DNA of 64,000 nucleotides, taken from the NCBI RefSeq assembly GCF_012910955.1, contig NZ_WTVQ01000005.1, positions 62,001 to 126,000 on the forward strand, given 5' to 3'. A program made the position numbers and the translations under genes. Below, piece after piece: positions 1-64,000 of this stretch (position 1 is the first letter of the stretch; each line of letters starts with the position of its first letter). Source of the DNA: Aromatoleum diolicum. Lineage in GTDB: Bacteria > Pseudomonadota > Gammaproteobacteria > Burkholderiales > Rhodocyclaceae. The notes beneath the pieces were generated by a model that saw only the letters and a program-made list of their open reading frames with translations, had not been told where the DNA came from and ran no database searches.

Positions 1-262
1 GCACGTACAGCCAGCGCGGGTGATCCAGGCCGCCGGCGAATTTGGCGACAGACGTGCCCGGTGCCGCATGCGGCATAGTGCCGGCCGGCCAGCCCACGGC
101 GGGCGCAATGTGTACGGTCGGAAGCAGCGTCCGCTGCGGGGGTGGCAGCGCGGGTTGTGGGCCGGTGCCGGCCGATACCGGCAGCGTGGCCATCTCGCCA
201 CAGCCTGCGAGCGCCAGAGCCGCCGCGCCAATCAGGAAAATGTGTGCGCGCGTAAGCATCAT
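1..262 (-). CDS. PQQ-type sugar (sorbosone-like) dehydrogenase lipoprotein, N-terminal fragment
   Basis: The reading frame starts at a double ATG (262/259) and runs off the left edge, so only about 87 residues are visible. The N-terminus has a lipoprotein signal with the lipobox LALAGC. A Pro-rich linker follows, then VAKFAGGLDHPRWLYV, the first blade of the soluble glucose/L-sorbosone dehydrogenase beta-propeller family as I remember it. Such proteins oxidise sugars in the periplasm with PQQ as cofactor. The substrate cannot be told from the fragment. The frame contains no stop, and the match to the family N-terminus is good, but the catalytic part lies outside the window. Confidence 0.72.
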   Translation of the reverse strand, partial: MMLTRAHIFLIGAAALALAGCGEMATLPVSAGTGPQPALPPPQRTLLPTVHIAPAVGWPAGTMPHAAPGTSVAKFAGGLDHPRWLYV

Positions 263-587
263 TCTGACCGCAGCGCGGCGAATCAGTATCGGACGGTTCA
301 CGGCGACTCCTCAGAAAGTGGAAAACCGGCACGAATGCCGTCAAGCCATCGGAGAGCGGCCCCGCACAACTCATCCGGCGCGTGAACAGCGTAGGAGCAG
401 ACGCTGCGGAATTCCGTGCGCTGGCGAACACAGGGAGCTTGTTTCCTCTGTGTCGCTGCTGCCGTGCGGGAGTGCGGGCATGAGGACATGGAGATATATT
501 GGCAGTCCACAACAAGGAAATGCGCTGTTACCGGGTTGGAGTAAGATTCTTGTCCGGTCATGCCGCGCGGTGCGGATAGGGAACTTT
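263..587. other. Intergenic region between divergent genes
   Basis: This 325-bp stretch separates the divergent sugar dehydrogenase and cheB-cheR hybrid genes. It carries one copy of the recurring 20-bp palindromic element (413-432). I see no convincing small gene. An in-frame extension of the cheB-cheR frame upstream of 588 has no domain character and is treated as non-coding. Confidence 0.5.
413..432. promoter_or_regulatory. Recurring palindromic element, copy 1
   Basis: The site reads TCCGT-G-CG-CTGG-CG-A-ACACA and fits the window-wide pattern TCTGT-N-CG-N4-CG-N-ACAGA. It lies 156 bp upstream of the cheB-cheR GTG start and about 150 bp upstream of the divergent dehydrogenase. Confidence 0.45.
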
Positions 588-3542
588 GTGCCAAACAGCA
601 AGGTAGCTGAACCGTCCGATATCGGGACTCCCGTGATTACCGCCACTACAAGCGCCCTCCCCGACATGCATGCAGACAGATTATGCCCCGGGAATTTTTC
701 CATCGTGGGCATGGGCGCTTCTGCCGGCGGCCTGGAAGCCTTCGAACAGTTCTTCCGTCGGATGCCCGCGGATAGTGGCATGGCTTTCGTGCTGATTCAG
801 CATCTCGATCCGAACCACGCCAGCCTGCTCACGGAAATCCTGCAACGCGCCACCACCATGCCGGTGATCGAAGCCACGGATCAACTGATTGTGGCCCCCG
901 ACCGCGTGCACATCATTCCGCCCAATCGCGACATGGCGATCTTTCACGGCGCGCTGCAGTTGAGCGTTCCGGATCAGCCGCGCGGAATGCGCATGCCCAT
1001 TGACGCCTTTCTGCGTTCCCTCGCCGAAGACCAGGGAGAGAAGGCGGTCGGCATCATCCTGTCCGGCACGGGCACCGACGGCACCCTGGGGCTGCGTGCC
1101 ATCCTGGGTGCCGGCGGCATCTCGCTGGTGCAGGAACCTGCCAGCGCCCGATACGACGGCATGCCTGCCAGTGCCATCCGGGCGGGCTATGCGACCGCTG
1201 TGCTTGCCGCGGACGCCATGCCGCACGCGCTACTGGCGGGCATCCGCCGTATTGCCCGGCGTCAGGAAGATCGTCCGGCGGCGGCGCCCGTGGGCACCAT
1301 GAGCCGCATCCTGATGCTGTTACGCACCGCGACCGGCCATGACTTCTCGCTCTACAAAAAGAGCACCATCGGCCGCCGCATCGAGCGGCGCATGGCGCAG
1401 CACGACATCGAGGACATGGAGATTTATGCCCGCTACGCCAAGGAAAATCCCGCCGAGATACAAACGCTGTTCAAGGAACTGCTGATCAACGTCACCAGCT
1501 TCTTTCGCGACCCCGAAGCCTTTGTCGCCCTGAAGCGGGAGATCCTGCCGCGGCTGCTGCGGGACAAACCCGATGCCTATGTGCTGCGCATCTGGGTGGC
1601 AGGATGCGCCACCGGCGAAGAAGCCTATTCAATCGCGATCCTGCTGCGCGAATTGATGGATGAGAGCAAGCGGGAATTCAAGGTTCAACTCTATGCGACG
1701 GATCTTGACGATGATGCCATCGTCGTTGCACGGGCCGGCCTGTACCCGCCGAATATTGCCCAGGACGTTCAGCCTGACAGGCTGCAGCGCTTTTTTCTGA
1801 AGGACGATGCGGGTTATCGGGTAAGGAAGGAAATTCGCGAAATGGTGGTGTTCGCCGTCCAGAACGTCATCAAGGACCCTCCCTTCACCAGGCTCGACCT
1901 GCTGTGTTGTCGCAACCTGATGATCTACCTGGAGCCGGAACTGCAAAATCGCCTCATCCCGGCCTTCCACTACGCGCTCAAACCAGGCGGAATACTGTTT
2001 CTCTCGCCCTCGGAAAGCATCGGCAATCACACCGGGCTGTTTACGGCGCAAGACCGCAAATGGAAGTTCTATCGTGCCACCCACTCCGTCGCCTCTGCCC
2101 GCGCGGTGTTGGCCAGTGGCTTGTCCTGGGCTGCGGATAGCGGGGGCAAGGCGCCCGAGGAAGTCATGAAGAAAGCCAGGGAAACCAATTTTGCCGAATT
2201 GACCCGACGCGTGTTGCTTCAATCCTACGCGCCGGCCTCGGTCGTGACGGACCTGAAGGGCAACATCCTCTATGTTTACGGTGACACCGGAAAATTTCTG
2301 CGTCCCGCCCCCGGCCGGGCCACGCTCAACGTGGTAGAGATGGCGCGCGAGCCGCTACCGCTCGAACTGCGTGCGGCCATCTTCCACGCCGCCAGCCAGG
2401 GAGGGGTGACATTGGGCCGGGAAGTCGCCGTCACCACCGATGGCGAGGTGGAGACGGTGAGTTTCAGTCTGCGCCCCGTGCCGGACACGGACGCCGGCGA
2501 GGCCGTGCTGGTGATCAGTTTTCAGGAAATGTCCGGTGCCGCACCCGGCACGCGCAAGCGAAGCAAGCGTGAGTCGACTTCGCTCGCGAACGAAAGGATC
2601 GAGGCGCTCGAGCGTGAGCTGACCTACACGCGGGAGAACCTGCAGGCCACCATCGAGGAACAGCAGGCGTCCAACGAGGAGATGCAGTCCACCAACGAAG
2701 AACTCCAATCGAGCAACGAAGAACTCGAGACCTCCAGGGAAGAGCTGCAGTCGATCAATGAAGAGCTGGTGACGGTGAATGCCGAGTTGCAAGCCAAGAT
2801 CCAACAGCTGGCCGGCATGCAGAACGACATGAAAAACCTGCTCGACAACGTGAGCGTCGGCACGATCTTCCTGAATGAGCAATTGGTTATCCGCCGCTTT
2901 ACGCGCGAGGCAGCGCGGGTCTATCGCCTGATCGGCTCGGATGTGGGGCGCCCCCTGAGCGACATCAAGTCGGATCTGGAGGGTGAAGACCTGCTCGCCC
3001 GCGCACAGACTGTCCTCGACAGCCTGATTCCGTATGAGTGCGAACTTCGCACGGTTAGTGGTGTCTGGTATCTGGCGCGCATAATGCCTTATCGGACCGT
3101 AGACAACGTCATCGAGGGGGTGGTGCTGACCTTCACGGACATCAGCAAGCGCGTCGAGGCTGAAGCGGCGGTACAGACGTCGCGGGATCTGGCCGAAGGC
3201 GTCGTCGATACGGTGCGCGAACCGCTGCTGGTGCTGGACGGGGCCTTGAAAATCGTCTCCGCCAGTCGTTCGTTCTACCGGAACTTCCGCGTCGCGCCGG
3301 AAGATACCCTGGGCCGTCCGCTCTACGACGTCGGCAACCGCCAGTGGGACATCCCCGAACTACGGGAACTGCTGGAAACCATTTTGCCGCGCGACCGCAG
3401 TTTTGAAGGCTATGTGGTCGAACAGGTCTTCCCCGCCATCGGCCGGCGCAGGATATCGCTCGATGCCCGCCGCATAGCAGGCAGGAGCGGCGACACCCAG
3501 CTGATTCTGCTGGCAATGCAGGACGCCGAAATGTCTGCGTGA
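588..3542 (+). CDS. CheB-CheR-PAS hybrid chemotaxis-like protein
   Basis: The protein has 984 residues. A CheB-type methylesterase comes first, with catalytic Ser45 in GASAGG, His72 in QHLDPNH and Asp164 in GTGTDG. A CheR methyltransferase follows (about 238-495; SAM motif WVAGCATGEEAY; LLCCRNLMIYLE). Then comes a long Glu/Gln/Asn-rich coiled coil (about 668-750) and two PAS-like segments (about 750-984). There is no histidine kinase or GGDEF domain. GTG 588 is preferred because AGGGAA lies just upstream; ATG 666 is the alternative. No chemoreceptor, cheA or cheW is near. Relatives are often paired with a PAS-GGDEF-EAL gene; here that gene is 24 kb away and linked through a duplicated junction. 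Confidence 0.9.
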   Translation: MPNSKVAEPSDIGTPVITATTSALPDMHADRLCPGNFSIVGMGASAGGLEAFEQFFRRMPADSGMAFVLIQHLDPNHASLLTEILQRATTMPVIEATDQLIVAPDRVHIIPPNRDMAIFHGALQLSVPDQPRGMRMPIDAFLRSLAEDQGEKAVGIILSGTGTDGTLGLRAILGAGGISLVQEPASARYDGMPASAIRAGYATAVLAADAMPHALLAGIRRIARRQEDRPAAAPVGTMSRILMLLRTATGHDFSLYKKSTIGRRIERRMAQHDIEDMEIYARYAKENPAEIQTLFKELLINVTSFFRDPEAFVALKREILPRLLRDKPDAYVLRIWVAGCATGEEAYSIAILLRELMDESKREFKVQLYATDLDDDAIVVARAGLYPPNIAQDVQPDRLQRFFLKDDAGYRVRKEIREMVVFAVQNVIKDPPFTRLDLLCCRNLMIYLEPELQNRLIPAFHYALKPGGILFLSPSESIGNHTGLFTAQDRKWKFYRATHSVASARAVLASGLSWAADSGGKAPEEVMKKARETNFAELTRRVLLQSYAPASVVTDLKGNILYVYGDTGKFLRPAPGRATLNVVEMAREPLPLELRAAIFHAASQGGVTLGREVAVTTDGEVETVSFSLRPVPDTDAGEAVLVISFQEMSGAAPGTRKRSKRESTSLANERIEALERELTYTRENLQATIEEQQASNEEMQSTNEELQSSNEELETSREELQSINEELVTVNAELQAKIQQLAGMQNDMKNLLDNVSVGTIFLNEQLVIRRFTREAARVYRLIGSDVGRPLSDIKSDLEGEDLLARAQTVLDSLIPYECELRTVSGVWYLARIMPYRTVDNVIEGVVLTFTDISKRVEAEAAVQTSRDLAEGVVDTVREPLLVLDGALKIVSASRSFYRNFRVAPEDTLGRPLYDVGNRQWDIPELRELLETILPRDRSFEGYVVEQVFPAIGRRRISLDARRIAGRSGDTQLILLAMQDAEMSA

Positions 3543-3567
3543 GGGTCAGGGACGGCGCAAGAGAGCG
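3473..3567 (+). repeat. Inverted duplication, copy A (end of cheB-cheR hybrid plus downstream junction)
   Basis: This segment matches 30088-30185 in inverted orientation. It covers the last ~23 codons of the cheB-cheR hybrid, the TGA and about 25 bp beyond. The central ~55 bp differ at about five positions. The bases after the stop resemble the first codons of the PAS-GGDEF-EAL gene (GCAAGAgAGCGG against GCAAGAaAGCGG) but lack its ATG. Confidence 0.7.
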
Positions 3568-3649
3568 GGTCGTAGCGCTCAAGTGTGCGAATCTTGATTG
3601 CGCGCCCGCGACAAGACACGCCGGCTCATCACAGCGGCAAGTGCGATGA

Positions 3650-4054
<405 letters not shown>

Positions 4055-4098
4055 TAGCTGGACTTGCCAGTCAAAGGTACGCGATCCCCCTGTGCCGT

Positions 4099-4118
4099 TC
4101 CGTTCGCTGGCGAACATA
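4099..4118. promoter_or_regulatory. Recurring palindromic element, copy 2
   Basis: The site reads TCCGT-T-CG-CTGG-CG-A-ACATA. It is about 97 bp upstream of the collagen-like lipoprotein start on the minus strand. Confidence 0.5.
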
Positions 4119-4221
4119 GCCCCGCTTTCCGGACACCTTGCACGGCCGGTGCATGGTCGATTGCAGCGCCAGAAAACCAAAAGCGGCGAATTGTGCGGAA
4201 CGGCTCTCGCCAAGGCAGTGC

Positions 4222-4241
4222 TTTGTGCGGAACCGTACAGA
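4222..4241. promoter_or_regulatory. Recurring palindromic element, copy 3
   Basis: The site reads TTTGT-G-CG-GAAC-CG-T-ACAGA. It is about 80 bp upstream of the small membrane protein at 4323. Confidence 0.5.
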
Positions 4242-4322
4242 GCCGGCAGCCTTTTCGGCGTAAATGTTATCGGGCGGACGAACATTCTCATCAACGGGCG
4301 CAAGTCCAGGGATCGACACAAG

Positions 4323-4550
4323 ATGAAAGCCATACTCATTACCGGAGTCGCACTGATTGTCATGGGCGCAGCCGTTCTGGGCTATGACCATTACAGCTAC
4401 ACGACGACCGAGAACATTCTCCAGATCGGACCGATCACGGCGACCGCCGAACGGACGCATACGGTCTCGATTCCGCCGATCGTCGGCTGGTTGCTGATCG
4501 GTGGCGGCGCGTGCGTGATCGCTTACGCCGTACTGTCAAAGAAAGGCTAA
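4323..4550 (+). CDS. Small two-helix membrane protein
   Basis: The product has 75 residues. The first hydrophobic helix is near residues 2-20 and the second near 50-70 (VGWLLIGGGACVIAYAV). A ~30-residue polar loop between them should be periplasmic or cytoplasmic. It resembles small stress-associated membrane proteins such as the DUF3185-like group, but I am not certain of the family. The gene ends 17 bp before the DUF3096 gene and is probably co-transcribed with it. A recurring palindromic element lies about 80 bp upstream. Biochemical role unknown. Confidence 0.75.
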   Translation: MKAILITGVALIVMGAAVLGYDHYSYTTTENILQIGPITATAERTHTVSIPPIVGWLLIGGGACVIAYAVLSKKG

Positions 4551-4567
4551 AAGGAAAAGGTATCCGT

Positions 4568-4723
4568 ATGACCATCAACCTGGCTCTTGCTCCCCTGGTA
4601 TCGCTGATCGCCGGGATTCTGATTCTTGTCGTTCCCCGGCTGCTGAACTATATCGTCGCGATCTACTTGATCCTCATCGGGTTGATCGGCCTCTTCGGCG
4701 GCGGCAACTTCAATTTTCGCTGA
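4568..4723 (+). CDS. DUF3096 family small membrane protein
   Basis: This is a 51-residue, almost wholly hydrophobic protein: MTINLALAPLVSLIAG, then a helix rich in Ile/Leu/Val, then a short Gly/Asn tail. The pattern of two helices broken by PRLLNYIVA is that of the DUF3096 family as remembered. The ribosome site AAGGAAAAGG is close upstream. It forms a two-gene unit with the preceding membrane protein. Function unknown; the setting suggests envelope stress. Confidence 0.82.
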   Translation: MTINLALAPLVSLIAGILILVVPRLLNYIVAIYLILIGLIGLFGGGNFNFR

Positions 4724-4864
4724 ACCGGCGATTAGCCCGCGCCCTCTCACGTGGTGCGTCGTCGTTCAATTCGGTTTTTGACAGGGCCTTTTCGAGATCG
4801 CCATCTGCCGCCGTACTGGCGGCAATCGTGACGAGAGGAACCGTAGCGGTGCGCAGTCGCGCGA

Positions 4865-4888
4865 AAGTGTTTCACCGATGAAACACTT
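4865..4888. promoter_or_regulatory. Perfect palindrome, candidate enhancer (UAS) for the sigma-54 activator
   Basis: AAGTGTTTCA and TGAAACACTT face each other across CCGA: ten perfect base pairs. The centre is about 208 bp upstream of the -24 element at 5085, a usual distance for enhancer sites bound by Fis-type activators. There is no T-run, so it is unlikely to be a terminator. That the regulator at 9688-11022 binds here is inference. Confidence 0.5.
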
Positions 4889-5084
4889 CGGTTGCGTGGC
4901 GCCATTCTCATGAAAATCGTTACCAATCAAATGCTTGACGCCTACTTTTCGAGTCGTGCCGGAGCCATATCGGCGTTCACCTGTACAGGGTCTGAACATA
5001 TTGTCCTTCAGCCCCTCGCCTGCAAAGGGTGCGCAGATGGAATAGTCCCTTTTGAATCAATCCCTTGAAGTGACTTTTTACGCG

Positions 5085-5099
5085 TGGCACAGCTCTTGC
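5085..5099 (+). promoter_or_regulatory. Sigma-54 (-24/-12) promoter
   Basis: The sequence TGGCAC-AGCTC-TTGC matches the RpoN consensus (TGGCAC-N5-TTGC) at every fixed base. It lies 60 bp upstream of ATG 5159, so the transcript should start about 48 bp before the gene. An activator with the sigma-54 contact motif GAFTGA is encoded in the same locus. Confidence 0.85.
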
Positions 5100-5158
5100 G
5101 CGATTGGGGCCACCGGGCTCGGCATGGTGCCGGCTTTGGCTCTCGAAGGGGAATTGCG

Positions 5159-6550
5159 ATGAGGAAGACTCTGATTTCAGCCGCGATCGGGCTGGCCTTT
5201 GGTGTCGCCGGACAGGTGTGGGCCAATCCCGTGAATACCGTAAGCGATGTCACAGACACCAACACGCAGACCGCCAGTGCAAGCGCAACGCAGGCGGGCG
5301 ATACCAGCCCGCAGGCGAATGAGTTCTCGACGGCGACGCAGGACAACTCGACGAGCAGTACCGACAATTCGAATCAAGGCAACAACAGCTCCACCAACAG
5401 TGCCGACAGTTCGAACCAGGGTAACGACAATTCGACGAGCAGCACCGACAACTCGAACCAAGGCAACAACAGCTCCACCAATAGTGCCGACAGCTCGAAC
5501 CAGGGTAATAACAGCTCCACCAACAGTGCCGACAGCTCGAACCAGGGCAACGACAACTCGACGCAGAGCAGTAGCGCCGATGGCGACAACCGCGACAACG
5601 ATGGCATGGCGACGGCAGAGGGCCATGGCAGCACGGCGGCGAATAATGGCTCGACCTCGACGGCCAATTTCACTAACGCGTTCAACACGACCCACGTAAT
5701 GGCCCTGTCGTCACTGACGGGTACGGTCAGTGGCGTCTCCGTGAGCGGTCTTGGCAACGTCGCGACGAACAATGGCAATGCCAACGGCGGCGCGGGTGCG
5801 GCCGGCGGGGCTGGCAGCGGAGGTGACGCGACGGGCGGAGCGGCAGCAGGTATGGGTGGTGCCGGTGGTGCCGCATCCGGTGCTAGGGGTGGAGCAGGCA
5901 GCAATGGCGGTGACGGTTCAGTTGGCACGGCGACGACCGGCGAGGCGAATGGAGCCACCGGCGAAACCGGCGGAAATGCCGGTCCTGCGAGGGCCAACGG
6001 TGGAGCAGGCAGTGGGTCGGTTGGAGATGCGACGGCCAGCAACGGTTCGTCCGGCGGGACGGCTACGGTTACACCGTCGGTTGATCCGGGTACCGCGACG
6101 GCGACCGGTGGGAGTGGTACCGCGGGCGATTCGACGGCTGGCGCCAGCAGCAGCACCGCGACCGGCGGGAATGGCGGCACCGCCAGCAACACCGCCGGAG
6201 CCGGTGGCAACGGTGGTACGGCGACCAGCGGCAATGCCTCGACAGGCAGCGCAGCAGGCGGCAATGGCGGCAGTGGCGGCAGTGGCGGCACCAGCACGGC
6301 GGGTAACGGCGGAGACGGCGGTACGAACACCGGAGGAATGGCGACCGGCGGTGCCGGTACGGGTGGCGAAGGCGGCATGGGCGGAGCCGGCGGCACGGCG
6401 GCGGTCGATGCGGGGACCTTCAACATGTCCAATACGATCAGCAACAGTTTCACAAACGGCGCCGGCATCATCGTCAATGCCCAGAACAGCGGCATCGGCG
6501 CACTCGTGCAGCAAAGCGTGAATGTGCAGGCAAACCTGACTGTCAGGTAA
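5159..6550 (+). CDS. Secreted Ser/Asn/Gly-rich repeat protein, candidate fibre subunit
   Basis: The product has 463 residues and no Cys. A signal peptide ends near VWA (residue 22). Residues 62-131 are five 14-residue tandem units of the type NSSTNSADSSNQGN. A non-repetitive segment (about 165-205) follows, then about 210 residues of very Gly/Ala/Thr/Asn-rich sequence that resembles mycobacterial PGRS domains. A C-terminal 40-residue segment contains AQNSGIGALVQQSV. ATG 5159 has the ribosome site AAGGGG. It is the first gene after the sigma-54 promoter and precedes a C39 peptidase operon, so it is probably the exported main subunit. It is not a recognisable FapB or FapC homologue, and the amyloid role is inference. 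Confidence 0.8.
   Translation: MRKTLISAAIGLAFGVAGQVWANPVNTVSDVTDTNTQTASASATQAGDTSPQANEFSTATQDNSTSSTDNSNQGNNSSTNSADSSNQGNDNSTSSTDNSNQGNNSSTNSADSSNQGNNSSTNSADSSNQGNDNSTQSSSADGDNRDNDGMATAEGHGSTAANNGSTSTANFTNAFNTTHVMALSSLTGTVSGVSVSGLGNVATNNGNANGGAGAAGGAGSGGDATGGAAAGMGGAGGAASGARGGAGSNGGDGSVGTATTGEANGATGETGGNAGPARANGGAGSGSVGDATASNGSSGGTATVTPSVDPGTATATGGSGTAGDSTAGASSSTATGGNGGTASNTAGAGGNGGTATSGNASTGSAAGGNGGSGGSGGTSTAGNGGDGGTNTGGMATGGAGTGGEGGMGGAGGTAAVDAGTFNMSNTISNSFTNGAGIIVNAQNSGIGALVQQSVNVQANLTVR
5342..5551 (+). repeat. Five 42-bp tandem coding repeats
   Basis: Five consecutive units encode 14 residues each, in two flavours (DNSTSSTDNSNQGN and NSSTNSADSSNQGN) in the order D-N-D-N-N. Nucleotide identity between units is high, so slippage could change copy number in frame. 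Confidence 0.85.
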
Positions 6551-6617
6551 TTCGCACGCGCAGAGCCGGGGGAACCAACCTTTCCCCCGGTTTCATCGGC
6601 AGTCGAGGAGTCAAGCC

Positions 6618-7004
6618 ATGAAACAGGTACTGCACTTGCTCGCCTTGGGCATCGCGCTGGCCCTCATGTACGGCACGATTGTGCCTGCGCGGGCCGATGA
6701 CTTGGTGATGCTGGGTGATGCGGAGGAACTTGCGGTGCAGGGGCCGGCATCAAGGCTGCTGGATGGACCGGCGCTTGATGAGGCGGCGCTGTCCAGTCTG
6801 CGGGGCGGCGCCGATACGCATAGCAGTGAAATACGCGCGATCGGCTCGGTCAGCGAAGTTTCGGTTTCGGATGCCGCAACCGGTCACAACCTCATTACCG
6901 GCGGTGCGCTTGCCGGTGCGAGCGGCGTGCCGATGTTCATCCAGAACAGTGGAAACGGGGTCCTGATCCAGAACGCGGTGATCCTGAACGTCGAAGTGAA
7001 TTGA
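6618..7004 (+). CDS. Small secreted protein with LRGG motif (Fap-like accessory or minor subunit)
   Basis: The product has 128 residues. The signal peptide ends near PARA (26). A short acidic region leads to LDEAALSSLRGG (residues 53-64), which looks like a double-glycine leader: hydrophobic residues at regular spacing ending in GG. The mature part ends with MFIQNSGNGVLIQNAV, similar to the C-terminus of the large repeat protein upstream. GGAG precedes the start. The stop is one base from the GTG of the C39 peptidase, so they are translationally linked. I infer that the peptidase cuts after LRGG. No named family recognised. Confidence 0.78.
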   Translation: MKQVLHLLALGIALALMYGTIVPARADDLVMLGDAEELAVQGPASRLLDGPALDEAALSSLRGGADTHSSEIRAIGSVSEVSVSDAATGHNLITGGALAGASGVPMFIQNSGNGVLIQNAVILNVEVN

Positions 7005-7005
7005 C

Positions 7006-7704
7006 GTGGCGACGATGAAAGTCCGCACGTGCTTATCGATCGTCATGCTGCCCTGCTGCCTGTCGGGGCTCGCGCTCGCCGAGGGGCCCGCGATACTCGG
7101 CCCGTCGGGGAACACTTATGCGGTACCGGTGACGAGCCTGAAGGGCGCGCGCTTTGTGTCGACGCTACGCCAGCAATATGACTTCAGTTGCGGCTCGGCC
7201 GCGGTCGCGACCTTGCTGACGCATCATTACGACCTGAAAGTCGACGAAGTCGAGGTCTTCAAATACATGTTCGAGCGCGGTGACCAGGCGAAAATTCGGC
7301 GCGAGGGTTTTTCCATGCTCGACATGAAGCGCTATCTCGACGGCAGGGGCTTCCGCGCGGAAGGTGTGCGCGTGTCGCTCGACCAACTCGCCGATGCTGG
7401 CGTGCCAGGGATCGCGCTGGTGAAGGAGAACGGCTATTCGCATTTTGTCGTGGTAAAGGGCGTGCGGCCAGGCAGAGTGGTGATCGGCGACCCGGCCATG
7501 GGCACGCGGGTGATTGATCGGAACGACTTCGAGAAATACTGGACCAATGGCATCCTGCTCGTGATCAATAACAGGGTCGACCTCGCCCAATTCAATCGCG
7601 AACAGGACTGGCGCGTGCGACCGGCGGCTCCGCTGGGTGATGGAGTCCGGGGGGGCAACAGCATGGATGTGCTGCTGCTCCGGCGCGGTCCGATGGACCA
7701 TTGA
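7006..7704 (+). CDS. Periplasmic C39-family cysteine peptidase (FapD-like)
   Basis: The product has 232 residues counted from GTG 7006; ATG 7015 is an alternative start. A signal peptide ends near ALA (25). The C39 fold is clear: oxyanion Gln56, catalytic Cys62 in QYDFSCGSAA, His146 in YSHFVVV and Asp162 in IGDPAMG, all present. C39 peptidases usually cut after Gly-Gly; in bacteriocin exporters they are fused to an ABC transporter, but here the domain stands alone, as in FapD. Genes on both sides encode proteins with LRGG motifs, the natural substrate candidates. Its own C-terminal part contains GDGVRGGNS (211-219), which might be a processing site. It overlaps no gene, with 4 bp to the next. 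Confidence 0.9.
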   Translation: MATMKVRTCLSIVMLPCCLSGLALAEGPAILGPSGNTYAVPVTSLKGARFVSTLRQQYDFSCGSAAVATLLTHHYDLKVDEVEVFKYMFERGDQAKIRREGFSMLDMKRYLDGRGFRAEGVRVSLDQLADAGVPGIALVKENGYSHFVVVKGVRPGRVVIGDPAMGTRVIDRNDFEKYWTNGILLVINNRVDLAQFNREQDWRVRPAAPLGDGVRGGNSMDVLLLRRGPMDH

Positions 7705-7708
7705 GCGG

Positions 7709-8254
7709 ATGGCGATGAACAGCGTACGGCCGGGACAACTCGCCGGACTGATTGCCCTCCTCGTGGTGGGGGCCGGGACGCCGCGGCTCGCCCTGCCGGT
7801 TGAGCAGGACGCCTTGGAGCGCGAGCGCTTCGAGCAAATCACCGTTGTCGATGACGAGGTGCTGGATGGTCTGCGGGGAGGATTCGAAACACCGGGCGGG
7901 CTGATGCTTTCCTTCGGCATCGAGCGTCTGGTCTATATCAATGGCGAATTGTTGAGCACCACCAGTCTCAACGTGGCGGATCTCGGCAGGTTCGTCGGCG
8001 GCAGTGCGGACGCTGGCAGGATGCCGACGCTGGGAAGCACCGTGGGCCTGATCCAGAATGGGCCGAACAATACATTCGATGCGAGCATCATGGCCTCCGG
8101 GGCCTTTGCGACGGTGATCCAGAACACCCTGAACGACCAGACGATACTGTCCGTCACGACGATCAATGCAACGGTCAACAGCATGGATATGATGCAGGCC
8201 AACCGCATCGGCGACTCGCTCAGAAGCACCGTTAACAGCGCGCTTTTCAGATAG
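7709..8254 (+). CDS. Secreted LRGG-motif protein (FapE-like position)
   Basis: The product has 181 residues from ATG 7709 (ATG 7715 is possible). An N-terminal hydrophobic signal (about 10-28) is followed by an acidic stretch and VVDDEVLDGLRGG (46-58), the same double-glycine-like motif as in the 6618 gene. The mature part is rich in Asn, Thr and Ser, with repeated IQN elements (GLIQNGPNN, TVIQNTLNDQ) and alternating polar/hydrophobic residues typical of beta-structured fibre proteins. It starts 4 bp after the C39 peptidase. By position it matches FapE, but the sequence relation is not established by eye. Confidence 0.78.
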   Translation: MAMNSVRPGQLAGLIALLVVGAGTPRLALPVEQDALERERFEQITVVDDEVLDGLRGGFETPGGLMLSFGIERLVYINGELLSTTSLNVADLGRFVGGSADAGRMPTLGSTVGLIQNGPNNTFDASIMASGAFATVIQNTLNDQTILSVTTINATVNSMDMMQANRIGDSLRSTVNSALFR

Positions 8255-8272
8255 TCTCATTGTGAACTTTCC

Positions 8273-8299
8273 GGCAGGCTGCCCGGGGGCAGCACTGCC
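8273..8299. terminator. Hairpin between convergent genes
   Basis: GGCAG-GCTGCCC faces GGGCAGC-A-CTGCC, a ~12-bp GC-rich stem with a tiny loop, in the 57-bp gap between the convergent secreted-protein and barrel genes. It has no T-tract, so it may be a weak or bidirectional transcription barrier. Confidence 0.4.
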
Positions 8300-8311
8300 G
8301 ATTGCGCTGCC

Positions 8312-9637
8312 TCAGAGCGTGAGTGGCATGCGCAGGGTGAGCTGGATGTCGGGCGCGTCGTCGGTGAGGCCCGCGCCGATGGATAGATTAAGCGTCTTGC
8401 CCGAATTGAGCCGGTAGGAGTAGCCGAGCAACAGGGTTCCCAATTGTGACCGGACCGAAGTCGTCGGCCGCCTGCCACCTACCTTGACCTTGCCGACCGA
8501 CAGATGATCGTAGCCGATGCTGAACGACGATCGATCATTCAGCGCAAGGCCCATGCCGAAGTTGAAGCCGACTGCGCCGCCCGGCTGCACTTTACCGAGA
8601 TCGAGGTCACCGTCGTTGGTCTTCTGCTTTACGTTGTCGCGCGCGAAGCTGTACTGATAGCTGACGCCGCCAAAAAATACCACCGGGTCAGAAGGAAGGA
8701 GCACGGTGATTCCTGGCTGAACCGTGAAAAAGCCGGAGCCAGTCGGCATCTCGGTTTGCAGGCCCGTGCCGGTGGTGCCGCGTATCGTGCGGTCCACCTT
8801 GACCTCGAAGGGGTCCCTTCCCGTACGGGTCTTGAATCGCAGGGAGGCAATGTAGTAAGGATCCTCCACACCACCGTCATTGAGCTGATAACGCCCGGTG
8901 AGTTCGATGTCGCCGAGGCCGTGCCCATCAACATCAAAGGAGGTATCGGCCGCGGCGCCCGCACCGACCGGCCGGCTTACGCTGGTATCGGTTCGATATA
9001 CATACGGAATTTTCGCTTCGAGTTCGAAGCGGTTGGTAATGCCGCGGCGCACGGTCAGTGCGCCGATGAAGGTATCGCTCTTCACCTCACGCACGTCGAT
9101 CAGTCCGATCAGGATGGCCGGGATAATCGTGTAACCGACCAGCGCGATGCGATTACTGGATGAGTGGGCGTATTGCAGCGAGGGTTCGACCAACCACTTG
9201 CCTGGAGGAGTGAGAACCCCCGGTTGCTCAAAGATCGGCGCCACCGCAGGCGGCCGGTTTTCAGTGCGGCGTTCGGGGGGCTTTCCGACCGGTTTCGGCG
9301 CCTGAGCCACCTGCTGTGCGGGCTGTGCTGCGGTGACCTGGGCAGTTGTCGGGGTTGACGGTGCGGCCGCCGCTCCCGCCGGTACCGTCCCCCGCCCCCT
9401 GACGCTGGCGATGTCGAGGGTCCGCTGCAAGTCGTCGAGCAGCATCTGTTGCTTCGCAAGGTCGCGATTGAGCGATTCGATCTGACGGCTTTGCTCTTCC
9501 ACCCTCCGTTTAAGGTCCGCCATCGAAGTGCTAAAGGTGCCTTCTTCGGCATGGGCCACGGAGCCGGAGGTGGCGATCACAAGGCCGGCAAGACTGCAGC
9601 CCAGCAGCCGTCCTTGACGATGTGCCAGTGCGTTCAT
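8312..9637 (-). CDS. Outer-membrane beta-barrel with N-terminal coiled coil (FapF-like secretion channel)
   Basis: The product has 441 residues. A signal peptide ends near AHA (30). A coiled coil follows (about 36-78: LKRRVEEQSRQIESLNRDL), then a Pro/Ala-rich linker (about 80-140) and a ~300-residue region of alternating beta strands that ends in LTLRMPLTL. The same order (coiled coil, linker, barrel) is known for FapF, which exports Fap subunits. AAGGGGGGAAAC is an excellent ribosome site. It lies 50 bp downstream of the sigma-54 activator on the same strand and converges on the substrate genes. The N-terminal helix could plug or trimerise the pore. Confidence 0.82.
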   Translation of the reverse strand: MNALAHRQGRLLGCSLAGLVIATSGSVAHAEEGTFSTSMADLKRRVEEQSRQIESLNRDLAKQQMLLDDLQRTLDIASVRGRGTVPAGAAAAPSTPTTAQVTAAQPAQQVAQAPKPVGKPPERRTENRPPAVAPIFEQPGVLTPPGKWLVEPSLQYAHSSSNRIALVGYTIIPAILIGLIDVREVKSDTFIGALTVRRGITNRFELEAKIPYVYRTDTSVSRPVGAGAAADTSFDVDGHGLGDIELTGRYQLNDGGVEDPYYIASLRFKTRTGRDPFEVKVDRTIRGTTGTGLQTEMPTGSGFFTVQPGITVLLPSDPVVFFGGVSYQYSFARDNVKQKTNDGDLDLGKVQPGGAVGFNFGMGLALNDRSSFSIGYDHLSVGKVKVGGRRPTTSVRSQLGTLLLGYSYRLNSGKTLNLSIGAGLTDDAPDIQLTLRMPLTL

Positions 9638-9687
9638 GTTTCCCCCCTTATTCTCGTGTTCGACAGAAACCCGGCACCCGTAGGCGA

Positions 9688-11022
9688 CTACAGGATGATC
9701 TTCAGGCGATCGATCATGCGGTACAGGGTGACGCGGGAAACGCCCAGCTGGCGCGCCACTTCCGATACGTTGTTCTGGTATTTGTTCAGGCTGCTCACGA
9801 TGACGTCCTTTTCAACCGTGGAGCGGACCTCATTCAGCGTGGGATTGGTGCCACCCTCGAGGTCAGGTGAAGGAATGCCCAGATCCGCGGCGCTGATCAG
9901 CTTGCTTTCGGTCATGATCATCGCGTGCTGCACGCGGTTGATCAGCTCCCGAACGTTGCCCGGCCACGGGTACTCGCACATCGCATGGAGCGCCTCGGAA
10001 CTGAAGCCTTTTACCTGCGGACTTTTCTGGTGCCGGTTTTCGTTGAAGATGGTGGTGACCAACAGCGCAATATCCTGCGCGCGCTCGCGCAACGGTGGCA
10101 CCTTGATATGCAGTACGTTTAGCCGGTAAAAGAGATCCTCGCGGAACCGTCCTTCGGCGACTGCACGGCCCAGATCCACATGAGTTGCGGCGATCACTCG
10201 CACGTCCACCCGCATGCGCGCGGTCGAGCCGACCCGGACGATGGTCTTTTCCTGCAGAAAGCGCAGCAGGTTCGCCTGCAGGTCGAAAGGCAGATCGCCG
10301 ATTTCGTCCAGGAACAACACCCCCTGATTGGCTGCCTCGATATTGCCGATTTTGCGTTGGTTCGCGCCGGTGAAGGCTCCGCGCTCATGCCCGAAAAGCT
10401 CGGACTGAATGAGATTGGGCGCAATGGCACCACAATTCATCGTTATGAACGGCGCGTTCGCGCGCTCCGAATGGTGATGGATGGCGCGCGCAACCAGTTC
10501 CTTGCCGGTGCCGGACTCGCCGCCAATCAGCACCGGTGCATTCACCGTCAGGATCTTGTCGAGTTGACGGTACAACTGGACCATTTTCGGGCTGCGTCCA
10601 GTCATTCCGTACCGGCCGATGTCGTCCTCTTGTTCGACGATGCTCTTGCAGATCAGCGCCTTGCCGTGGGCGTGACCCAAGGTCATGATCAGGCGATCGC
10701 GGTCCAGCGGCAGCGTGTGAAAGTCATGGAAGCTGCGCAGAACCATTGGTCCAAAGGTTTGATTGCGCAGCAGTTCTCGACCCAGAATCGCGATCCATTC
10801 GACATCGTGCCTGGCGAGCAGGGATTCCAGTTCGCGGGCCGACCATGATTGCGGTGAAGTAAAGGCCACCAGGCCGACCAACGGGCAACGTATCCCCAAT
10901 GCCCTGTTTGCTTCCTCAATTGTCGAAACGACATGGAAATCCCAATCGGGGAGATCCAGGTCATCCAGTGCAGTGCGGACAGCGCCGTTCCGGTCGAGTA
11001 ATACTCCCTTCCGCTTTTCCAT
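9688..11022 (-). CDS. Sigma-54-dependent transcriptional activator with degenerate receiver domain
   Basis: The product has 444 residues from ATG 11022. Residues 1-125 look like a receiver fold without the phospho-acceptor Asp (strand PLVGLVAF), as in the VpsR-type group. The AAA+ domain follows: Walker A GGESGTGKE (167-175), sigma-54 contact loop GAFTGA (215-220), Walker B VLFLDE (235-240) and R-finger region FREDLFYRLN. A Fis-type helix-turn-helix (418-438, EVARQLGVSRVTLYRMI) ends the protein. It should activate the -24/-12 promoter at 5085 and perhaps its own operon with the barrel gene. The signal may be a small molecule, not phosphorylation. A longer frame upstream (to 11214) has no domain character. 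Confidence 0.92.
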   Translation of the reverse strand: MEKRKGVLLDRNGAVRTALDDLDLPDWDFHVVSTIEEANRALGIRCPLVGLVAFTSPQSWSARELESLLARHDVEWIAILGRELLRNQTFGPMVLRSFHDFHTLPLDRDRLIMTLGHAHGKALICKSIVEQEDDIGRYGMTGRSPKMVQLYRQLDKILTVNAPVLIGGESGTGKELVARAIHHHSERANAPFITMNCGAIAPNLIQSELFGHERGAFTGANQRKIGNIEAANQGVLFLDEIGDLPFDLQANLLRFLQEKTIVRVGSTARMRVDVRVIAATHVDLGRAVAEGRFREDLFYRLNVLHIKVPPLRERAQDIALLVTTIFNENRHQKSPQVKGFSSEALHAMCEYPWPGNVRELINRVQHAMIMTESKLISAADLGIPSPDLEGGTNPTLNEVRSTVEKDVIVSSLNKYQNNVSEVARQLGVSRVTLYRMIDRLKIIL

Positions 11023-11673
11023 ATGCAACCCCAAATTCCGAGCGGCGCTTGCCCTTTCCTGGAATCGGTGCGGCAGTGCAATTCCTGCCCCTCGACCCGG
11101 GTCCGTGCAGCAAGCCAGCCCAGTTCCTTGAACCGGAAACCAATGACCGGGGCACACAAGACAAACCCGGCCGGTTGCTCTGCCACTGGCCGGCGATCGC
11201 CCCGTTGAAGTCATGTGTGATGACGGTGCATGAATGATGCCAACTGCTTGAGGATGCGCGTTTTGAGGTGTGTCGACATGTAACGTAACTGCAAACGTCA
11301 GTTCATAAACCCATTCGCATATTCGTTTTGCATTTTTGCATTGTGCGAGATGACCTGCGGAGGCACGCGGCCGGCTGGATGTGCAAGATCCTGTTGCATC
11401 AAAGGGGAATCGAAGAACGGCCAGTGATGTTTCCCGGCGCCTGCACTGACGATGCCAAAGGAATTATTCAGATTGGACTGTCGAAGTCGCATCGGTGACT
11501 CAACAGCGCAGGTGTCAAATGCGTCGACACTCTTCCTGGCCCGCATTGCTCACACCCTCACGATTCGGTCCAAAGCGAAGGTCGTTCTCGGCAGTGTTAC
11601 GTCGGTCGCGATCTTCCGTTGAGGATGAGCCCACCGACGCGCGCATCGTGTCCGTATATGTGAGAGATGCGCA
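11023..11673. other. Intergenic region, no supported gene
   Basis: This 651-bp region lies upstream of the sigma-54 activator and downstream of the esterase. Several short frames exist on both strands but none has a ribosome site plus protein-like composition. It is locally AT-richer around 11290-11350. No clear promoter was found. Confidence 0.5.
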
Positions 11674-12777
11674 CTAGCCCGCGCCCTTTGCGAATTGTTT
11701 GGCCATGAAGGCCCAGATCATGCGCGACGCGTCCGGGCCTTTCGGATCGCTATAGTTCTGCCCCGCGGCGCCACCACTCCACGCATGGCCAAGGCCGTTG
11801 ATCTCGCAGAGGGTTGCGACCACGTGGCCGCGCGCCCGGTAATCGGTAATCGTGGCGGCGTAGCGCGTGCCGCGCTGCACCGTGCGCGGCCTACTCGGTT
11901 TCGCGCCCACCCGGGCGCCCCACAGCCGCGCCGCTTCGGCGCCATTGCTGGGCGCCACGACATAGTCGGCGCTGCCATGGATCACCAGTAGCGCGGGCGA
12001 GCGCGTTCCGACGGCGATCGGCGCGAGTGCTGCACCTGCAACCCGGCGCCCGCGCATGGCCCGCAATGCGGTGGCTGATGAATGCGCGACACCCGTTCCG
12101 ATACCCGAATGCATTGCGATCGCCCGAAAACGCTGCGGGCGATGCGCCGCCAGCAGCGCGGCCATGCCCGCGCCCGCCGAAAGCCCGGCCAGCGCGATAC
12201 GCTCCGGATCGACGGGTTGCAACAGGCAGACCTGATCGATCGCGGCGTCGATGGCGCCGGCCTCGCGCTGCGCCCGACCCGAGCGCGTGTCGTACCAGTT
12301 CCAGCAACCTTGAGCATTCGCGAGGCGGTCCTGTTCGGGATAAAGCACAAAGAAGCGTTCGCGAGCGGCGATCCGGTTCATCTTGCTGCTGGAAGCCAAG
12401 GCTTCCGCGCCCTGCCAGCAACCGTGCAGCATCACCACAAGCGGCAGGCGCTCGCCGCGCTGCACGCCGGGAGGCTTGTAGAGCCAATAGCGGCGAGCGC
12501 CAGCGGTGCCGATGGCGAGCCCCGCGCTCCAGTCGCCCACGGCTGGCGCGGTGCGCTTCTCCGCGACACGCTTCTCCGCGACACGCTTCTCGGCGACCCG
12601 TTTCGTCGCCGTACGTTTCATCGCCGTACGTTTCGCCGCTGCGGGTTTGCGCGCAGGCTTGGCCTTCAGCGCCTGCGTTATCGCCTTCGAACCGGCGCGA
12701 ATCGCCGTCCGCGTCATCGCCGTCAGTGCGCGCTGGAATGATCGGCCCAAAAGGGCCTTTCGCGTGCGTCGTGCCAT
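11674..12777 (-). CDS. PHB-depolymerase-type esterase
   Basis: The product has 367 residues. The alpha/beta-hydrolase core is that of the extracellular PHB depolymerase/esterase (LpqC-like) family: VVMLHGCWQ (oxyanion region), nucleophile Ser in GLSAG, Asp in HGSADYVV and His in GLGHAWSGG. The N-terminal ~105 residues are basic and repetitive (KRTA/KRVAEKRVAEKR units from repeated 15-bp DNA) with no clear signal peptide. The basic tail might bind polyphosphate, DNA or granule surfaces; that is inference. Likely substrates are short polyhydroxyalkanoates or aromatic esters. It appears monocistronic and is followed by ndvB in the same direction upstream of it on the map. Confidence 0.87.
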   Translation of the reverse strand: MARRTRKALLGRSFQRALTAMTRTAIRAGSKAITQALKAKPARKPAAAKRTAMKRTATKRVAEKRVAEKRVAEKRTAPAVGDWSAGLAIGTAGARRYWLYKPPGVQRGERLPLVVMLHGCWQGAEALASSSKMNRIAARERFFVLYPEQDRLANAQGCWNWYDTRSGRAQREAGAIDAAIDQVCLLQPVDPERIALAGLSAGAGMAALLAAHRPQRFRAIAMHSGIGTGVAHSSATALRAMRGRRVAGAALAPIAVGTRSPALLVIHGSADYVVAPSNGAEAARLWGARVGAKPSRPRTVQRGTRYAATITDYRARGHVVATLCEINGLGHAWSGGAAGQNYSDPKGPDASRMIWAFMAKQFAKGAG

Positions 12778-12866
12778 GCTTTCAGCGCTCGATCGTCAGT
12801 GGTGCAACAGAGGCGCATGCAAGCGCCCCGTGGGAGCCGCCCCGCGGCAATGGCAGGAGCAAGCGC

Positions 12867-15800
12867 TTATTTCGCATCCACGCGCACCTCGACCATGTGT
12901 TCCTGGTGGTCATCAACCAGGGGAATCGCCTTGTCGGGTCGCTCGACGCCATCCACAGTCACGCTCGTCACGCCGCTTTCCCGATCGTCACCGACACGCA
13001 TTTGCGAGACGCCGATGTGATAGACGGTGTCCCGATAGCGGTAGTGGATCTTGTACGCGTGCCAGTCCGCCGGCAGGCAGGGCGCGAGATGCAGGGTGTC
13101 GCCCGCCAGCCTCAGGCCCAGCAGCGATTCCATCACCAGCCGATACATCCAGCCGGCAGAGCCGGTGTACCAGCTCCAGCCACCGCGGCCGATGTGCGGC
13201 GTGAGTGCGTAGACGTCGGCTGCGACGACGTAGGGTTCCGCCTTGTAGGTGGCGATCCCCTCCGCGGAAAGTCCGTGATTGACCGGGTTGATCATGGCCA
13301 ACAGCTCCCAGGCACGCTCGCGCTCGCCCAAGGCGGCAAACGCCATCGCCGCCCAGATCGCCCCGTGGGTGTACTGGCCGCCATTCTCGCGCACGCCCGG
13401 CACGTAGCCGCGGATGTAGCCGGGATCCAGATTCGACTTGTCGAAGGGCGGATCGAGAAGCTGGACGAGCGCGTAGTCGCGGCGCACGAGCCGTTCGTCA
13501 ACGGATTTCATGGCCATGCGCGAACGCATCTCGTCGCCCGCCCCGGACAGCACGGACCAGCTCTGCGAGATCGAATCGATGCGGCATTCCGTGTTGCCGG
13601 CGGAGCCAAGCGGCGTGCCATCGTCGAACCAGGCGCGGCGGTACCACTGGCCGTCCCAGGCGTGCTGCTCGATGTTCCGGCGCAACTGCCCCCCCTCCTC
13701 CACGCACAGATCGGCGAAGGATGCATCACCGTACGCTCTCGCCACCCCGGCGAACTGTCTCAGCACTTCGCACAGGAAGAAGCCCAGCCAGACACTCTCG
13801 CCCTTGCCCTTGATCCCTACCAGATTCATGCCGTCGTTCCAGTCGCCCGCGCCGATCAGCGGCAGGCCGCGTTCACCGAAGCGCAGACCGTGGCGGATGG
13901 CTCGCACGCAGTGCTGGTACAGGCTGTCCACGTCGACGGAGCGGCCGGGCAGGTCATAGTAGGAGTCGTCCTCGGGATTGACCGGGCGGCCCTCGAGGAA
14001 GTGCACGGCTTCGTCCAGTACCCCCGTGTCGCCGGTACTCGTCACATAGCGGCACACCGCCAGCGGTAGCCACAGGTAGTCGTCCGAACAGCGCGTGCGC
14101 ACCCCCCGGCCTGCCGGCGGATGCCACCAGTGCTGCACGTCGCCCTCCTGGAACTGACGGCTCGCGCACAACAGCAGATGCGCACGCACCAGCCCGGGCT
14201 CGGCATGGATCAGTGCCATCACATCCTGCAACTGGTCGCGGAAGCCAAAGGCGCCACCCGACTGGTAATAGCCGCTGCGGGCCCAGATGCGACACACCAG
14301 CGTCTGGTACATGAGCCAGCCGTTGGTCAGCACGTTGACCGACGGGTCGGGCGTTTCCACCTGAACCGCGCCGAGCGTGTGCTTCCAGTGCTGCTGCACC
14401 GTTGCGAGCGCACCGCGCGCGGCCAGGGCGCCGCGGAAGCGCTGCACGAGCGTGCCGGCGTCTTCGACGTTGAGCCCGACGCCGAGCCGGAAGACGACTT
14501 CGCGCTCCTGCCCCTCAGCCAGATCGAAACTCACCTGGATCGCGCCGCAGGGGTCCAGCGCCGCGCCCACTTTGCCGGACAGGCGCGTGCGGCTCATTGC
14601 CGCCGGATTTCGCAGCGTGCCGTTGCGCCCGAGGAATTCCGTGCGGTCCCCGCTCAGGTTGCGTGTCGGTTCATCCACATCGAAGAAGGCCACCCGCTCG
14701 GCAAACTCCATGCTGTAGGGGTTACGCGCGTAGAGCGCACCGCTGCGGGGGTCGATTTCGGTGCTGACATGCATGGCGGATTTCGCCCCCAGATCCCCCA
14801 GCACCCACTCGACGTAGCCGGTCACGGAGAGCCGGCGCGCACGCCCCGATTCGTTTCGCATTTTCAGCACCGAGAACTTGACGGGGGCGTCCAGCGCCAC
14901 GAAAACGCGCAGTTCCGACCAAATGCCTGCGGATCGGGTCTCGAAGACGCTATAGCCGAATCCGTGCCGGACGACGTAGGACGCATCGGCACGGGCCGGC
15001 AGCGGTGTGGGCGACCAGAACTGGCCGGTCTCTTCGTCGCGCAGGTACAGGGCTTCGCCGCTCGAATCGCTCACCGGATCGTTGTGCCAGGGGGTGAGAC
15101 GGAATTCGTGCGCGTTCTCGCTCCAGGTGTAGGCGACGCCGCTCTCCGAGACGATCGTCCCGAAGTGGGGATTCGCCAGAACGTTCACCCACGGCGCCGG
15201 AGTCACCTCGCCGGGCGCGAGCGCAATGACGTATTCACGCCCGTCAGGGGTGAATCCGCCGAGCCCGTTGAACAGGATCAGATCGCGGCGCGGCGGCTCG
15301 GCGGCGGGAGCGCCTTCGGAACGCTGCGCGCGACTCGGCGCAAAACGCGGCGGCCGTGGATCCGCAAGGGTGCGGCGGTCGAGCTGCTCCACCAGTGTGC
15401 CCCGGCCGTCGGAAATGATGGCACGCGCAACCGACTGGAGCAGGATGCGGTCCTCGCCGGACATCTGCTCGGCGGGCCGCACGAAAATGCCCCCCGGCCG
15501 ATCGATCACGCTCGCCTCGATACCCGAGGCGATCAGCCCCATGATCTGTTCCTGCAATCGTTGCCGGTAACCGGCATGCTCCTCGTTCCAGATCACCAGG
15601 TCCACCGCCAGCCCCTTCAGCCGCCAATACGCGTGGGCCTGCACGAGTTGGCGCACGAGATCGATGTTGGCCGAGTCGCCGATCTGCAGCAGCACGATCG
15701 GCAGATCGCCCGAAATGGCGTATCCCCACAGGCCCGACTGTCCGCGGCGATTCTTGATGAGCACCGCCGGGTCGGCGCGCAGCGAGGCGTTGGCGTGGAT

Positions 15801-18800
15801 CACCGAGCTGGCCAGGCGCGCATGCAGTTGCGAGTCGGCTTCGCTGGCATTGAGCTGCCGCAGCACCACCTGGCTGTGGGTCCAGGTCAGGTCGAAGACG
15901 CGATCGGCGAGATGGCGGTCCTGGTATTTCTCGACCAGGCTCACGGCCATGTCGCGGGTGTCACTGATGCCCGAGACGATGTCGATCGTGACCGACTGTT
16001 CCGGATCGAGCGTGATGCGATGACGGATGGCGACGACCGGATCCAGCACCGAACCGTCGGTGCCCGAGAGCGGGCCCGGGTCGCTCATCGCCAGCGGATT
16101 GGCGGCACTTCTCGTACGGCCGATGAAGCGCAGACGATCGGTCTCGTAGGACACCTCGCCGAGCTTCGCACCATGCACCGCCATCAGATGCAGCATCCAC
16201 GGCGCCTGCTCGCCCGCCGAACGGGGCCGGCGCGTGCACAGGATCGCGCACCGCTCGTGCAATATCTCGGTCTGCACGAAAAGATTGCTGAAGGCCGGAT
16301 GCAGCGCGTCCGCGGCGGGAGGTGCGATCACCACTTCGGCGTAACTCGTGACCTCGATTTCCCGGCGCTGTTCCGACCGATTGGTGATGCGCACCCGCCG
16401 AAGCTCGATATCGTCCTCCGGCGACACGACGATCTCGGTGTAAGTCTCGAAATCGCCATCGTCCGCGCCATCGCCGGTGCACACCGGGTCGCGGCGGCGA
16501 AACTCGGCGCGCCCTTCGGAGAAGATCGCCTCGTACGTCTCCGGTCGCTTGAGCGTCGGCTGATAGGCGGTCGACCAGAACTCGCCGCTCGCCCCGCTGG
16601 TCACTTCGCGGACGTAGCAGAACGTGCCCCAGTTGTCGCACGTGCCGTCTTCGCGCCAGCGCGTGACGGCGAGGTCCTTCCAGCGGCTGTAGCCGCCGCC
16701 CGCGTTGGTGACCATCACGTGGTAGCGGCCGTTCGACAGCAGCTGCACCTCGGGTATCGGCGTGTGCGGGGTACTGAACACCCGAATCTGCGTTTCCGCG
16801 GCGACCGACGTCGCACGCACGTCGGACAGCTGCGCCGTGTGCGCAAACAAGGCCGTGGCTTTCGGGATGCGCTCCTGCAGCAGCAGCATGACTGCCTGGA
16901 ACAAACGGTCCGACTCGAAGCGCCGCTGCATCGGGCGATCCAGCACCAGGTAGGCCAGCGCCAGCAGGCTCATGCCCTGGTGGTGGGCCATGAAGGAGCG
17001 CACCAACACGTGCGATTGCCCGCGACGCTGGCGTGCCGGCGTGTAGTCGATCGCCTCGAAGAAGCCGAATTTGCCAAGGAAGCCCTCGGCCGCGAGTCGC
17101 TGCAGATTCAGGCACGCCTCCTCGGGCGCCACCATCAGCGCGAGCACCGAGGCATAGGGCGCGATCACCAGATCGTCGGCCAAGCCGCGCTTGAGTCCCA
17201 GCCCCGGCACGCCGAAGGCGCGGTACTGGTAATTGAGATGCATGTCGACGGTGTTGTAGCCGGATTCCGAGATGCCCCAGGGGACGCCGCGCTGGATGCC
17301 GTACTCGATCTGTCGCGCCACCGCCGCCTTGCAGGTCTGGTCGAGCAGCGTATTGTCGTACGTGGGCATCACCAGCAGCGGCATCAGGTACTCGAACATC
17401 GAGCCGCTCCACGACAGCAGGACCGGTTCGCCACCGGTCGCAGTGAGCAGGCGCCCGAGGGTGAACCAGCTTTCCTGCGACACTTGCCCCTGGGCAATCG
17501 CCACGAAACTACATAGGCGCGCCTCGGACGCCAGCAGGTCGTAGTAACTCGAATCCAGTCGGCGCTCTTCGACGTTGTAACCGATGGTCAACAAGTGTCG
17601 CGTCTTGTCGAACAGGAACTCATAGTCCATCTGCGCCAGTTCGCCGCATTGCAGTGCCAGGCGTTCGATGGCCGCAATCCTGTCTCGCGCGCGGGCGCGC
17701 CCTTCCGCGAGGGATTGCTGCAGTTCGCCAAGCCAGGCGAGTTGCGCCTGCGTCCACTCGCGTTGCGCCGACGTTGTCTCCGTATCGCCCCTCGCCAGTT
17801 GGCGCAGGGTCGGGATGCCGGGGGCGTCGACCAGCCTGGCGAAATGCGCCTCCATCCCCCCCGGTGCTGCCGGCAGCACCAGCCACGGCGCGAGAAAGCA
17901 CAGCTCGTCCAGCGCCTCTCGGCATTGCCGGGCAAGGGCCTGCGCCCACACCTGCGCTTCCGCCCCCTTCGCATCGCGCTCGGGCACCGGACCGTCCCTG
18001 ACATCGGCGCTGACGACGAACCGCTCGGCGAGTTCGGCGGCCCCGGTCGCCAAGCGCATCAGGGTCAATCGCGCCGCTGCGAGGGTGCCCGGAGGCGCCG
18101 CGGACACCGCTTCCAGGGTGTTCCTGAACTCCGCCAGCGGGCCCGCAGCCGCCCTGTCCATTGCGTCGGCAAGGTCCGCAAGTATCCTGAGCGTGTCGCT
18201 CAAGCCGTCGAATAGCCGCCCTGCGATCACCTTGTCATCGGCCAGCGCGAGCAGACCCGCACGCAAGGTCAGCAGGTGGCCGGCGAGGTTGCCACTGTCC
18301 ACCGTCGAGACATACAGCGGCGACAAGGGCAGCAGCGTCTGCGTGTCGTACCAGTTGTAGAAGTGCCCCCGGTGCCGCTCCAGCCCGTCCATCGTACGCA
18401 GGGTATTCGTCGTGCGCTCGATGAGTTGTCCGGCCGGGATGTAGCCGAAGTCGTACGCGGACAGATTCGCCAGCAGCGCCACCCCGATATTGGTCGGCGA
18501 CGTGCGATGCGCGACCGCGGCAACGCGATACTCCTGATAATTGTCCGGCGGCAGCCAATTGTCGTCCGCACCGACCAAGGTGTCGAAGAAGGCCCAGGTG
18601 CGGCGCGCCAGCGCGCGCAGGAACAAGATCTGCTCGGCCGCCAGGGACACCGTGCGGCGCGCCAGCGGGCGGCTGATCCACCATGCGATGCCGGGCGACA
18701 CGAACCACAGCAGCAGAATCGGCCCCGCCACCCCCAGCACCACCGGCTCCGCAATCACCAGATAGATCGCCGTCACGGCGGCAATGACGGGGCCGATCCA

Positions 18801-21716
18801 CATCGATCGCCAACACCCGAGGGCCTCGCTGCGGCCACGCTCGGCCAATTCGCGATCGACTTCGCTCGACGGTTTCCATTCGAGCAGTCGCCTGCGAGCG
18901 ACCAGCATCCGCCAAACCGTGCGCGCGATCGCATCCAGGCTGAAAAACGCCTCGTACGGCAGACAGGCCAGCTCGAACGCCACCTGCGTCAGGCGCCGCG
19001 CCGCCGACTGTGCAACGGCTGCGAGGTGCTGGCGCAACAGCACCTCGTCCGGCTTGCGGAACAGATCGACGATGGCGACGCACACGGCCGGAATCAGCAG
19101 GATGCCGATCACCGCCGAGGTCCACAACCACGCCGGCGACAGGAGCGTCCATCCGGACAGCAACATCAGCGTCAGCGCCGCCGGGACGAGACTGCGCCGC
19201 AGATTGTCGACCAGCTTCCACTGCGACAGCATCGACAGCGGATTCGTCCGGCGGCGCGCGCCCTCGCCCGGAACGTGCCGCAGCAACCACCCCGCCAGCT
19301 GCCAGTCGCCCCGAATCCAGCGGTGACGGCGACTCACGTCCGCGCTGTAGCGGGCAGGATAGTCCTCGTACACCTGCACGTCGCTCAACAGCCCGGCACG
19401 CGCGTAACAACCTTCGAGAAGATCGTGACTGAGGATGCGATTTTCGGGAAAGCACCCGTCGAGCGCCTGCTCGAACGCATCGACGTCGTAGATCCCCTTG
19501 CCGATGAACGAACCTTCGCCGAACACATCCTGGTAGACATCCGACACGGCGCGCGTGTACGGATCGATGCCCGGCTCACCACCGTACAGGCGCGCATAGT
19601 GCGAGCGGTTCGTCCCCGGCAGGCTGACCGACACGCGCGGCTGCAGGATGGCGTAGCCGTCGCACACGCGACATTTGTCCGCGTCGTACCGTGCGCGATT
19701 CAGCGGGTGCGCCAGGGCACCCACCAGTTGTCGCGCCGTATCGCGCGGCAACTGCGTATCCGTATCCAGGGTAATGACGTACTTCACCCCGGTCAGAATC
19801 GCGGTGTCGCCGACGACAAGGGCAAAGCCATCCCCGGCAACGCCACGCGTGCCCGCCCGCAACAGCGCGTTCAAATCCGCGAGCTTGCCGCGCTTGCGCT
19901 CATACCCCATCCAGACCCGCTCCTGCGGGTTCCATCGCCGCGGGCGGTGGAAGAGGAAGAAAATGTCGTCCCGGGTCCAGCCCTCGCCATTGGTGTATTT
20001 CTCGTTCAGCTCGTCTATTCGCGTCCGGGCCAGCTCCATCAGCGGACCGTCCTCGGGCAGCGATTCATGCTGCGCGTCCAGAAAATCGGTCAACAAACCG
20101 AAGTGCAGGCTGGCATCGCGATTCGCCAGAAACCTGACTTCCAGCGCCTCGACCAGATCCTCGACGCTCGCAGCACTCGTGAGCATGGTCGGGACCACCA
20201 CCAGCGTGCGCGACTGCGACGGGATTCCTTCGGAGAAGTCCATTCTGGGCAGCGGACGCGGCGCCACCAGCACGGTTGCCAGCCAGTTCACCAGTGCCAC
20301 GGCCAGCTGACTCGCACCCAGCAGCGAGACGATGCAGACGGGCAGCAGCACCCAAACGGATGTTCCCGCGCCACTCGCCTGCGTCAGCAGATAGCCGGTA
20401 AGGATCAGGGTGATCAGCGTGATGGCGCCCAAATACGTGATCAACGGGATCCGGTCTGCCGCCCTGCACAAGGCCTCGGGGCCGGAAAGGTGAACGTCCG
20501 CCGCCCGCTCGAGCTCCGGCAAACCCCTGTCGATCAGGTAGAAGCCCACGTGCCCTGCCCGGTCGACGCTCCCGCTCGCGGTATCGATGGCCGCGCCGGC
20601 CCGCGCCAGGTCGAGCGCCTTGCGGGCCACTTCGCCCTCCGTCAGACGGCCTTTCCTCGCGATCGCTTCCGTTGCATGGCGGTAATGGTCGCGAGTAGCA
20701 AAATCCATCCTGCCATAGACGCCGGCGGGATCCTGCATCAGAGTCTGTTCGACGACACTCATGCTTTCGACGAACTTGCGCCAGTCCATCGCCCCCAGCA
20801 CACGGAGACTGCCAATGCTGTTGCTGATCGAGACCTGATCGGCGGCCTGCTGCTGGTTCTCCGACTGAACCATCTGTTCAATCGTCAGGCCCGATTCGGA
20901 CAGTCGCTGCTCGATCCAGGTCAGCGGCAAGGCCAGGGCCGGGCCTCGCCCCTGCAAGCGGCGCGCCAGCTCCGCAACAAACGCGCTGACCATCGGCGGA
21001 TTTGAACGCGCCATGTCTGCGATCACCAGGATCAGACTCTTCGGATCCTTCTCGGCGGTCTCGGTCATCTGGTCCGCCCAGGAACCAGCCAGGTCGCGCT
21101 CCGCCCAACCCGCGGCGATGCGCGCGCCAACGCGGCGCAGATTCTCGATCACTGCCAGTCGCAGCATGATCGGGATCGCCCACAATTCGCCGAGCTTGAG
21201 AGCCGATACCGTCTGGTAGGCCGCCACGAAGCGGCTGAGACTTTCCGTATCCACGCGACCATCGCCGTGCGCCACGGTCTCCAGCGCGATGTCGTACACG
21301 CGCGGGGGCCCCGCCGACGGCCCCGCGGACCCGATTTCCAGGCGCGGCAGTTCGCGGCTGTAACCTTTGGGCAGGTGCCTCTTGGCCGTGCGGATCTGCT
21401 CTTCGATAAGGTAGAAGTTGTCGAGCAGCCAGTCCCCCGCCGGCGTGATCCGGCGGTTCTCCGTCACCGCAACGGTGAGCAGCTTGCACACTCCGACCAG
21501 CGCGCTTTCATTCGCCGCCAGCCGCCCCAGAAGCTGATCCGGTGCGCGTCCCGGGGCCAATCGGTGCGTTGCCGCGAGGGCCTTGCCATGCTGCTCCATC
21601 TGATCGGCGCTGAACAATTCCGATCGCAGCGGCGGCTCCTCGTCGGACGAAATCCTTGGCCAGCCGCTTCCGCGAAGCTGCATCTCCAATTGCTGCAAAT
21701 ATGCGTTGAGCTTCAT
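12867..21716 (-). CDS. ndvB: Cyclic beta-1,2-glucan synthase (NdvB/ChvB type)
   Basis: This giant membrane enzyme has 2949 residues from ATG 21716 (TTG 21728 would add four). The order is that of Rhizobium NdvB. A helical N-terminal region is followed by membrane segments (near 410-480). Next is a GT84 glycosyltransferase with [21 protein letters not shown] and [11 protein letters not shown], flanked by more membrane helices (about 810-1010). A glycoamylase-like domain follows ([25 protein letters not shown]). The C-terminus has GH94 phosphorylase-like domains, which control ring size ([22 protein letters not shown]). It makes periplasmic cyclic glucans used in osmotic adaptation. It needs UDP-glucose. 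No ndvA exporter lies next to it. Confidence 0.93.
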
Positions 21717-21792
21717 GCCGGCGTTCAATTCAGGGGCCTTTTTTCAGAAAATGAAATCTCAGTGAAACGCATCACGGCGCACGAGCGACCGC

Positions 21793-23019
21793 CTACTCTC
21801 CAAGCAGCTCCGCCACCGACTCAAGTTCCTCCACATGCTGCGTCACCACTTTCGCGATGACCGTGATGGGAATGCTCAACAGCAAGCCCCAGATGCCCCA
21901 CAGCCATGCCCAGAACAGCATCGAGACGAATACCGCTGCCGTGTTCATCTTGGCGATCCGGCCGGTCATCCAGGTGGTGACGAAAGTCCCGACGAACGTG
22001 GCGATCACTACCGACGCCCCGGCAACCATCAAGGCCGTTGACAGGGAATTGAACTGCATGAATGCCGCCATCCCGATGCCGGCGGCGGTCACAGCCGGAC
22101 CGAAATACGGGATGACGTGCAGCAGGCCTGCGGCCACGGCCCAGGCGCCAGCGTTTTCCAGACCCACCCAGTGCAACGCGATCCAGGTGAGCAGTCCGAC
22201 CAGCACATTGGTCGCCAGCAGCATGAACATGTAGCGCTGGATCGACGCATTGATGTCGTCGAGGATGTGAACGGTGATCTTCCGGTTCGACATCGACGGG
22301 CCCGTGAGGCGCACCAGCTTCCGCTTGTACGTGTCGCCCGAAAGAAGCAGGAAGAAGGTCAGGAAAAGCACCATGGCTGCCTGGCCGATCAGCCCCATCG
22401 CCCCCATGGAGCCCATCAAAAGGAAGTTGCCGAGTTTGAAGCCGGGCGTATCCACAACGACGCGCGTCGCCTTCTGTCTTGGCGTCGGGTCGATACCGGC
22501 CGCCTCGCTCGTTGCCTTCTCGATCTCGTCGGCAGCGGTCTGCACCTTCTGTATGGTGCTGGCCTCGCCTTTACGCAAACTCGCCAGGCCGGTCGACAGC
22601 TTGCTGACCGCTTCGGGCACCTGATCGAGGATCGTCTGCATCTGCCCGCGCAGGGAGAATGCCCCCAGACCGAGCGCACACACGACGCTCACCATCACCA
22701 CGATGGTTCCGACCACGCGCGGAATCTTGATCCGTTCGAGCCACACGACGAGGGGATTGAGGGTGTAGGCAAAGAGGATCCCGAGCAGCATCGAGATGAA
22801 GAAGCTCTGCGCCCATTCCAGCGCAAACACCACCGCGACGGTGGCAAGGACGCCCAGCGCCAAGCCTCGCGCATCCGTTCCCATATCGACCGTCGGCGCG
22901 ATCGCATCGTCTGCAACCGCAGCCGGGATTTCGACCGACTCCGCGACACCGTCTCCTGCACCGGTCAGGGGTTCCGGCTTCACGGGCGCTGCAGCCGGAA
23001 TGTCGCCGGAGTGTGTCAT
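21793..23019 (-). CDS. AI-2E/PerM family transporter-like membrane protein
   Basis: The product has 408 residues. An acidic/Pro-rich N-terminal tail (~45) is followed by paired helices, a ~100-residue soluble segment and at least five more membrane segments, as in the AI-2E (UPF0118/PerM) family. GLLHVIPYFGPAVTA is the typical conserved motif and is intact. Family members export small molecules or act as Na+/H+ antiporters. The actual substrate is unknown. It ends 76 bp upstream of ndvB on the same strand, so cotranscription with ndvB is likely and a link to glucan or osmotic adaptation is possible. Confidence 0.88.
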   Translation of the reverse strand: MTHSGDIPAAAPVKPEPLTGAGDGVAESVEIPAAVADDAIAPTVDMGTDARGLALGVLATVAVVFALEWAQSFFISMLLGILFAYTLNPLVVWLERIKIPRVVGTIVVMVSVVCALGLGAFSLRGQMQTILDQVPEAVSKLSTGLASLRKGEASTIQKVQTAADEIEKATSEAAGIDPTPRQKATRVVVDTPGFKLGNFLLMGSMGAMGLIGQAAMVLFLTFFLLLSGDTYKRKLVRLTGPSMSNRKITVHILDDINASIQRYMFMLLATNVLVGLLTWIALHWVGLENAGAWAVAAGLLHVIPYFGPAVTAAGIGMAAFMQFNSLSTALMVAGASVVIATFVGTFVTTWMTGRIAKMNTAAVFVSMLFWAWLWGIWGLLLSIPITVIAKVVTQHVEELESVAELLGE

Positions 23020-23198
23020 CGTCCTCGCACCTCAGCGTGCGGCTCGCGCTTGCGCGCGAAGCGTCGCGGGGGATTCACAAGAGGTGTCGTGCCATTCGTT
23101 CAGCAGTTTCGCCGCGAAAAAACTTCGATGAACAGCAGCAGACCGTCGCAGACACTCCCGAACACGAGGTCCGAGAGTAGTCCGCGACGGTCAGTCCC

Positions 23199-23513
23199 TC
23201 ACTTGAGCCGCAGGTCGTTCTTGACCGATTTCACACCGGCCACGGTGCGTGCCACGTCGGCGGCCTTGCCGATGTCGCCCTTCTCGGCCACAAAGCCGCT
23301 CAGTTGCACGACGCCCTTGAATGTCTCGACGTTGATTTCTGCAACTTTCAGTGTGGGTTCCTTGAGAATCGCCGCCTTCACCTTGGTCGTGATGACGCTG
23401 TCGTCAATGTACTCGCCGGTCCCCTCCTGCTTCGGCGTGGATGAGCAGCCCACTGCGGTCACCAGCGTAATGGCCAGGAAAAATGCGGAAAGATACTTGC
23501 CAAATTGTTTCAT
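23199..23513 (-). CDS. BON-domain periplasmic lipoprotein (OsmY-like)
   Basis: The product has 104 residues. The lipoprotein signal ends in TAVGC-SS. A single BON domain follows, with its Val/Gly pattern (VITTKVKAAILKEP, GVVQLSGFV, VAGVKSVKNDL). BON domains bind phospholipid membranes, and OsmY-type proteins protect the envelope under osmotic stress. ATG 23513 is chosen because GGAG lies just upstream and the lipobox is then at a normal distance. It is probably a single gene, induced by stress to judge from its neighbours. Confidence 0.88.
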   Translation of the reverse strand: MKQFGKYLSAFFLAITLVTAVGCSSTPKQEGTGEYIDDSVITTKVKAAILKEPTLKVAEINVETFKGVVQLSGFVAEKGDIGKAADVARTVAGVKSVKNDLRLK

Positions 23514-23666
23514 GATTGATTCTCCAGAAATACATACAAAAGGACTTCTCGCTTCTTGCTTCCAGCACACGCTCGACAAACTACTACCTGAAGCCGGTCA
23601 TCCGCACTGCGTCGTGGCGCCCTTCCCGGCGCCGGTTGACACCGCGGCTTCGCCCCGGCGGATGCA

Positions 23667-24002
23667 TCAGCGCCGGCTCATCAGGATGCCGATGATGATT
23701 CCGGCTGCCGCCGCAAGCCCGAGGACTTTCCACGGGTTCTCCACTACATACTCATGGGTGACGTCTGCGGTGTGCCTGGCCTTTTCCGTCACCGCAAGTC
23801 GCGAACTGTCGAGTCGGGACCTCGCCTCGACCAGCTTTCCTTCAATCTTCGTGCGTACCGCGGCGAATTCCTCGGCGGTGGAATTGGCCACCTCCTTCAG
23901 CAAGCCATCTGCATCGGAACCTACGCTTTTGAGATCTCTCACCAGCTTGTCCTTCATGTCTTCTACAGAGCCGTGGCCTTGGGTCAGATCGTTAATCATC
24001 AT
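23667..24002 (-). CDS. DUF883 family (YqjD/ElaB-like) membrane-anchored protein
   Basis: The product has 111 residues. A long charged helical region (about 10-85) is followed by the classic C-terminal anchor with ENPWKVLGLAAAAGIIIG and ending MSRR. E. coli YqjD and ElaB, of the same family, are stationary-phase inner-membrane proteins that bind ribosomes. Two ATG codons lie side by side; AGGAGG is very close to the first (24002), so 23999 may be the true start. It faces away from DUF3309, with one recurring palindromic element between them. Confidence 0.88.
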   Translation of the reverse strand: MMINDLTQGHGSVEDMKDKLVRDLKSVGSDADGLLKEVANSTAEEFAAVRTKIEGKLVEARSRLDSSRLAVTEKARHTADVTHEYVVENPWKVLGLAAAAGIIIGILMSRR

Positions 24003-24437
24003 GCCTCCTGGTGCGAATGGTGAATGGGCGAAGCGACTGTCGCGGACAGACTTGCGCCCGCGTCACCGCTACTGGCGAGGAACCGATTTGCCGTGCTCAT
24101 TTTTCACATTTACACGCATGTCGTTCCTGACGGATGACCGTACATTCGGGCCGAAGCGTTCCTCTGACACGCATCCTGTTCCTCACCGCACACGGAGTCT
24201 GTGCGCTGGCGTACAGACGGTTATTCCCCTGTGAGTAGGATTGCAACAAGGACGTGGCACTGACTATCGAAACCGAGGCTGGTCGCCACTTACTCTGACC
24301 TGGGACCACCGCCGCAAAGGCGCAATCGGCAACGCGGTTGCAACGGTGGTGCTGGCGCGCCGAGAAGGGCGGCATTGGCGCGCTTCGAGAGCTTTCTCGA
24401 ACGCTTCGCCGCTACGACTCACTGTCGGGAGAATGAA
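24003..24437. other. Intergenic region between divergent stress genes
   Basis: This 435-bp region holds the best copy of the recurring palindrome (24198-24217). I see no gene in it. Confidence 0.5.
24198..24217. promoter_or_regulatory. Recurring palindromic element, copy 4 (best copy)
   Basis: TCTGT-G-CG-CTGG-CG-T-ACAGA is flanked by G and C, which extends the symmetry to 22 bp. It lies about 195 bp from DUF883 and 220 bp from DUF3309, which diverge. Confidence 0.6.
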
Positions 24438-24596
24438 ATGTCAATCGGAACAATTCTACTGATCGTTCTGGTGCTATTGCTGATCGGCGCGATTCCCGCT
24501 TGGCCCCACAGCCAGGGATGGGGATACGGTCCCAGCGGTGGTATTGGGCTGGTGGTGCTGATCCTGCTGATCCTGTTGCTGATGGGCAAGATATAG
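24438..24596 (+). CDS. DUF3309 family small membrane protein
   Basis: The product has 52 residues: a first helix (TILLIVLVLLLIGAIP), the conserved short motif PHSQGWGYGPSGG, and a second helix (VVLILLILLLMGKI). This is the full-length pattern of DUF3309. It is a very common, tiny inner-membrane protein of unknown function in environmental Proteobacteria. The gene starts at ATG 24438 after GGGAGAATGAA. DUF1328 follows after 118 bp on the same strand. Confidence 0.88.
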   Translation: MSIGTILLIVLVLLLIGAIPAWPHSQGWGYGPSGGIGLVVLILLILLLMGKI

Positions 24597-24714
24597 CGCC
24601 TTGCTCCGTCCGGGCGTGACACCCCCGAGAAAGACAATGCGGTTCGCAAATCAGGTCGAACTGCAGGCCGGTCATGTCCGCCGACGGAGTTTCAATTAAT
24701 GGGAAGGAACGAAA

Positions 24715-24879
24715 ATGCTGCATTACGCCGTGGTGTTTTTAGTGATCGCACTGGTCGCAGCCCTCCTTGGTTTTACCGGGATCGCGGCCGGCGCCGTCGA
24801 GATCGCCAAGATCTTGTTCTTCGTTTTTCTCGTTCTCTTTGTCGTATCCCTTGTCATGGGTCTCCGCGGTCGAAAGTGA
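24715..24879 (+). CDS. DUF1328 family (YtjA-like) small membrane protein
   Basis: The product has 54 residues: two hydrophobic helices separated by [15 protein letters not shown] and a basic tail (GLRGRK). This is the whole UPF0391/DUF1328 pattern. GGAAGGAACGAAA is an excellent ribosome site before ATG 24715. Members are stress-induced small inner-membrane proteins of unknown function. It is probably co-transcribed with the DUF3309 gene. Confidence 0.88.
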
Positions 24880-24959
24880 CCGTGATCCCGCGCTAGCACG
24901 TCCACCGAATGCGGCTGAGACGATGGAATGCAAGTGTCCATGCAGCCCGCTCAACCACG

Positions 24960-24979
24960 TGTGTGCTCCGCAGTACACA
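24960..24979. promoter_or_regulatory. Recurring palindromic element, weak copy 5
   Basis: TGTGT-G-CT-CCGC-AG-T-ACACA keeps the outer TGT/ACA arms but loses the CG dinucleotides. It is about 118 bp upstream of the gene at 25097. Confidence 0.3.
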
Positions 24980-25096
24980 GGCTGAGCATCGCCGGAAATC
25001 TCAATCGCCGGACGACCAACGCATCCGGGCGGCCGTCCCCCCACGCTTGCGGACGATTTGTTCGCGCGAGTGCATGGTTCATCTATGGAGCAGAGC

Positions 25097-25594
25097 ATGA
25101 GCAATCCCCATTCAGCGTTCGACACTCCGGCCGGGCATCGGCCTTCCCGCCTGTCGATGCATAGCGGGCTGCTGGCCCCCGTCGTGGCCCTCGTGGTGGC
25201 CCTGCAATGCGCCCCGCTGTGGGCTGACGAGGTGGACGACGCAGCACGATTCAATGCCACCAGTGCCCCGCAGGCAGAAATCTCATGGATGAGCGGCGGT
25301 ATCGGCGATGAAGCGCGCGAAGAAATGCGCAAGGCAGCGCGGGCTTACAACGTGCACATCGTCTTCAGCGCCCGCAATGGCGACTACCTCGCTACCGTTC
25401 CCGTCACCGTGACGCGGCGAAACGGCCAGAAAATCTATTCCGGCGTCAGCGACGGCCCCCTGCTTTACCTCAAGCTGCCACCCGGGTCTTACCAGCTTGC
25501 TGCCGAAATTGACGGCGCCTGGCAAAGCAAGCGCATCGAGGCGGGCGCATCCGGACGTGCCACCAAGGTGACGTTTGTCTCCCGGGGCGAATGA
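25097..25594 (+). CDS. Secreted carboxypeptidase-regulatory-like small protein
   Basis: The product has 165 residues. The start at ATG 25097 is chosen because GGAG lies 7 bp upstream; ATG 25085 is possible. An unusually long N-terminal region precedes a hydrophobic signal core ending near LWADE (~44). The mature part has IVFSARNGDYLATVPVTVTR and then YLKLPPGSYQLAAEIDG, a pattern typical of carboxypeptidase-regulatory-like/transthyretin-like beta sandwiches. Similar proteins are annotated as hypothetical. No catalytic residues are visible. Probably a periplasmic binding or protective protein. Confidence 0.72.
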   Translation: MSNPHSAFDTPAGHRPSRLSMHSGLLAPVVALVVALQCAPLWADEVDDAARFNATSAPQAEISWMSGGIGDEAREEMRKAARAYNVHIVFSARNGDYLATVPVTVTRRNGQKIYSGVSDGPLLYLKLPPGSYQLAAEIDGAWQSKRIEAGASGRATKVTFVSRGE

Positions 25595-25706
25595 CTGCAG
25601 TGGTCTCACGACCACTAACCTGGATCCCGCCTTCTGCCCGCAGAGCCTCCCCGGTGAGCAGGCCGCTAGCGCGCCTTTCACCGCCTTGCCACCGGGCCTG
25701 ACGAGT

Positions 25707-27146
25707 TTAGGCTGCCTTGTCGACATTGACCCGCGCAGCGCGCAGCTTGACGTCGAGGTCGCGTAGGCCGGTCCGCAAGCCCTCTTCGATTACCGGATGA
25801 TAAACCGGCATCTCGAGCATCTGCGCGACCGTCATCTCGTTCTGCAGCGCCCAGGCCAACAGGTGTGCCAGATGCTCGGCAGCGGGCGCCAGCATTTCCG
25901 CGCCCACGAAGCGCCCGCTGGCGAGATCTCCGTAGACGTTCAGCAGCCCCTTGTTCCTGAGCAGGATGCGCGAACGGCCCTGATCCTCGAAACTCACCTG
26001 TCCGGTCGCGAAGCTACCGGGTTTCATCGCATGCAGGCCGCCCCCCACGATGCCGATCTGCGGATCGGTGAACACCACGCCGATGCGCGCGCGGCGCAGA
26101 CCAGGCTTCACCTGCCTGCCCAGCGCGAAACGTGCGGCATTCTCGCCGGCAATGCGCCCCTCGTCGGTCGCCTCGTGCAGGAGCGGGATGAAATTGCCGG
26201 CATCGCCCGCAATGAAAATCGGACTCGCCCTGTCTGCGCTAACCGTCCGCGTGGTCAATGGATCGAAGGACGGCACGCCTTTGGCGTCGAGCTTGAGCGT
26301 AGTCCTGTCGAGGCCGATGCCCGTCACATTGGGCGTACGGCCGGTCGCCGCCAGAACATAATCGAAATACTCGATGACATCGGAACCATCCGGCCCCGCG
26401 CGTCGAATCGCGACGCGGTCGCCATAACGCTGCATGTCGGCAATGCGCGCATCGGGCGCCAGCGTGAATTCCTCGTTGAAGGTCACGCAGGCGTATGCGC
26501 GGATCTCCGGATCGCTGATCGGGCCGACACGCCCGCCACGACCGAGTACCGCCACACGAACACCCAGCCGGTGCAGTGCCTGGCCCAGCTCCAGGCCGAT
26601 AATCCCCGGGCCGATCACCGCCACGGCCTTGGGCAGATCGTGCCAGTTGAACACGTCGTCACTGGTGATCACGCGGTCACCCAGTGACGTGAACGAATCC
26701 GGGTAGGCGGCACGCGAGCCGGTTGCGATGATGATGCTCTTGCTCGTGACCCGCGTATGGTCGGCGACGGCTAACGTATGGTCGTCGACGAAACAAGCCT
26801 GGCCGCGAATGCGCTCGGCGTCGGGAATCTCTTCCACGTCGCGCAGCACGAAGCTGACAAAACGGTCGCGCTCGCGTCGCACCCGGTCCATCACCGCGCG
26901 GCCATCGATGCGGACATCGCCATCGACACAAACGCCGAACCCCCCGGCCTTCCCGACCGCGTGGGCGGCGTCGGCGGCGGCAATCAGGAGCTTGCTCGGC
27001 ATGCAGCCGACGCGCGCGCAGGTGGTGCCATATTCGCCGCCTTCGATAATCACCGCGCTCGCACCGGCTTTCCTGGCTGCGTAGAACGCGGCAAGGCCTG
27101 CCGTGCCGGCACCGACCACTGCAACATCAACTTGCACGGTCTTCAT
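25707..27146 (-). CDS. Dihydrolipoyl-dehydrogenase-like flavoprotein disulfide reductase
   Basis: The product has 479 residues. FAD motif VVGAGTAGLAAFYAA, redox-active pair C-A-R-V-G-C in GTTCARVGCMPSK, NAD motif VIGPGIIGLELGQAL, second FAD motif FIAGDAGN and C-terminal YHPVIEEGLR (catalytic His-Glu of the partner subunit) are all present. This is a complete homodimeric class-I reductase, annotated as dihydrolipoyl dehydrogenase in most genomes. No 2-oxoacid dehydrogenase or glycine-cleavage gene is near, and the active-site loop is not the usual GGTCLNVGC, so the physiological substrate may not be lipoamide. Confidence 0.88.
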   Translation of the reverse strand: MKTVQVDVAVVGAGTAGLAAFYAARKAGASAVIIEGGEYGTTCARVGCMPSKLLIAAADAAHAVGKAGGFGVCVDGDVRIDGRAVMDRVRRERDRFVSFVLRDVEEIPDAERIRGQACFVDDHTLAVADHTRVTSKSIIIATGSRAAYPDSFTSLGDRVITSDDVFNWHDLPKAVAVIGPGIIGLELGQALHRLGVRVAVLGRGGRVGPISDPEIRAYACVTFNEEFTLAPDARIADMQRYGDRVAIRRAGPDGSDVIEYFDYVLAATGRTPNVTGIGLDRTTLKLDAKGVPSFDPLTTRTVSADRASPIFIAGDAGNFIPLLHEATDEGRIAGENAARFALGRQVKPGLRRARIGVVFTDPQIGIVGGGLHAMKPGSFATGQVSFEDQGRSRILLRNKGLLNVYGDLASGRFVGAEMLAPAAEHLAHLLAWALQNEMTVAQMLEMPVYHPVIEEGLRTGLRDLDVKLRAARVNVDKAA

Positions 27147-27232
27147 GTCTCATCCTCGTTTCGTCGGCGGCTCCCGACGCATTGGGGGCGCCTTGTGCCC
27201 TGCACAAGCCGGCATCCCTGTTGCGCCGTGGG

Positions 27233-27664
27233 CTAGCGATTGCGGTAGCGATCGTCGCCGTGGCGGTCGTCCCGCTCGTCCCAACGCTGGTCGCCCCTGC
27301 GCTCGTCGCGGCGCCCATCGCGGCCGTCACCATGACGTTCGCGGTAACGCGGGACGTACTCGCGGTTGTACCAGTTGCTTTGTACAAAATAGACCCGCTC
27401 GCCGCAGGCGTCGTATTTATGGCAGTGCCTGCGCCAATTCTTTGCATGCCCCGGGGGCACCCGCAGATAGATCGGCGGGCGGCTAACCGGTACCCGCTCG
27501 ATGGCCACTGCGCGGCGGTAGATCACTTGCGGCCGCGGATAGTCGCCGATGTCGAGGCGACCATAGAAGCCGGGATCGCCGATGCTTATCGACACGCCAA
27601 CGTCGGCGCCGAGTACCGGGATGGTGGCAGCAGCCAGTGCTGCCGCAAAAATTAAACGTTTCAT
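27233..27664 (-). CDS. Secreted basic protein with Arg/Asp/His-rich tail
   Basis: The product has 143 residues. A signal peptide ends near VLGA (~19). A short conserved-looking domain follows (DPGFYGRLDIGDYPRP, PPGHAKNWRRHCHKYDACG with three Cys/His-type residues), then a 35-residue tail composed almost only of Arg, Asp, Gly and His (RHGDGRDGRRDERRGDQR). It resembles many small YXWGXW-like or DUF-type exported proteins of Betaproteobacteria, but I do not recognise the family. It is monocistronic and close to a recurring palindrome (27850). Confidence 0.75.
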   Translation of the reverse strand: MKRLIFAAALAAATIPVLGADVGVSISIGDPGFYGRLDIGDYPRPQVIYRRAVAIERVPVSRPPIYLRVPPGHAKNWRRHCHKYDACGERVYFVQSNWYNREYVPRYRERHGDGRDGRRDERRGDQRWDERDDRHGDDRYRNR

Positions 27665-27849
27665 GTTTGACCTCGTGGTGTCGGAAGTACCACTTCAAGC
27701 ACTCCCCATGAATCGGGAACGGTGCGCCACGCCATCTCGTCACCGCCTGCAATGGCGGCGAAGGTCGCCGCCGCAATTCCATTACGATAAATCGCACGAA
27801 TTCGGCGCGTTACCCTTGACGCTGAGCCTACGTTAACGCCGCCACCAAC

Positions 27850-27869
27850 TCTGTACGCAAGCGCGCATA
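27850..27869. promoter_or_regulatory. Recurring palindromic element, copy 6
   Basis: TCTGT-A-CG-CAAG-CG-C-GCATA. It lies just after the PAS-GGDEF-EAL stop and about 190 bp upstream of the exported basic protein on the minus strand. Confidence 0.42.
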
Positions 27870-27877
27870 GGGGGCAA

Positions 27878-30103
27878 TCAGGCGTAGATGCCGCTCACGA
27901 ACGCGTCAAAGGCTTCGACGGGCAAGGGCCGACTGAACAGGTGTCCCTGATAGGCATGGCAACCGTGGCTATCGAGAAACGCTCGCTGCGCCTCGGTTTC
28001 CACCCCTTCGGCGATGATGTTCAAGCCGAGGCTTCTGGCCATCGTGATGATCGCCGTAACGATGACCGCGTCGGTGCCCTGTTCCGGAAGATTCAGGACA
28101 AACGACTTGTCGATCTTGAGCTGGTCGAGCGACAGGCGCGTCAGGCAGGAAAACGACGAAAATCCGGTACCAAAATCGTCAAGCGAAAAATGGACGCCCA
28201 GTCGCTTGATCATCTCTATTTTTTGAATCGTATCGGCGACGTTATCCAGCACCATGCTTTCGGTCAGCTCGAGCGTCAAACGCTGCGGATTGGCATTGTT
28301 GGCCTCGAGAACATTGCATACCTGATCAATGAAGCCGGGTTGACGGAACTGGCGGGCGCTTATGTTCACCCCCAGCCTCAGTTCGCGGGTGCGTTCGTCG
28401 CATGACCATGCGTTGAGCTGGGCACAGGCGGTCTCCAGCACCCAGCGGCCAATGGGCAGGATGATATCGGACTGCTCCGAAAGCGGGATGAAGTCGCCGG
28501 GAGCAATCAGTCCGTGTTTCGGGTGCTGCCAGCGCAGCAAGGCTTCGGCACCGATGATGCGGCGCGTGTTGTCGAACTGTGGCTGGTAATGAAGCACGAA
28601 CTGCCCGCGCCTGATCGCGTGTCGCAATTCGTTCTCCAGCGTGCTCCGCCGGTCGAGCGCGGCCTGCATCGACGGGTCATAGAAGCGCACCGTATTGCGG
28701 CCCGCCGACTTGGCCTGATACAGGGCAAGATCGGCATGCTTGAGGAGCTCTTCGACGGTATCCTGCGCGCACAACAAGCGGACGCCGATACTGGTCGTGC
28801 AGTGAAATTCCAAGTCCCCGAGATCAAATGGCTGTGCGATGGCCTCGTTAAGCTTTTCGCCAACCTGTTTGGCCAGGAGGGCAGCCTCCTCCACTTCCGC
28901 GCTCAAGCCTTCCAGGATCATTACGAACTCGTCGCCGCCCAGGCGCGCCACCGTGTCGCCTTCCCGCAAGCCGGCGCGCACGCGCTGTGCCACCTCGACC
29001 AGCAGCAGATCGCCGACGTCGTGGCCGCGGGTGTCGTTGAGCGTCTTGAAGTTGTCCAGATCCAGAAACAGGATCGCGCCACACAATCCGCTGCGCGAAG
29101 TCGTCGCCAGCGCATGCGCCAGCCGGTCGTGCAGCAAGCGCCGATTGGGGAGATGGGTGAGCGGATCGTAAAAGGCCAGGCGATGGATCTCGGCTGCCGC
29201 CTCGCTCTTCTCGGTGGTATCGGAAAACGCGCCGACATAATGGGAGACGCTACCGTCGGGCGTCGTCACCGCTGAGATCGTCAGCCATGCGACGTAGATT
29301 TGTCCGTTCTTGCGCCGGTTCCAGATTTCACCCTGCCAATAATGCTTTTCCTTCAGGGTCTGCCACATGTTCTTGAAGAACGCCCGGTCGTGGCGTCCTG
29401 AACTCAGCAACGCCGGCGTCTTTCCCAGGGCCTCGCCCGGGCTGAAACCGCTCAGTTCCGTAAAGGCGCGATTGACCTTGATGATGACGCCATTGGCGTC
29501 GGTAACGATCATGCCCTCCTGCGACTCGAACGCAATGGCGGCGATGCGCTGTTCCTCCTCGGCACGCTTGCGCTCGCTGATGTCCGTGAATGCAATTCGC
29601 ACGACCGGCGTGCTTCCCGCCATTTCCATCACCACGCACTGCAGCTGGGCGGGAAAGCACGAGCCATCGCCCCGTTTCAGCAGCAGTTCGCAATTGAGCG
29701 TCAGGTTGGCCGGTCCCTGCCACGCCGCGGTGATGTGGCGCCGCCAGCGTTCATGATCATGCGGGGCAATGAAATTCTCGAAGTGGCGCTGGTTCAGTTT
29801 TGATCGCGGCACACGCATGAGCGTCGCCGCGACGAGATTGGCCTCGACAACCATCGCGTCCCGGGACAGCGTGAGATAGCCGACCGGGGCGAAATCGAAA
29901 AGATTCACGTAGCGATCGCGCGACTCCTCCATGTCGATGTGGGCGTGGCGCAACGCCTCGTTCTGCATCTCCAGTTCGATCTGGTGCACCTGGAGTTCAT
30001 GCAGCAGCGCATCCACCGAACGTTGCGGCACTGCCGGGGCACTGCCGAATTGCGCTTCGGCGGCTGTTCGCAGGGGATCTTTGCTAACCGCTTTCTTGCC
30101 CAT
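27878..30103 (-). CDS. PAS-PAS-GGDEF-EAL cyclic-di-GMP turnover protein
   Basis: The product has 741 residues. An N-terminal LLHELQVHQIELEMQNEAL helix precedes two PAS domains (about 65-180 and 190-305), a GGDEF domain (YDPLTHLPNRR; RLGGDEF, with product-inhibition site REGD five residues before) and an EAL domain (EALLRW, ELTES, DDFGTGFSS, KIDKSF, AEGVETEAQ). All catalytic motifs are intact, so synthesis and hydrolysis of c-di-GMP are both possible. It has no membrane segment; the PAS domains suggest redox or ligand sensing. It follows a 3' remnant of a cheB-cheR hybrid. It might set the c-di-GMP level read by the sigma-54 activator, but that is speculation. Confidence 0.93.
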   Translation of the reverse strand: MGKKAVSKDPLRTAAEAQFGSAPAVPQRSVDALLHELQVHQIELEMQNEALRHAHIDMEESRDRYVNLFDFAPVGYLTLSRDAMVVEANLVAATLMRVPRSKLNQRHFENFIAPHDHERWRRHITAAWQGPANLTLNCELLLKRGDGSCFPAQLQCVVMEMAGSTPVVRIAFTDISERKRAEEEQRIAAIAFESQEGMIVTDANGVIIKVNRAFTELSGFSPGEALGKTPALLSSGRHDRAFFKNMWQTLKEKHYWQGEIWNRRKNGQIYVAWLTISAVTTPDGSVSHYVGAFSDTTEKSEAAAEIHRLAFYDPLTHLPNRRLLHDRLAHALATTSRSGLCGAILFLDLDNFKTLNDTRGHDVGDLLLVEVAQRVRAGLREGDTVARLGGDEFVMILEGLSAEVEEAALLAKQVGEKLNEAIAQPFDLGDLEFHCTTSIGVRLLCAQDTVEELLKHADLALYQAKSAGRNTVRFYDPSMQAALDRRSTLENELRHAIRRGQFVLHYQPQFDNTRRIIGAEALLRWQHPKHGLIAPGDFIPLSEQSDIILPIGRWVLETACAQLNAWSCDERTRELRLGVNISARQFRQPGFIDQVCNVLEANNANPQRLTLELTESMVLDNVADTIQKIEMIKRLGVHFSLDDFGTGFSSFSCLTRLSLDQLKIDKSFVLNLPEQGTDAVIVTAIITMARSLGLNIIAEGVETEAQRAFLDSHGCHAYQGHLFSRPLPVEAFDAFVSGIYA

Positions 30104-30185
30104 CGTCCTGAACCCTCACGCAGACCCTTCGGCTTCCTGCATCGCCAGCAGAATCAGCTGGGTGTCGTCGCTCCCGCCCGCGATG
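30088..30185 (-). pseudogene. Inverted duplication, copy B: 3' remnant of a cheB-cheR hybrid gene
   Basis: The minus-strand frame here ends IAGGSDDTQLILLAMQEAEGSA, almost the same as the C-terminus of the cheB-cheR hybrid at 3473-3542. Only about 23 codons are left; upstream sequence bears no relation. The TGA is followed after 12 bp by ATG of the PAS-GGDEF-EAL gene, as in a normal operon. It is therefore the stump of a lost or relocated cheB-cheR gene. Confidence 0.75.
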
Positions 30186-30673
30186 GGGGCACGTAGTGGC
30201 CACGCGGCAAACGGTTTCCGGCAGTGCCATCTTGGCATGCAGCGCTGCTGCTGTCGGCGGGTCAAAGGACGCGGAGTCAAGCGGCGCGCGGGTATCGGAT
30301 TTCCTTGCAATCTTGCTGGCTGCCACAGGATCTCCCTTGAAGTACCGAACGGCATACCCGAATTGGCATGGTACTCCGATCGGAGCTGCGGTCCCTCTCG
30401 TTCGCAACCTTCCCGGATGGCATACCCCAAGCCGGGCAGTGCGAGTTGCCGCAATATGCAAAGCAAAAATTCCCGGATGCTCTTTGCCGCAGGCACTGCC
30501 CGGCAGGCACCTCGACGCTGCAGAAATCTTGCCGCTCTGTTCGGTATCGCACAGAACCATTCGTCGCAGGCGCACTAGGCTGCGCATGTCGGGCCGGACC
30601 GATTCGAACGCAGACGGCGCGTACCGATCCGTGCCACACTCATACTTGTTCAGGAGATTGCGGGAGAACTGAT
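30186..30673. other. Intergenic region, no supported gene
   Basis: About 490 bp between the remnant and the phospholipase-D gene. It has frames on both strands without ribosome sites or recognisable domains. It contains a recurring palindrome at 30536-30555. Confidence 0.5.
30536..30555. promoter_or_regulatory. Recurring palindromic element, copy 7
   Basis: TCTGT-T-CG-GTAT-CG-C-ACAGA has full outer symmetry. It is about 118 bp upstream of the phospholipase-D gene. Confidence 0.58.
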
Positions 30674-32086
30674 ATGGCATCGCATCGAGCCCCGCACAAA
30701 CCTCACTGGCTCGCCTGGCGCCTGTTCTGGCTGGCCGGTGTGCTGGGTCTGCCCTTGGCCGCCTGCATGAGCCTGCCCACCATCGTGCCCGACCTGGCCC
30801 GTCGCGACCCTGCGGTGCAACTGCAAGGCGCGCGCGGCCCGCTGTCGGCGGAGCAGAGCAAGGCGATTCTCGATCGCCTGGCGGCTCGTGGCCAGGAGAC
30901 CGACATTTTCGAGCGCCACCTGGCGCTCGAGGAGGCCATCGTCGGCAGCCCCCTGACCACCGGCAACCACGTACTGCTCCTCCAGGACGGCCCCGCCACC
31001 TACGGGGCCATGCTGGCAGCCATCGCGGGCGCCCGCGATCACATCAACATGGAAACCTACATTCTCGACGACGACGAGATGGGCCAACGCTTTGCTCAGG
31101 CACTGATCGACAAGCAGCAGCAAGGCGTGCAGGTCAATCTCATCCGTGACAGCGCAGGCACCATCGGCACGCCGGCCGCTTTCTTCCAGCGGCTGAGCGA
31201 CAGCGGCATTCAGGTGCTCGAATTCAATCCCCTCAACCCGCTGGTGGCCCGCAAGGAATGGGAGCTGAATCAGCGCGACCACCGCAAGCTGCTGATCGTC
31301 GACGGACGCACCGCATTCCTGGGTGGCATCAACATCAGCAGCGTCTACTCCAGCAGCTCCACCGGCAAGCTTTCGCGCCCCCGCCCGGACGGCAGCTTGG
31401 CGTGGCGCGATACCGATCTGCAGTTGCAGGGCCCCGTGGTGGCCGAGTTCCAGAAGCTGTTCCTCGCGGCCTGGGAAGGGCAGAAGGGCGATCCCTTGGC
31501 GGCGAAAAACTACTTCCCGCAGCTCGAGAACGCCGGCCGGCAGGTGGTGCGCGCGATCGGCAGTTCGCCCGACGAACCCTTCAGCCTGATCTACGCCACC
31601 CTGCTGTCGGCCATCGGCAGCGCCGAGACCAGCGTATACCTGACCAACGCGTATTTTGTGCCTGACCCGCAGCTGCTCGCCGCACTCGAAGCGGCGGCCG
31701 GGCGCGGCGTCGACGTGACGCTGATCCTGCCCGGCCAGACCGACTCCTGGCTGGTCTTCCACGCCGGGCGCGGCTACTACGGGCAGTTGCTGCGCGCGGG
31801 AGTCAAGATCTACGAGCGACGCGGAGCGATCCTGCATTCCAAGACGGCGCTGATCGACGGCGTGTGGGCCACGGTCGGGTCGACCAATCTCGACTGGCGC
31901 AGTTTCCTGCATAACCACGAGTTGAACGCAGTCGTGCTGGGCGCGGAGTTTGGCAGCCAGGTGCATGCGATGTTTAAAAAGGACCTGGCTGAGTCCGACG
32001 CAATAACGCTGGAGCAGTGGGAGCGCCGCCCGCTCCAGCTGCGCCTCCAGGAGTTGTTCGCCCGGGCCTGGGAATACTGGCTCTGA
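30674..32086 (+). CDS. Phospholipase D / cardiolipin synthase-type lipoprotein
   Basis: The product has 470 residues from ATG 30674 (GGGAGAAC upstream). The N-terminus has a hydrophobic signal with LPLAAC, a likely lipobox. Two HKD motifs are complete: DHRKLLIVDG with following GGINIS, and LHSKTALIDG with following GSTNLD. The enzyme would transfer phosphatidyl groups (cardiolipin formation) or hydrolyse phospholipids. The lipoprotein signal differs from ClsA, which has two membrane helices, and is closer to the ClsC/YmdC-like group. It is likely monocistronic, with a palindrome upstream. Confidence 0.88.
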   Translation: MASHRAPHKPHWLAWRLFWLAGVLGLPLAACMSLPTIVPDLARRDPAVQLQGARGPLSAEQSKAILDRLAARGQETDIFERHLALEEAIVGSPLTTGNHVLLLQDGPATYGAMLAAIAGARDHINMETYILDDDEMGQRFAQALIDKQQQGVQVNLIRDSAGTIGTPAAFFQRLSDSGIQVLEFNPLNPLVARKEWELNQRDHRKLLIVDGRTAFLGGINISSVYSSSSTGKLSRPRPDGSLAWRDTDLQLQGPVVAEFQKLFLAAWEGQKGDPLAAKNYFPQLENAGRQVVRAIGSSPDEPFSLIYATLLSAIGSAETSVYLTNAYFVPDPQLLAALEAAAGRGVDVTLILPGQTDSWLVFHAGRGYYGQLLRAGVKIYERRGAILHSKTALIDGVWATVGSTNLDWRSFLHNHELNAVVLGAEFGSQVHAMFKKDLAESDAITLEQWERRPLQLRLQELFARAWEYWL

Positions 32087-32135
32087 GCACCCACGCTCCC
32101 CGGGAATTTTCGCTAGCGCGCACAACATATCGCGC

Positions 32136-32657
32136 TCACTCCTTGCTGACGTCGTTGTACTCCCCGACCAAAGTCTGGATGATTTCCCGTGCGATTGCCG
32201 TCTCCTGCTCCGTCCGCGTTTCCGCCACCAGCACGAACTGACCGCTGGCGATCGCATCGCGGACCAGTGCCTCGAACGTCTTTTCCTTGGTCCCGGCGCC
32301 GGCCGCCGCACCGATGAGTCCTCCGAGGCTGGCGCCCCAACCCAGCATTGCGAGCGGAGCAATCAACGGGCTCGCAACGAACAGGCTCACGTTCGCCGCC
32401 ACCAGTGCCAATTGCGCGAGCGCACCGACGCCGGTGCCGACCGCGGTGCCGATGGCCCCGTCGACCAGGACGTCCTTCAGGACTTCCTTGCTGCCCGCTT
32501 CCGGAGCCGCTGCGGAGTCAGGTGACCCCAGGTCGTTCTTTTCGAAAAGATGCAGCCGTTCGCGCGGCAACCCCTGCTCGACGAGCCTGGAAAACGCGAG
32601 TTGAGCTTGATCGCGGTGAGCGAAAAAACCCGATACGTGGTGGCGATAGTCATCCAT
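32136..32657 (-). CDS. Glycine-zipper-like stress protein of unknown function
   Basis: The product has 173 residues from ATG 32657; AAGGAG lies 7 bp upstream, whereas the ATG at 32663 would sit on top of it. The N-terminal part (VSGFFAHRDQAQLAFSRLVEQG) resembles the general-stress heat-induced YflT/17M-type domain. A central Gly/Ala-rich membrane-active stretch (VDGAIGTAVGTGVGAL and WGASLGGLIGAAAGAG) resembles a glycine zipper. The C-terminus (SGQFVLVAETRT) is another small domain. Function not known; the neighbours suggest a stress role. Confidence 0.78.
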   Translation of the reverse strand: MDDYRHHVSGFFAHRDQAQLAFSRLVEQGLPRERLHLFEKNDLGSPDSAAAPEAGSKEVLKDVLVDGAIGTAVGTGVGALAQLALVAANVSLFVASPLIAPLAMLGWGASLGGLIGAAAGAGTKEKTFEALVRDAIASGQFVLVAETRTEQETAIAREIIQTLVGEYNDVSKE

Positions 32658-32726
32658 GCTCATTCTCCTTGGCGTGCTCCGTACGAAGCGGATGGAGTTC
32701 GAGCCTAGCCGGCGCACCCCGCAGCG

Positions 32727-32746
32727 TCTGTGCGCTGTCGTACCAA
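32727..32746. promoter_or_regulatory. Recurring palindromic element, copy 8
   Basis: TCTGT-G-CG-CTGT-CG-T-ACCAA; the right arm is degenerate. It is 70 bp upstream of the stress protein start at 32657. Confidence 0.48.
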
Positions 32747-32862
32747 TAAGCAAAGACCGCGTAATTTAGCCAAGCCGCCGCACGTCAGGACCGGACTGAC
32801 CGGAAACCTGATGATGCGGCGATTGTGTCCGGAGTGTTCGCGACGGCACGCGTGCGACCGCG

Positions 32863-34674
32863 TCAGCGGAAAGAGCTGTATATCGCTTCGGCGAGTTTTC
32901 GACTGACGCCATCGACCCGGCACAGGTCTTCGACCGTCGCCGCACGCACGCCATCGAGTCCGCCGAACGTGGCCAGCAGATTGCGCCGACGCGTCGCCCC
33001 CACGCCGGGAATATCCTCCAACCGCGAGCCGACACGGGTCTTGGCGCGGCGCGCGCGATGGCCGGTGATGGCAAAACGGTGCGCCTCGTCGCGGACTTCC
33101 TGGATCAGATGCAACGCTGCATGGTCGGTTCCGAGGTTCAGCGGCAGCCGGCCATCCGGGAAGATCAGCGTCTCCAGCCCCGGCTTGCGCTCCTCGCCCT
33201 TGGCAACGCCGACCATCGCAATCGACTCCAGCCCGACTTCCGTCAGCACCGCCAGCGCCGAACTCACCTGCCCCTTGCCGCCATCGATCAGGATCAGGTC
33301 GGGGCACACCCCCTCCCCGGCCGCCACCTTGCCATAGCGGCGCTCCAGCACCTGGCGCATCGCCGCAAAATCGTCGCCGCCGGTGATGCCCGCGATGTTG
33401 TAACGGCGATACTCGGAATTCTTCATCGCGCCATCCACGCAGACCACACAGGACGCCACGGTCGCCTCGCCCATCGTGTGACTGATGTCGAAACACTCGA
33501 TGCGCCGCGGCACCTCGGGCAGGTCGAGCGCTTCGCGCAGGGCTTCCAGACGTGCCTCGCTGCGGCCGGTATCGCGAGCCCGTGCCAGAATCGCCAGCCG
33601 CGCATTGTTCTCCGCCATCTCCATCCACGCCTTCTCCGCCGCATGACGCGGCGCGATCAGCGAGCAAGGCGTGTCGCTGATTTCCGCCATCAGCGCCTTG
33701 ACCGGGTCCAGCGGCACATTCAGCAGCAGCCGCGCCGGCATGCCGTGGTCCCGGTAATGCTGCTCGATGAACGCCAGCGCCCCGTCCACTGCGCTGCAAC
33801 TCCCGGCGGCACTGGGAAATTGCGGACGGTCACCAAGATGCCTGCCGCCGCGCACCATCGCGATATTCACGCACGTCAGGCCGTCCTGTTCCACGGCGGC
33901 GATGATGTCGACGTCTTCGTCCTTGCGGCTATCTGCGTACTGACGCTGCAACACCGTCTGCAGCACGCGCACCTGGTCACGACACGCCGCCGCCTCTTCG
34001 AACGCCAGCCGCTCGGCCGCCGCGTGCATGCGGGCCGTCAGATCATCAATCACCTCCGAAGCGCGCCCGTCCAGAAAGCGCGCCGCCAGCGTCACGTCCT
34101 CAGCGTAGGCCCCATTGTCGATCAGCCCGACACAGGGCGCGGTACAACGCTTGATCTGGTGCAACAGACAGGGCCGCGAGCGGTTCTGGAAGACCGAGTT
34201 CTCGCAGGTGCGCAACTGAAAGGTCTTCTGCAGCAGATGGATGCTCTCGCGTACCGCCCAGGCGTTCGGAAACGGTCCGAAATAACGTGCCCCCTTCGTG
34301 AACGCCCCCCGGTGATATGCGAGGCGCGGGAAATCATCGCCCGACAGCTCGATGTACGGATAGGACTTGTCGTCGCGGAACAGGATGTTGTAGCGCGGCG
34401 CAAGACTCTTGATGAGGTTGTTTTCGAGGATCAGCGCTTCGGCTTCGGAACGCGTCGGCGTGACATCGACGCGCAGAATCTGCGCCACCATTAGCGTGAT
34501 GCGCGGACTCGGCTGGTTTCGCAGGAAATAGCTCGAAACGCGCCGCTTCAGGTTCTTCGCCTTGCCGACATAGAGCACGCGCCCCTCGGCGCCGATCATG
34601 CGATAGACGCCCGGCTCCTCGGGCACTGTCTTGAGAAAGGCCTTCGTGTCGAAGGGGGCCGCAGAATCGGTCAT
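32863..34674 (-). CDS. uvrC: Excinuclease ABC subunit C
   Basis: The product has 603 residues, normal for UvrC. The N-terminal GIY-YIG nuclease (EPGVYRMIGAEGRVLYVGK) makes the 3' cut, a UVR domain (~200-235) binds UvrB, the RNase-H-like domain makes the 5' cut (conserved FDISHTMGE, LILIDGGKGQ) and two helix-hairpin-helix motifs end the protein (LEDIPGVGATRR). ATG 34674 is preferred over TTG 34680. It ends a long minus-strand run starting from the sigma-E operon; nagZ is 36 bp upstream. uvrB, its partner, lies at the right end of the window. Confidence 0.97.
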   Translation of the reverse strand: MTDSAAPFDTKAFLKTVPEEPGVYRMIGAEGRVLYVGKAKNLKRRVSSYFLRNQPSPRITLMVAQILRVDVTPTRSEAEALILENNLIKSLAPRYNILFRDDKSYPYIELSGDDFPRLAYHRGAFTKGARYFGPFPNAWAVRESIHLLQKTFQLRTCENSVFQNRSRPCLLHQIKRCTAPCVGLIDNGAYAEDVTLAARFLDGRASEVIDDLTARMHAAAERLAFEEAAACRDQVRVLQTVLQRQYADSRKDEDVDIIAAVEQDGLTCVNIAMVRGGRHLGDRPQFPSAAGSCSAVDGALAFIEQHYRDHGMPARLLLNVPLDPVKALMAEISDTPCSLIAPRHAAEKAWMEMAENNARLAILARARDTGRSEARLEALREALDLPEVPRRIECFDISHTMGEATVASCVVCVDGAMKNSEYRRYNIAGITGGDDFAAMRQVLERRYGKVAAGEGVCPDLILIDGGKGQVSSALAVLTEVGLESIAMVGVAKGEERKPGLETLIFPDGRLPLNLGTDHAALHLIQEVRDEAHRFAITGHRARRAKTRVGSRLEDIPGVGATRRRNLLATFGGLDGVRAATVEDLCRVDGVSRKLAEAIYSSFR

Positions 34675-34710
34675 GGGCAACTGCGCGTCGCGCTCGCACG
34701 CACGCCTCGC

Positions 34711-35781
34711 TTACGCGACATCCTCGCTGATACCGGCCAGGGCGCTGCGTGCCTGCCGGTAGGTCGGGTGCAATTCCAGCGCAAACGGATCCTTGCACTG
34801 CGCACGCGAGCGCAGCGCCTCAATGCGCGCACGGCTTTCGGGGGGAATCACCGGCGCCCAGCGATCGAGCAGATCGGCCGCCAGGTCCGGACGATTGCAC
34901 ACCAGCACCATGTCGCAGCCGGCTGCGTACGCCGCACGGGCACGCGCGACGATATCCCCCGCGACCGTCGCCCCCTCCATCGTCAGGTCGTCACTGAACA
35001 CCACGCCGCCAAAACCCAGCCGTCCGCGCAACACGTCCTGCAGCCAGAACGGCGAAAAACCGGCCGGATTGGGATCGACCTTCGGATAGATCACATGCGC
35101 CGGCATCACGCCCGACAACTGACGGCCGATTCGGTGGCGGTAAGGCGCGATGTCCTCGTTCCAGATCGCCTCGAAGTCGCGTTCATCGACCGGGATTTCC
35201 AGATGCGAATCGGCCTCGACGAAGCCGTGCCCGGGAAAATGCTTGCCCACGCAGCCCATCCCCGCCTCGGCCATCCCGGCCACCAGCGACTGCGCCAGCG
35301 TCGCCGCGACCTGCGGGTTGCGATGAAAAGCGCGATCGCCGATCACGCGACTGCAGCCGTAATCCAGGTCCAGCACCGGCGTGAAGCTCAGATCGACCCC
35401 ATGCGCGAGCAACTCCGCCGCCAGCACATAGCCCACTGCACGCGCGACATCGAGCGCTGCCACATGATCGCGCTCCCACAACTGCCCGAGACGGCGCATC
35501 GACGGGATGCGCGTAAAGCCGTCGGTACGGAATCGCTGCACCCGCCCGCCCTCGTGATCGACCGCGATCACCAAGGCCGGATCGCGCAAGGCATGAATCT
35601 CGGTGGTCAGCGCGGACAGCTGCTCGGACCCGGTGTAATTGCGCGCGAACAGAATCACGCCCCCAACCAGCGGATCGAGCAGACGCTCGCGCTCCTCCTC
35701 GGTCAGCGCCGTTCCCGCGACATCGAGCATCACCGGGCCGAGCGGCCGTCGCACCTTGTTCGGGTTGTCTGCAGAATTCAT
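34711..35781 (-). CDS. nagZ: Beta-N-acetylglucosaminidase (NagZ)
   Basis: The product has 356 residues, a family-3 glycoside hydrolase. Motifs AVDHEGGRVQRF, KHFPGHG (general acid/base His of NagZ) and VVFSDDLTMEG (nucleophile Asp) are all present. The cytoplasmic enzyme removes GlcNAc from anhydro-muropeptides in cell-wall recycling and thereby can affect ampC induction. Its ATG overlaps the acpS stop (ATGA), so translation is coupled. Confidence 0.96.
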   Translation of the reverse strand: MNSADNPNKVRRPLGPVMLDVAGTALTEEERERLLDPLVGGVILFARNYTGSEQLSALTTEIHALRDPALVIAVDHEGGRVQRFRTDGFTRIPSMRRLGQLWERDHVAALDVARAVGYVLAAELLAHGVDLSFTPVLDLDYGCSRVIGDRAFHRNPQVAATLAQSLVAGMAEAGMGCVGKHFPGHGFVEADSHLEIPVDERDFEAIWNEDIAPYRHRIGRQLSGVMPAHVIYPKVDPNPAGFSPFWLQDVLRGRLGFGGVVFSDDLTMEGATVAGDIVARARAAYAAGCDMVLVCNRPDLAADLLDRWAPVIPPESRARIEALRSRAQCKDPFALELHPTYRQARSALAGISEDVA

Positions 35782-36155
35782 ATCTTCTCGATCAGCGCAA
35801 AGGCCACGACGTAGTCGATCTCGTCGCTCAGGCTCAGGTGGGCACTCAGGCCGCGTTCATCCATGTACGCGCTCAGCGCGTCATCAAATTCGTAGACCGG
35901 CTTGCCGAGTTCATCGTGCCCGACCCTCACCGCATGTAGCGTCGCGGGCACCGCCACACCGGTGCCGAGGGCCTTGCCGAACGCTTCCTTGGCGGCGAAG
36001 CGCTTCGCGAGAAAGCGCGCCTGGTCACGGCTCGCCGCAAAGCCGTCGCGCTCGGATCCCGTGAGGATGCGTGCCGCGAAGCGTTCGCCATGACGTTCCA
36101 GCGCGCCGCGCAGACGGTCAATCCTGACGATGTCGGTACCGATTCCGTGGATCAT
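35778..36155 (-). CDS. acpS: Holo-[acyl-carrier-protein] synthase
   Basis: The product has 125 residues, the usual length. GIGTDIVRIDR (metal-binding Asp) and FLAKRFAAKEAFGKALGTG (Glu of the second metal site) are the two family signatures. It transfers 4'-phosphopantetheine from CoA to the Ser of AcpP, which is encoded at 50.2 kb. It is coupled to nagZ by ATGA and lies 10 bp downstream of pdxJ. Confidence 0.96.
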   Translation of the reverse strand: MIHGIGTDIVRIDRLRGALERHGERFAARILTGSERDGFAASRDQARFLAKRFAAKEAFGKALGTGVAVPATLHAVRVGHDELGKPVYEFDDALSAYMDERGLSAHLSLSDEIDYVVAFALIEKI

Positions 36156-36165
36156 GCTGGTCCGC

Positions 36166-36921
36166 TTACAGCCCGCGTCCAGCCGCCTCGCGCATCAGGC
36201 GCTTCATCTCGCGAACCGCGTCGCGCAGCCCGGAGAACACCGCGCGGCTGACGATCGAATGCCCGATATGCAGCTCACGCACCCCCGGCAGCCGTGCGAT
36301 GGGCTGGACGTTGTAATAGTTGAGCGCATGCCCGGCGTTGAAGCGCATGCCAAGCGCGCGAATCGCATCGCCAGCACGACGCACCTTGTCGATTTCCGCC
36401 ACCACCGCGACACTTTCCGCATCGCGCCCGGCCGCGTGGAAAGCATGCGCATAGGGGCCGGTATGAATCTCGCAGACGCGCGCCCCGATCCGCGCCGCCG
36501 CTTCGACCTGGGCGATCTCCGCGTCGATGAACACACTCGTGACGATACCGGCATCCGCCAGCCGTCCCACCACCGCCTTCAGGCGCGCTTCCTGCGCGAC
36601 GACATCCAGACCACCCTCGGTCGTCACCTCATGCCGCCCCTCGGGGACCAGCATTGCCATTTCCGGCTTCAACGCACAGGCGATGCCAAGCATTTCGTCG
36701 GTCGCCGCCATCTCGAGATTCAGCTTGATCTGCGTGAGGTCGCGCAGCTTGCGCACGTCCTCGTCCTGGATGTGGCGACGGTCCTCGCGCAGATGCACCG
36801 TGATGCCGTCCGCACCACCCAGATGCGCCTCCACGGCCGCCCACACGGGGTCGGGTTCCCAGGTACGGCGCGCCTGCCGCAAGGTCGCCACATGGTCGAT
36901 ATTGACGCCGAGTTCGATCAC
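36166..36921 (-). CDS. pdxJ: Pyridoxine 5'-phosphate synthase
   Basis: The product has 251 residues, a TIM-barrel enzyme. [23 protein letters not shown] and FIDAE mark the active site. It condenses 1-deoxyxylulose 5-phosphate with 3-amino-2-oxopropyl phosphate to give pyridoxine phosphate (vitamin B6). The start is GTG 36921, overlapping the TGA of recO by four bases (GTGA), so it is probably translationally coupled. Gene order recO-pdxJ-acpS is typical of Proteobacteria. Confidence 0.97.
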
Positions 36922-37640
36922 AGTTCCAGCAACTCCTTCAACACCCGGCGCGACTGCAGCATCTGTCCGCCGAGATAATGGTTGATCAGCATGCGCAACA
37001 GCGTCTTGCTTTGCGCCAGGGTCTCGGCGCGCGAGAAATCGTCCTGCGCCATGTCGAGCAGCGTACGACCGCTCACCGCGGGAAGGTCGGCCGCCTCCCC
37101 CATTAGCCTCACCGGACCGCGCTCGATTATATAGACGTAGTCCATCCCGGGATCGACCGGATCGCCCGAATCGCTCTCGCTATCGAGCCCGATTCCGTAG
37201 CCCAGCTCACGCAACAGCGCGAGCTCGAAGCGCCGCAGCACCGGCTCCGGCACCGCATTGCGGCCCAGCGTTGCAATCGCATCCGCATACGCCTCGAACA
37301 GCGCGGGATGCGCATCCTCGCGCGCGGTCAGGCGCACCAACAGTTCGTTCAGATAATAGCCGCACATCAATGCACGTCCGGTCAGCAGGGGCTGTCCGCC
37401 GCGCCATTCGGCCCGCACCAGCGTCTTGACCTCGCCACCACCGGACCAATCGATCAGCAAGGGCTGGAAGGCCATGATGACGCCGCGCAGCGCCGACAGC
37501 GGTCGCCGCGCACCCTTGGCGACCATCGCCACGCGGCCATGATCGCGCGAGAAAGTCTCGACGATCAGGCTGGTTTCCCGCCACGCATGCGTGTGCAGGA
37601 CGAACGCCGGCTGCTGATCGATGCGCTGCTTCTGGCTCAC
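36918..37640 (-). CDS. recO: DNA repair protein RecO
   Basis: The product has 240 residues. The N-terminal OB fold ([35 protein letters not shown] pattern, split here for length) and the helical C-terminus fit RecO, which helps load RecA on SSB-coated single strands together with RecR. It starts with GTG 37640 after the era stop and overlaps pdxJ. No zinc-binding Cys cluster is present, as is common for this group. Confidence 0.93.
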
Positions 37641-37661
37641 GCCGACACGCGCAAGTTCGGC

Positions 37662-38582
37662 TTACTCGTAACCCAGGCTCTTGAGCGCACGTTCGTCATC
37701 GGCCCAGCCACTCTTGACCTTGACCCACACTTCGAGGAAAACCTTCCCGTCGAAGAGCTGCTCGAGCTCGACACGCGCTTCCGAGGCGATGCGCTTCAAC
37801 TGCTCGCCGCCCTTGCCGATGACCATCGCCTTGTGGCTCGCACGGTCAACGACCACTGCCGCATGGATGCGACGCAGCTTTCCCTCGGTCTCGAACTTCT
37901 CGATCTCGACCGCGATGCCATACGGCAACTCGTCGCCCAGCAGGCGGAACAGCTTCTCGCGCAGGAATTCGGCTGCAAGAAAACGCTCGCTGCGGTCGGT
38001 AATCTCGTCCGCACCATACATCGGCTCGCCCTCGGGCAACAGCGGCGTCGCTGCCTTGAAAAGTGCGTCAACGTTGGTACCGCGCTCCGCGCTCAGCGGC
38101 ACGATCTCCGTAAACGGGAAAACCTCGCTTACCCGCGCGATGAACGGCAGCAACTGGCTCTTGTCCGCCAGGCGATCGACCTTGTTGATGACCAGCACGA
38201 CCTTCGCTTCCTTCGGCAACACCTCGACCACCTTGCGGTCGTCCTCGCCGAAGCGCCCGGCCTCGATCACGAAGAACACCAGATCGACATCACCCAGCAC
38301 CTGAGACACCGTACGGTTCATCGAGCGATTGAGCGCATTGCGATGTTTGGTCTGGAAGCCCGGCGTGTCGACAAATACGAACTGGGAATCCTCGCGCGTC
38401 AGAATACCGGTGACGCGATGCCGCGTCGTCTGCGCCTTGCGCGATACGATGCTGATCTTCTGCCCGATCAAGCGATTCAGCAGCGTCGACTTGCCTACGT
38501 TCGGACGGCCGACGATGGCGACGAAACCGGTGCGAAATCCTGCGGGGGTGGCACCGGTTTCCGGGCTAGTATCCTGATTCAT
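37662..38582 (-). CDS. era: GTPase Era
   Basis: The product has 306 residues. G1 [12 protein letters not shown]3 DTPGFQ and G4 NKVD identify the GTPase domain, and a KH domain ([13 protein letters not shown]) binds the 3' end of 16S rRNA for 30S maturation. ATG 38582, preceded by GAGGAAG and overlapping the rnc stop by four bases, is the correct start; longer frames upstream lie within rnc. Confidence 0.97.
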
Positions 38583-39256
38583 GACTTCCTCAACTGCGCC
38601 AGCGCGTTCTCGGCCGACTGTTGTTCTGCCGCACGACGGCTGGCGCCCCGCCCGGTGGTACGAAGATTCAGTGCGCTGACCTCGCACGCCACTTCAAAAT
38701 CCTGCGCATGGGCTTCGCCATGCACCTTCACGGTGACGTAGGTCGGAAGTGGTAGCTTGCGCCCCTGCAGCAGTTCCTGCAACGCCGTCTTGGGATCCTT
38801 AGACGCCAGTTGCGGATCGATGCGCGCAATCACCGGGCCATAGAGCCGGTCAATGACCTCCTTCGCCGTGGCAAAGCCCTGGTCCAGGAAAACCGCGGCA
38901 AACACGGCTTCAAGCGCGTCGGCCAGAATCGACGGCCGCCGGAAGCCACCGCTCTTGAGCTCACCCTCACCCAGACGCAGATATTCACCCAGGTCGAGTT
39001 CGACAGCGATCCGATGCAAACCGTCCTGGCACACCAGCGACGCACGCAGGCGCGACAACTCCCCTTCGCGCAACTCGCCGAAGCGCTCGAACAGCGCGAT
39101 CGCAACCGCGCAGTTCAAAATACTGTCGCCGAGAAATTCCAGCCGCTCGTTGTTCGGCTGGCCAAAGCTGCGGTGCGTGAGCGCCCGCTCAAGCAGCGAG
39201 ATATCGGAAAAACGATGGCCGATACCGCGCTGCAGACGATCCAGATTCGCGATCAC
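38579..39256 (-). CDS. rnc: Ribonuclease III
   Basis: The product has 225 residues. The signature [12 protein letters not shown] and later [12 protein letters not shown] supply the catalytic acidic residues, and the C-terminal double-stranded RNA-binding domain ([12 protein letters not shown], ending near LAQLRKS) is complete. It processes rRNA precursors and structured mRNAs. GTG 39256 is the start and shares one base with the stop of the preceding DUF4845 gene. Coupled to era. Confidence 0.97.
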
Positions 39257-39615
39257 TATCTGCCGGCCGTCGTCGCCTGGAAATCGATCAACAGGCTGAC
39301 GTTAGCCACCACCGGCACCTTGCGCGAATACTCGACTTCAATCACGACCTTCCCCGCTTCCTTGACGATGTCGAGGTCGGCCCCGCTGATCGTGACGACG
39401 TCATCGATCTGGCCGCGGCGGTCGAAGCTGCGCCGTAATTCAACGATCGATGCCCCGCCATCGCCCTCGTCCGCCACCAGCTTGATGATGCGCTGAATCG
39501 CGAAATATTCATTCAGAGCCGGAACCGAGCGAAAACCGATCAGAAGAATGAAGCCAAGAAAGGCTCCGACAAACAGCACACCGATCGGGCTGATGCCCAT
39601 TTGCCTGCGTTTCAT
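39256..39615 (-). CDS. DUF4845 single-pass membrane protein
   Basis: The product has 119 residues. One N-terminal membrane helix (GVLFVGAFLGFILLIGF) leads to a small periplasmic alpha/beta domain with the motif GDGGASIVELRRSFDRRGQID. The gene is always found between lepB and rnc in Betaproteobacteria in my recollection. The function is unknown; the place next to signal peptidase suggests envelope biogenesis. Confidence 0.88.
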   Translation of the reverse strand: MKRRQMGISPIGVLFVGAFLGFILLIGFRSVPALNEYFAIQRIIKLVADEGDGGASIVELRRSFDRRGQIDDVVTISGADLDIVKEAGKVVIEVEYSRKVPVVANVSLLIDFQATTAGR

Positions 39616-39633
39616 CCGTTTTCCGTCTCCGTA

Positions 39634-40422
39634 TCAGTGAAATCCGCCAATCCGCTGCATGTCATTGAAGTTGAACCAAATGAAGAATGCCCTGCCGACA
39701 ATATTGGTATCCGGCACGAAACCCCAGACCCGGCTGTCGCTACTCGAATCGCGGTTGTCGCCCATGACAAAGTAATGCCCCGGCGGCACCGTGCAACTAA
39801 CACCGGCGGTAGTATAGGTGCAGTTTTCGCGGAACGGATAATCGAGCACCTGCGGGACGAAGGCCGGCACATCGCGCTCGATCAGCACTGAATGCTCGAC
39901 CTTGCCAAGCTGCTCGGAAAAGCGCGGCGAATAGTACAGGCGGTCGGGATGAAGATAATCGTCCTGCGGCGCCATTTGAACCGGCTGACCGTTGATACGC
40001 AGACGCTTGTCGAGGTATTCCACCCTGTCGCCGGGCAAACCCACCACGCGCTTGATGTAATCCATCGACGGATCGGCCGGATAACGGAACACCATCACAT
40101 CCCCGCGTGCCGGCTCGTTGATTGACACGATCTTCTTGTTGATCACCGGCAGACGAATGCCATAAGTCCACTTATTGACGAGGATGAAGTCGCCAACCAG
40201 CAACGTCGGAATCATTGAACCCGACGGAATCTTGAACGGCTCGACGATGAAGGAACGCAGGCCGAAAACGATCAGGATGACCGGAAAGAAACTCGCTCCG
40301 TATTCCACCCACCACGGAGCGGGTGCTTCCGCCGAGCGGCGCTTGCGCGCAAAGAACCGGTCGATCACCCACAGGATGGCTGTTGCCACCAGCAACAGGA
40401 ACAACACCAACGCAAAATTCAC
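39634..40422 (-). CDS. lepB: Signal peptidase I
   Basis: The product has 262 residues. Two N-terminal membrane segments are followed by the catalytic Ser in SGSMIPTLLVGD and Lys in YIKRVVGLPGDR, then the GHYFVMGDNRDSSSDSR box. It cuts signal peptides from Sec and Tat substrates, including the many exported proteins in this window. It starts with GTG 40422, 57 bp downstream of lepA, as in the classical lepA-lepB operon. Confidence 0.97.
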   Translation of the reverse strand: MNFALVLFLLLVATAILWVIDRFFARKRRSAEAPAPWWVEYGASFFPVILIVFGLRSFIVEPFKIPSGSMIPTLLVGDFILVNKWTYGIRLPVINKKIVSINEPARGDVMVFRYPADPSMDYIKRVVGLPGDRVEYLDKRLRINGQPVQMAPQDDYLHPDRLYYSPRFSEQLGKVEHSVLIERDVPAFVPQVLDYPFRENCTYTTAGVSCTVPPGHYFVMGDNRDSSSDSRVWGFVPDTNIVGRAFFIWFNFNDMQRIGGFH

Positions 40423-40478
40423 ACAGACTCCGTATCGACGCGATTCAATGCAGTCAGGTCAGGCGAGACAGCCAACCC

Positions 40479-42275
40479 TTACTTGCCGTCGTCCACCCGC
40501 AGCACGGAAAGGAACGCCTCCTGCGGAATTTCGACGTTACCCACCTGCTTCATCCGCTTCTTCCCTTCCTTCTGCTTTTCGAGAAGTTTCTTCTTGCGGG
40601 AGATGTCGCCGCCATAACACTTGGCGAGAACGTTCTTGCGCAGGGCCTTGATCGTTTCGCGCGCAATGATGTGCGAACCAATCGCCGCCTGAATCGCGAC
40701 ATCGAACATCTGGCGCGGAATCAGGCCGCGCAATTTCGCAGCCACTTCGCGTCCGCGATATTGCGACGATGCGCGGTGCACGATCACCGACAGCGCATCG
40801 ACTTTTTCGCCACCCACCAGCAGATCGAGCTTGACGAGATCGGCAGCGCGGTATTCCTTGAATTCGTAATCGAGCGATGCATAGCCGCGCGACACCGATT
40901 TCAGCTTGTCGAAGAAGTCCATGACCACTTCGTTCATCGGCAGGTCGTAGATCAGTTGCACCTGGCGGCCGTGATAGCGCATGTCCACCTGCGCCCCGCG
41001 CTTCTGGTTGCACAGCGTGATAACCGGCCCGACGTAGTCCTGCGGCAGAAAAATCGTCGCGGTGATGATCGGCTCGCGGATTTCCGCAATCTTCGACTGG
41101 TCCGGCAGTTTGGCGGGGTTCTCGACCCGGATCACCTCACCGCTGTTCATCACCACCTCATACACCACGGTCGGCGCCGTGGTGATCAGGTTCATGTCGA
41201 ACTCGCGTTCCAGCCGCTCCTGCACGATGTCCATGTGCAGCAAGCCGAGGAAGCCGCAGCGGAAGCCAAACCCCAGCGCCTGCGACACTTCCGGCTCGAA
41301 CTGCAGCGACGCGTCGTTCAGTCGCAACTTCTCCAGCGAATCGCGCAGCTGCTCGTATTCGCTCGACTCCACCGGGTACAGACCGGCAAACACCTGCGGC
41401 TTTATTTCCTTGAATCCTGGCAACGGCTCGCTCGCCGGACGGGTCGCCAGCGTGACGGTGTCGCCCACCTTGGCGGCCTGCAATTCCTTGATGCCGGCGA
41501 TGATGAAACCCACTTCACCGGCGGCAAGTTCCGTGCGAGGCACCGAGCGCGGCGTGAACACACCGACCTGATCGCATGGATACTGGGCGCCATTGGCCAT
41601 CAGCAGAATGCGATCTTTCGGCCGCAGCACGCCATCGACGACACGCACGAGCATCACGACGCCGACATAATTGTCGAACCAAGAATCAATGATCAGCGCT
41701 TTCAACGGCGCAGCCGGATCACCCTTCGGCGGCGGCACACGGCGGACGACGGTTTCCAGCACATCCTCAATGCCGAGTCCGGTCTTCGCCGAACACAACA
41801 CCGCCTCGGACGCATCGACGCCGATGACGTCCTCGATTTCCTGGCGCGCATTCTCTGGATCAGCGGCGGGCAGATCGATCTTGTTCAGAACCGGAACCAC
41901 CTCGACGCCCTGCTCGATTGCCGTGTAGCAATTCGCCACCGTCTGCGCCTCGACACCCTGCGACGCATCGACCACCAGCAGTGCGCCCTCGCACGCTGAC
42001 AGCGAGCGGCTCACCTCGTAAGAGAAGTCGACGTGTCCAGGGGTATCGATCAGATTCAGGTTATAGACCTGCCCATCCTTGGCCTTGTACTGCAGGGACG
42101 CGGTCTGCGCCTTGATCGTGATGCCACGCTCGCGCTCAAGGTCCATCGAATCGAGAACCTGCTCCTCCATCTCGCGATCAGACAAACCACCGCAAAAGTG
42201 AATGAGGCGATCGGCCAGCGTGGACTTGCCGTGATCGATGTGGGCGATGATCGAGAAATTTCGGATATGTTGCAT
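40479..42275 (-). CDS. lepA: Elongation factor 4 (LepA)
   Basis: The product has 598 residues from ATG 42275 ([19 protein letters not shown]). The GTPase motifs [17 protein letters not shown] and NKID, the EF-G-like domains and the LepA-specific C-terminal domain ([26 protein letters not shown]) are complete. It acts on the ribosome during initiation or back-translocation. The frame continues eight codons upstream but those codons have no family match. Confidence 0.97.
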
Positions 42276-42329
42276 GCGACAACAAAAGAAGGGTGCCATG
42301 CGGCACCCGGGATGGATTGGTTGAATCGG

Positions 42330-42596
42330 CTAAGCCGCGGATTCTAGCGGAAAACGCCCGCAATAGGCACGGACTGCGGACTCGTCCAGATGGTAATGAC
42401 ACAGTTCCACGTCGCCGGCAAGGACTACCGGCACCAGTTCGTCCCAGCGCGCCTCGAGCGCAGGATCCGCGTCGACGTCAAACACTCTGATCGTCCAGCC
42501 GAGTTCGGCAGCCAGCGGCTGCAGCTTCTCAAGCAGGTCGTGGCAAAGGTGGCACCATTCTCGGCTCATCACCGTCAGCTCGCGCACTGCGTTCAT
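42330..42596 (-). CDS. Glutaredoxin-like (DUF836) thiol protein
   Basis: The product has 88 residues with a redox motif C-H-L-C near the N-terminus (REWCHLCHDL) and a thioredoxin-like pattern (FDVDADPALEARW, VPVVLAGD with cis-Pro). It is a small cytoplasmic protein of the glutaredoxin-like DUF836 family; the partner is unknown. It overlaps the degQ stop by four bases, so is part of the sigma-E operon. Confidence 0.9.
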   Translation of the reverse strand: MNAVRELTVMSREWCHLCHDLLEKLQPLAAELGWTIRVFDVDADPALEARWDELVPVVLAGDVELCHYHLDESAVRAYCGRFPLESAA

Positions 42597-44014
42597 TCTC
42601 CCGCCCGCAAGGTGACGTAGTTTGCGCCCTCGCTGCGCTGGACCAAGAGTGTCACCAGTTGTCCGTCCTTGAGTTCAGCCACTTGGCGATTGAACACATC
42701 AACGGCCTTCAGCGGCACCTGGCGCCCCCCCGACACGATCGCCAGCACAATATCGCCGACCTGGAGATCGGCGCGCGCAGCGACGCCCTGGACACGCTCG
42801 ACGATCAGTCCGTGCTCGACATTTCGTTCTCGCCGTTGCGCCGGGGTAGGTAACGCCAGAACCAAGCCCAGCTTGTTTGGTGCCGGCTGGACGCGTTCGC
42901 TGCGCCGCGTACGCTGACCTGCGTCATCCAGCCACTCACCGACCACAATGTTCAGGTCACGCGCGGCCCCATTGCGGTAAAGCGATATGGTCACCTGCGA
43001 ACCAGGACGGCTCGCCGATACGATCCGCGGCAGGTCACCCGATGATTCGACCGCCTTGCCACCAAAGCGCACGATCACGTCGCCCTGTTCGAGACCGGCC
43101 TTTGCCGCCGGACCACCCGCCTCGACTGCGCTCACCAGCGCTCCTGCGGCACGCGGCAGACCGAAACTCTCGGCCAGTGCACGCGTCACCTCCTGGATCG
43201 CGACACCTATGCGACCACGCTGCACCCGTCCACTCGCACGCAACTGTGCCTGGACATCCATGGCCAGATTGATCGGGATCGCAAACGACAATCCCATGAA
43301 ACCACCGGTCTGACTGTAGATCTGCGAATTGATGCCGACAACTTCGCCCTTCAGGTTGAACAGGGGGCCACCGGAATTACCCGGATTGATCGCCACGTCA
43401 GTCTGGATGAAAGGCACAAAATTCTCATCGGGCAGGCTGCGCCCCTTGGCGCTGACAATACCGGCTGTCACCGAATGATCGAAGCCGAAGGGCGAACCGA
43501 TCGCCACGACCCATTCGCCAACCTGCAATTTGTCCGGATCGCCGATCGCCAGGCGCGGGAGATCGGAGGCATCGATCTTGATCAGCGCCACGTCGCTGCG
43601 CGGATCTGCACCGACCACACGCGCCCGGAACTCACGTTTGTCGATCAGGCGGACAAGGATTTCCTCCGCACCATCAACAACGTGCGCATTGGTCAAGATA
43701 AAACCGTCAGCGCTGATGATGAAGCCCGAACCCAGCGAACGATTTTCCGGGTCGACGCGCGGATGCTCCGGTTTGCGCGGAATGAAGCGGCGGAAGAAAT
43801 CGAACATCGGATCGTCCTGCCCCAATCCGGGGAACGCCAGCGGACCCGCCTTGCTCGCTTGCGCTGCACTGATATTCACTACAGCCGCGCCGTGTCGCTG
43901 CACAAGCTGAGTAAAATCCGGCAATACAACGGTTCCTGCGCCCACTGCGGACAACGGTGCAAGCGCACACACTACCGCAAGCAGCACCGCTCGGCACAGG
44001 CGCACCAGATTCAT
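42593..44014 (-). CDS. Periplasmic DegQ/MucD-type serine protease
   Basis: The product has 473 residues from ATG 44014, which overlaps the rseC stop. Signal peptide to about residue 26. Protease triad: His in LTNAHVV, Asp in RSDVALIKI, Ser in NPGNSGGPLF. Two PDZ domains follow (about 265-360 and 375-470). DegQ/MucD degrades misfolded periplasmic proteins and moderates sigma-E activation. The position directly after rseABC matches mucD in Pseudomonas, hence MucD-like. Confidence 0.95.
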   Translation of the reverse strand: MNLVRLCRAVLLAVVCALAPLSAVGAGTVVLPDFTQLVQRHGAAVVNISAAQASKAGPLAFPGLGQDDPMFDFFRRFIPRKPEHPRVDPENRSLGSGFIISADGFILTNAHVVDGAEEILVRLIDKREFRARVVGADPRSDVALIKIDASDLPRLAIGDPDKLQVGEWVVAIGSPFGFDHSVTAGIVSAKGRSLPDENFVPFIQTDVAINPGNSGGPLFNLKGEVVGINSQIYSQTGGFMGLSFAIPINLAMDVQAQLRASGRVQRGRIGVAIQEVTRALAESFGLPRAAGALVSAVEAGGPAAKAGLEQGDVIVRFGGKAVESSGDLPRIVSASRPGSQVTISLYRNGAARDLNIVVGEWLDDAGQRTRRSERVQPAPNKLGLVLALPTPAQRRERNVEHGLIVERVQGVAARADLQVGDIVLAIVSGGRQVPLKAVDVFNRQVAELKDGQLVTLLVQRSEGANYVTLRAGE

Positions 44015-44484
44015 GCGCGCAGCCCTTCCGGTGCGTGGCATTGCGCCCCCACCCGTGCCATCTCGATCTCGAATCCACCGCGCACCGCACGACTACGCAG
44101 CACCAGCCGATTGAAGACCATCGAACACACCAGTCCTATTCCGGCCCCCATCAGCGCAAACAGATCTTCCCGCCCGCCCGACGCCACTGCATTGCCAATG
44201 CCTGCTCCGACCACCAGGAGGCTGCTAGCCAATCCGTAACCAAGCAGAGCACCGCGCAGCGGCGCACCGTCGTGCATGCGCAACAGCACCGCGTCGCCCG
44301 CCTCGACGCCGATGGCGTTGGGAAGACTGAAAATTTCGTTCGGGCTCTTCAGCGCGTAGGCAATGCCTGCGGAACGGCAGCCGCCTGGCTCATCACAGCG
44401 GCCGCAACCACCGGATCGCTCGCGCAGCCGAACCCAGGCACGCCCCCCCTCGACGCGCTCAACAACCGCGCTCGCTTCGATCAT
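44011..44484 (-). CDS. rseC: RseC/MucC positive regulator of sigma-E
   Basis: The product has 157 residues. The N-terminal cytoplasmic part has a four-Cys cluster (GCGRCDEPGGCRSAG) and two membrane helices follow (LLGYGLASSLLVVGAG and LFALMGAGIGLVCSM). RseC-like proteins assist sigma-E regulation and resemble RsxC-type redox components. It overlaps both rseB and the protease gene by four bases, so the whole row is translationally coupled. Confidence 0.93.
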   Translation of the reverse strand: MIEASAVVERVEGGRAWVRLRERSGGCGRCDEPGGCRSAGIAYALKSPNEIFSLPNAIGVEAGDAVLLRMHDGAPLRGALLGYGLASSLLVVGAGIGNAVASGGREDLFALMGAGIGLVCSMVFNRLVLRSRAVRGGFEIEMARVGAQCHAPEGLRA

Positions 44485-45446
44485 CGCACTACCGGCTCGA
44501 TGCCGTCGCCGAGTCGCTGAACCGTCCGCAAAGGCACTTCCCCGAGCGCAGTCACCAGATGCGCCCCCGCCATCCTCTTGTAGATGTTAATGGCGCCGGT
44601 TGCGAGCGGCCCGATCGCCTGGCGCGATCCGTCTGCCGGCTCGATGAAGACCGAGATCGAGGCCAACCCGTCGCTATACACGAGATGCAGCGCTTCTCCA
44701 CGATCACGACCCAGCGGACGTCGCACAATCGACATCAAGGAAAAGCCATTGAGCGGAGCGTTCAACGCCCATCCGCTTTCCTCCTTGCGCACCTCGACGC
44801 CGTTGGCATGCACCACTCGCCATTCGCCGTCCTTCGCGTAGCGAGGACGGAGTGCGTCGTTGCCGATATCCCCGCCGATCTTGACGTCGCTAAAAGTGAA
44901 TTGCTCGATGATCTCGCCACGCTCGTCCACGGTACGGGCCTTAAGCAGCAGACCGGACTGAAGCTCGGCCCACAACTGGTGGCCATAGCGCAAATCGTCT
45001 TTCGGCTCCAGCACCACCAACTGCGCATCGAGGCCAGCCACGCGGCTCACCTCGCCCTTGCGGATACGGTAATTTTCGGCGAGACCGGCGAAGGAAGCTG
45101 GCAAGCGAGACGGAAATGCACGCCGTCCACCGGGCCTGTCGACGATCACCATTTTCTGGTCAGGCAGGACACAACGCACTTCGCTATTGCTGCGAATGAC
45201 TTCCCGCGGACTTCCGTCCAGTACTTCGAGCCGCTCATGTTCGCCATTGGCATCAGCCATGTGAACAATCCGGGACGTTTCGAAGTTCTTCCCCGACTGG
45301 TAAATGAAGGTTCCGGCGTAATTGAGACGCTGCCCTGCCGTTGCAATGCGTCCGAGCCAGGAAAGGGGATCTCCGGGTGACTGCGCAATTGCCTGCGAAT
45401 GCGCAAGCACAGCGCAGAACCCCAAGACAACGGCAAGTCCCCTCAT
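44481..45446 (-). CDS. rseB: Periplasmic sigma-E regulator RseB/MucB
   Basis: The product has 321 residues. Signal peptide to about residue 22. The large LolA-like lipoprotein-binding domain (GTFIYQSGKNFETSRIVH, then ERLEVLDGSPREVIR) and a C-terminal domain (GATNIYKRM-like, VTALGEVP) fit RseB, which shields RseA from DegS and senses mislocalised lipoproteins and LPS. It overlaps rseA and rseC by ATGA. Confidence 0.94.
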   Translation of the reverse strand: MRGLAVVLGFCAVLAHSQAIAQSPGDPLSWLGRIATAGQRLNYAGTFIYQSGKNFETSRIVHMADANGEHERLEVLDGSPREVIRSNSEVRCVLPDQKMVIVDRPGGRRAFPSRLPASFAGLAENYRIRKGEVSRVAGLDAQLVVLEPKDDLRYGHQLWAELQSGLLLKARTVDERGEIIEQFTFSDVKIGGDIGNDALRPRYAKDGEWRVVHANGVEVRKEESGWALNAPLNGFSLMSIVRRPLGRDRGEALHLVYSDGLASISVFIEPADGSRQAIGPLATGAINIYKRMAGAHLVTALGEVPLRTVQRLGDGIEPVVR

Positions 45447-46000
45447 CGACCGTTATCCTGCCTTACGTCGGAAACGGTGCGCACATGCTGGATGGCCCCG
45501 GAAAGCGGACCACCGCCCGTCATGGATTGATGCGCAAACACATATTCACGATTCGGATCGACGGATATCGGCGACTGCGTCACCGATACCGGCCGCACTG
45601 CTACAAGAGCGGACTCGGATGCCTGGACTCGCGGCGGCGCCGTCGCTACACGGCTCATATCATCCTGATCAGCGTACAAGGTGTGAGCAACCCAACCGAC
45701 CGCAGCTACCCCCATGACCGATGCGGCCAGTGGCATCAGCGAACGCCAAGCCTTGCCACGGCCCGGCTCGGCCGGCCGTACCGTCGGCGCAAGCACAGTG
45801 GGTTCAGACTCGATCTCCGCCATAACCCGCCCGACGAAACCTGATGAACCATCCCTATCGCCCCGTAGCAGATCGCCAATCAGGCAATAGGTCCCCCACT
45901 CGGTGCGCAACGACCGATCGCGCCGGATCGAGTCCAATACCGGAGGCGCCGACTGCTCGTCGAGATCACCATCAAGAAGTGCCGACAGTTTGTCCTTCAT
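45443..46000 (-). CDS. rseA: Anti-sigma-E factor RseA/MucA
   Basis: The product has 185 residues. The N-terminal cytoplasmic domain (KDKLSALLDGDLDE, WGTYCLIGDLLRG) binds sigma-E; one membrane helix lies near residues 95-115 (LMPLAASVMGVAAVGWVAH); the periplasmic tail would be cut by DegS-like and then RseP proteases. ATG 46000 is chosen over GTG 46009 for its spacing from AGGTGG. It starts 9 bp after rpoE. Confidence 0.93.
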   Translation of the reverse strand: MKDKLSALLDGDLDEQSAPPVLDSIRRDRSLRTEWGTYCLIGDLLRGDRDGSSGFVGRVMAEIESEPTVLAPTVRPAEPGRGKAWRSLMPLAASVMGVAAVGWVAHTLYADQDDMSRVATAPPRVQASESALVAVRPVSVTQSPISVDPNREYVFAHQSMTGGGPLSGAIQHVRTVSDVRQDNGR

Positions 46001-46009
46001 GAGTACCAC

Positions 46010-46609
46010 CTACCAACGTTTGTCAGGAGCCGTATCCAGCAGCGGCCGCAGTTTTTCAGCAATTGCCTCGCGTGCGCGGAATATCCGCGAACGCACCGTT
46101 CCGATCGGACAATCCATGATGCTGGCGATCTCCTCGTAGCTCAGCCCTTCGAGCTCCCGCAGCATGATCGCCGTGCGCAATTCCTCTGGTAGCGCCTCCA
46201 TCGCCTGATCCACCGTCTCACCAATCTGCCGCGTCATCATCAACCGCTCCGGCGTATTGATGTCACGCAACTGGTCACCTTCCTCAAAGGTTTCGGCCTC
46301 TTCAGAGTCGAACCCGGTCGATGTCGGCGCACGCCGACCCTGCGATACCAGATAATTTTTCGCGGTATTGATTCCGATACGATAAAGCCATGTGTAAAAA
46401 GCGCTGTCGCCCCGGAACGATCCCAAGGCGCGATACGCCTTGATAAAGGTTTCCTGGGCCACGTCTTCCACCTCGGCAGAGTCGCGGATCAATCGGGAAA
46501 GCAGCCTATGCAACTTGCGCTGGTATTTCGTTACCAGCAAGCCAAAGGCCTGCTTGTCGCCGCGTTGTACGCGTTCGACAAGCTGCTGATCTATCTCGCG
46601 ATCGCTCAT
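46010..46609 (-). CDS. rpoE: Sigma factor E (RpoE/AlgU)
   Basis: The product has 199 residues. Region 2 (DVAQETFIKAYRAL, FYTWLYRIGINTAKN) and region 4 (LEGLSYEEIASIMDCPIGTVRSRIFRAR) identify an ECF sigma factor of the RpoE group. It responds to misfolded outer-membrane proteins and drives envelope-stress genes, including very likely its own operon through the site at 46692-46718. Confidence 0.97.
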   Translation of the reverse strand: MSDREIDQQLVERVQRGDKQAFGLLVTKYQRKLHRLLSRLIRDSAEVEDVAQETFIKAYRALGSFRGDSAFYTWLYRIGINTAKNYLVSQGRRAPTSTGFDSEEAETFEEGDQLRDINTPERLMMTRQIGETVDQAMEALPEELRTAIMLRELEGLSYEEIASIMDCPIGTVRSRIFRAREAIAEKLRPLLDTAPDKRW

Positions 46610-46691
46610 GAGCGGGTCGTTTCTCTAGGTTGGGCAAAATCCGCGCCAGTATAGCGACCCCCCATGAGTACGGCAAAGCCGAAGCTAATCA

Positions 46692-46718
46692 AGAGACACA
46701 GGGCTTGGCAAATAGTTC
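46692..46718 (-). promoter_or_regulatory. Candidate sigma-E promoter of the rpoE operon
   Basis: On the minus strand GAACTA is followed after 16 bp by TCTCT (preceded by G), close to the sigma-E consensus GAACTT-N16-TCTGA. It lies about 83 bp upstream of rpoE, compatible with the usual autoregulation. Confidence 0.45.
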
Positions 46719-46819
46719 AGACGCTGAAGGGGTCTTGTGGCGAAAGCGCCTGTATCCGAGATTTCGCTGAATACGGAGCGCGCAGCGGGACATGATATAT
46801 TCGTGCGGGTGTCCGACCC

Positions 46820-48418
46820 TTGCCTTTCACGATCTTGTCAAAACAATACGACGTACTCATTCTCGGCAGTGGCACGGCTGGCCAGTCGCTGGCGCTGCGA
46901 CTGGCAGATCATCTTCGCGTTGCGGTCGTCACGAAACGCTTGCTCTCCGATAGCGCAAGCGCATGGGCGCAAGGCGGAATCGCCGCGGTACTCGACACAT
47001 CGGACAGCATCGCCGCCCACATCCAGGACACGTTCACCGCGGGAGCTGGCCTGTGCGATCCACAAGCCACACGTTTCGTGGTCGAACACGGCAAAGCCGC
47101 CATCGAGTGGCTGATCGGGCGCGGCGTTCCGTTTACACGCGAAGATGAATCGACGATCGGCTACCACCTCACGCGCGAGGGCGGCCATTCGCACCGGCGC
47201 ATCATTCACGCCGCCGACGCCACCGGCGCCGCCGTTCAGGCGACGCTGAGCGAACAGGTCAGCAAACACCCGAACATCGACATACTCGAGAACCACATCG
47301 CGGTCGATCTTGTGCTGGGCGAAAAAATCGGGCTGCCTGGCGAGGGCTGTCTGGGAGCCTATGTCCTCGATATCACCAACGACCGCGTGGTCACAATCGG
47401 CGCACGCAACACGGTGCTGGCCACCGGCGGCGCAGGCAAGGTCTACCTGTACACAACAAACCCGGGCGTAGCGACCGGAGATGGAATTGCAATGGCCTGG
47501 CGCGCAGGCTGCCGCGTCGCGAACCTGGAATTCATCCAGTTTCACCCGACGTGCCTCTACCACCCCCAAGCAAAATCCTTTCTCATTTCAGAGGCAGTGC
47601 GCGGCGAGGGCGGGCTCCTCAAGCTGCCTGACGGCACCCGCTTCATGCCCGAACACGACCCGCGTGCAGAACTGGCGCCGCGTGACGTCGTGGCACGCGC
47701 GATCGATTTCGAAATGAAGAAACACGGTCTGGACTGCGTCTTCCTCGACATCAGCCACAAACCAGCCGACTGGTTGCGCGGACACTTCCCGAACATCCAT
47801 GCCCGTTGCCTGGAACTTGGCATCGACATCACACGTGAAGGCATTCCGGTTGTCCCGGCTGCACATTACACCTGTGGCGGCATTGTTACCGACTTGGCAG
47901 CGCGTACCGACCTCAGCGGGCTCTATTCGGTCGGCGAATCAGCCTGCACGGGTCTTCACGGCGCCAACCGACTGGCCAGTAACTCGCTTCTCGAGTGTCT
48001 GGTATTCGGCGAAGCCGCAGCAAAGGACATCCTGTCTCAAGCACGTCGCAGCCTGCCTCGCCTCCCCGACTGGGACGAAAGCCGCGTCACCGACGCCGAC
48101 GAAGAAGTGGTGATTTCGCATAACTGGGCCGAACTGCGACGCTTCATGTGGGACTATGTCGGTATCGTGCGTACCAACAAGCGCCTGCAGCGCGCCCAAC
48201 ACCGCATCCGTCTGCTGGCTCGCGAAATCGACGAGTTCTACTCGAACTTTCGCGTCAGCAATGACCTGATCGAATTGCGGAATCTGGTGACCACAGCGGA
48301 TTTGATCGTGCGTTGTGCGCTGCGTCGCAAGGAAAGTCGAGGCCTGCACTTTTCGCGCGACTTTCCAGAGACCTTACCGAAAGCTCGCAATACGGTTCTC
48401 CGACCACCGAAGATCTAG
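46820..48418 (+). CDS. nadB: L-aspartate oxidase
   Basis: The product has about 532 residues. FAD motif [15 protein letters not shown] and the fumarate-reductase-like domain ([26 protein letters not shown], catalytic region [10 protein letters not shown]) fit NadB, which makes iminoaspartate for NAD synthesis with NadA. No ATG is available near the N-terminus: TTG 46820 or TTG 46835 (giving [12 protein letters not shown]) must be the start, and neither has a strong ribosome site. It faces rpoE. The stop overlaps ygfX stop within CTAG. Confidence 0.94.
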
Positions 48419-48948
48419 CGGGGCATTCCGGCCTGCACGGACGTGGCCTCATCGCGGCCCGCCAGACGCTCGGACGGCATCGCATCTTCGGATCGAGCGT
48501 CACTGCCACCAACTTGCATGGTTGCCTTGTGCCGCAGCCAGATACGCAGACCACGCCAGCTGTCTGCGGGCAGATTGTCGGGCAGGAGCATCATCGCGCC
48601 ACGCATTGTGCGTCGTCGCGGCCGGGCGACGCGGGCGCCTCGCCAATGTATCCATACAGCCCACCCAAAATCGACGCACGTCGCTTCGGGCAACGCATAC
48701 ACGACGCGGCGATGTTCCATGATGCGAAGTTCGCCGTTGTCGTCCAGCACCAGGATGCGACCTTTCGTACCGATCTCCGCCCGCATTGCCGTGCGGAAGG
48801 ACACGCCTAGTACCGCCAGCACGAAAAAAACGATCAGCGGATGGACCGCGGAACGCACAAACGCGAACGCCGCGATCAAATGAATCGCGGCGTTCAAACC
48901 CAGCGCCAACCTCGACGGCTGGATTTCAATTTCAAGCGGGTAACGCAT
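48415..48948 (-). CDS. YgfX/CptA-like membrane protein
   Basis: The product has 177 residues from ATG 48948, chosen because longer frames run into fabF. Two membrane helices (about 15-50: [28 protein letters not shown]) precede a beta-rich domain with [19 protein letters not shown], the typical CptA/YgfX signature. E. coli CptA interferes with cytoskeletal proteins MreB and FtsZ and is paired with SdhE (CptB). No sdhE lies next to it here. It follows fabF on the same strand. Confidence 0.82.
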
Positions 48949-48971
48949 CGTTATTGCGCACCCGCGCGAGC

Positions 48972-50210
48972 TCAGATCCGCCGGAACGCGAGCGTCCCGT
49001 TGGTACCGCCGAACCCGAAGGAATTCGACAGTGCCGCACGAATTTCCATCGGACGTGCCTTGTTGGCCACGTAATCGAGGTCGCACTGCTCGTCCTGCTC
49101 GAAGATGTTGATCGTCGGCGGAGCGATCTGGTGATGCAGCGCGAGTGTCGTGAACACTGCCTCGACGCCACCCGCGGCACCGAGCAGGTGCCCTGTCATC
49201 GACTTCGTCGAGTTCACCGCTATCGACTTCGCACGATCGCCGAAACAGCGCTTGACGGCAGTCGTCTCAGCCAGATCACCCAGCGGCGTCGACGTGCCAT
49301 GAGCATTGATGTAATCGACTTCGTCGAGCGACATGCCGGCATCGCGCATCGCATTCGTCATGCAACGCGCCGCGCCACTGCCATCCTCGCACGGTGCAGT
49401 CATATGATAGGCATCGGCGCTCATGCCGTAACCGACCACCTCCGCATAGATCCGCGCGCCGCGAGCCTTGGCATGCTCGTACTCCTCGAGCACCATCACG
49501 CCCGCGCCTTCACCGAGCACGAAACCGTCGCGACCCTTGTCCCAGGGACGGCTGGCCGTCGCCGGATCGTCGTTGCGCGTCGACAACGCGCGGGCCGAAG
49601 CGAAACCGCCTACTGCAAGCGGTGTCACGGTCGACTCGGCGCCACCTGCGACCATTACATCCACATCGCCATACTGGATGAGGCGCGCAGCCTCGCCGAT
49701 ACAGTGGGTGGCGGTGGTGCATGCGGTAACCATCGCCAGACACGGCCCCTTGAGGCCGAACATGATCGACAGGTTTCCGGCGATCATGTTGATGATCGTG
49801 CCCGGAATGAAGAAGGGGGAAATCTTGCGCGGCCCACCCTTCAAGTAATCGTCATGAGTCGATTCGATCATCGGCAGACCGCCGATACCCGATCCGATAT
49901 TCACGCCGATGCGTTCGGCGTTCGACTCGGTAACTTCGAGTCCGCAATCCTTGAACGCCTGGATGCCTGCTGCCATGCCGTAATGGATGAAGACATCCAT
50001 GCGGCGTGCTTCCTTCGGCGACAGGTACGCGTCAATATCGAAACCCTTCACTTCGCCGGCGATCTTCACCGGAAAGTTAGAGGTATCGAAACGCGTGATC
50101 TCACCAATACCGGAGCGGCCGTTGACAATATTGTCCCAGGCCTCCGGAACGGTATTCCCGACCGGGGAAATGATGCCCAGACCGGTAATGACGACTCTGC
50201 GACGGGTCAA
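48972..50210 (-). CDS. fabF: 3-oxoacyl-ACP synthase II (KAS II)
   Basis: The product has 412 residues. Catalytic Cys in [11 protein letters not shown], the two His in [11 protein letters not shown] and [10 protein letters not shown], and the N-terminal [13 protein letters not shown] are all present. It elongates acyl-ACP, including the palmitoleoyl to cis-vaccenoyl step. The start is TTG 50210; GGAG lies 8-11 bp upstream and no ATG or GTG is close, so TTG is well supported. It lies 21 bp after acpP. Confidence 0.96.
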
Positions 50211-50231
50211 TGTTCGCTCCGGTGATCAGGT

Positions 50232-50471
50232 TTACTTCTTCAGATGGGCGGTGACGTAGTCAATCGCCTGCTGAACCGTGGTGATTTTCTCGGCTTCTTC
50301 GTCCGGGATCTCGCACTCGAACTCTTCTTCGAGCGCCATGACCAGTTCCACGGTATCCAGCGAATCCGCGCCCAGATCGTCGACGAACGAAGACTCGATC
50401 TTGATCTCCGACTCGTTCACACCAAGTTGCTCGGCGACAATTTTCTTGACGCGCTGTTCGATGTTCTCCAT
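50232..50471 (-). CDS. acpP: Acyl carrier protein
   Basis: The product has 79 residues, very acidic. The phosphopantetheine Ser lies in [17 protein letters not shown]. The helical pattern is the standard one (four helices). It carries the growing fatty acids for FabD, FabF, FabG and FabH. It is activated by AcpS (35.8 kb). The 90-bp gap from fabG may carry an extra promoter for its high expression. Confidence 0.98.
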
Positions 50472-50562
50472 GAACTAACTCCTTCCCTGAGTGATCCAGA
50501 TATGTAAAAAAAAGCCGGCGTATTCTACCAAAAAGGATGGCAACCGCTATCGCTGCCGGCAA

Positions 50563-51312
50563 TCACGACATGTACATGCCGCCGTTCACGTGCAGGGTCG
50601 TACCCGTAACGTAAGCAGCAGCGGGTGAAGCAAGAAAGGCGACCGCCCCGGCGATTTCTTCCGGACGACCAAGACGCCCCAGCGCAATATTGCCGAGCAG
50701 CGCGTCGCGCGCGGCTTCAGGCAGGGCTCGCGTCATGTCGGTGTCGATGAATCCGGGGGCCACGCAATTGACGGTGATGTTGCGGCTTCCCAGCTCACGC
50801 GCCAGCGCGCGGCTCATGCCGGCCACGCCGGCCTTGGCCGCCGCGTAATTTGCCTGACCCGGATTGCCGGCACTACCGACAACCGAAGTGATGTTGATGA
50901 TGCGACCCCCACGCGCCTTCATCATGCCCCGCATGACGAGGCGCGACATGCGGAACACGGACTTGAGATTGGTATCGATGACCGAATCCCATTCCTCATC
51001 CTTCATTCGCATCGCGAGGTTATCGCGGGTGATGCCTGCATTATTGACGAGAATACCGACCGCGCCGAAGCGCTTCTCGATCTCCCCGATCGCTGCCTCG
51101 CATGCAGCCGCATCAGTCACGTTGAGTGCCAGGCCGCACCCCTTGATACCGGCTTCCTGCAAACCTTTTCCGATATCGGCTGCACCGGATTCGGAGGTCG
51201 CCGTTCCGACAACAGTGGCGCCGAGACGCCCCAGTTCGAGGGCCACCGCACGCCCAATCCCGCGAGACGCTCCGGTAACCAGGGCCACCTGCCCTTCAAG
51301 CGAAAAACTCAT
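50563..51312 (-). CDS. fabG: 3-oxoacyl-ACP reductase
   Basis: The product has 249 residues, a short-chain dehydrogenase. NADPH motif VTGASRGIGRAVAL, NNAGITRDNL and the catalytic Tyr/Lys in QANYAAAKAGVAGM with Ser in NITSVVGSAG are present. It reduces beta-ketoacyl-ACP. It is 5 bp downstream of fabD, so in the same operon. Confidence 0.97.
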   Translation of the reverse strand: MSFSLEGQVALVTGASRGIGRAVALELGRLGATVVGTATSESGAADIGKGLQEAGIKGCGLALNVTDAAACEAAIGEIEKRFGAVGILVNNAGITRDNLAMRMKDEEWDSVIDTNLKSVFRMSRLVMRGMMKARGGRIINITSVVGSAGNPGQANYAAAKAGVAGMSRALARELGSRNITVNCVAPGFIDTDMTRALPEAARDALLGNIALGRLGRPEEIAGAVAFLASPAAAYVTGTTLHVNGGMYMS

Positions 51313-51317
51313 CGTAC

Positions 51318-52247
51318 TTACCTCAGCGCCGCAATCGACTGTTCGAGACTTGCGGCGTCGTGAATCGAGCCGCCCTGGACCTCACCAGCAATGCGCTTGG
51401 TCATGCCTGCCAGCACCTTGCCCGGTCCGCATTCAAAAATGTGCCCCATACCGCGTCGCGCCATTTCCTGCACCAGCTCGATCCAGCGGACCGGCGAGAA
51501 CGCCTGCCGCACCAGTGCATCACGTATCTGCGCGGGATCATCATAAGTCGCAACATCGGCATTATTGAGCACCGAGATTGCAGGCCGCCCGATCCGGATC
51601 GTCGCCAGACGTTCAGCCAAGCGCTCGGCCGCCGGCTTCATCAGCGCACAATGAAATGGCGCACTGACCGGCAGCAGCATTGCGCGCTTGGCACCGCGAG
51701 CTTTCGCTGCTTCGATGGCCCGTTCGACGGCTGCCTTGGCTCCGGCGATCACGATTTGTCCCGGCGCATTGAGGTTAGCCGCCTCGACGACTTCGCCCTG
51801 TGCGGCCTCGGCACAAGCCTCGCGAACTGCATCGACCTCCAGCCCCAGAAGCGCCGCCATGCCACCCTCGCCGGCCGGGACCGCTTCCTGCATTGCCTGC
51901 GCCCGAAAGCGCACCAGCGGAACGGCGTCGCCAAAGCTCAACGCCTCCGCGGCGACCAGCGCCGAGTACTCTCCGAGACTGTGACCCGCAACCAGTTGCG
52001 GCTTCGGACCACCGGCGGCAAGCCACGCGCGGTACGCCGCAACACCTGCGGTCAGCATCAGGGGCTGCGTATTGACCGTCAACGCGAGACGCTCGGCCGG
52101 CCCTTCATTGACCATCTGCCACAGATCCTCGCCCAGCGCGTCCGATGCTTCGGCAAAAGTGTCGCGGATTTCGGCACGCTCGCCATAGCCCGACATCATG
52201 CCGACGGACTGGGACCCCTGTCCCGGGAAAACCAGAGCAAAAGCCAT
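51318..52247 (-). CDS. fabD: Malonyl-CoA:ACP transacylase
   Basis: The product has 309 residues. The start FVFPGQGSQSVGM (here LVFPGQGSQS) and the nucleophile Ser in GHSLGEYSALV, with His in PFHCALMKPA, identify FabD. It loads malonyl groups on AcpP. It is located 17 bp downstream of fabH. Confidence 0.97.
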   Translation of the reverse strand: MAFALVFPGQGSQSVGMMSGYGERAEIRDTFAEASDALGEDLWQMVNEGPAERLALTVNTQPLMLTAGVAAYRAWLAAGGPKPQLVAGHSLGEYSALVAAEALSFGDAVPLVRFRAQAMQEAVPAGEGGMAALLGLEVDAVREACAEAAQGEVVEAANLNAPGQIVIAGAKAAVERAIEAAKARGAKRAMLLPVSAPFHCALMKPAAERLAERLATIRIGRPAISVLNNADVATYDDPAQIRDALVRQAFSPVRWIELVQEMARRGMGHIFECGPGKVLAGMTKRIAGEVQGGSIHDAASLEQSIAALR

Positions 52248-52264
52248 CGTTTACCTATCCTGTA

Positions 52265-53230
52265 TCAGAATTGGAGCAACACTGCGCCCCAAGTGAAACC
52301 ACCGCCCACGCCTTCGACGATGAGTCGCTGTCCCGCACGAATGCGGCCATCGCGCACTGCCAGGTCGAGCGCCAGGGGAATCGACGCAGCCGAGGTATTG
52401 CCGTGGCGATCGACTGTGGCAATCACCTTTTCCATTGGCACACCCAGACGCTTGGCGGTCGCTTGAATGATGCGCACGTTCGCCTGATGGGGAATCAGCC
52501 AGTCGACTGCTTCAACGGACATACCCGCCTGGTCAAGGACTTCCAGCGCGACGTCACCGAGCACCTTTACCGCAAATTTGAACACGGCCTGCCCATCCAT
52601 GCGCAGGAACGGATCCCCGACGATCTGTCCGGCGGCGACACCGCCCGGCACACAAAGAATCGGGTGATGACTTCCGTCCGCATGCAGGGCACTCGCGAGC
52701 ACGCCCGGCGTCTCGGCAGCTTCAAGCACCACGGCGCCGGCGCCATCGCCAAACAGCACGCAAGTGCCGCGATCGGACCAGTCAAGAATGCGAGAAAACA
52801 CCTCCGCCCCGACCACCAATGCGCGTTTGTGACTGCCGGACCGGATGAATTTTTCGGCGATGGTCAGACCATAGACGAATCCGGAACACACCGCCTGCAC
52901 GTCGAATGCGGCCGCGCCATTGCGGATACCCAGCTTTGACTGCAGCAGTGCCGCGGTGCTCGGAAAGATGCAATCCGGCGTGGACGTCGCAACAATGATC
53001 AGGTCGATATCGTCGGGGGCAACGCCCGCCGCATCGAGCGCGCGGAGACTTGCCGCATGGGCGAGATCGCTTGCCGACATGTCAGCCGACGCGAGATGCC
53101 GGCTGCGGATCCCGGTACGCTCGACGATCCATTGGTCCGAGGTATCGATCCCGCGCGCAACGAGATCGTCGTTGCTCACCGGTTCACCCGGCAGGAAACT
53201 GCCAGTGCCGGCAATCCGTGCATAAATCAT
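52265..53230 (-). CDS. fabH: 3-oxoacyl-ACP synthase III (KAS III)
   Basis: The product has 321 residues. Catalytic Cys in [13 protein letters not shown], His in [11 protein letters not shown] and Asn in [13 protein letters not shown]. It starts fatty-acid chains by condensing acetyl-CoA with malonyl-ACP. The start overlaps the plsX stop by four bases. Confidence 0.97.
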
Positions 53231-54240
53231 GCTGCGACCCCCATTGCCGTCATGCGTTCAGAAATACGTTCGATGAGGCGATTCGACGCGGCCTCGGCGG
53301 CGCGATGAATGGCTTGCTCGAAGGCAAACGCATCGGCAGAACCATGACTCTTCACCACAACGCCGCGCAAGCCAAGCAGGGCGGCACCGTTGTAGCGACG
53401 ATGATCGACGCGATGCTTGAACCGCTTGAGTGCGGGCATTGCGATCACCGCCATGATCTTCGTAAGCAGGTTGCGACTGAACTCTTCCCGAAGGAACGCT
53501 GCAAGCATCTGCGCCAACCCTTCGGAAGATTTCAAGGCGACGTTACCGACGAACCCATCACACACGACAACATCCGTCGTGCCCCTGTAAATGTCGTCGC
53601 CTTCCACGTTACCGTAAAAATTCAAACCGCTGGTCTTGAGCAATTCGCCTGCGCGCTTGACCACCTCGTTGCCCTTGATCGCTTCTTCGCCGATATTCAG
53701 CAAACCGACCGAGGGGCGCTCGACGTGCTCGACCGCAGACACCAGCATCGCGCCCATGATGCCAAACTGAAGCAAGTGCTCCGGCGAGCAGTCGACATTC
53801 GCACCGAGGTCGAGTACATACACTTGGCCTTTACGGGTCGGCAGAATGGTGGCAATCGCCGGCCGGTCAATACCTTCCAGCGTTTTAAGGACAAATCGGG
53901 AGATCGCCATCAGCGCCCCGGTATTACCCGCCGACACAGCGGCCTGCGCCTTGCCGGCCTTGACGAGATCGATGGCGACACGCATCGACGAGTCCTTCTT
54001 GCTCCGCATCGCAATGGCGGGCGGATCGTCCATCTCCACCACCTCGGACGCGGCCTGCACGGACAAACGATCACCAAAACGGTTTCCGATCGCGGCGACC
54101 GCCTGCTCGAGCGCATCCGGCTTACCGACAAGGATGACCTTAGCTTCGGGATGGTTTTTCAAGAAAGCTTGCGCGGCTGGCACCGTCACTGACGGACCAT
54201 GATCGCCACCCATGCAATCTATCGCAACGGTGACACCCAT
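53227..54240 (-). CDS. plsX: Phosphate acyltransferase PlsX
   Basis: The product has 337 residues from ATG 54240 ([18 protein letters not shown]). The family motif and [10 protein letters not shown] are complete. It makes acyl-phosphate from acyl-ACP for PlsY, the first step of phospholipid synthesis. A TTG upstream (54264) is less likely. A terminator-like hairpin separates it from rpmF. Confidence 0.96.
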
Positions 54241-54274
54241 CGGGCTCTCGCGTAGCTCAGACAAAGTTGGGAAA

Positions 54275-54310
54275 GAAAAAACGGCGCAGACGCACGAGGC
54301 GCCGCGCCGT
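54275..54310 (-). terminator. Rho-independent terminator or attenuator after rpmF
   Basis: On the minus strand ACGGCGC pairs with GCGCCGT across a 16-nt loop and is followed by TTTTT. It lies between rpmF and plsX, so partial termination could give more rpmF-yceD transcript than fab transcript. Confidence 0.55.
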
Positions 54311-54325
54311 CTTCAGAGGCAGGAC

Positions 54326-54505
54326 TTACTCGCCCTTGGTCTTGACGACTTTCTTGCCACGATAGACACCGCTCGGGCTGATGTGATGACGCAGATGAAC
54401 CTCACCAGTGGTCGCCTCGACGGCGAGCGGCGGGTTGGTCAGAAAATCGTGCGCACGATGCATGCCACGCTTGGAGGGGGACTTTTTGTTCTGCTGAACG
54501 GCCAT
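54326..54505 (-). CDS. rpmF: 50S ribosomal protein L32
   Basis: The product has 59 residues: [19 protein letters not shown] is the invariant L32 start, then [15 protein letters not shown]. It is basic and of the normal length. There are no Cys pairs, so it is the zinc-free form. It sits between yceD and plsX as in most Proteobacteria, often expressed with them. Confidence 0.98.
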
Positions 54506-54532
54506 GAAAAACTCCTAATACAAATATCGCGG

Positions 54533-55036
54533 CTAATCCGCGCTGTCAGTCCTGCGTAACTTCACAAGCGCCGCAAAAGGCGATTCCTCTGCGGCCCCGC
54601 CTTCGGGGTGCGGCGCATCACAACTGCCATGCCGCGGTGCGATGGGCACCGCAAGCACGATTTCGTCCTCGACCAGCGCCAGCACATCCATATCCGGCGT
54701 CGCCTCGATCGCATCGAACGCGTCTTCCTCCAGCTCTTCTTCGGGAATTGGCTGCCCGGGGCGAACCAGCTCGAACAGCGCATCAATCTGCAGCGGCCAT
54801 TCCATCGACCCGAGACAACGCTGACAGCGCGTTCCGAGCACACCAGAAATAGCAAGCCTCAGGCGCGCCTTGCGATCGATACCCTGCTCACCACGCAGAC
54901 TGAAGAACACCTCGCCGGATTGTTCCTGCAAGGCGTCCATCAGACGCGGCATGTCAGCCAGGGCAATTTTTCCCGACAAACTGCGGCCTTCGGCAGCGAA
55001 CTTGAACGGATCTGGAATAACGCTTCGTTGCGGCAT
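54533..55036 (-). CDS. yceD: YceD/DUF177 family protein
   Basis: The product has 167 residues. The conserved Cys pair is in GTRCQRCLGSMEWPL, and an acidic region with EEDAFDAI follows. DUF177 proteins are linked to 23S rRNA accumulation in plants and bacteria. It is located upstream of rpmF, the common arrangement. The third Cys (GSCDAP) lies near the C-terminus. Confidence 0.92.
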   Translation of the reverse strand: MPQRSVIPDPFKFAAEGRSLSGKIALADMPRLMDALQEQSGEVFFSLRGEQGIDRKARLRLAISGVLGTRCQRCLGSMEWPLQIDALFELVRPGQPIPEEELEEDAFDAIEATPDMDVLALVEDEIVLAVPIAPRHGSCDAPHPEGGAAEESPFAALVKLRRTDSAD

Positions 55037-55184
55037 AAGGGGCGCATGATATTATTTTCGGCTGACCCTGTCAAAGCACTGAAAGCCCTGTTTTCAAGGA
55101 TTTGCACTGCGGGGTGCGTCTTGAGCTCTGGCGCCGACAGGTCGAAGCGACTCCCACATACGAAAGACATAACCACTGACACGC

Positions 55185-55760
55185 ATGAAACTTGTTCTCG
55201 CCTCCACCTCAAGCTACCGGCGCATGCTGCTCGAACGCTTCCAGCTATCCTTCGAGACAGCCAGCCCGCAGATCGACGAAACCCCGTTGTCGGACGAAGC
55301 GCCCCCCGCCACAGCGAATCGGCTTGCAATCGAAAAAGCCCGCGCCGTTGCGGTGAAGTTCCCCGAGGCACTGATCATTGGCAGCGATCAGGTGGCACAC
55401 ATGGGAAACGAAATTTTCGGCAAACCGGGCACAAGCGAACGCGCCATCGCGCAGCTTCGCCGCATGAGCGGACAAACGGTGATATTTCATACGGCACTCG
55501 CAGTGCTCAATACGCGCAGCGGAGTCGTACAGAGCGAGAGCGTTCCCACACGCGTAAAATTCCGTGACCTGAGCGACGAGGAAATCGCGCGCTACGTGAA
55601 CAAGGAGCAGCCGCTGGATTGTGCGGGCAGCGCCAAATCCGAAGGGCTAGGCATCACCCTGCTCGACTCCCTGTCCGGAGACGACCCCACCGCACTGATC
55701 GGACTGCCGCTCATCGCGCTGTCCCGCATGCTCCGTGCGGAAGGACTGCAACTACCATGA
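55185..55760 (+). CDS. Maf-family nucleotide pyrophosphatase (YceF-type, m7GTP)
   Basis: The product has 191 residues. N-terminal LVLASTSSYRRMLLERF, the Asp in IIGSDQVA, and DCAGSAKSEGLGI match the YceF subgroup, which hydrolyses modified nucleotides such as m7GTP. It overlaps the following methyltransferase by four bases (ATGA). It is divergent from yceD. Confidence 0.94.
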   Translation: MKLVLASTSSYRRMLLERFQLSFETASPQIDETPLSDEAPPATANRLAIEKARAVAVKFPEALIIGSDQVAHMGNEIFGKPGTSERAIAQLRRMSGQTVIFHTALAVLNTRSGVVQSESVPTRVKFRDLSDEEIARYVNKEQPLDCAGSAKSEGLGITLLDSLSGDDPTALIGLPLIALSRMLRAEGLQLP

Positions 55761-56476
55761 CGCCGACGCCCGGAACGCTGTTCCTGGTACCCGTGAGTCT
55801 CGGCGATACGCCTTGGTCGCACTTTCTTCCGCGCGAGGTGCAGCGGATTGCTGCCACCATCCGGCACTTCGTCGTGGAAAACGCAAAGACCGCACGCGCC
55901 GAACTCAAGCGACTCGAGCACCCAACCCCGCTGCGCGAAATTGATATCCGCGTTCTGCCAGAGCAAGACAACGCCCCCGCGCTCGACGCGTTACTGGCGC
56001 CCGCCCTGGCGGGAGACAATATCGGACTGATGTCGGAAGCCGGCTGCCCGGCGGTCGCAGACCCGGGGGCAAGACTCGTCGCACGCGCCCATGCACTGGG
56101 AGTGCCTGTACACCCCTTGGTCGGACCGTCGTCGATTTTGCTGGCGTTGATGGCATCCGGCCTCAACGGACAGAGTTTCGCCTTCAATGGTTATCTGCCC
56201 GTAAACGATACCGAGCGCGACGCGCGCATCCGGCAACTGGAAGATGAATCGCGACGCCTGCGGCGAACGCAGATTTTCATCGAAACCCCTTACCGCAACG
56301 AGCGCCTCTACGAGGCTCTGCTCGCTGTCTGTCGCCCCGCGACCAGGTTATGCGTCGCACGCGACCTGACAACCGGCGACGAATGGATTCACAGCCGATC
56401 CGTCGCCGAGTGGCATAACACATCGAAACCCGAACTTGGCAGGCGGCCCGCGCTGTTCCTGATCCTGGCTACCTGA
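55757..56476 (+). CDS. Tetrapyrrole-methylase-fold SAM-dependent methyltransferase (RsmI-related)
   Basis: The product has 239 residues from ATG 55757. LFLVPVSLGD, the SAM-site motif MSEAGCPAVADPGARLV and the fragment VGPSSILLALMASGLNG fit the RsmI/TP-methylase fold. RsmI methylates the ribose of 16S C1402, but a paralogous uncharacterised group of this shorter form sits next to maf in Betaproteobacteria, so the real target is uncertain. Confidence 0.88.
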   Translation: MTPTPGTLFLVPVSLGDTPWSHFLPREVQRIAATIRHFVVENAKTARAELKRLEHPTPLREIDIRVLPEQDNAPALDALLAPALAGDNIGLMSEAGCPAVADPGARLVARAHALGVPVHPLVGPSSILLALMASGLNGQSFAFNGYLPVNDTERDARIRQLEDESRRLRRTQIFIETPYRNERLYEALLAVCRPATRLCVARDLTTGDEWIHSRSVAEWHNTSKPELGRRPALFLILAT

Positions 56477-56496
56477 TCCGATAAAAACCGACCGGA

Positions 56497-57447
56497 TCAG
56501 CGCAGACTGATGCGCGCTAGCGCACCCATCATGCTTTCCGCAACGTCGGCACCAAAGCGTTGCGCAAATCGCTCCGCGAGGTTACGCCGGTGCGTAAAAT
56601 CGCGAACCTCCTCCACCTGGAATACGTCGCGCGCCACCGACTCGACGGTGCCATAGTCGTCGGCCAGTCCCAACGCAATGCTGCGCTCCCCGGTCCACAC
56701 AAGTCCGGAGAACATTTCCGGCACCTCCTTGAGGCGAGCCCCGCGCCCCTTGCGGACGACCTCGATGAACTGCTGGTGGATCTCGCCCAGCAGGCCACGT
56801 GCGTGCGCAAGGTGATCGGGACGTTGCGGCGAAAACGGGTCAAGAAATCCCTTGCTTTCCCCCGCAGACAGCAGACGGCGCTCCACACCGAGTTTTTCCA
56901 TCGTGCCTACAAAGCCGAAGCTGTCCATCAACACGCCGATGGACCCCACCAGACTTGCCTTGTCGACATAGATGTTGTCAGCTGCTACCGCAACGTAGTA
57001 CCCCCCGGACGCACAGACATCCTCGATCACCGCAACCACCTTCAAGTCCGGGCGCTTGAGGCGCAAGCGGGCAACTTCGTCGTTGATCATGCCGGCCTGC
57101 ACCGGACTCCCCCCCGGGCTATTCACGCGCAGCACGACACCCCGTGCGGAGCGGTCGGCGAACGCACTCTGCAATGACGCAATCACCTGCTCCGCGCCTG
57201 CTTCGCCCCCCGCCTCGATGACCCCGTCGATCGACACCATCGCCGCGTAGCCCTTTCCGTCCGAAAGTTTTTCCGATGGATCGGACCAATCGCCGGCCAG
57301 GTAAATCAGGAAGCTCAGATACGCAAACCCGAGCAGTTTGAAAAAAATACCCCAGCGCCGACGGCGCCTTTGCTCAGCCAGCGACTCGAACGCCAGACGC
57401 TCCAGCACGCTACGCTCCCAATTTTCTTCACGTTTACCGCTTTCCAT
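56497..57447 (-). CDS. Signal peptide peptidase SppA-type (S49)
   Basis: The product has 316 residues. One N-terminal membrane helix (FFKLLGFAYLSFLIYLAG, about 34-51). Peptidase S49 core: VLRVNSPGGSPVQAG, catalytic Lys/Ser region ASGGYYVAVAADNIYVDKA and SLVGSIGVLMDS. It is the short form with one catalytic domain, working as a homo-octamer, and degrades signal peptides left in the membrane. It lies 18 bp after the HAD phosphatase. Confidence 0.93.
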   Translation of the reverse strand: MESGKREENWERSVLERLAFESLAEQRRRRRWGIFFKLLGFAYLSFLIYLAGDWSDPSEKLSDGKGYAAMVSIDGVIEAGGEAGAEQVIASLQSAFADRSARGVVLRVNSPGGSPVQAGMINDEVARLRLKRPDLKVVAVIEDVCASGGYYVAVAADNIYVDKASLVGSIGVLMDSFGFVGTMEKLGVERRLLSAGESKGFLDPFSPQRPDHLAHARGLLGEIHQQFIEVVRKGRGARLKEVPEMFSGLVWTGERSIALGLADDYGTVESVARDVFQVEEVRDFTHRRNLAERFAQRFGADVAESMMGALARISLR

Positions 57448-57465
57448 GATTCCGTCCCAAGCCCC

Positions 57466-58122
57466 TCAGGCGTTTTCCCGCAACCAAACGACGAGATCAG
57501 CCGGTATCGCGATGACACCGACTGAAGGCTCGCTTTCCAGCACCGCACGCGGATGAGCCCCGAAAGCCACCGCGAGGGCGTCAACACCTGCATTCCGGGC
57601 CATCTGCAGATCGTGTGTCGTATCTCCGACCATCAAGGTGCGATCGGGCGCGACACCCAGCTCACACATGATTTCTTCGAGCATCTCCGGATGCGGTTTC
57701 GAAAAACACTCGTCCGCACAGCGCGTGCTATGAAAAAATCCGGTGAGCCCACTATGCTCGAGGGCACGATTGAGCCCAAGGCGACTCTTCCCGGTTGCGA
57801 CGGCCAGCATGCGACCGGCTGCGGCGAGCTCCTCGATCATCTCGTACACACCCGGGAACAGGGTCAGTTCGTGGTCCTTTGACAGGTAATGATGGCGGTA
57901 GCGCTCGACCATCTTCGGATAGTCGTGCTCCGGCAGTTCCGGCACCGCATGGCGCAGTGCATCACTCAAGCCGAGACCGATCACGTGCCTAGCGCGGGAT
58001 TCCGGCGGCGCCGGCAGGTTCAGGTCGCGCGATGCCGCGATGATCGCATTTACGATCGCAGCCGCTGAATCCATCAGCGTGCCATCCCAGTCAAAAACAA
58101 TCAGGTCGTAGCGATCAGCCAT
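57466..58122 (-). CDS. HAD phosphatase, phosphoglycolate-phosphatase-like
   Basis: The product has 218 residues from ATG 58122, overlapping rluC. HAD motif I FDWDGTLMDS (two Asp), motif II ATGKSR, motif III Lys in CFSKPHPEML and motif IV GDTTHDLQMA. The cap domain is small alpha-helical (subfamily IA). The substrate may be phosphoglycolate or another phosphoester; the place after rluC is typical of Betaproteobacteria. Confidence 0.93.
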   Translation of the reverse strand: MADRYDLIVFDWDGTLMDSAAAIVNAIIAASRDLNLPAPPESRARHVIGLGLSDALRHAVPELPEHDYPKMVERYRHHYLSKDHELTLFPGVYEMIEELAAAGRMLAVATGKSRLGLNRALEHSGLTGFFHSTRCADECFSKPHPEMLEEIMCELGVAPDRTLMVGDTTHDLQMARNAGVDALAVAFGAHPRAVLESEPSVGVIAIPADLVVWLRENA

Positions 58123-59074
58123 GTTTGCGCGGCTCGGTGGCATCCAGATGGTCAATGAAGGATTGAAGTTCGTCAGGCAATTGCGACTGCAGCACGATTG
58201 ACTCGCCCGTTAGCGGGTGCACGAAGGACAGGTGCGCCGCATGCAAGAACATCCTTTTCAGCCCCTCCTGCTCCAACGCCTTGTTGTGCGGAAAATTGCC
58301 GTACTTGTCGTCGCCACACAACGGGAATCCGAGATGCGCGAGATGAACACGAATCTGATGCGTGCGACCGGTCTTCAGTTCCACCTCCAGCAGACTGAAA
58401 CGTTGCCAGCGTCGCACCAGGCGTACGACGCTGTGCGCAACCTTGCCGTCGCTGCTTACACGTACACGCCGCTCACCTTCCGGCGTCAGGTACTTGAACA
58501 GCGGCTCCTTTACGTGCTGCAGCGGATTGGCCCAGCGTCCGGGCACCAGTGTCAGATAGCGCTTCTCGATCCGCCCCTCGCGCATCATGTCGTGTAGCGC
58601 AGTGAGCGCAGACCGCTTTTTCGCGATGATGAGCAATCCCGAGGTTTCGCGGTCGATCCGGTGCGCAAGTTCCAGCAGGCGCGCCTCCGGACGCTGGCTG
58701 CGCAACTGCTCGATGACACCGAAGCTCACACCACTCCCACCATGGACCGCCTTACCCGAGGGCTTGTCGATCACGATCAGGGCGTCGTCCTCGTACACCA
58801 CCGGCAGCGGCTTGCCGGCGGGCGCGGCAGCGGTCGCCGTTGGCGCGGCAACCCGCACCGGCGGAATGCGAATCTCGTCGCCTTCCACGAGCCGGTATGT
58901 CGGCCCGACACGCCCGCCATTCACGCGCACCTCACCGCTGCGCAGGATGCGATAGACGTGGCTCTTCGGCACCCCTTTGCACACCCGCATGAGGTAGTTA
59001 TCAATGCGCTGACCGGCAACAGAATCGTCCGCCCGCTCGCGCCGCACCGCAATCGCTTTGCCTTGCGCCATCAT
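58115..59074 (-). CDS. rluC: 23S rRNA pseudouridine synthase RluC
   Basis: The product has 319 residues from ATG 59074. An S4 RNA-binding domain (GQRIDNYLMRVCKGVPKS) is followed by the pseudouridine synthase domain with catalytic Asp in AHRIDRETSGLL. It modifies U955, U2504 and U2580 in E. coli 23S rRNA. It is divergent from rne, as is common. Confidence 0.95.
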   Translation of the reverse strand: MMAQGKAIAVRRERADDSVAGQRIDNYLMRVCKGVPKSHVYRILRSGEVRVNGGRVGPTYRLVEGDEIRIPPVRVAAPTATAAAPAGKPLPVVYEDDALIVIDKPSGKAVHGGSGVSFGVIEQLRSQRPEARLLELAHRIDRETSGLLIIAKKRSALTALHDMMREGRIEKRYLTLVPGRWANPLQHVKEPLFKYLTPEGERRVRVSSDGKVAHSVVRLVRRWQRFSLLEVELKTGRTHQIRVHLAHLGFPLCGDDKYGNFPHNKALEQEGLKRMFLHAAHLSFVHPLTGESIVLQSQLPDELQSFIDHLDATEPRKHG

Positions 59075-59454
59075 CCTGAAATATACTTGCCGCCGGTTGG
59101 ACCCGGTTTTCGGTCGGCGCCCCCTCGCGCACTGATGCGGAGGAGGACGGACGACAATGAGCCCAGAAGAGCTCCCGGACAACCAAAACGTGCTGTCGTT
59201 GCCAAAAAAGGTACCGATGGTAACGCAATCGACAAACTTCGATCCATTTGATTGAATTTAGACGCGTAACGCACACGCAGGATCAAGCGTTCCGGCCCAT
59301 GGCGGGAATGCATGAAATTCGACCAGCCGACCCATCAATGCCCATTACCGACCGGAAAAAAGTAGGCCTAACTACCCGCTCCTGATCTCGTAACAAGCGC
59401 GATGGTGCGCGCCGTTCGTCCTGCCCGTGGGTTTCGCGCGGGGGAACGACACTA
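59075..59454. other. Long leader region of rne
   Basis: This 380-bp region between divergent rluC and rne has no gene. In E. coli the rne 5' leader is long and is itself the target of RNase E for autoregulation; a similar role is possible here. Confidence 0.5.
59229..59257 (+). promoter_or_regulatory. Candidate sigma-70 promoter for rne
   Basis: TCGACA and TTGAAT are separated by 17 bp (5/6 and 4/6 matches). It would give a 5' leader of about 190 nt. The match is only moderate. Confidence 0.35.
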
Positions 59455-62373
59455 ATGAAGCGCATGCTTTTCAATGCGACGCAGGCGGAAGAACTTCGCG
59501 TCGCGATCGTGGACGGTCAGAAACTGATCGACCTCGATATCGAATCGGCCGCCAAGGAACAACGCAAGAGCAATATCTACAAAGCCGTGATCACGCGCAT
59601 CGAGCCGAGCCTCGAAGCGGCGTTCGTCGACTACGGCTCCGAGCGGCACGGTTTCCTGCCATTCAAGGAGATTTCCCGCTCCTACTTCGCCCCTGGCGTC
59701 GACGCCGGCAAGGCGCGCATCCAGGACGCACTGAAGGAAGGCCAGGAACTCATCGTCCAGGTTGAAAAGGACGAACGCGGCAACAAGGGTGCGGCGCTCA
59801 CGACGTATATTTCCCTAGCCGGGCGTTACCTCGTCCTGATGCCGAACAACCCGCGCGGCGGTGGCGTTTCGCGCCGTGTCGAGGGCGACGAACGCAGCGA
59901 GTTGCGCGAGGTGATGGATCAGCTCGAAGTCCCCGCCGGCATGAGCCTGATCGCCCGCACCGCCGCAATCGGCCGCAATGCCGAGGAGCTCCAGTGGGAT
60001 CTCAACTACCTTCTGCAGCTGTGGCGAGCCATTGACGGTGCTGCGCAGTCGCAGTCAGGGGCCTTCCTGATCTACCAGGAAGGCAGCCTGGTAATCCGCG
60101 CGATCCGCGATTACTTTCAGCCCGACATCGGCGAGATCCTGATCGACACCGACGACGTGTACGACCAGGCACGCCAGTTCATGGCCCATGTCATGCCGGC
60201 CAACGTCAATCGTGTGAAGCGCTACAGCGATGACGTACCGCTTTTCTCCCGTTTCCAGATCGAACATCAAATCGAATCCGCGTACTCGCGCCAGGTCAGC
60301 CTGCCAAGCGGCGGTGCGGTCGTGATCGACCATACGGAGGCGCTGGTATCGGTCGACGTCAACTCGGGACGTTCCACCAAGGGTGCGGATATCGAGGAAA
60401 CCGCGTTCCGCACCAATCTCGAAGCCGCCGAAGAAATCGCCCGTCAGTTGCGCCTGCGCGATCTTGGCGGCCTGATTGTGATCGACTTCATCGACATGGA
60501 GTCGCAGAAAAATCAGCGCGAGGTCGAAAACCGGCTGCGCGACGCGCTGCGCCACGACCGCGCACGCGTGCAGACCGGCAAAATCAGCCGTTTTGGCCTG
60601 CTCGAACTGTCGCGCCAACGCTTGCGTCCGGCACTCGCGGAAACCAGCTACATTCCCTGCCCGCGCTGCAACGGCACGGGCCATATCCGTAGCACCGAGT
60701 CGTCGGCACTGCACATCCTGCGCATCCTCGAAGAGGAAGCGATGAAGGAAAACACTGGCGCGGTGCACCTGCAGGTTCCGGTGGATGTCGCCACCTTCCT
60801 GCTCAACGAGAAGCGCGTTGACATCGCGCATATTGAGGTGCGTCACAAGATTCAGATGGTCATCATCCCGAATCGGCACCTCGAAACGCCGCACCACGAA
60901 ATCATCCGCCTGCGGCACGACCAACTCAACCAGGAAGAATTGGGCCTCGCGAGCTATCAGATGGTTGGCAAGCCCGTTGAAGTCGACCTGCGCCTGCCCT
61001 CCAAGGACGACAAGAAGCCGGCGCGTGCCGAAGCGGTGGTCAAGGGCATCGCGCCCGGACAGCCTGCCCCGGTTGTTGAACCCAAGGCTGAGTCCGCGTC
61101 AGCAACTTCTGCCCCGAAGGTCGGCCTGATTGAGCGCCTGTTTGCCTGGCTGCGCGGTGAAAAGCCTGTCGCAAGCCCACAACCTGCTGCTGAAACCGCG
61201 CAGAAACGCGAAGCTCGCCCGCGCGGCGAACGCGGTGACAACCGCCGCGGAAACAATCGCAATCGCCGCGACGGCCAACGCAGCGACCGACCGGAACGCG
61301 AAGAGTCAGCACAGGCGCCTCGCAGCGGCGGCCGCAATGAGCGTGGCGAGCGCCCGGAGCGGACTGAACGGCCGGAGCGCACGGAGCGCACGGAACGGCC
61401 GGAAGCTGTCGAACGCGACAAGGCCGAGCGCAGCGAGCGTAGTGAAGGCTCGGGTCGCAATCGTCAGGGACGCGGTCCGCGCAATCCGCAAAAAGCACCG
61501 GAAAACCTCGAAATCGCGCCGGAACTGGAAGCAGTTGAAACCGCAGTGGCAACAAATGCTGTCACTATCGACTCCACTGCGGCTCCGGCACCTAACGCAG
61601 AAGAGGGAACCCCCGAGAAGCGCCGCCGCCGTAGCCGCGGCCGTCGCGACCGTCGCGGCAGCGAAGAGCAGAGCGGCATCGTCGCAGGCGCCGGGGACGA
61701 ACTCGTGGTAACCGCAGCGCCTGGCAATACAGAAACTGCCGAGCAAGCTGAACCGATGCAGGTTGCGTCAGTTGTCGATAGCGCCATCGAGTTGCCTGCT
61801 GCTGCGGAAACCGCGGCGCCGATGCCAGTGGTCGCAAGCGCCGCGGAAGCGGTGCCGACTGGGATCGAGGAAGCCCCGATGCCGATGCCGGTGCTGGCGC
61901 AACCTACTGTCCGCGAACCGGTCGAATCGACAATCGTGAAGCCGGTCGTGACTGAAGGTTTCGTCGTCGAGACCGTCGAGGTACAGGCCGCAGTCAGCGC
62001 GGAACCCGAGTCGGCGCCTGCGGAAACCATCACCTCACCGGAGACCGAGTCGCCGCAAATTGTCACGAGCGAACTTGTCCAGCCGCCGACGATCGCAACG
62101 GAGGCAGCCGCACCCGCTGAGGAAATTGCCGTTGCGAGCGTAGCCGATATCTCCGAGGTGCCCTCGCGCGCACCATCCGCGCCCATTGATCTGGGGGCGG
62201 TGCTGACCGAAAGTGGACTGGTGATGATCGAAACGAGTCACGATAAGGTGCAAGCCTTCACAAGCGGCGCACCTCAAGAGGCCTCAACGAAGCCGCTCGG
62301 ACGCCGTCCGCGCCCGGCGCCGGCGATCGTTGATGAACCGCTCCAGCAGGTAGAAACCCACAAGTCGAGCTAA
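59455..62373 (+). CDS. rne: Ribonuclease E
   Basis: The product has 972 residues. The catalytic half (1-~520) has the S1 domain (EAAFVDYGSERHGFLPF), 5' sensor, DNase-I-like domain with VSVDVNSGRSTKG and IDFIDME, and the zinc link CPRCNGTGHI. The C-terminal half is disordered with Arg/Glu-rich blocks (RSDRPEREESAQAP, ERTERPERTERT) and a long Ala/Val/Pro-rich acidic region, serving as degradosome scaffold. ATG 59455 begins the typical MKRMLFNATQ. Confidence 0.97.
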   Translation: MKRMLFNATQAEELRVAIVDGQKLIDLDIESAAKEQRKSNIYKAVITRIEPSLEAAFVDYGSERHGFLPFKEISRSYFAPGVDAGKARIQDALKEGQELIVQVEKDERGNKGAALTTYISLAGRYLVLMPNNPRGGGVSRRVEGDERSELREVMDQLEVPAGMSLIARTAAIGRNAEELQWDLNYLLQLWRAIDGAAQSQSGAFLIYQEGSLVIRAIRDYFQPDIGEILIDTDDVYDQARQFMAHVMPANVNRVKRYSDDVPLFSRFQIEHQIESAYSRQVSLPSGGAVVIDHTEALVSVDVNSGRSTKGADIEETAFRTNLEAAEEIARQLRLRDLGGLIVIDFIDMESQKNQREVENRLRDALRHDRARVQTGKISRFGLLELSRQRLRPALAETSYIPCPRCNGTGHIRSTESSALHILRILEEEAMKENTGAVHLQVPVDVATFLLNEKRVDIAHIEVRHKIQMVIIPNRHLETPHHEIIRLRHDQLNQEELGLASYQMVGKPVEVDLRLPSKDDKKPARAEAVVKGIAPGQPAPVVEPKAESASATSAPKVGLIERLFAWLRGEKPVASPQPAAETAQKREARPRGERGDNRRGNNRNRRDGQRSDRPEREESAQAPRSGGRNERGERPERTERPERTERTERPEAVERDKAERSERSEGSGRNRQGRGPRNPQKAPENLEIAPELEAVETAVATNAVTIDSTAAPAPNAEEGTPEKRRRRSRGRRDRRGSEEQSGIVAGAGDELVVTAAPGNTETAEQAEPMQVASVVDSAIELPAAAETAAPMPVVASAAEAVPTGIEEAPMPMPVLAQPTVREPVESTIVKPVVTEGFVVETVEVQAAVSAEPESAPAETITSPETESPQIVTSELVQPPTIATEAAAPAEEIAVASVADISEVPSRAPSAPIDLGAVLTESGLVMIETSHDKVQAFTSGAPQEASTKPLGRRPRPAPAIVDEPLQQVETHKSS

Positions 62374-62399
62374 GCGGACCGGCAAGAACCCGTCATGCG

Positions 62400-62440
62400 A
62401 AGAAGGGGCGCTCCATGTGGAGCGCCCCTTCTTGTTTTCT
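62400..62440. terminator. Strong bidirectional Rho-independent terminator
   Basis: AAGAAGGGGCGCTCC and its complement flank ATGT (15-bp stem) and are followed by GTTTTC; the other strand ends in a similar AAGAAG-type tail. It terminates rne and probably also the opposing phosphatase gene. Confidence 0.85.
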
Positions 62441-62464
62441 CAGCCGCATTTCGCTCCAGCAAGG

Positions 62465-62932
62465 TCAGCGCTTCGTCACAGCCTCAATCAAACCGCAGAC
62501 GGCATCCTCACAGTAGTCGAGCACCACTTCGAAACCTTTCTCCCCACCGTAGTATGGGTCGGGAACCTCATCCACGGCGAATTTGTCCGCATACTGCATG
62601 AACAGTCCGAGCTTCGGGCGATAAACCTCAGGACAAGCTCGCCACATGATGTCGAAGTGAGCGGCATCCATCGCCAGAAGCAGATCGAACTCCTGAAAAT
62701 CGCGCGACTCCAGCTTGCGCGCCCGTAATCCCGACAAATCATAACCGCGCTTCCCTGCCGCCTTTAGTGCGCGAGGGTCCGGCGCTTCGCCAATGTGATG
62801 ACCATGAGTGGCCGCCGAATCGACGTCGATCAGCCCCTGCAACCCCGCTGACTGTATTGCATGCCGGGCAACCCCTTCAGCCGTCGGGGACCGGCAAATA
62901 TTTCCCGTACATACAAACAGAACTCTCGTCAC
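62465..62932 (-). CDS. Low-molecular-weight protein tyrosine phosphatase
   Basis: The product has 155 residues. P-loop VCTGNICRSP (CX5R) and the catalytic Asp in VPDPYYGG are present. GTG 62932 is chosen because AGAGGGA lies at good distance; GTG 62947 would put five extra residues before it. It dephosphorylates tyrosine residues, often on capsule kinases, but no wzc-like gene is in the window. It lies 11 bp after uvrB. Confidence 0.93.
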   Translation of the reverse strand: MTRVLFVCTGNICRSPTAEGVARHAIQSAGLQGLIDVDSAATHGHHIGEAPDPRALKAAGKRGYDLSGLRARKLESRDFQEFDLLLAMDAAHFDIMWRACPEVYRPKLGLFMQYADKFAVDEVPDPYYGGEKGFEVVLDYCEDAVCGLIEAVTKR

Positions 62933-62943
62933 GCCTGTCCCTC

Positions 62944-64000
62944 TCACGATGTCCCATGCTGATCTGCGCCGAACGCACGCTGCCGCAGACGGAACAGTTC
63001 GTCACGTGCAGCCGCGGCCTTTTCAAACTCAAGGTTGCGGGCGTGCTCCTGCATTTCCTTTTCCAGTTTCTTGATCATCTTCGCAAGCGCCTTCTCGTCA
63101 ATCGAGAAATATTCGACACGGGCCTCGGTCGCCGTATGCCCCAGGCGTTCGTCGTTACTCGCATAGACACCGTCGATGATGTCCTTGATCCGCTTGGTCA
63201 CCGTTTTGGGCACAATGCCATGCGCCTGGTTGAAGGCAATCTGTTTGGCGCGGCGACGGTCGGTCTCGCTCATCGCGGCGCGCATCGAACGCGTCATCAC
63301 GTCAGCGTACAGGATCGCCCGGCCATTGATGTGGCGCGCTGCGCGACCGATAGTCTGGATGAGCGAACGCTCCGATCGCAGGAACCCCTCCTTGTCGGCA
63401 TCGAGAATCGCCACCAGTGACACTTCCGGAATATCCAGGCCCTCGCGAAGCAGGTTGATCCCCACCAGCACGTCGAACTTCCCCAGGCGCAGGTCGCGAA
63501 TGATTTCGACACGCTCGACCGTATCGATATCCGAATGCAGGTAGCGCACCCGAATGCCGTTTTCCGCCAGGTAATCAGTCAGATCCTCCGCCATGCGTTT
63601 CGTCAGAGTCGTCACAAGCACCCGCTCACCAACGGCTATCCGGCGCTTGGCCTCCGACAGCAGATCATCCACCTGCGTCGTAGCTGGTCGCACCTCAACC
63701 GCCGGATCGATCAGCCCCGTAGGGCGCACCACCTGCTCAACCACCTGCCCCTGATGCTCCGCCTCGTAGGTCGAAGGCGTCGCCGAGACGAATATTGTCT
63801 GCGGCATCAAGCGCTCAAACTCTTCGAACTTCAACGGCCGGTTATCCAGTGCCGACGGTAGCCGGAAACCGTAGTCAACAAGATTTTCCTTGCGCGAACG
63901 ATCACCCTTGTACATCCCGCCAACCTGCGGAATCGACACATGCGATTCGTCCACGAACAGCAGCGCGTCGGACGGCAAGTAATCGATCAGCGTCGGCGGT
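62944..64000 (-). CDS. uvrB: Excinuclease ABC subunit B (C-terminal part)
   Basis: Only the last ~352 residues are in the window; the 5' end is beyond the right edge. It begins in [20 protein letters not shown]. Helicase motifs V-VI ([34 protein letters not shown]) and the C-terminal UVR domain ([20 protein letters not shown]), which binds UvrC, are intact. UvrB verifies damage with UvrA in nucleotide-excision repair. Confidence 0.97.

Follow-up and report, generated by a model that had tools for sequence, protein, structure and literature searches.

A locus in the 64,000-nt stretch of Aromatoleum diolicum DNA analyzed here (64 kb; the window) is, judging from the homology of its proteins, a sister branch of the functional amyloid (Fap) system and not Fap itself. 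The branch seems to be an exporter of a different surface protein, rich in glycine, and the locus as a whole is probably best explained by a FapD peptidase that cuts the leaders of two small proteins, s1 and s2, and by FapF-like export of a fibre-type matrix. The evidence comprises FapF and FapD homology, synteny, leader motifs and their conservation, and enrichment of a promoter and a palindrome. The features of the locus are:

4867..4886, unstranded: perfect palindrome GTGTTTCA-N4-TGAAACAC, ~200 nt upstream of the sigma-54 site
5085..5099, + strand: sigma-54 (-24/-12) promoter TGGCAC-N5-TTGC, by motif match
5159..6550, + strand: fibre-type protein, 463 aa, low-complexity, Cys-free, exported-type; ATG start at 5159
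5342..5562, + strand: tandem-repeat linker in the fibre-type protein, ~5 copies of a 14-aa (42-nt) unit
5654..5809, + strand: conserved middle block of the fibre-type protein (...LTGTVSGVSVSGLGNVATNNGNANGG...), by HMM
6398..6547, + strand: conserved C-terminal block of the fibre-type protein (...AGTFNMSN...QNSG...LVQQSVNVQANL.V), by profile comparison
6618..7004, + strand: s1, 128 aa; a signal-like stretch precedes a leader whose last residues are L-S-S-L-R-G-G (58-64); C-terminal module in common with the fibre-type protein
7006..7704, + strand: FapD-class stand-alone C39 peptidase; GTG start (ATG at 7015 also possible), signal-like N-terminus
7709..8254, + strand: s2, 181 aa, occupying the place of fapE; a signal-like stretch precedes a leader whose last residues are L-D-G-L-R-G-G (52-58)
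8312..9637, - strand: FapF-like outer-membrane channel with signal, coiled coil, Pro/Ala/Gln linker and barrel
9688..11022, - strand: sigma-54-dependent activator with VpsR-like N-terminal domain, by Pfam/NCBIfam and synteny

A sequence-only reading of this DNA had listed a sigma-54 promoter, a 463-residue Cys-free repeat protein, two small secreted-type proteins, a complete stand-alone C39 peptidase and a protein with coiled coil, linker and barrel; on re-checking the window, each was found in place. Its suggestion that the export logic is that of Fap was also borne out. Residues 131–439 of the 8312–9637 protein match the FapF crystal structures 5o67, 5o65 and 5o68 (best E 8.5e-36, PDB sequence search) and the NCBIfam FapF model matches at 1.9e-51 (175 bits, below the curated cut-off of 700), identifying the protein as a FapF homologue and giving the locus the outer-membrane channel of a Fap system. 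The 7006–7704 protein is, by its match to the NCBIfam FapD model (3.4e-43; 147.5 bits, below the curated cut-off of 330), a FapD-class C39 peptidase with the expected Cys/His/Asp residues, and its N-terminus suggests a periplasmic location. Its key residues are Cys62, His146, Asp162 and Gln56; among 123 distinct peptidases, known Fap included, Cys62 is present in 122 and His146 and Asp162 in all 123. The 232-aa protein has no fused ABC transporter, and Peptidase_C39 is its sole above-cut-off Pfam match.

The locus might be a highly diverged ordinary Fap operon, the repeat protein being FapC, s1 FapB and s2 FapE. The gene order around fapD-fapE-fapF is indeed the same, s2 and FapE have the leader and ~37 columns in common, and, in a comparison with Fap repeats, the s1 module outscores 99 of 100 column shuffles, albeit at a probability of only 47%. 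We nevertheless regard this explanation as doubtful. An HMM rebuilt from 124 Fap repeats found no branch fibre-type protein at E<=1, its one s1 match (E 0.55) being present in two copies of the same genome. The NCBIfam FapB, FapC and FapE models matched no window protein, though they did match a Pseudomonas-type control (FapB above its cut-off; FapC at 164 bits, under its 195-bit cut-off). FapB/FapC proteins with (usually three) ~39-aa Fap repeats were not found in the window by HMM or NCBIfam model. In a tree of FapD proteins, moreover, known-Fap FapD forms its own clade (support 100/97), and FapD genes of both branches coexist in three genomes (G235, G279 and G333). The separate clade, together with the failure of the Fap-repeat HMM to recover a branch fibre-type protein, argues for a sister branch. 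The tree sampled 37 of the 102 branch peptidases, some picked for breadth and some at random; the window's branch has a support of only 76/94 and two Fil-like rows lie near it.

The fibre-type protein (G 104, A 71, S 68, T 61, N 57) is proposed as a putative fibre or matrix subunit. It has no Pfam or NCBIfam match, only chance-level PDB matches (E 1.7 and worse), and no match to an amyloid model in these resources or the Fap-repeat HMM. Within the branch, an HMM of its middle block detects that block in 53 of 60 fibre-type proteins. The C-terminal modules of the fibre-type protein and s1 are related (HHalign 94.6%). Profile comparison with Fap repeats gave probabilities of 2.9% for the fibre module (3/100 shuffles as high), 47% for s1 (1/100 column shuffles as high) and 0.3% for s2 (13/100 shuffles as high); since the similarity is weak, we do not claim kinship of the fibre module with Fap repeats. 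The sequence-only reading had called the fibre subunit unrelated-looking, and this stands as far as the Fap-repeat HMM and the FapB, FapC and FapE models fail to recognize it; it may still be a relative of FapC.

In Betaproteobacteria above all, and in some Gammaproteobacteria, the same gene order is seen again: fibre, s1, FapD, s2, with FapF close by. All five genes are present in 73 of the 84 loci with enough upstream sequence. Neither finding named in advance as fatal to the sequence-only reading, the lack of a FapF match for the 8312–9637 protein or of synteny between C39 peptidase and repeat protein, was obtained. Counted singly, s1 is present in 98 of 102 branch loci (looser patterns), the fibre-type protein in 86 of 102 (HMM plus C-terminal pattern) and FapF in all 102, though FapF was itself the means by which nearly all loci were gathered. 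Earlier fibre counts were 60 and then 73/102, and HMM matches to s1 were removed; the first s1 count (77/102) was low because extended C39 ORFs overlay s1. Two alphaproteobacterial loci have no recognized fibre protein. Of 250 genomes sampled from the window's order, 18 contain the branch, counting that of the window itself; it also occurs in many named Betaproteobacteria among the 80 best FapF matches out of 530, a selection in which close relatives are over-represented. In all counts relatives are not independent, and peptidase ORFs <150 aa and five C39 and FapF loci in which the next gene is FapF itself or unclear (L057-L061) were left out. The wide spread of the system, like the double-glycine leaders, had been missed by the sequence-only reading.

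The fibre-type, s1, C39 and s2 genes all lie on the + strand, and the FapF-like gene is convergent on the - strand; its opposite orientation speaks against taking co-expression for granted. The promoter at 5085–5099 is the single match to TGGYAY-N5-TTGC on both strands of the 64 kb. TGGCAYN5TTGC occurs upstream of 30 of 72 fibre genes, compared with 24 of 1897 control ORFs for TGGYAYN5TTGC; that only 30/72 loci have the strict site was counted against the proposal. The palindrome, for which 0.08 matches are expected in shuffled windows even allowing 3 mismatches, has a best match with <=3/16 mismatches ahead of the fibre gene in 16 of 59 loci, the window's among them, and in ~0.7% of random 600-nt stretches of the same loci (n=1180). 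It is probably an enhancer to which the activator binds. Relatives of the 9688–11022 activator adjoin fapF in Pseudomonas-type Fap loci. There is no gene of annotated size between the sigma-54 site and the fibre gene, and the FapA model matched none of the six window proteins scanned; fapA is reported as frequently missing from known Fap loci too (PMC3792158). Rfam and tRNA scans of the window gave no match.

In both small proteins a signal-like stretch is followed by a double-glycine leader of bacteriocin type (L-x-x-x-R-G-G), which we propose as a putative FapD recognition and cleavage site. The gene following the peptidase encodes such a leader in 98 of 102 branch loci, the motif being absent in L073, L080, L101 and L126, the last at a contig end. 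In known Fap loci, a leader with an RG[RK] end is found on the gene following FapD in 19 of 21, two having no motif. The background is 235 of 6518 mechanical six-frame ORFs and 26 of 2200 shuffled N-termini; since several ORFs per locus were allowed against a per-ORF background, the contrast is somewhat flattered. An earlier count, limited to 500 nt, found the motif for 110 of 134 C39 ORFs, duplicates included, and the later one used 123 unique peptidases and a wider limit. The s1 leader is present in 93 of 102 branch loci by a looser pattern, and 59 of 60 fibre-type proteins have no leader. The palindrome and the RGG motifs of both small proteins did not form part of the sequence-only finding.

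The known C39 recognition points are given as positions -4, -7, -12 and -15 plus the terminal GG (PMC7018657, PMC10885120). Counting Ala, Tyr and Trp as hydrophobic, position -12 is hydrophobic in 97/98 s2, 75/77 s1 and 19/19 FapE proteins and position -4 in 86/98, 40/77 and 15/19, respectively. The weak -4 in s1 and the rarity of an acidic residue at -8 in s1 and s2 count against the proposal. The window's s1 and s2 have hydrophobic residues at -12, -7 and -4, G-G at -2/-1 and a predicted helical leader. Indeed, AlphaFold places a short helix immediately before RGG (residues 49-55 in s2, 55-61 in s1), at modest confidence (pLDDT 71.3 and pTM 0.48 for s2; pLDDT 65.1 and pTM 0.24 for s1). Several strands are predicted in s2, and the s1 model is largely unstructured. 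Neither protein has a usable Pfam, NCBIfam or PDB sequence match, and Foldseek of the s2 model gave 0 matches at E<=0.001. The FapE model NF058559 misses s2, but the two N-termini align (HHalign 85.7%) over 37 columns, and s2 lies in the same position as fapE. The small-protein alignments, A2 (52 rows) and A3 (44 rows), contain motif-bearing rows, headed by that of the window and otherwise taken from L067-L146.

The RG[RK] end of known FapE (Arg or Lys, not Gly/Ala/Ser, at the final leader position in 19/19) is unusual for C39, and the motif might therefore be a FapF docking or secretion signal, FapD acting elsewhere, for example on the FapF linker, cleavage of which is also discussed by Rouse et al. 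(PMC5557850). We consider this unlikely in view of the C39 recognition-position register, the predicted helix before RGG, the true Gly-Gly in 98/98 branch s2 proteins (90/91 in another count) and the rarity of the strict motif elsewhere (1/60 fibre-type proteins, 2/40 FapB/FapC). The true Gly-Gly also points to an exact candidate cleavage residue. In Pseudomonas sp. UK4, according to the available text, the active Cys of FapD is required for secretion and FapE is the sole Fap protein without peptides from its mature N-terminus (PMC5557850); that gap spans ~70 residues and so does not fix the site. That s1 and s2 are instead the true cargo, bacteriocin-like or signalling GG peptides of a C39-FapF exporter with the repeat protein as accessory, seems very improbable: both do carry double-glycine leaders, as in the nap island of Neisseria (PMC11798529), but s1 has a C-terminal module in common with the repeat protein, s2 has several predicted strands and sits in the fapE place, and the promoter is followed first by the repeat-protein gene, while the repeat protein is present in 86/102 loci.

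In the Fap-like scheme that we prefer, the palindrome would probably be where a VpsR-like sigma-54 activator binds to switch on the operon of fibre-type protein, s1, FapD and s2, and all four products would enter the periplasm via Sec. There, the FapD-class peptidase would recognize the double-glycine leaders of s1 and s2 and cut after R-G-G, and the cut small proteins and uncut fibre-type protein would exit through the FapF-like channel. Outside the cell, s1, with its fibre-type C-terminal module, may serve as a seed or cap for assembly; s2 may be a FapE-like anchor or secretion initiator. The fibre-type protein would build the surface matrix: its conserved blocks would make up the core, and its PGRS-like and Ser/Asn stretches would serve as variable linkers. 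A precedent is the Neisseria gonorrhoeae Nap island (NapP, NapF), which combines a C39 peptidase, a FapF homologue and GG peptides; its small peptides, however, are said to drive autolysis, and the available text does not mention a repeat protein (PMC11798529).

Compared with Pseudomonas fapABCDEF, the branch has the homologous channel and peptidase, the fapD-fapE order, a leader in the same register as that of FapE and an activator of the same family. It differs in having no recognized FapB/FapC repeat proteins, a leader that ends Gly-Gly where FapE has Gly-Arg/Lys, an extra leader-bearing protein (s1) and a FapD outside the known-Fap clade. The putative Fil pilus system of Acinetobacter (FilA-F; NF050077-NF050079) is also similar, as the window C39 matches FilB (1.7e-32) and the barrel protein FilC (2.9e-16), and in two loci FilA/DUF6160, next to the C39 gene, starts D-D-x-x-L-x-x-x-T-G-Q after a signal-like stretch. 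By contrast, the Fil leader ends Gly-Gln and the cargo families are others; none of the window proteins scanned matched FilA/DUF6160 at E<=1 (Pfam, NCBIfam). With PCAT, the type I bacteriocin exporters, the window has in common the C39 fold and a double-glycine leader with hydrophobic -4, -7 and -12, whereas its peptidase is a separate protein with a signal-like N-terminus of its own and its substrates have a signal-like stretch ahead of the leader.

We lean somewhat towards regarding systems with a stand-alone periplasmic C39 peptidase and a FapF-type channel (Fap, the branch, Fil and Nap) as one export class, in which Sec-exported proteins would carry a second, bacteriocin-type leader and a periplasmic cut would license outer-membrane passage; the branch would then be a new, widespread fibre or matrix system, and the same leader would be the FapD site in FapE. 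In the available text of two papers the substrate of FapD is given as unresolved (PMC5557850, PMC6173800), and a 2025 review says no more than that the N-terminus of FapE and the periplasmic region of FapF are believed to be processed by FapD (PMC12822426). The helper proteins s1 and s2 suggest a cut position for FapD, and we found no description of the branch, or of an RGG site in FapE, in the open-licence literature. A 2025 survey, as far as its available text states, retained only clusters with a Fap repeat (PMC12392863); since the Fap-repeat HMM misses the branch, such a survey would omit it, and a biofilm component may have escaped counting.

The locus represents a branch, sister to the Fap export system, that is real, conserved and widespread. 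The sequence-only reading had proposed a sigma-54 site and six genes here, and all were found where it had placed them. The genes are as follows.

5159-6550, plus strand, low-complexity fibre-type protein
6618-7004, plus strand, small protein 1 (s1)
7006-7704, plus strand, C39 peptidase
7709-8254, plus strand, small protein 2 (s2), in the fapE position
8312-9637, minus strand, convergent with the plus-strand genes, barrel protein
9688-11022, minus strand, convergent with the plus-strand genes, sigma-54 activator

Just upstream of the locus, 3694-4002 on the minus strand encodes a short lipoprotein-like protein whose collagen-type GPP/GST repeat matches Pfam Collagen (1.3e-9). Farther out are a CheB-CheR-PAS fusion protein (42-3542, plus strand) and a 2953-residue cyclic-glucan-synthase-like protein with GH94 domains (12867-21728, minus strand).

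The export machinery is of Fap type. Residues 131-439 of the barrel protein match FapF crystal structures (E 8.5e-36), and the protein matches the NCBIfam FapF model at 1.9e-51, under the curated cut-off. The peptidase matches NCBIfam FapD at 3.4e-43, under the cut-off, and also the FilB model; among 123 distinct peptidases, known Fap included, His146 and Asp162 are conserved in 123/123 and Cys62 and Gln56 in 122/123. The sigma-54 activator contains a VpsR-like domain, and its relatives adjoin fapF in Pseudomonas-type loci.

The locus is not ordinary Fap. NCBIfam FapB, FapC and FapE, which all matched a Pseudomonas-type control (FapC under its cut-off), matched none of the window proteins. An HMM of the Fap repeat, built anew on 20 loci of known-type Fap (124 repeats; three or four per protein in 40 proteins, one in two more) detected no fibre-type protein of the branch at E<=1. 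A FapD tree with 63 rows, 37 of them drawn from the 102 peptidases of the branch, gave known-type Fap as a single clade (support 100/97) and the branch as one group with weaker support (76/94), near which two long-branched Fil-like rows fall. FapD genes of both kinds occur together in three genomes (G235, G279, G333). A fourth, G134, has the branch and, at another place, a FapF adjoining a Fap-repeat protein; no FapD was seen in the retrieved stretch. G333 also has, within a single stretch (L171), two fapD-fapE pairs of the known type. A separate FapD clade comprises C39 and FapF-like pairs in which FapF itself follows the C39 gene (L059, L060, L061); two further C39 and FapF-like pairs (L057, L058) precede a 544-561-residue protein with LTK[LI][KR]GK near its N-terminus, and L057 additionally encodes a DUF6160 protein.

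Among 250 genomes from the window's order, 27, its own counted, carried FapF-like genes; by neighbourhood, 18 of these carry the branch and six known-type Fap, two genomes being on both lists. A scan of named organisms gave at least 530 relatives, and the best 80 include Aromatoleum, Thauera, Polaromonas, Rhodoferax, Variovorax, Massilia, Cupriavidus, Pandoraea, Pseudoxanthomonas and other genera. Plasmid records added branch loci from Cupriavidus metallidurans CH34, a Photobacterium, a Vibrio and the alphaproteobacteria Croceicoccus and Polymorphobacter. Of the 102 branch loci, counted by distinct peptidase, 98 contain s1, 98 a leader-bearing s2 and 86 a protein recognised as fibre-type; FapF was found in all 102, a figure that is not independent because nearly all loci were gathered via FapF. 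The complete five-gene set is present in 73 of the 84 loci with more than 5.5 kb upstream. The loci without a recognised fibre-type protein are that from Vibrio, both from alphaproteobacteria and a few more, although the Croceicoccus locus has a Ser/Asn/Asp repeat protein at that position. One locus (L182, 1488-6870) carries the fibre-s1-C39-s2 block in two head-to-tail copies, with s1, C39 and s2 equal in length and score and the fibre-type proteins unequal in length.

Pairing of FapD with FapF is not itself new. Dueholm et al. regarded both, in the text available, as likely members of larger families (PMC3792158), and a review excerpt places fapD-fapF pairs in five more phyla (PMC6173800); it is the cargo set of which our literature search found no description. 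A 2025 survey, as its selection is excerpted, kept only clusters with a Fap repeat and would therefore leave the branch out (PMC12392863).

The fibre-type protein opens with a signal peptide. Variable Ser/Asn tandem repeats follow, then a conserved middle block (HMM match in 53/60), a Gly-rich variable stretch and, at the C-terminus, a second conserved block. This arrangement, in which variable linkers set conserved blocks apart, resembles the plan of FapC; the protein is a putative amyloid. HHalign relates its C-terminal block to the one in s1 (94.6%, 7.3e-8). Against Fap repeats, the s1 block gave a suggestive 47% (1/100 shuffles as high) and the fibre block a non-significant 2.9% (3/100). 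Beyond ORF residue 25, 45 of 60 fibre-type proteins lack Cys and 15 have one to six, of which at least some probably lie in wrongly extended N-termini. On the Photobacterium plasmid (L149, 5123-6850), s1 is flanked on both sides by proteins matching the fibre C-terminal HMM.

Both s1 and s2 carry a signal-peptide-like stretch followed by a double-glycine-type leader, L-x-x-x-R-G-G; by a crude test the signal-like stretch is present in 76/77 s1 and 111/117 s2 and FapE proteins. The gene just 3' of the peptidase encodes [LM]xxxRG[GRK] in 98/102 branch and 19/21 known-type loci, against a background of 235/6518 ORFs and 26/2200 shuffled N-termini. The last leader residue is Gly in 98/98 branch s2 proteins (90/91 in an earlier count) and Arg or Lys in 19/19 known-type FapE; the true Gly-Gly of the branch brings the corresponding FapE element to light. 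RGG invariance in the alignments is partly by choice, because rows were drawn from motif-bearing proteins. The strict motif occurs in 1/60 fibre-type proteins and 2/40 FapB/FapC.

As excerpted, two sources have C39 domains reading hydrophobic residues at -4, -7, -12 and -15, with a Gly-Gly end that can also be Gly-Ala or Gly-Ser (PMC7018657, PMC10885120). The search pattern fixed position -7, and our register counts cover -12 and -4: with Ala, Tyr and Trp counted, -12 is hydrophobic in 97/98 s2, 75/77 s1 and 19/19 FapE, and -4 in 86/98, 40/77 and 15/19, respectively. The register matches the C39 recognition positions, and AlphaFold places a short helix immediately before RGG in s2 and s1 (pLDDT 71.3 and 65.1). 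The leader would be a clear hint to the site at which FapD-class peptidases act. For Pseudomonas sp. UK4, Rouse et al. report that secretion depends on the active-site Cys of FapD and that FapE alone among the Fap proteins gave no peptides from its mature N-terminus (PMC5557850). In four loci (L067, L070, L071, L076) s2 has a long extra region preceding the leader, with a common PPAELLA[LI]A.WP stretch.

Related systems share elements of this arrangement. FilA/DUF6160, the cargo family of the Acinetobacter Fil system, carries D-D-x-x-L-x-x-x-T-G-Q at two loci where it lies near a C39 gene. The nap island of Neisseria, in the text available, resembles the branch in uniting a C39 peptidase, a homologue of FapF and GG-motif peptides (PMC11798529). 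Together these suggest, by analogy, that the systems may share a logic of two successive leaders, one for Sec and then one for C39.

TGGCAC-N5-TTGC at 5085 is the sole match in the 64-kb window. TGGCAY-N5-TTGC lies upstream of 30/72 fibre genes, as does the slightly looser TGGYAY-N5-TTGC, which occurs upstream of 24/1897 controls. The perfect palindrome at 4867-4886 fits an enhancer-bound sigma-54 activator as the presumed binding protein; similar palindromes (<=3/16 mismatches) precede 16/59 fibre genes, the window's included, versus ~0.7% of 1180 random stretches.
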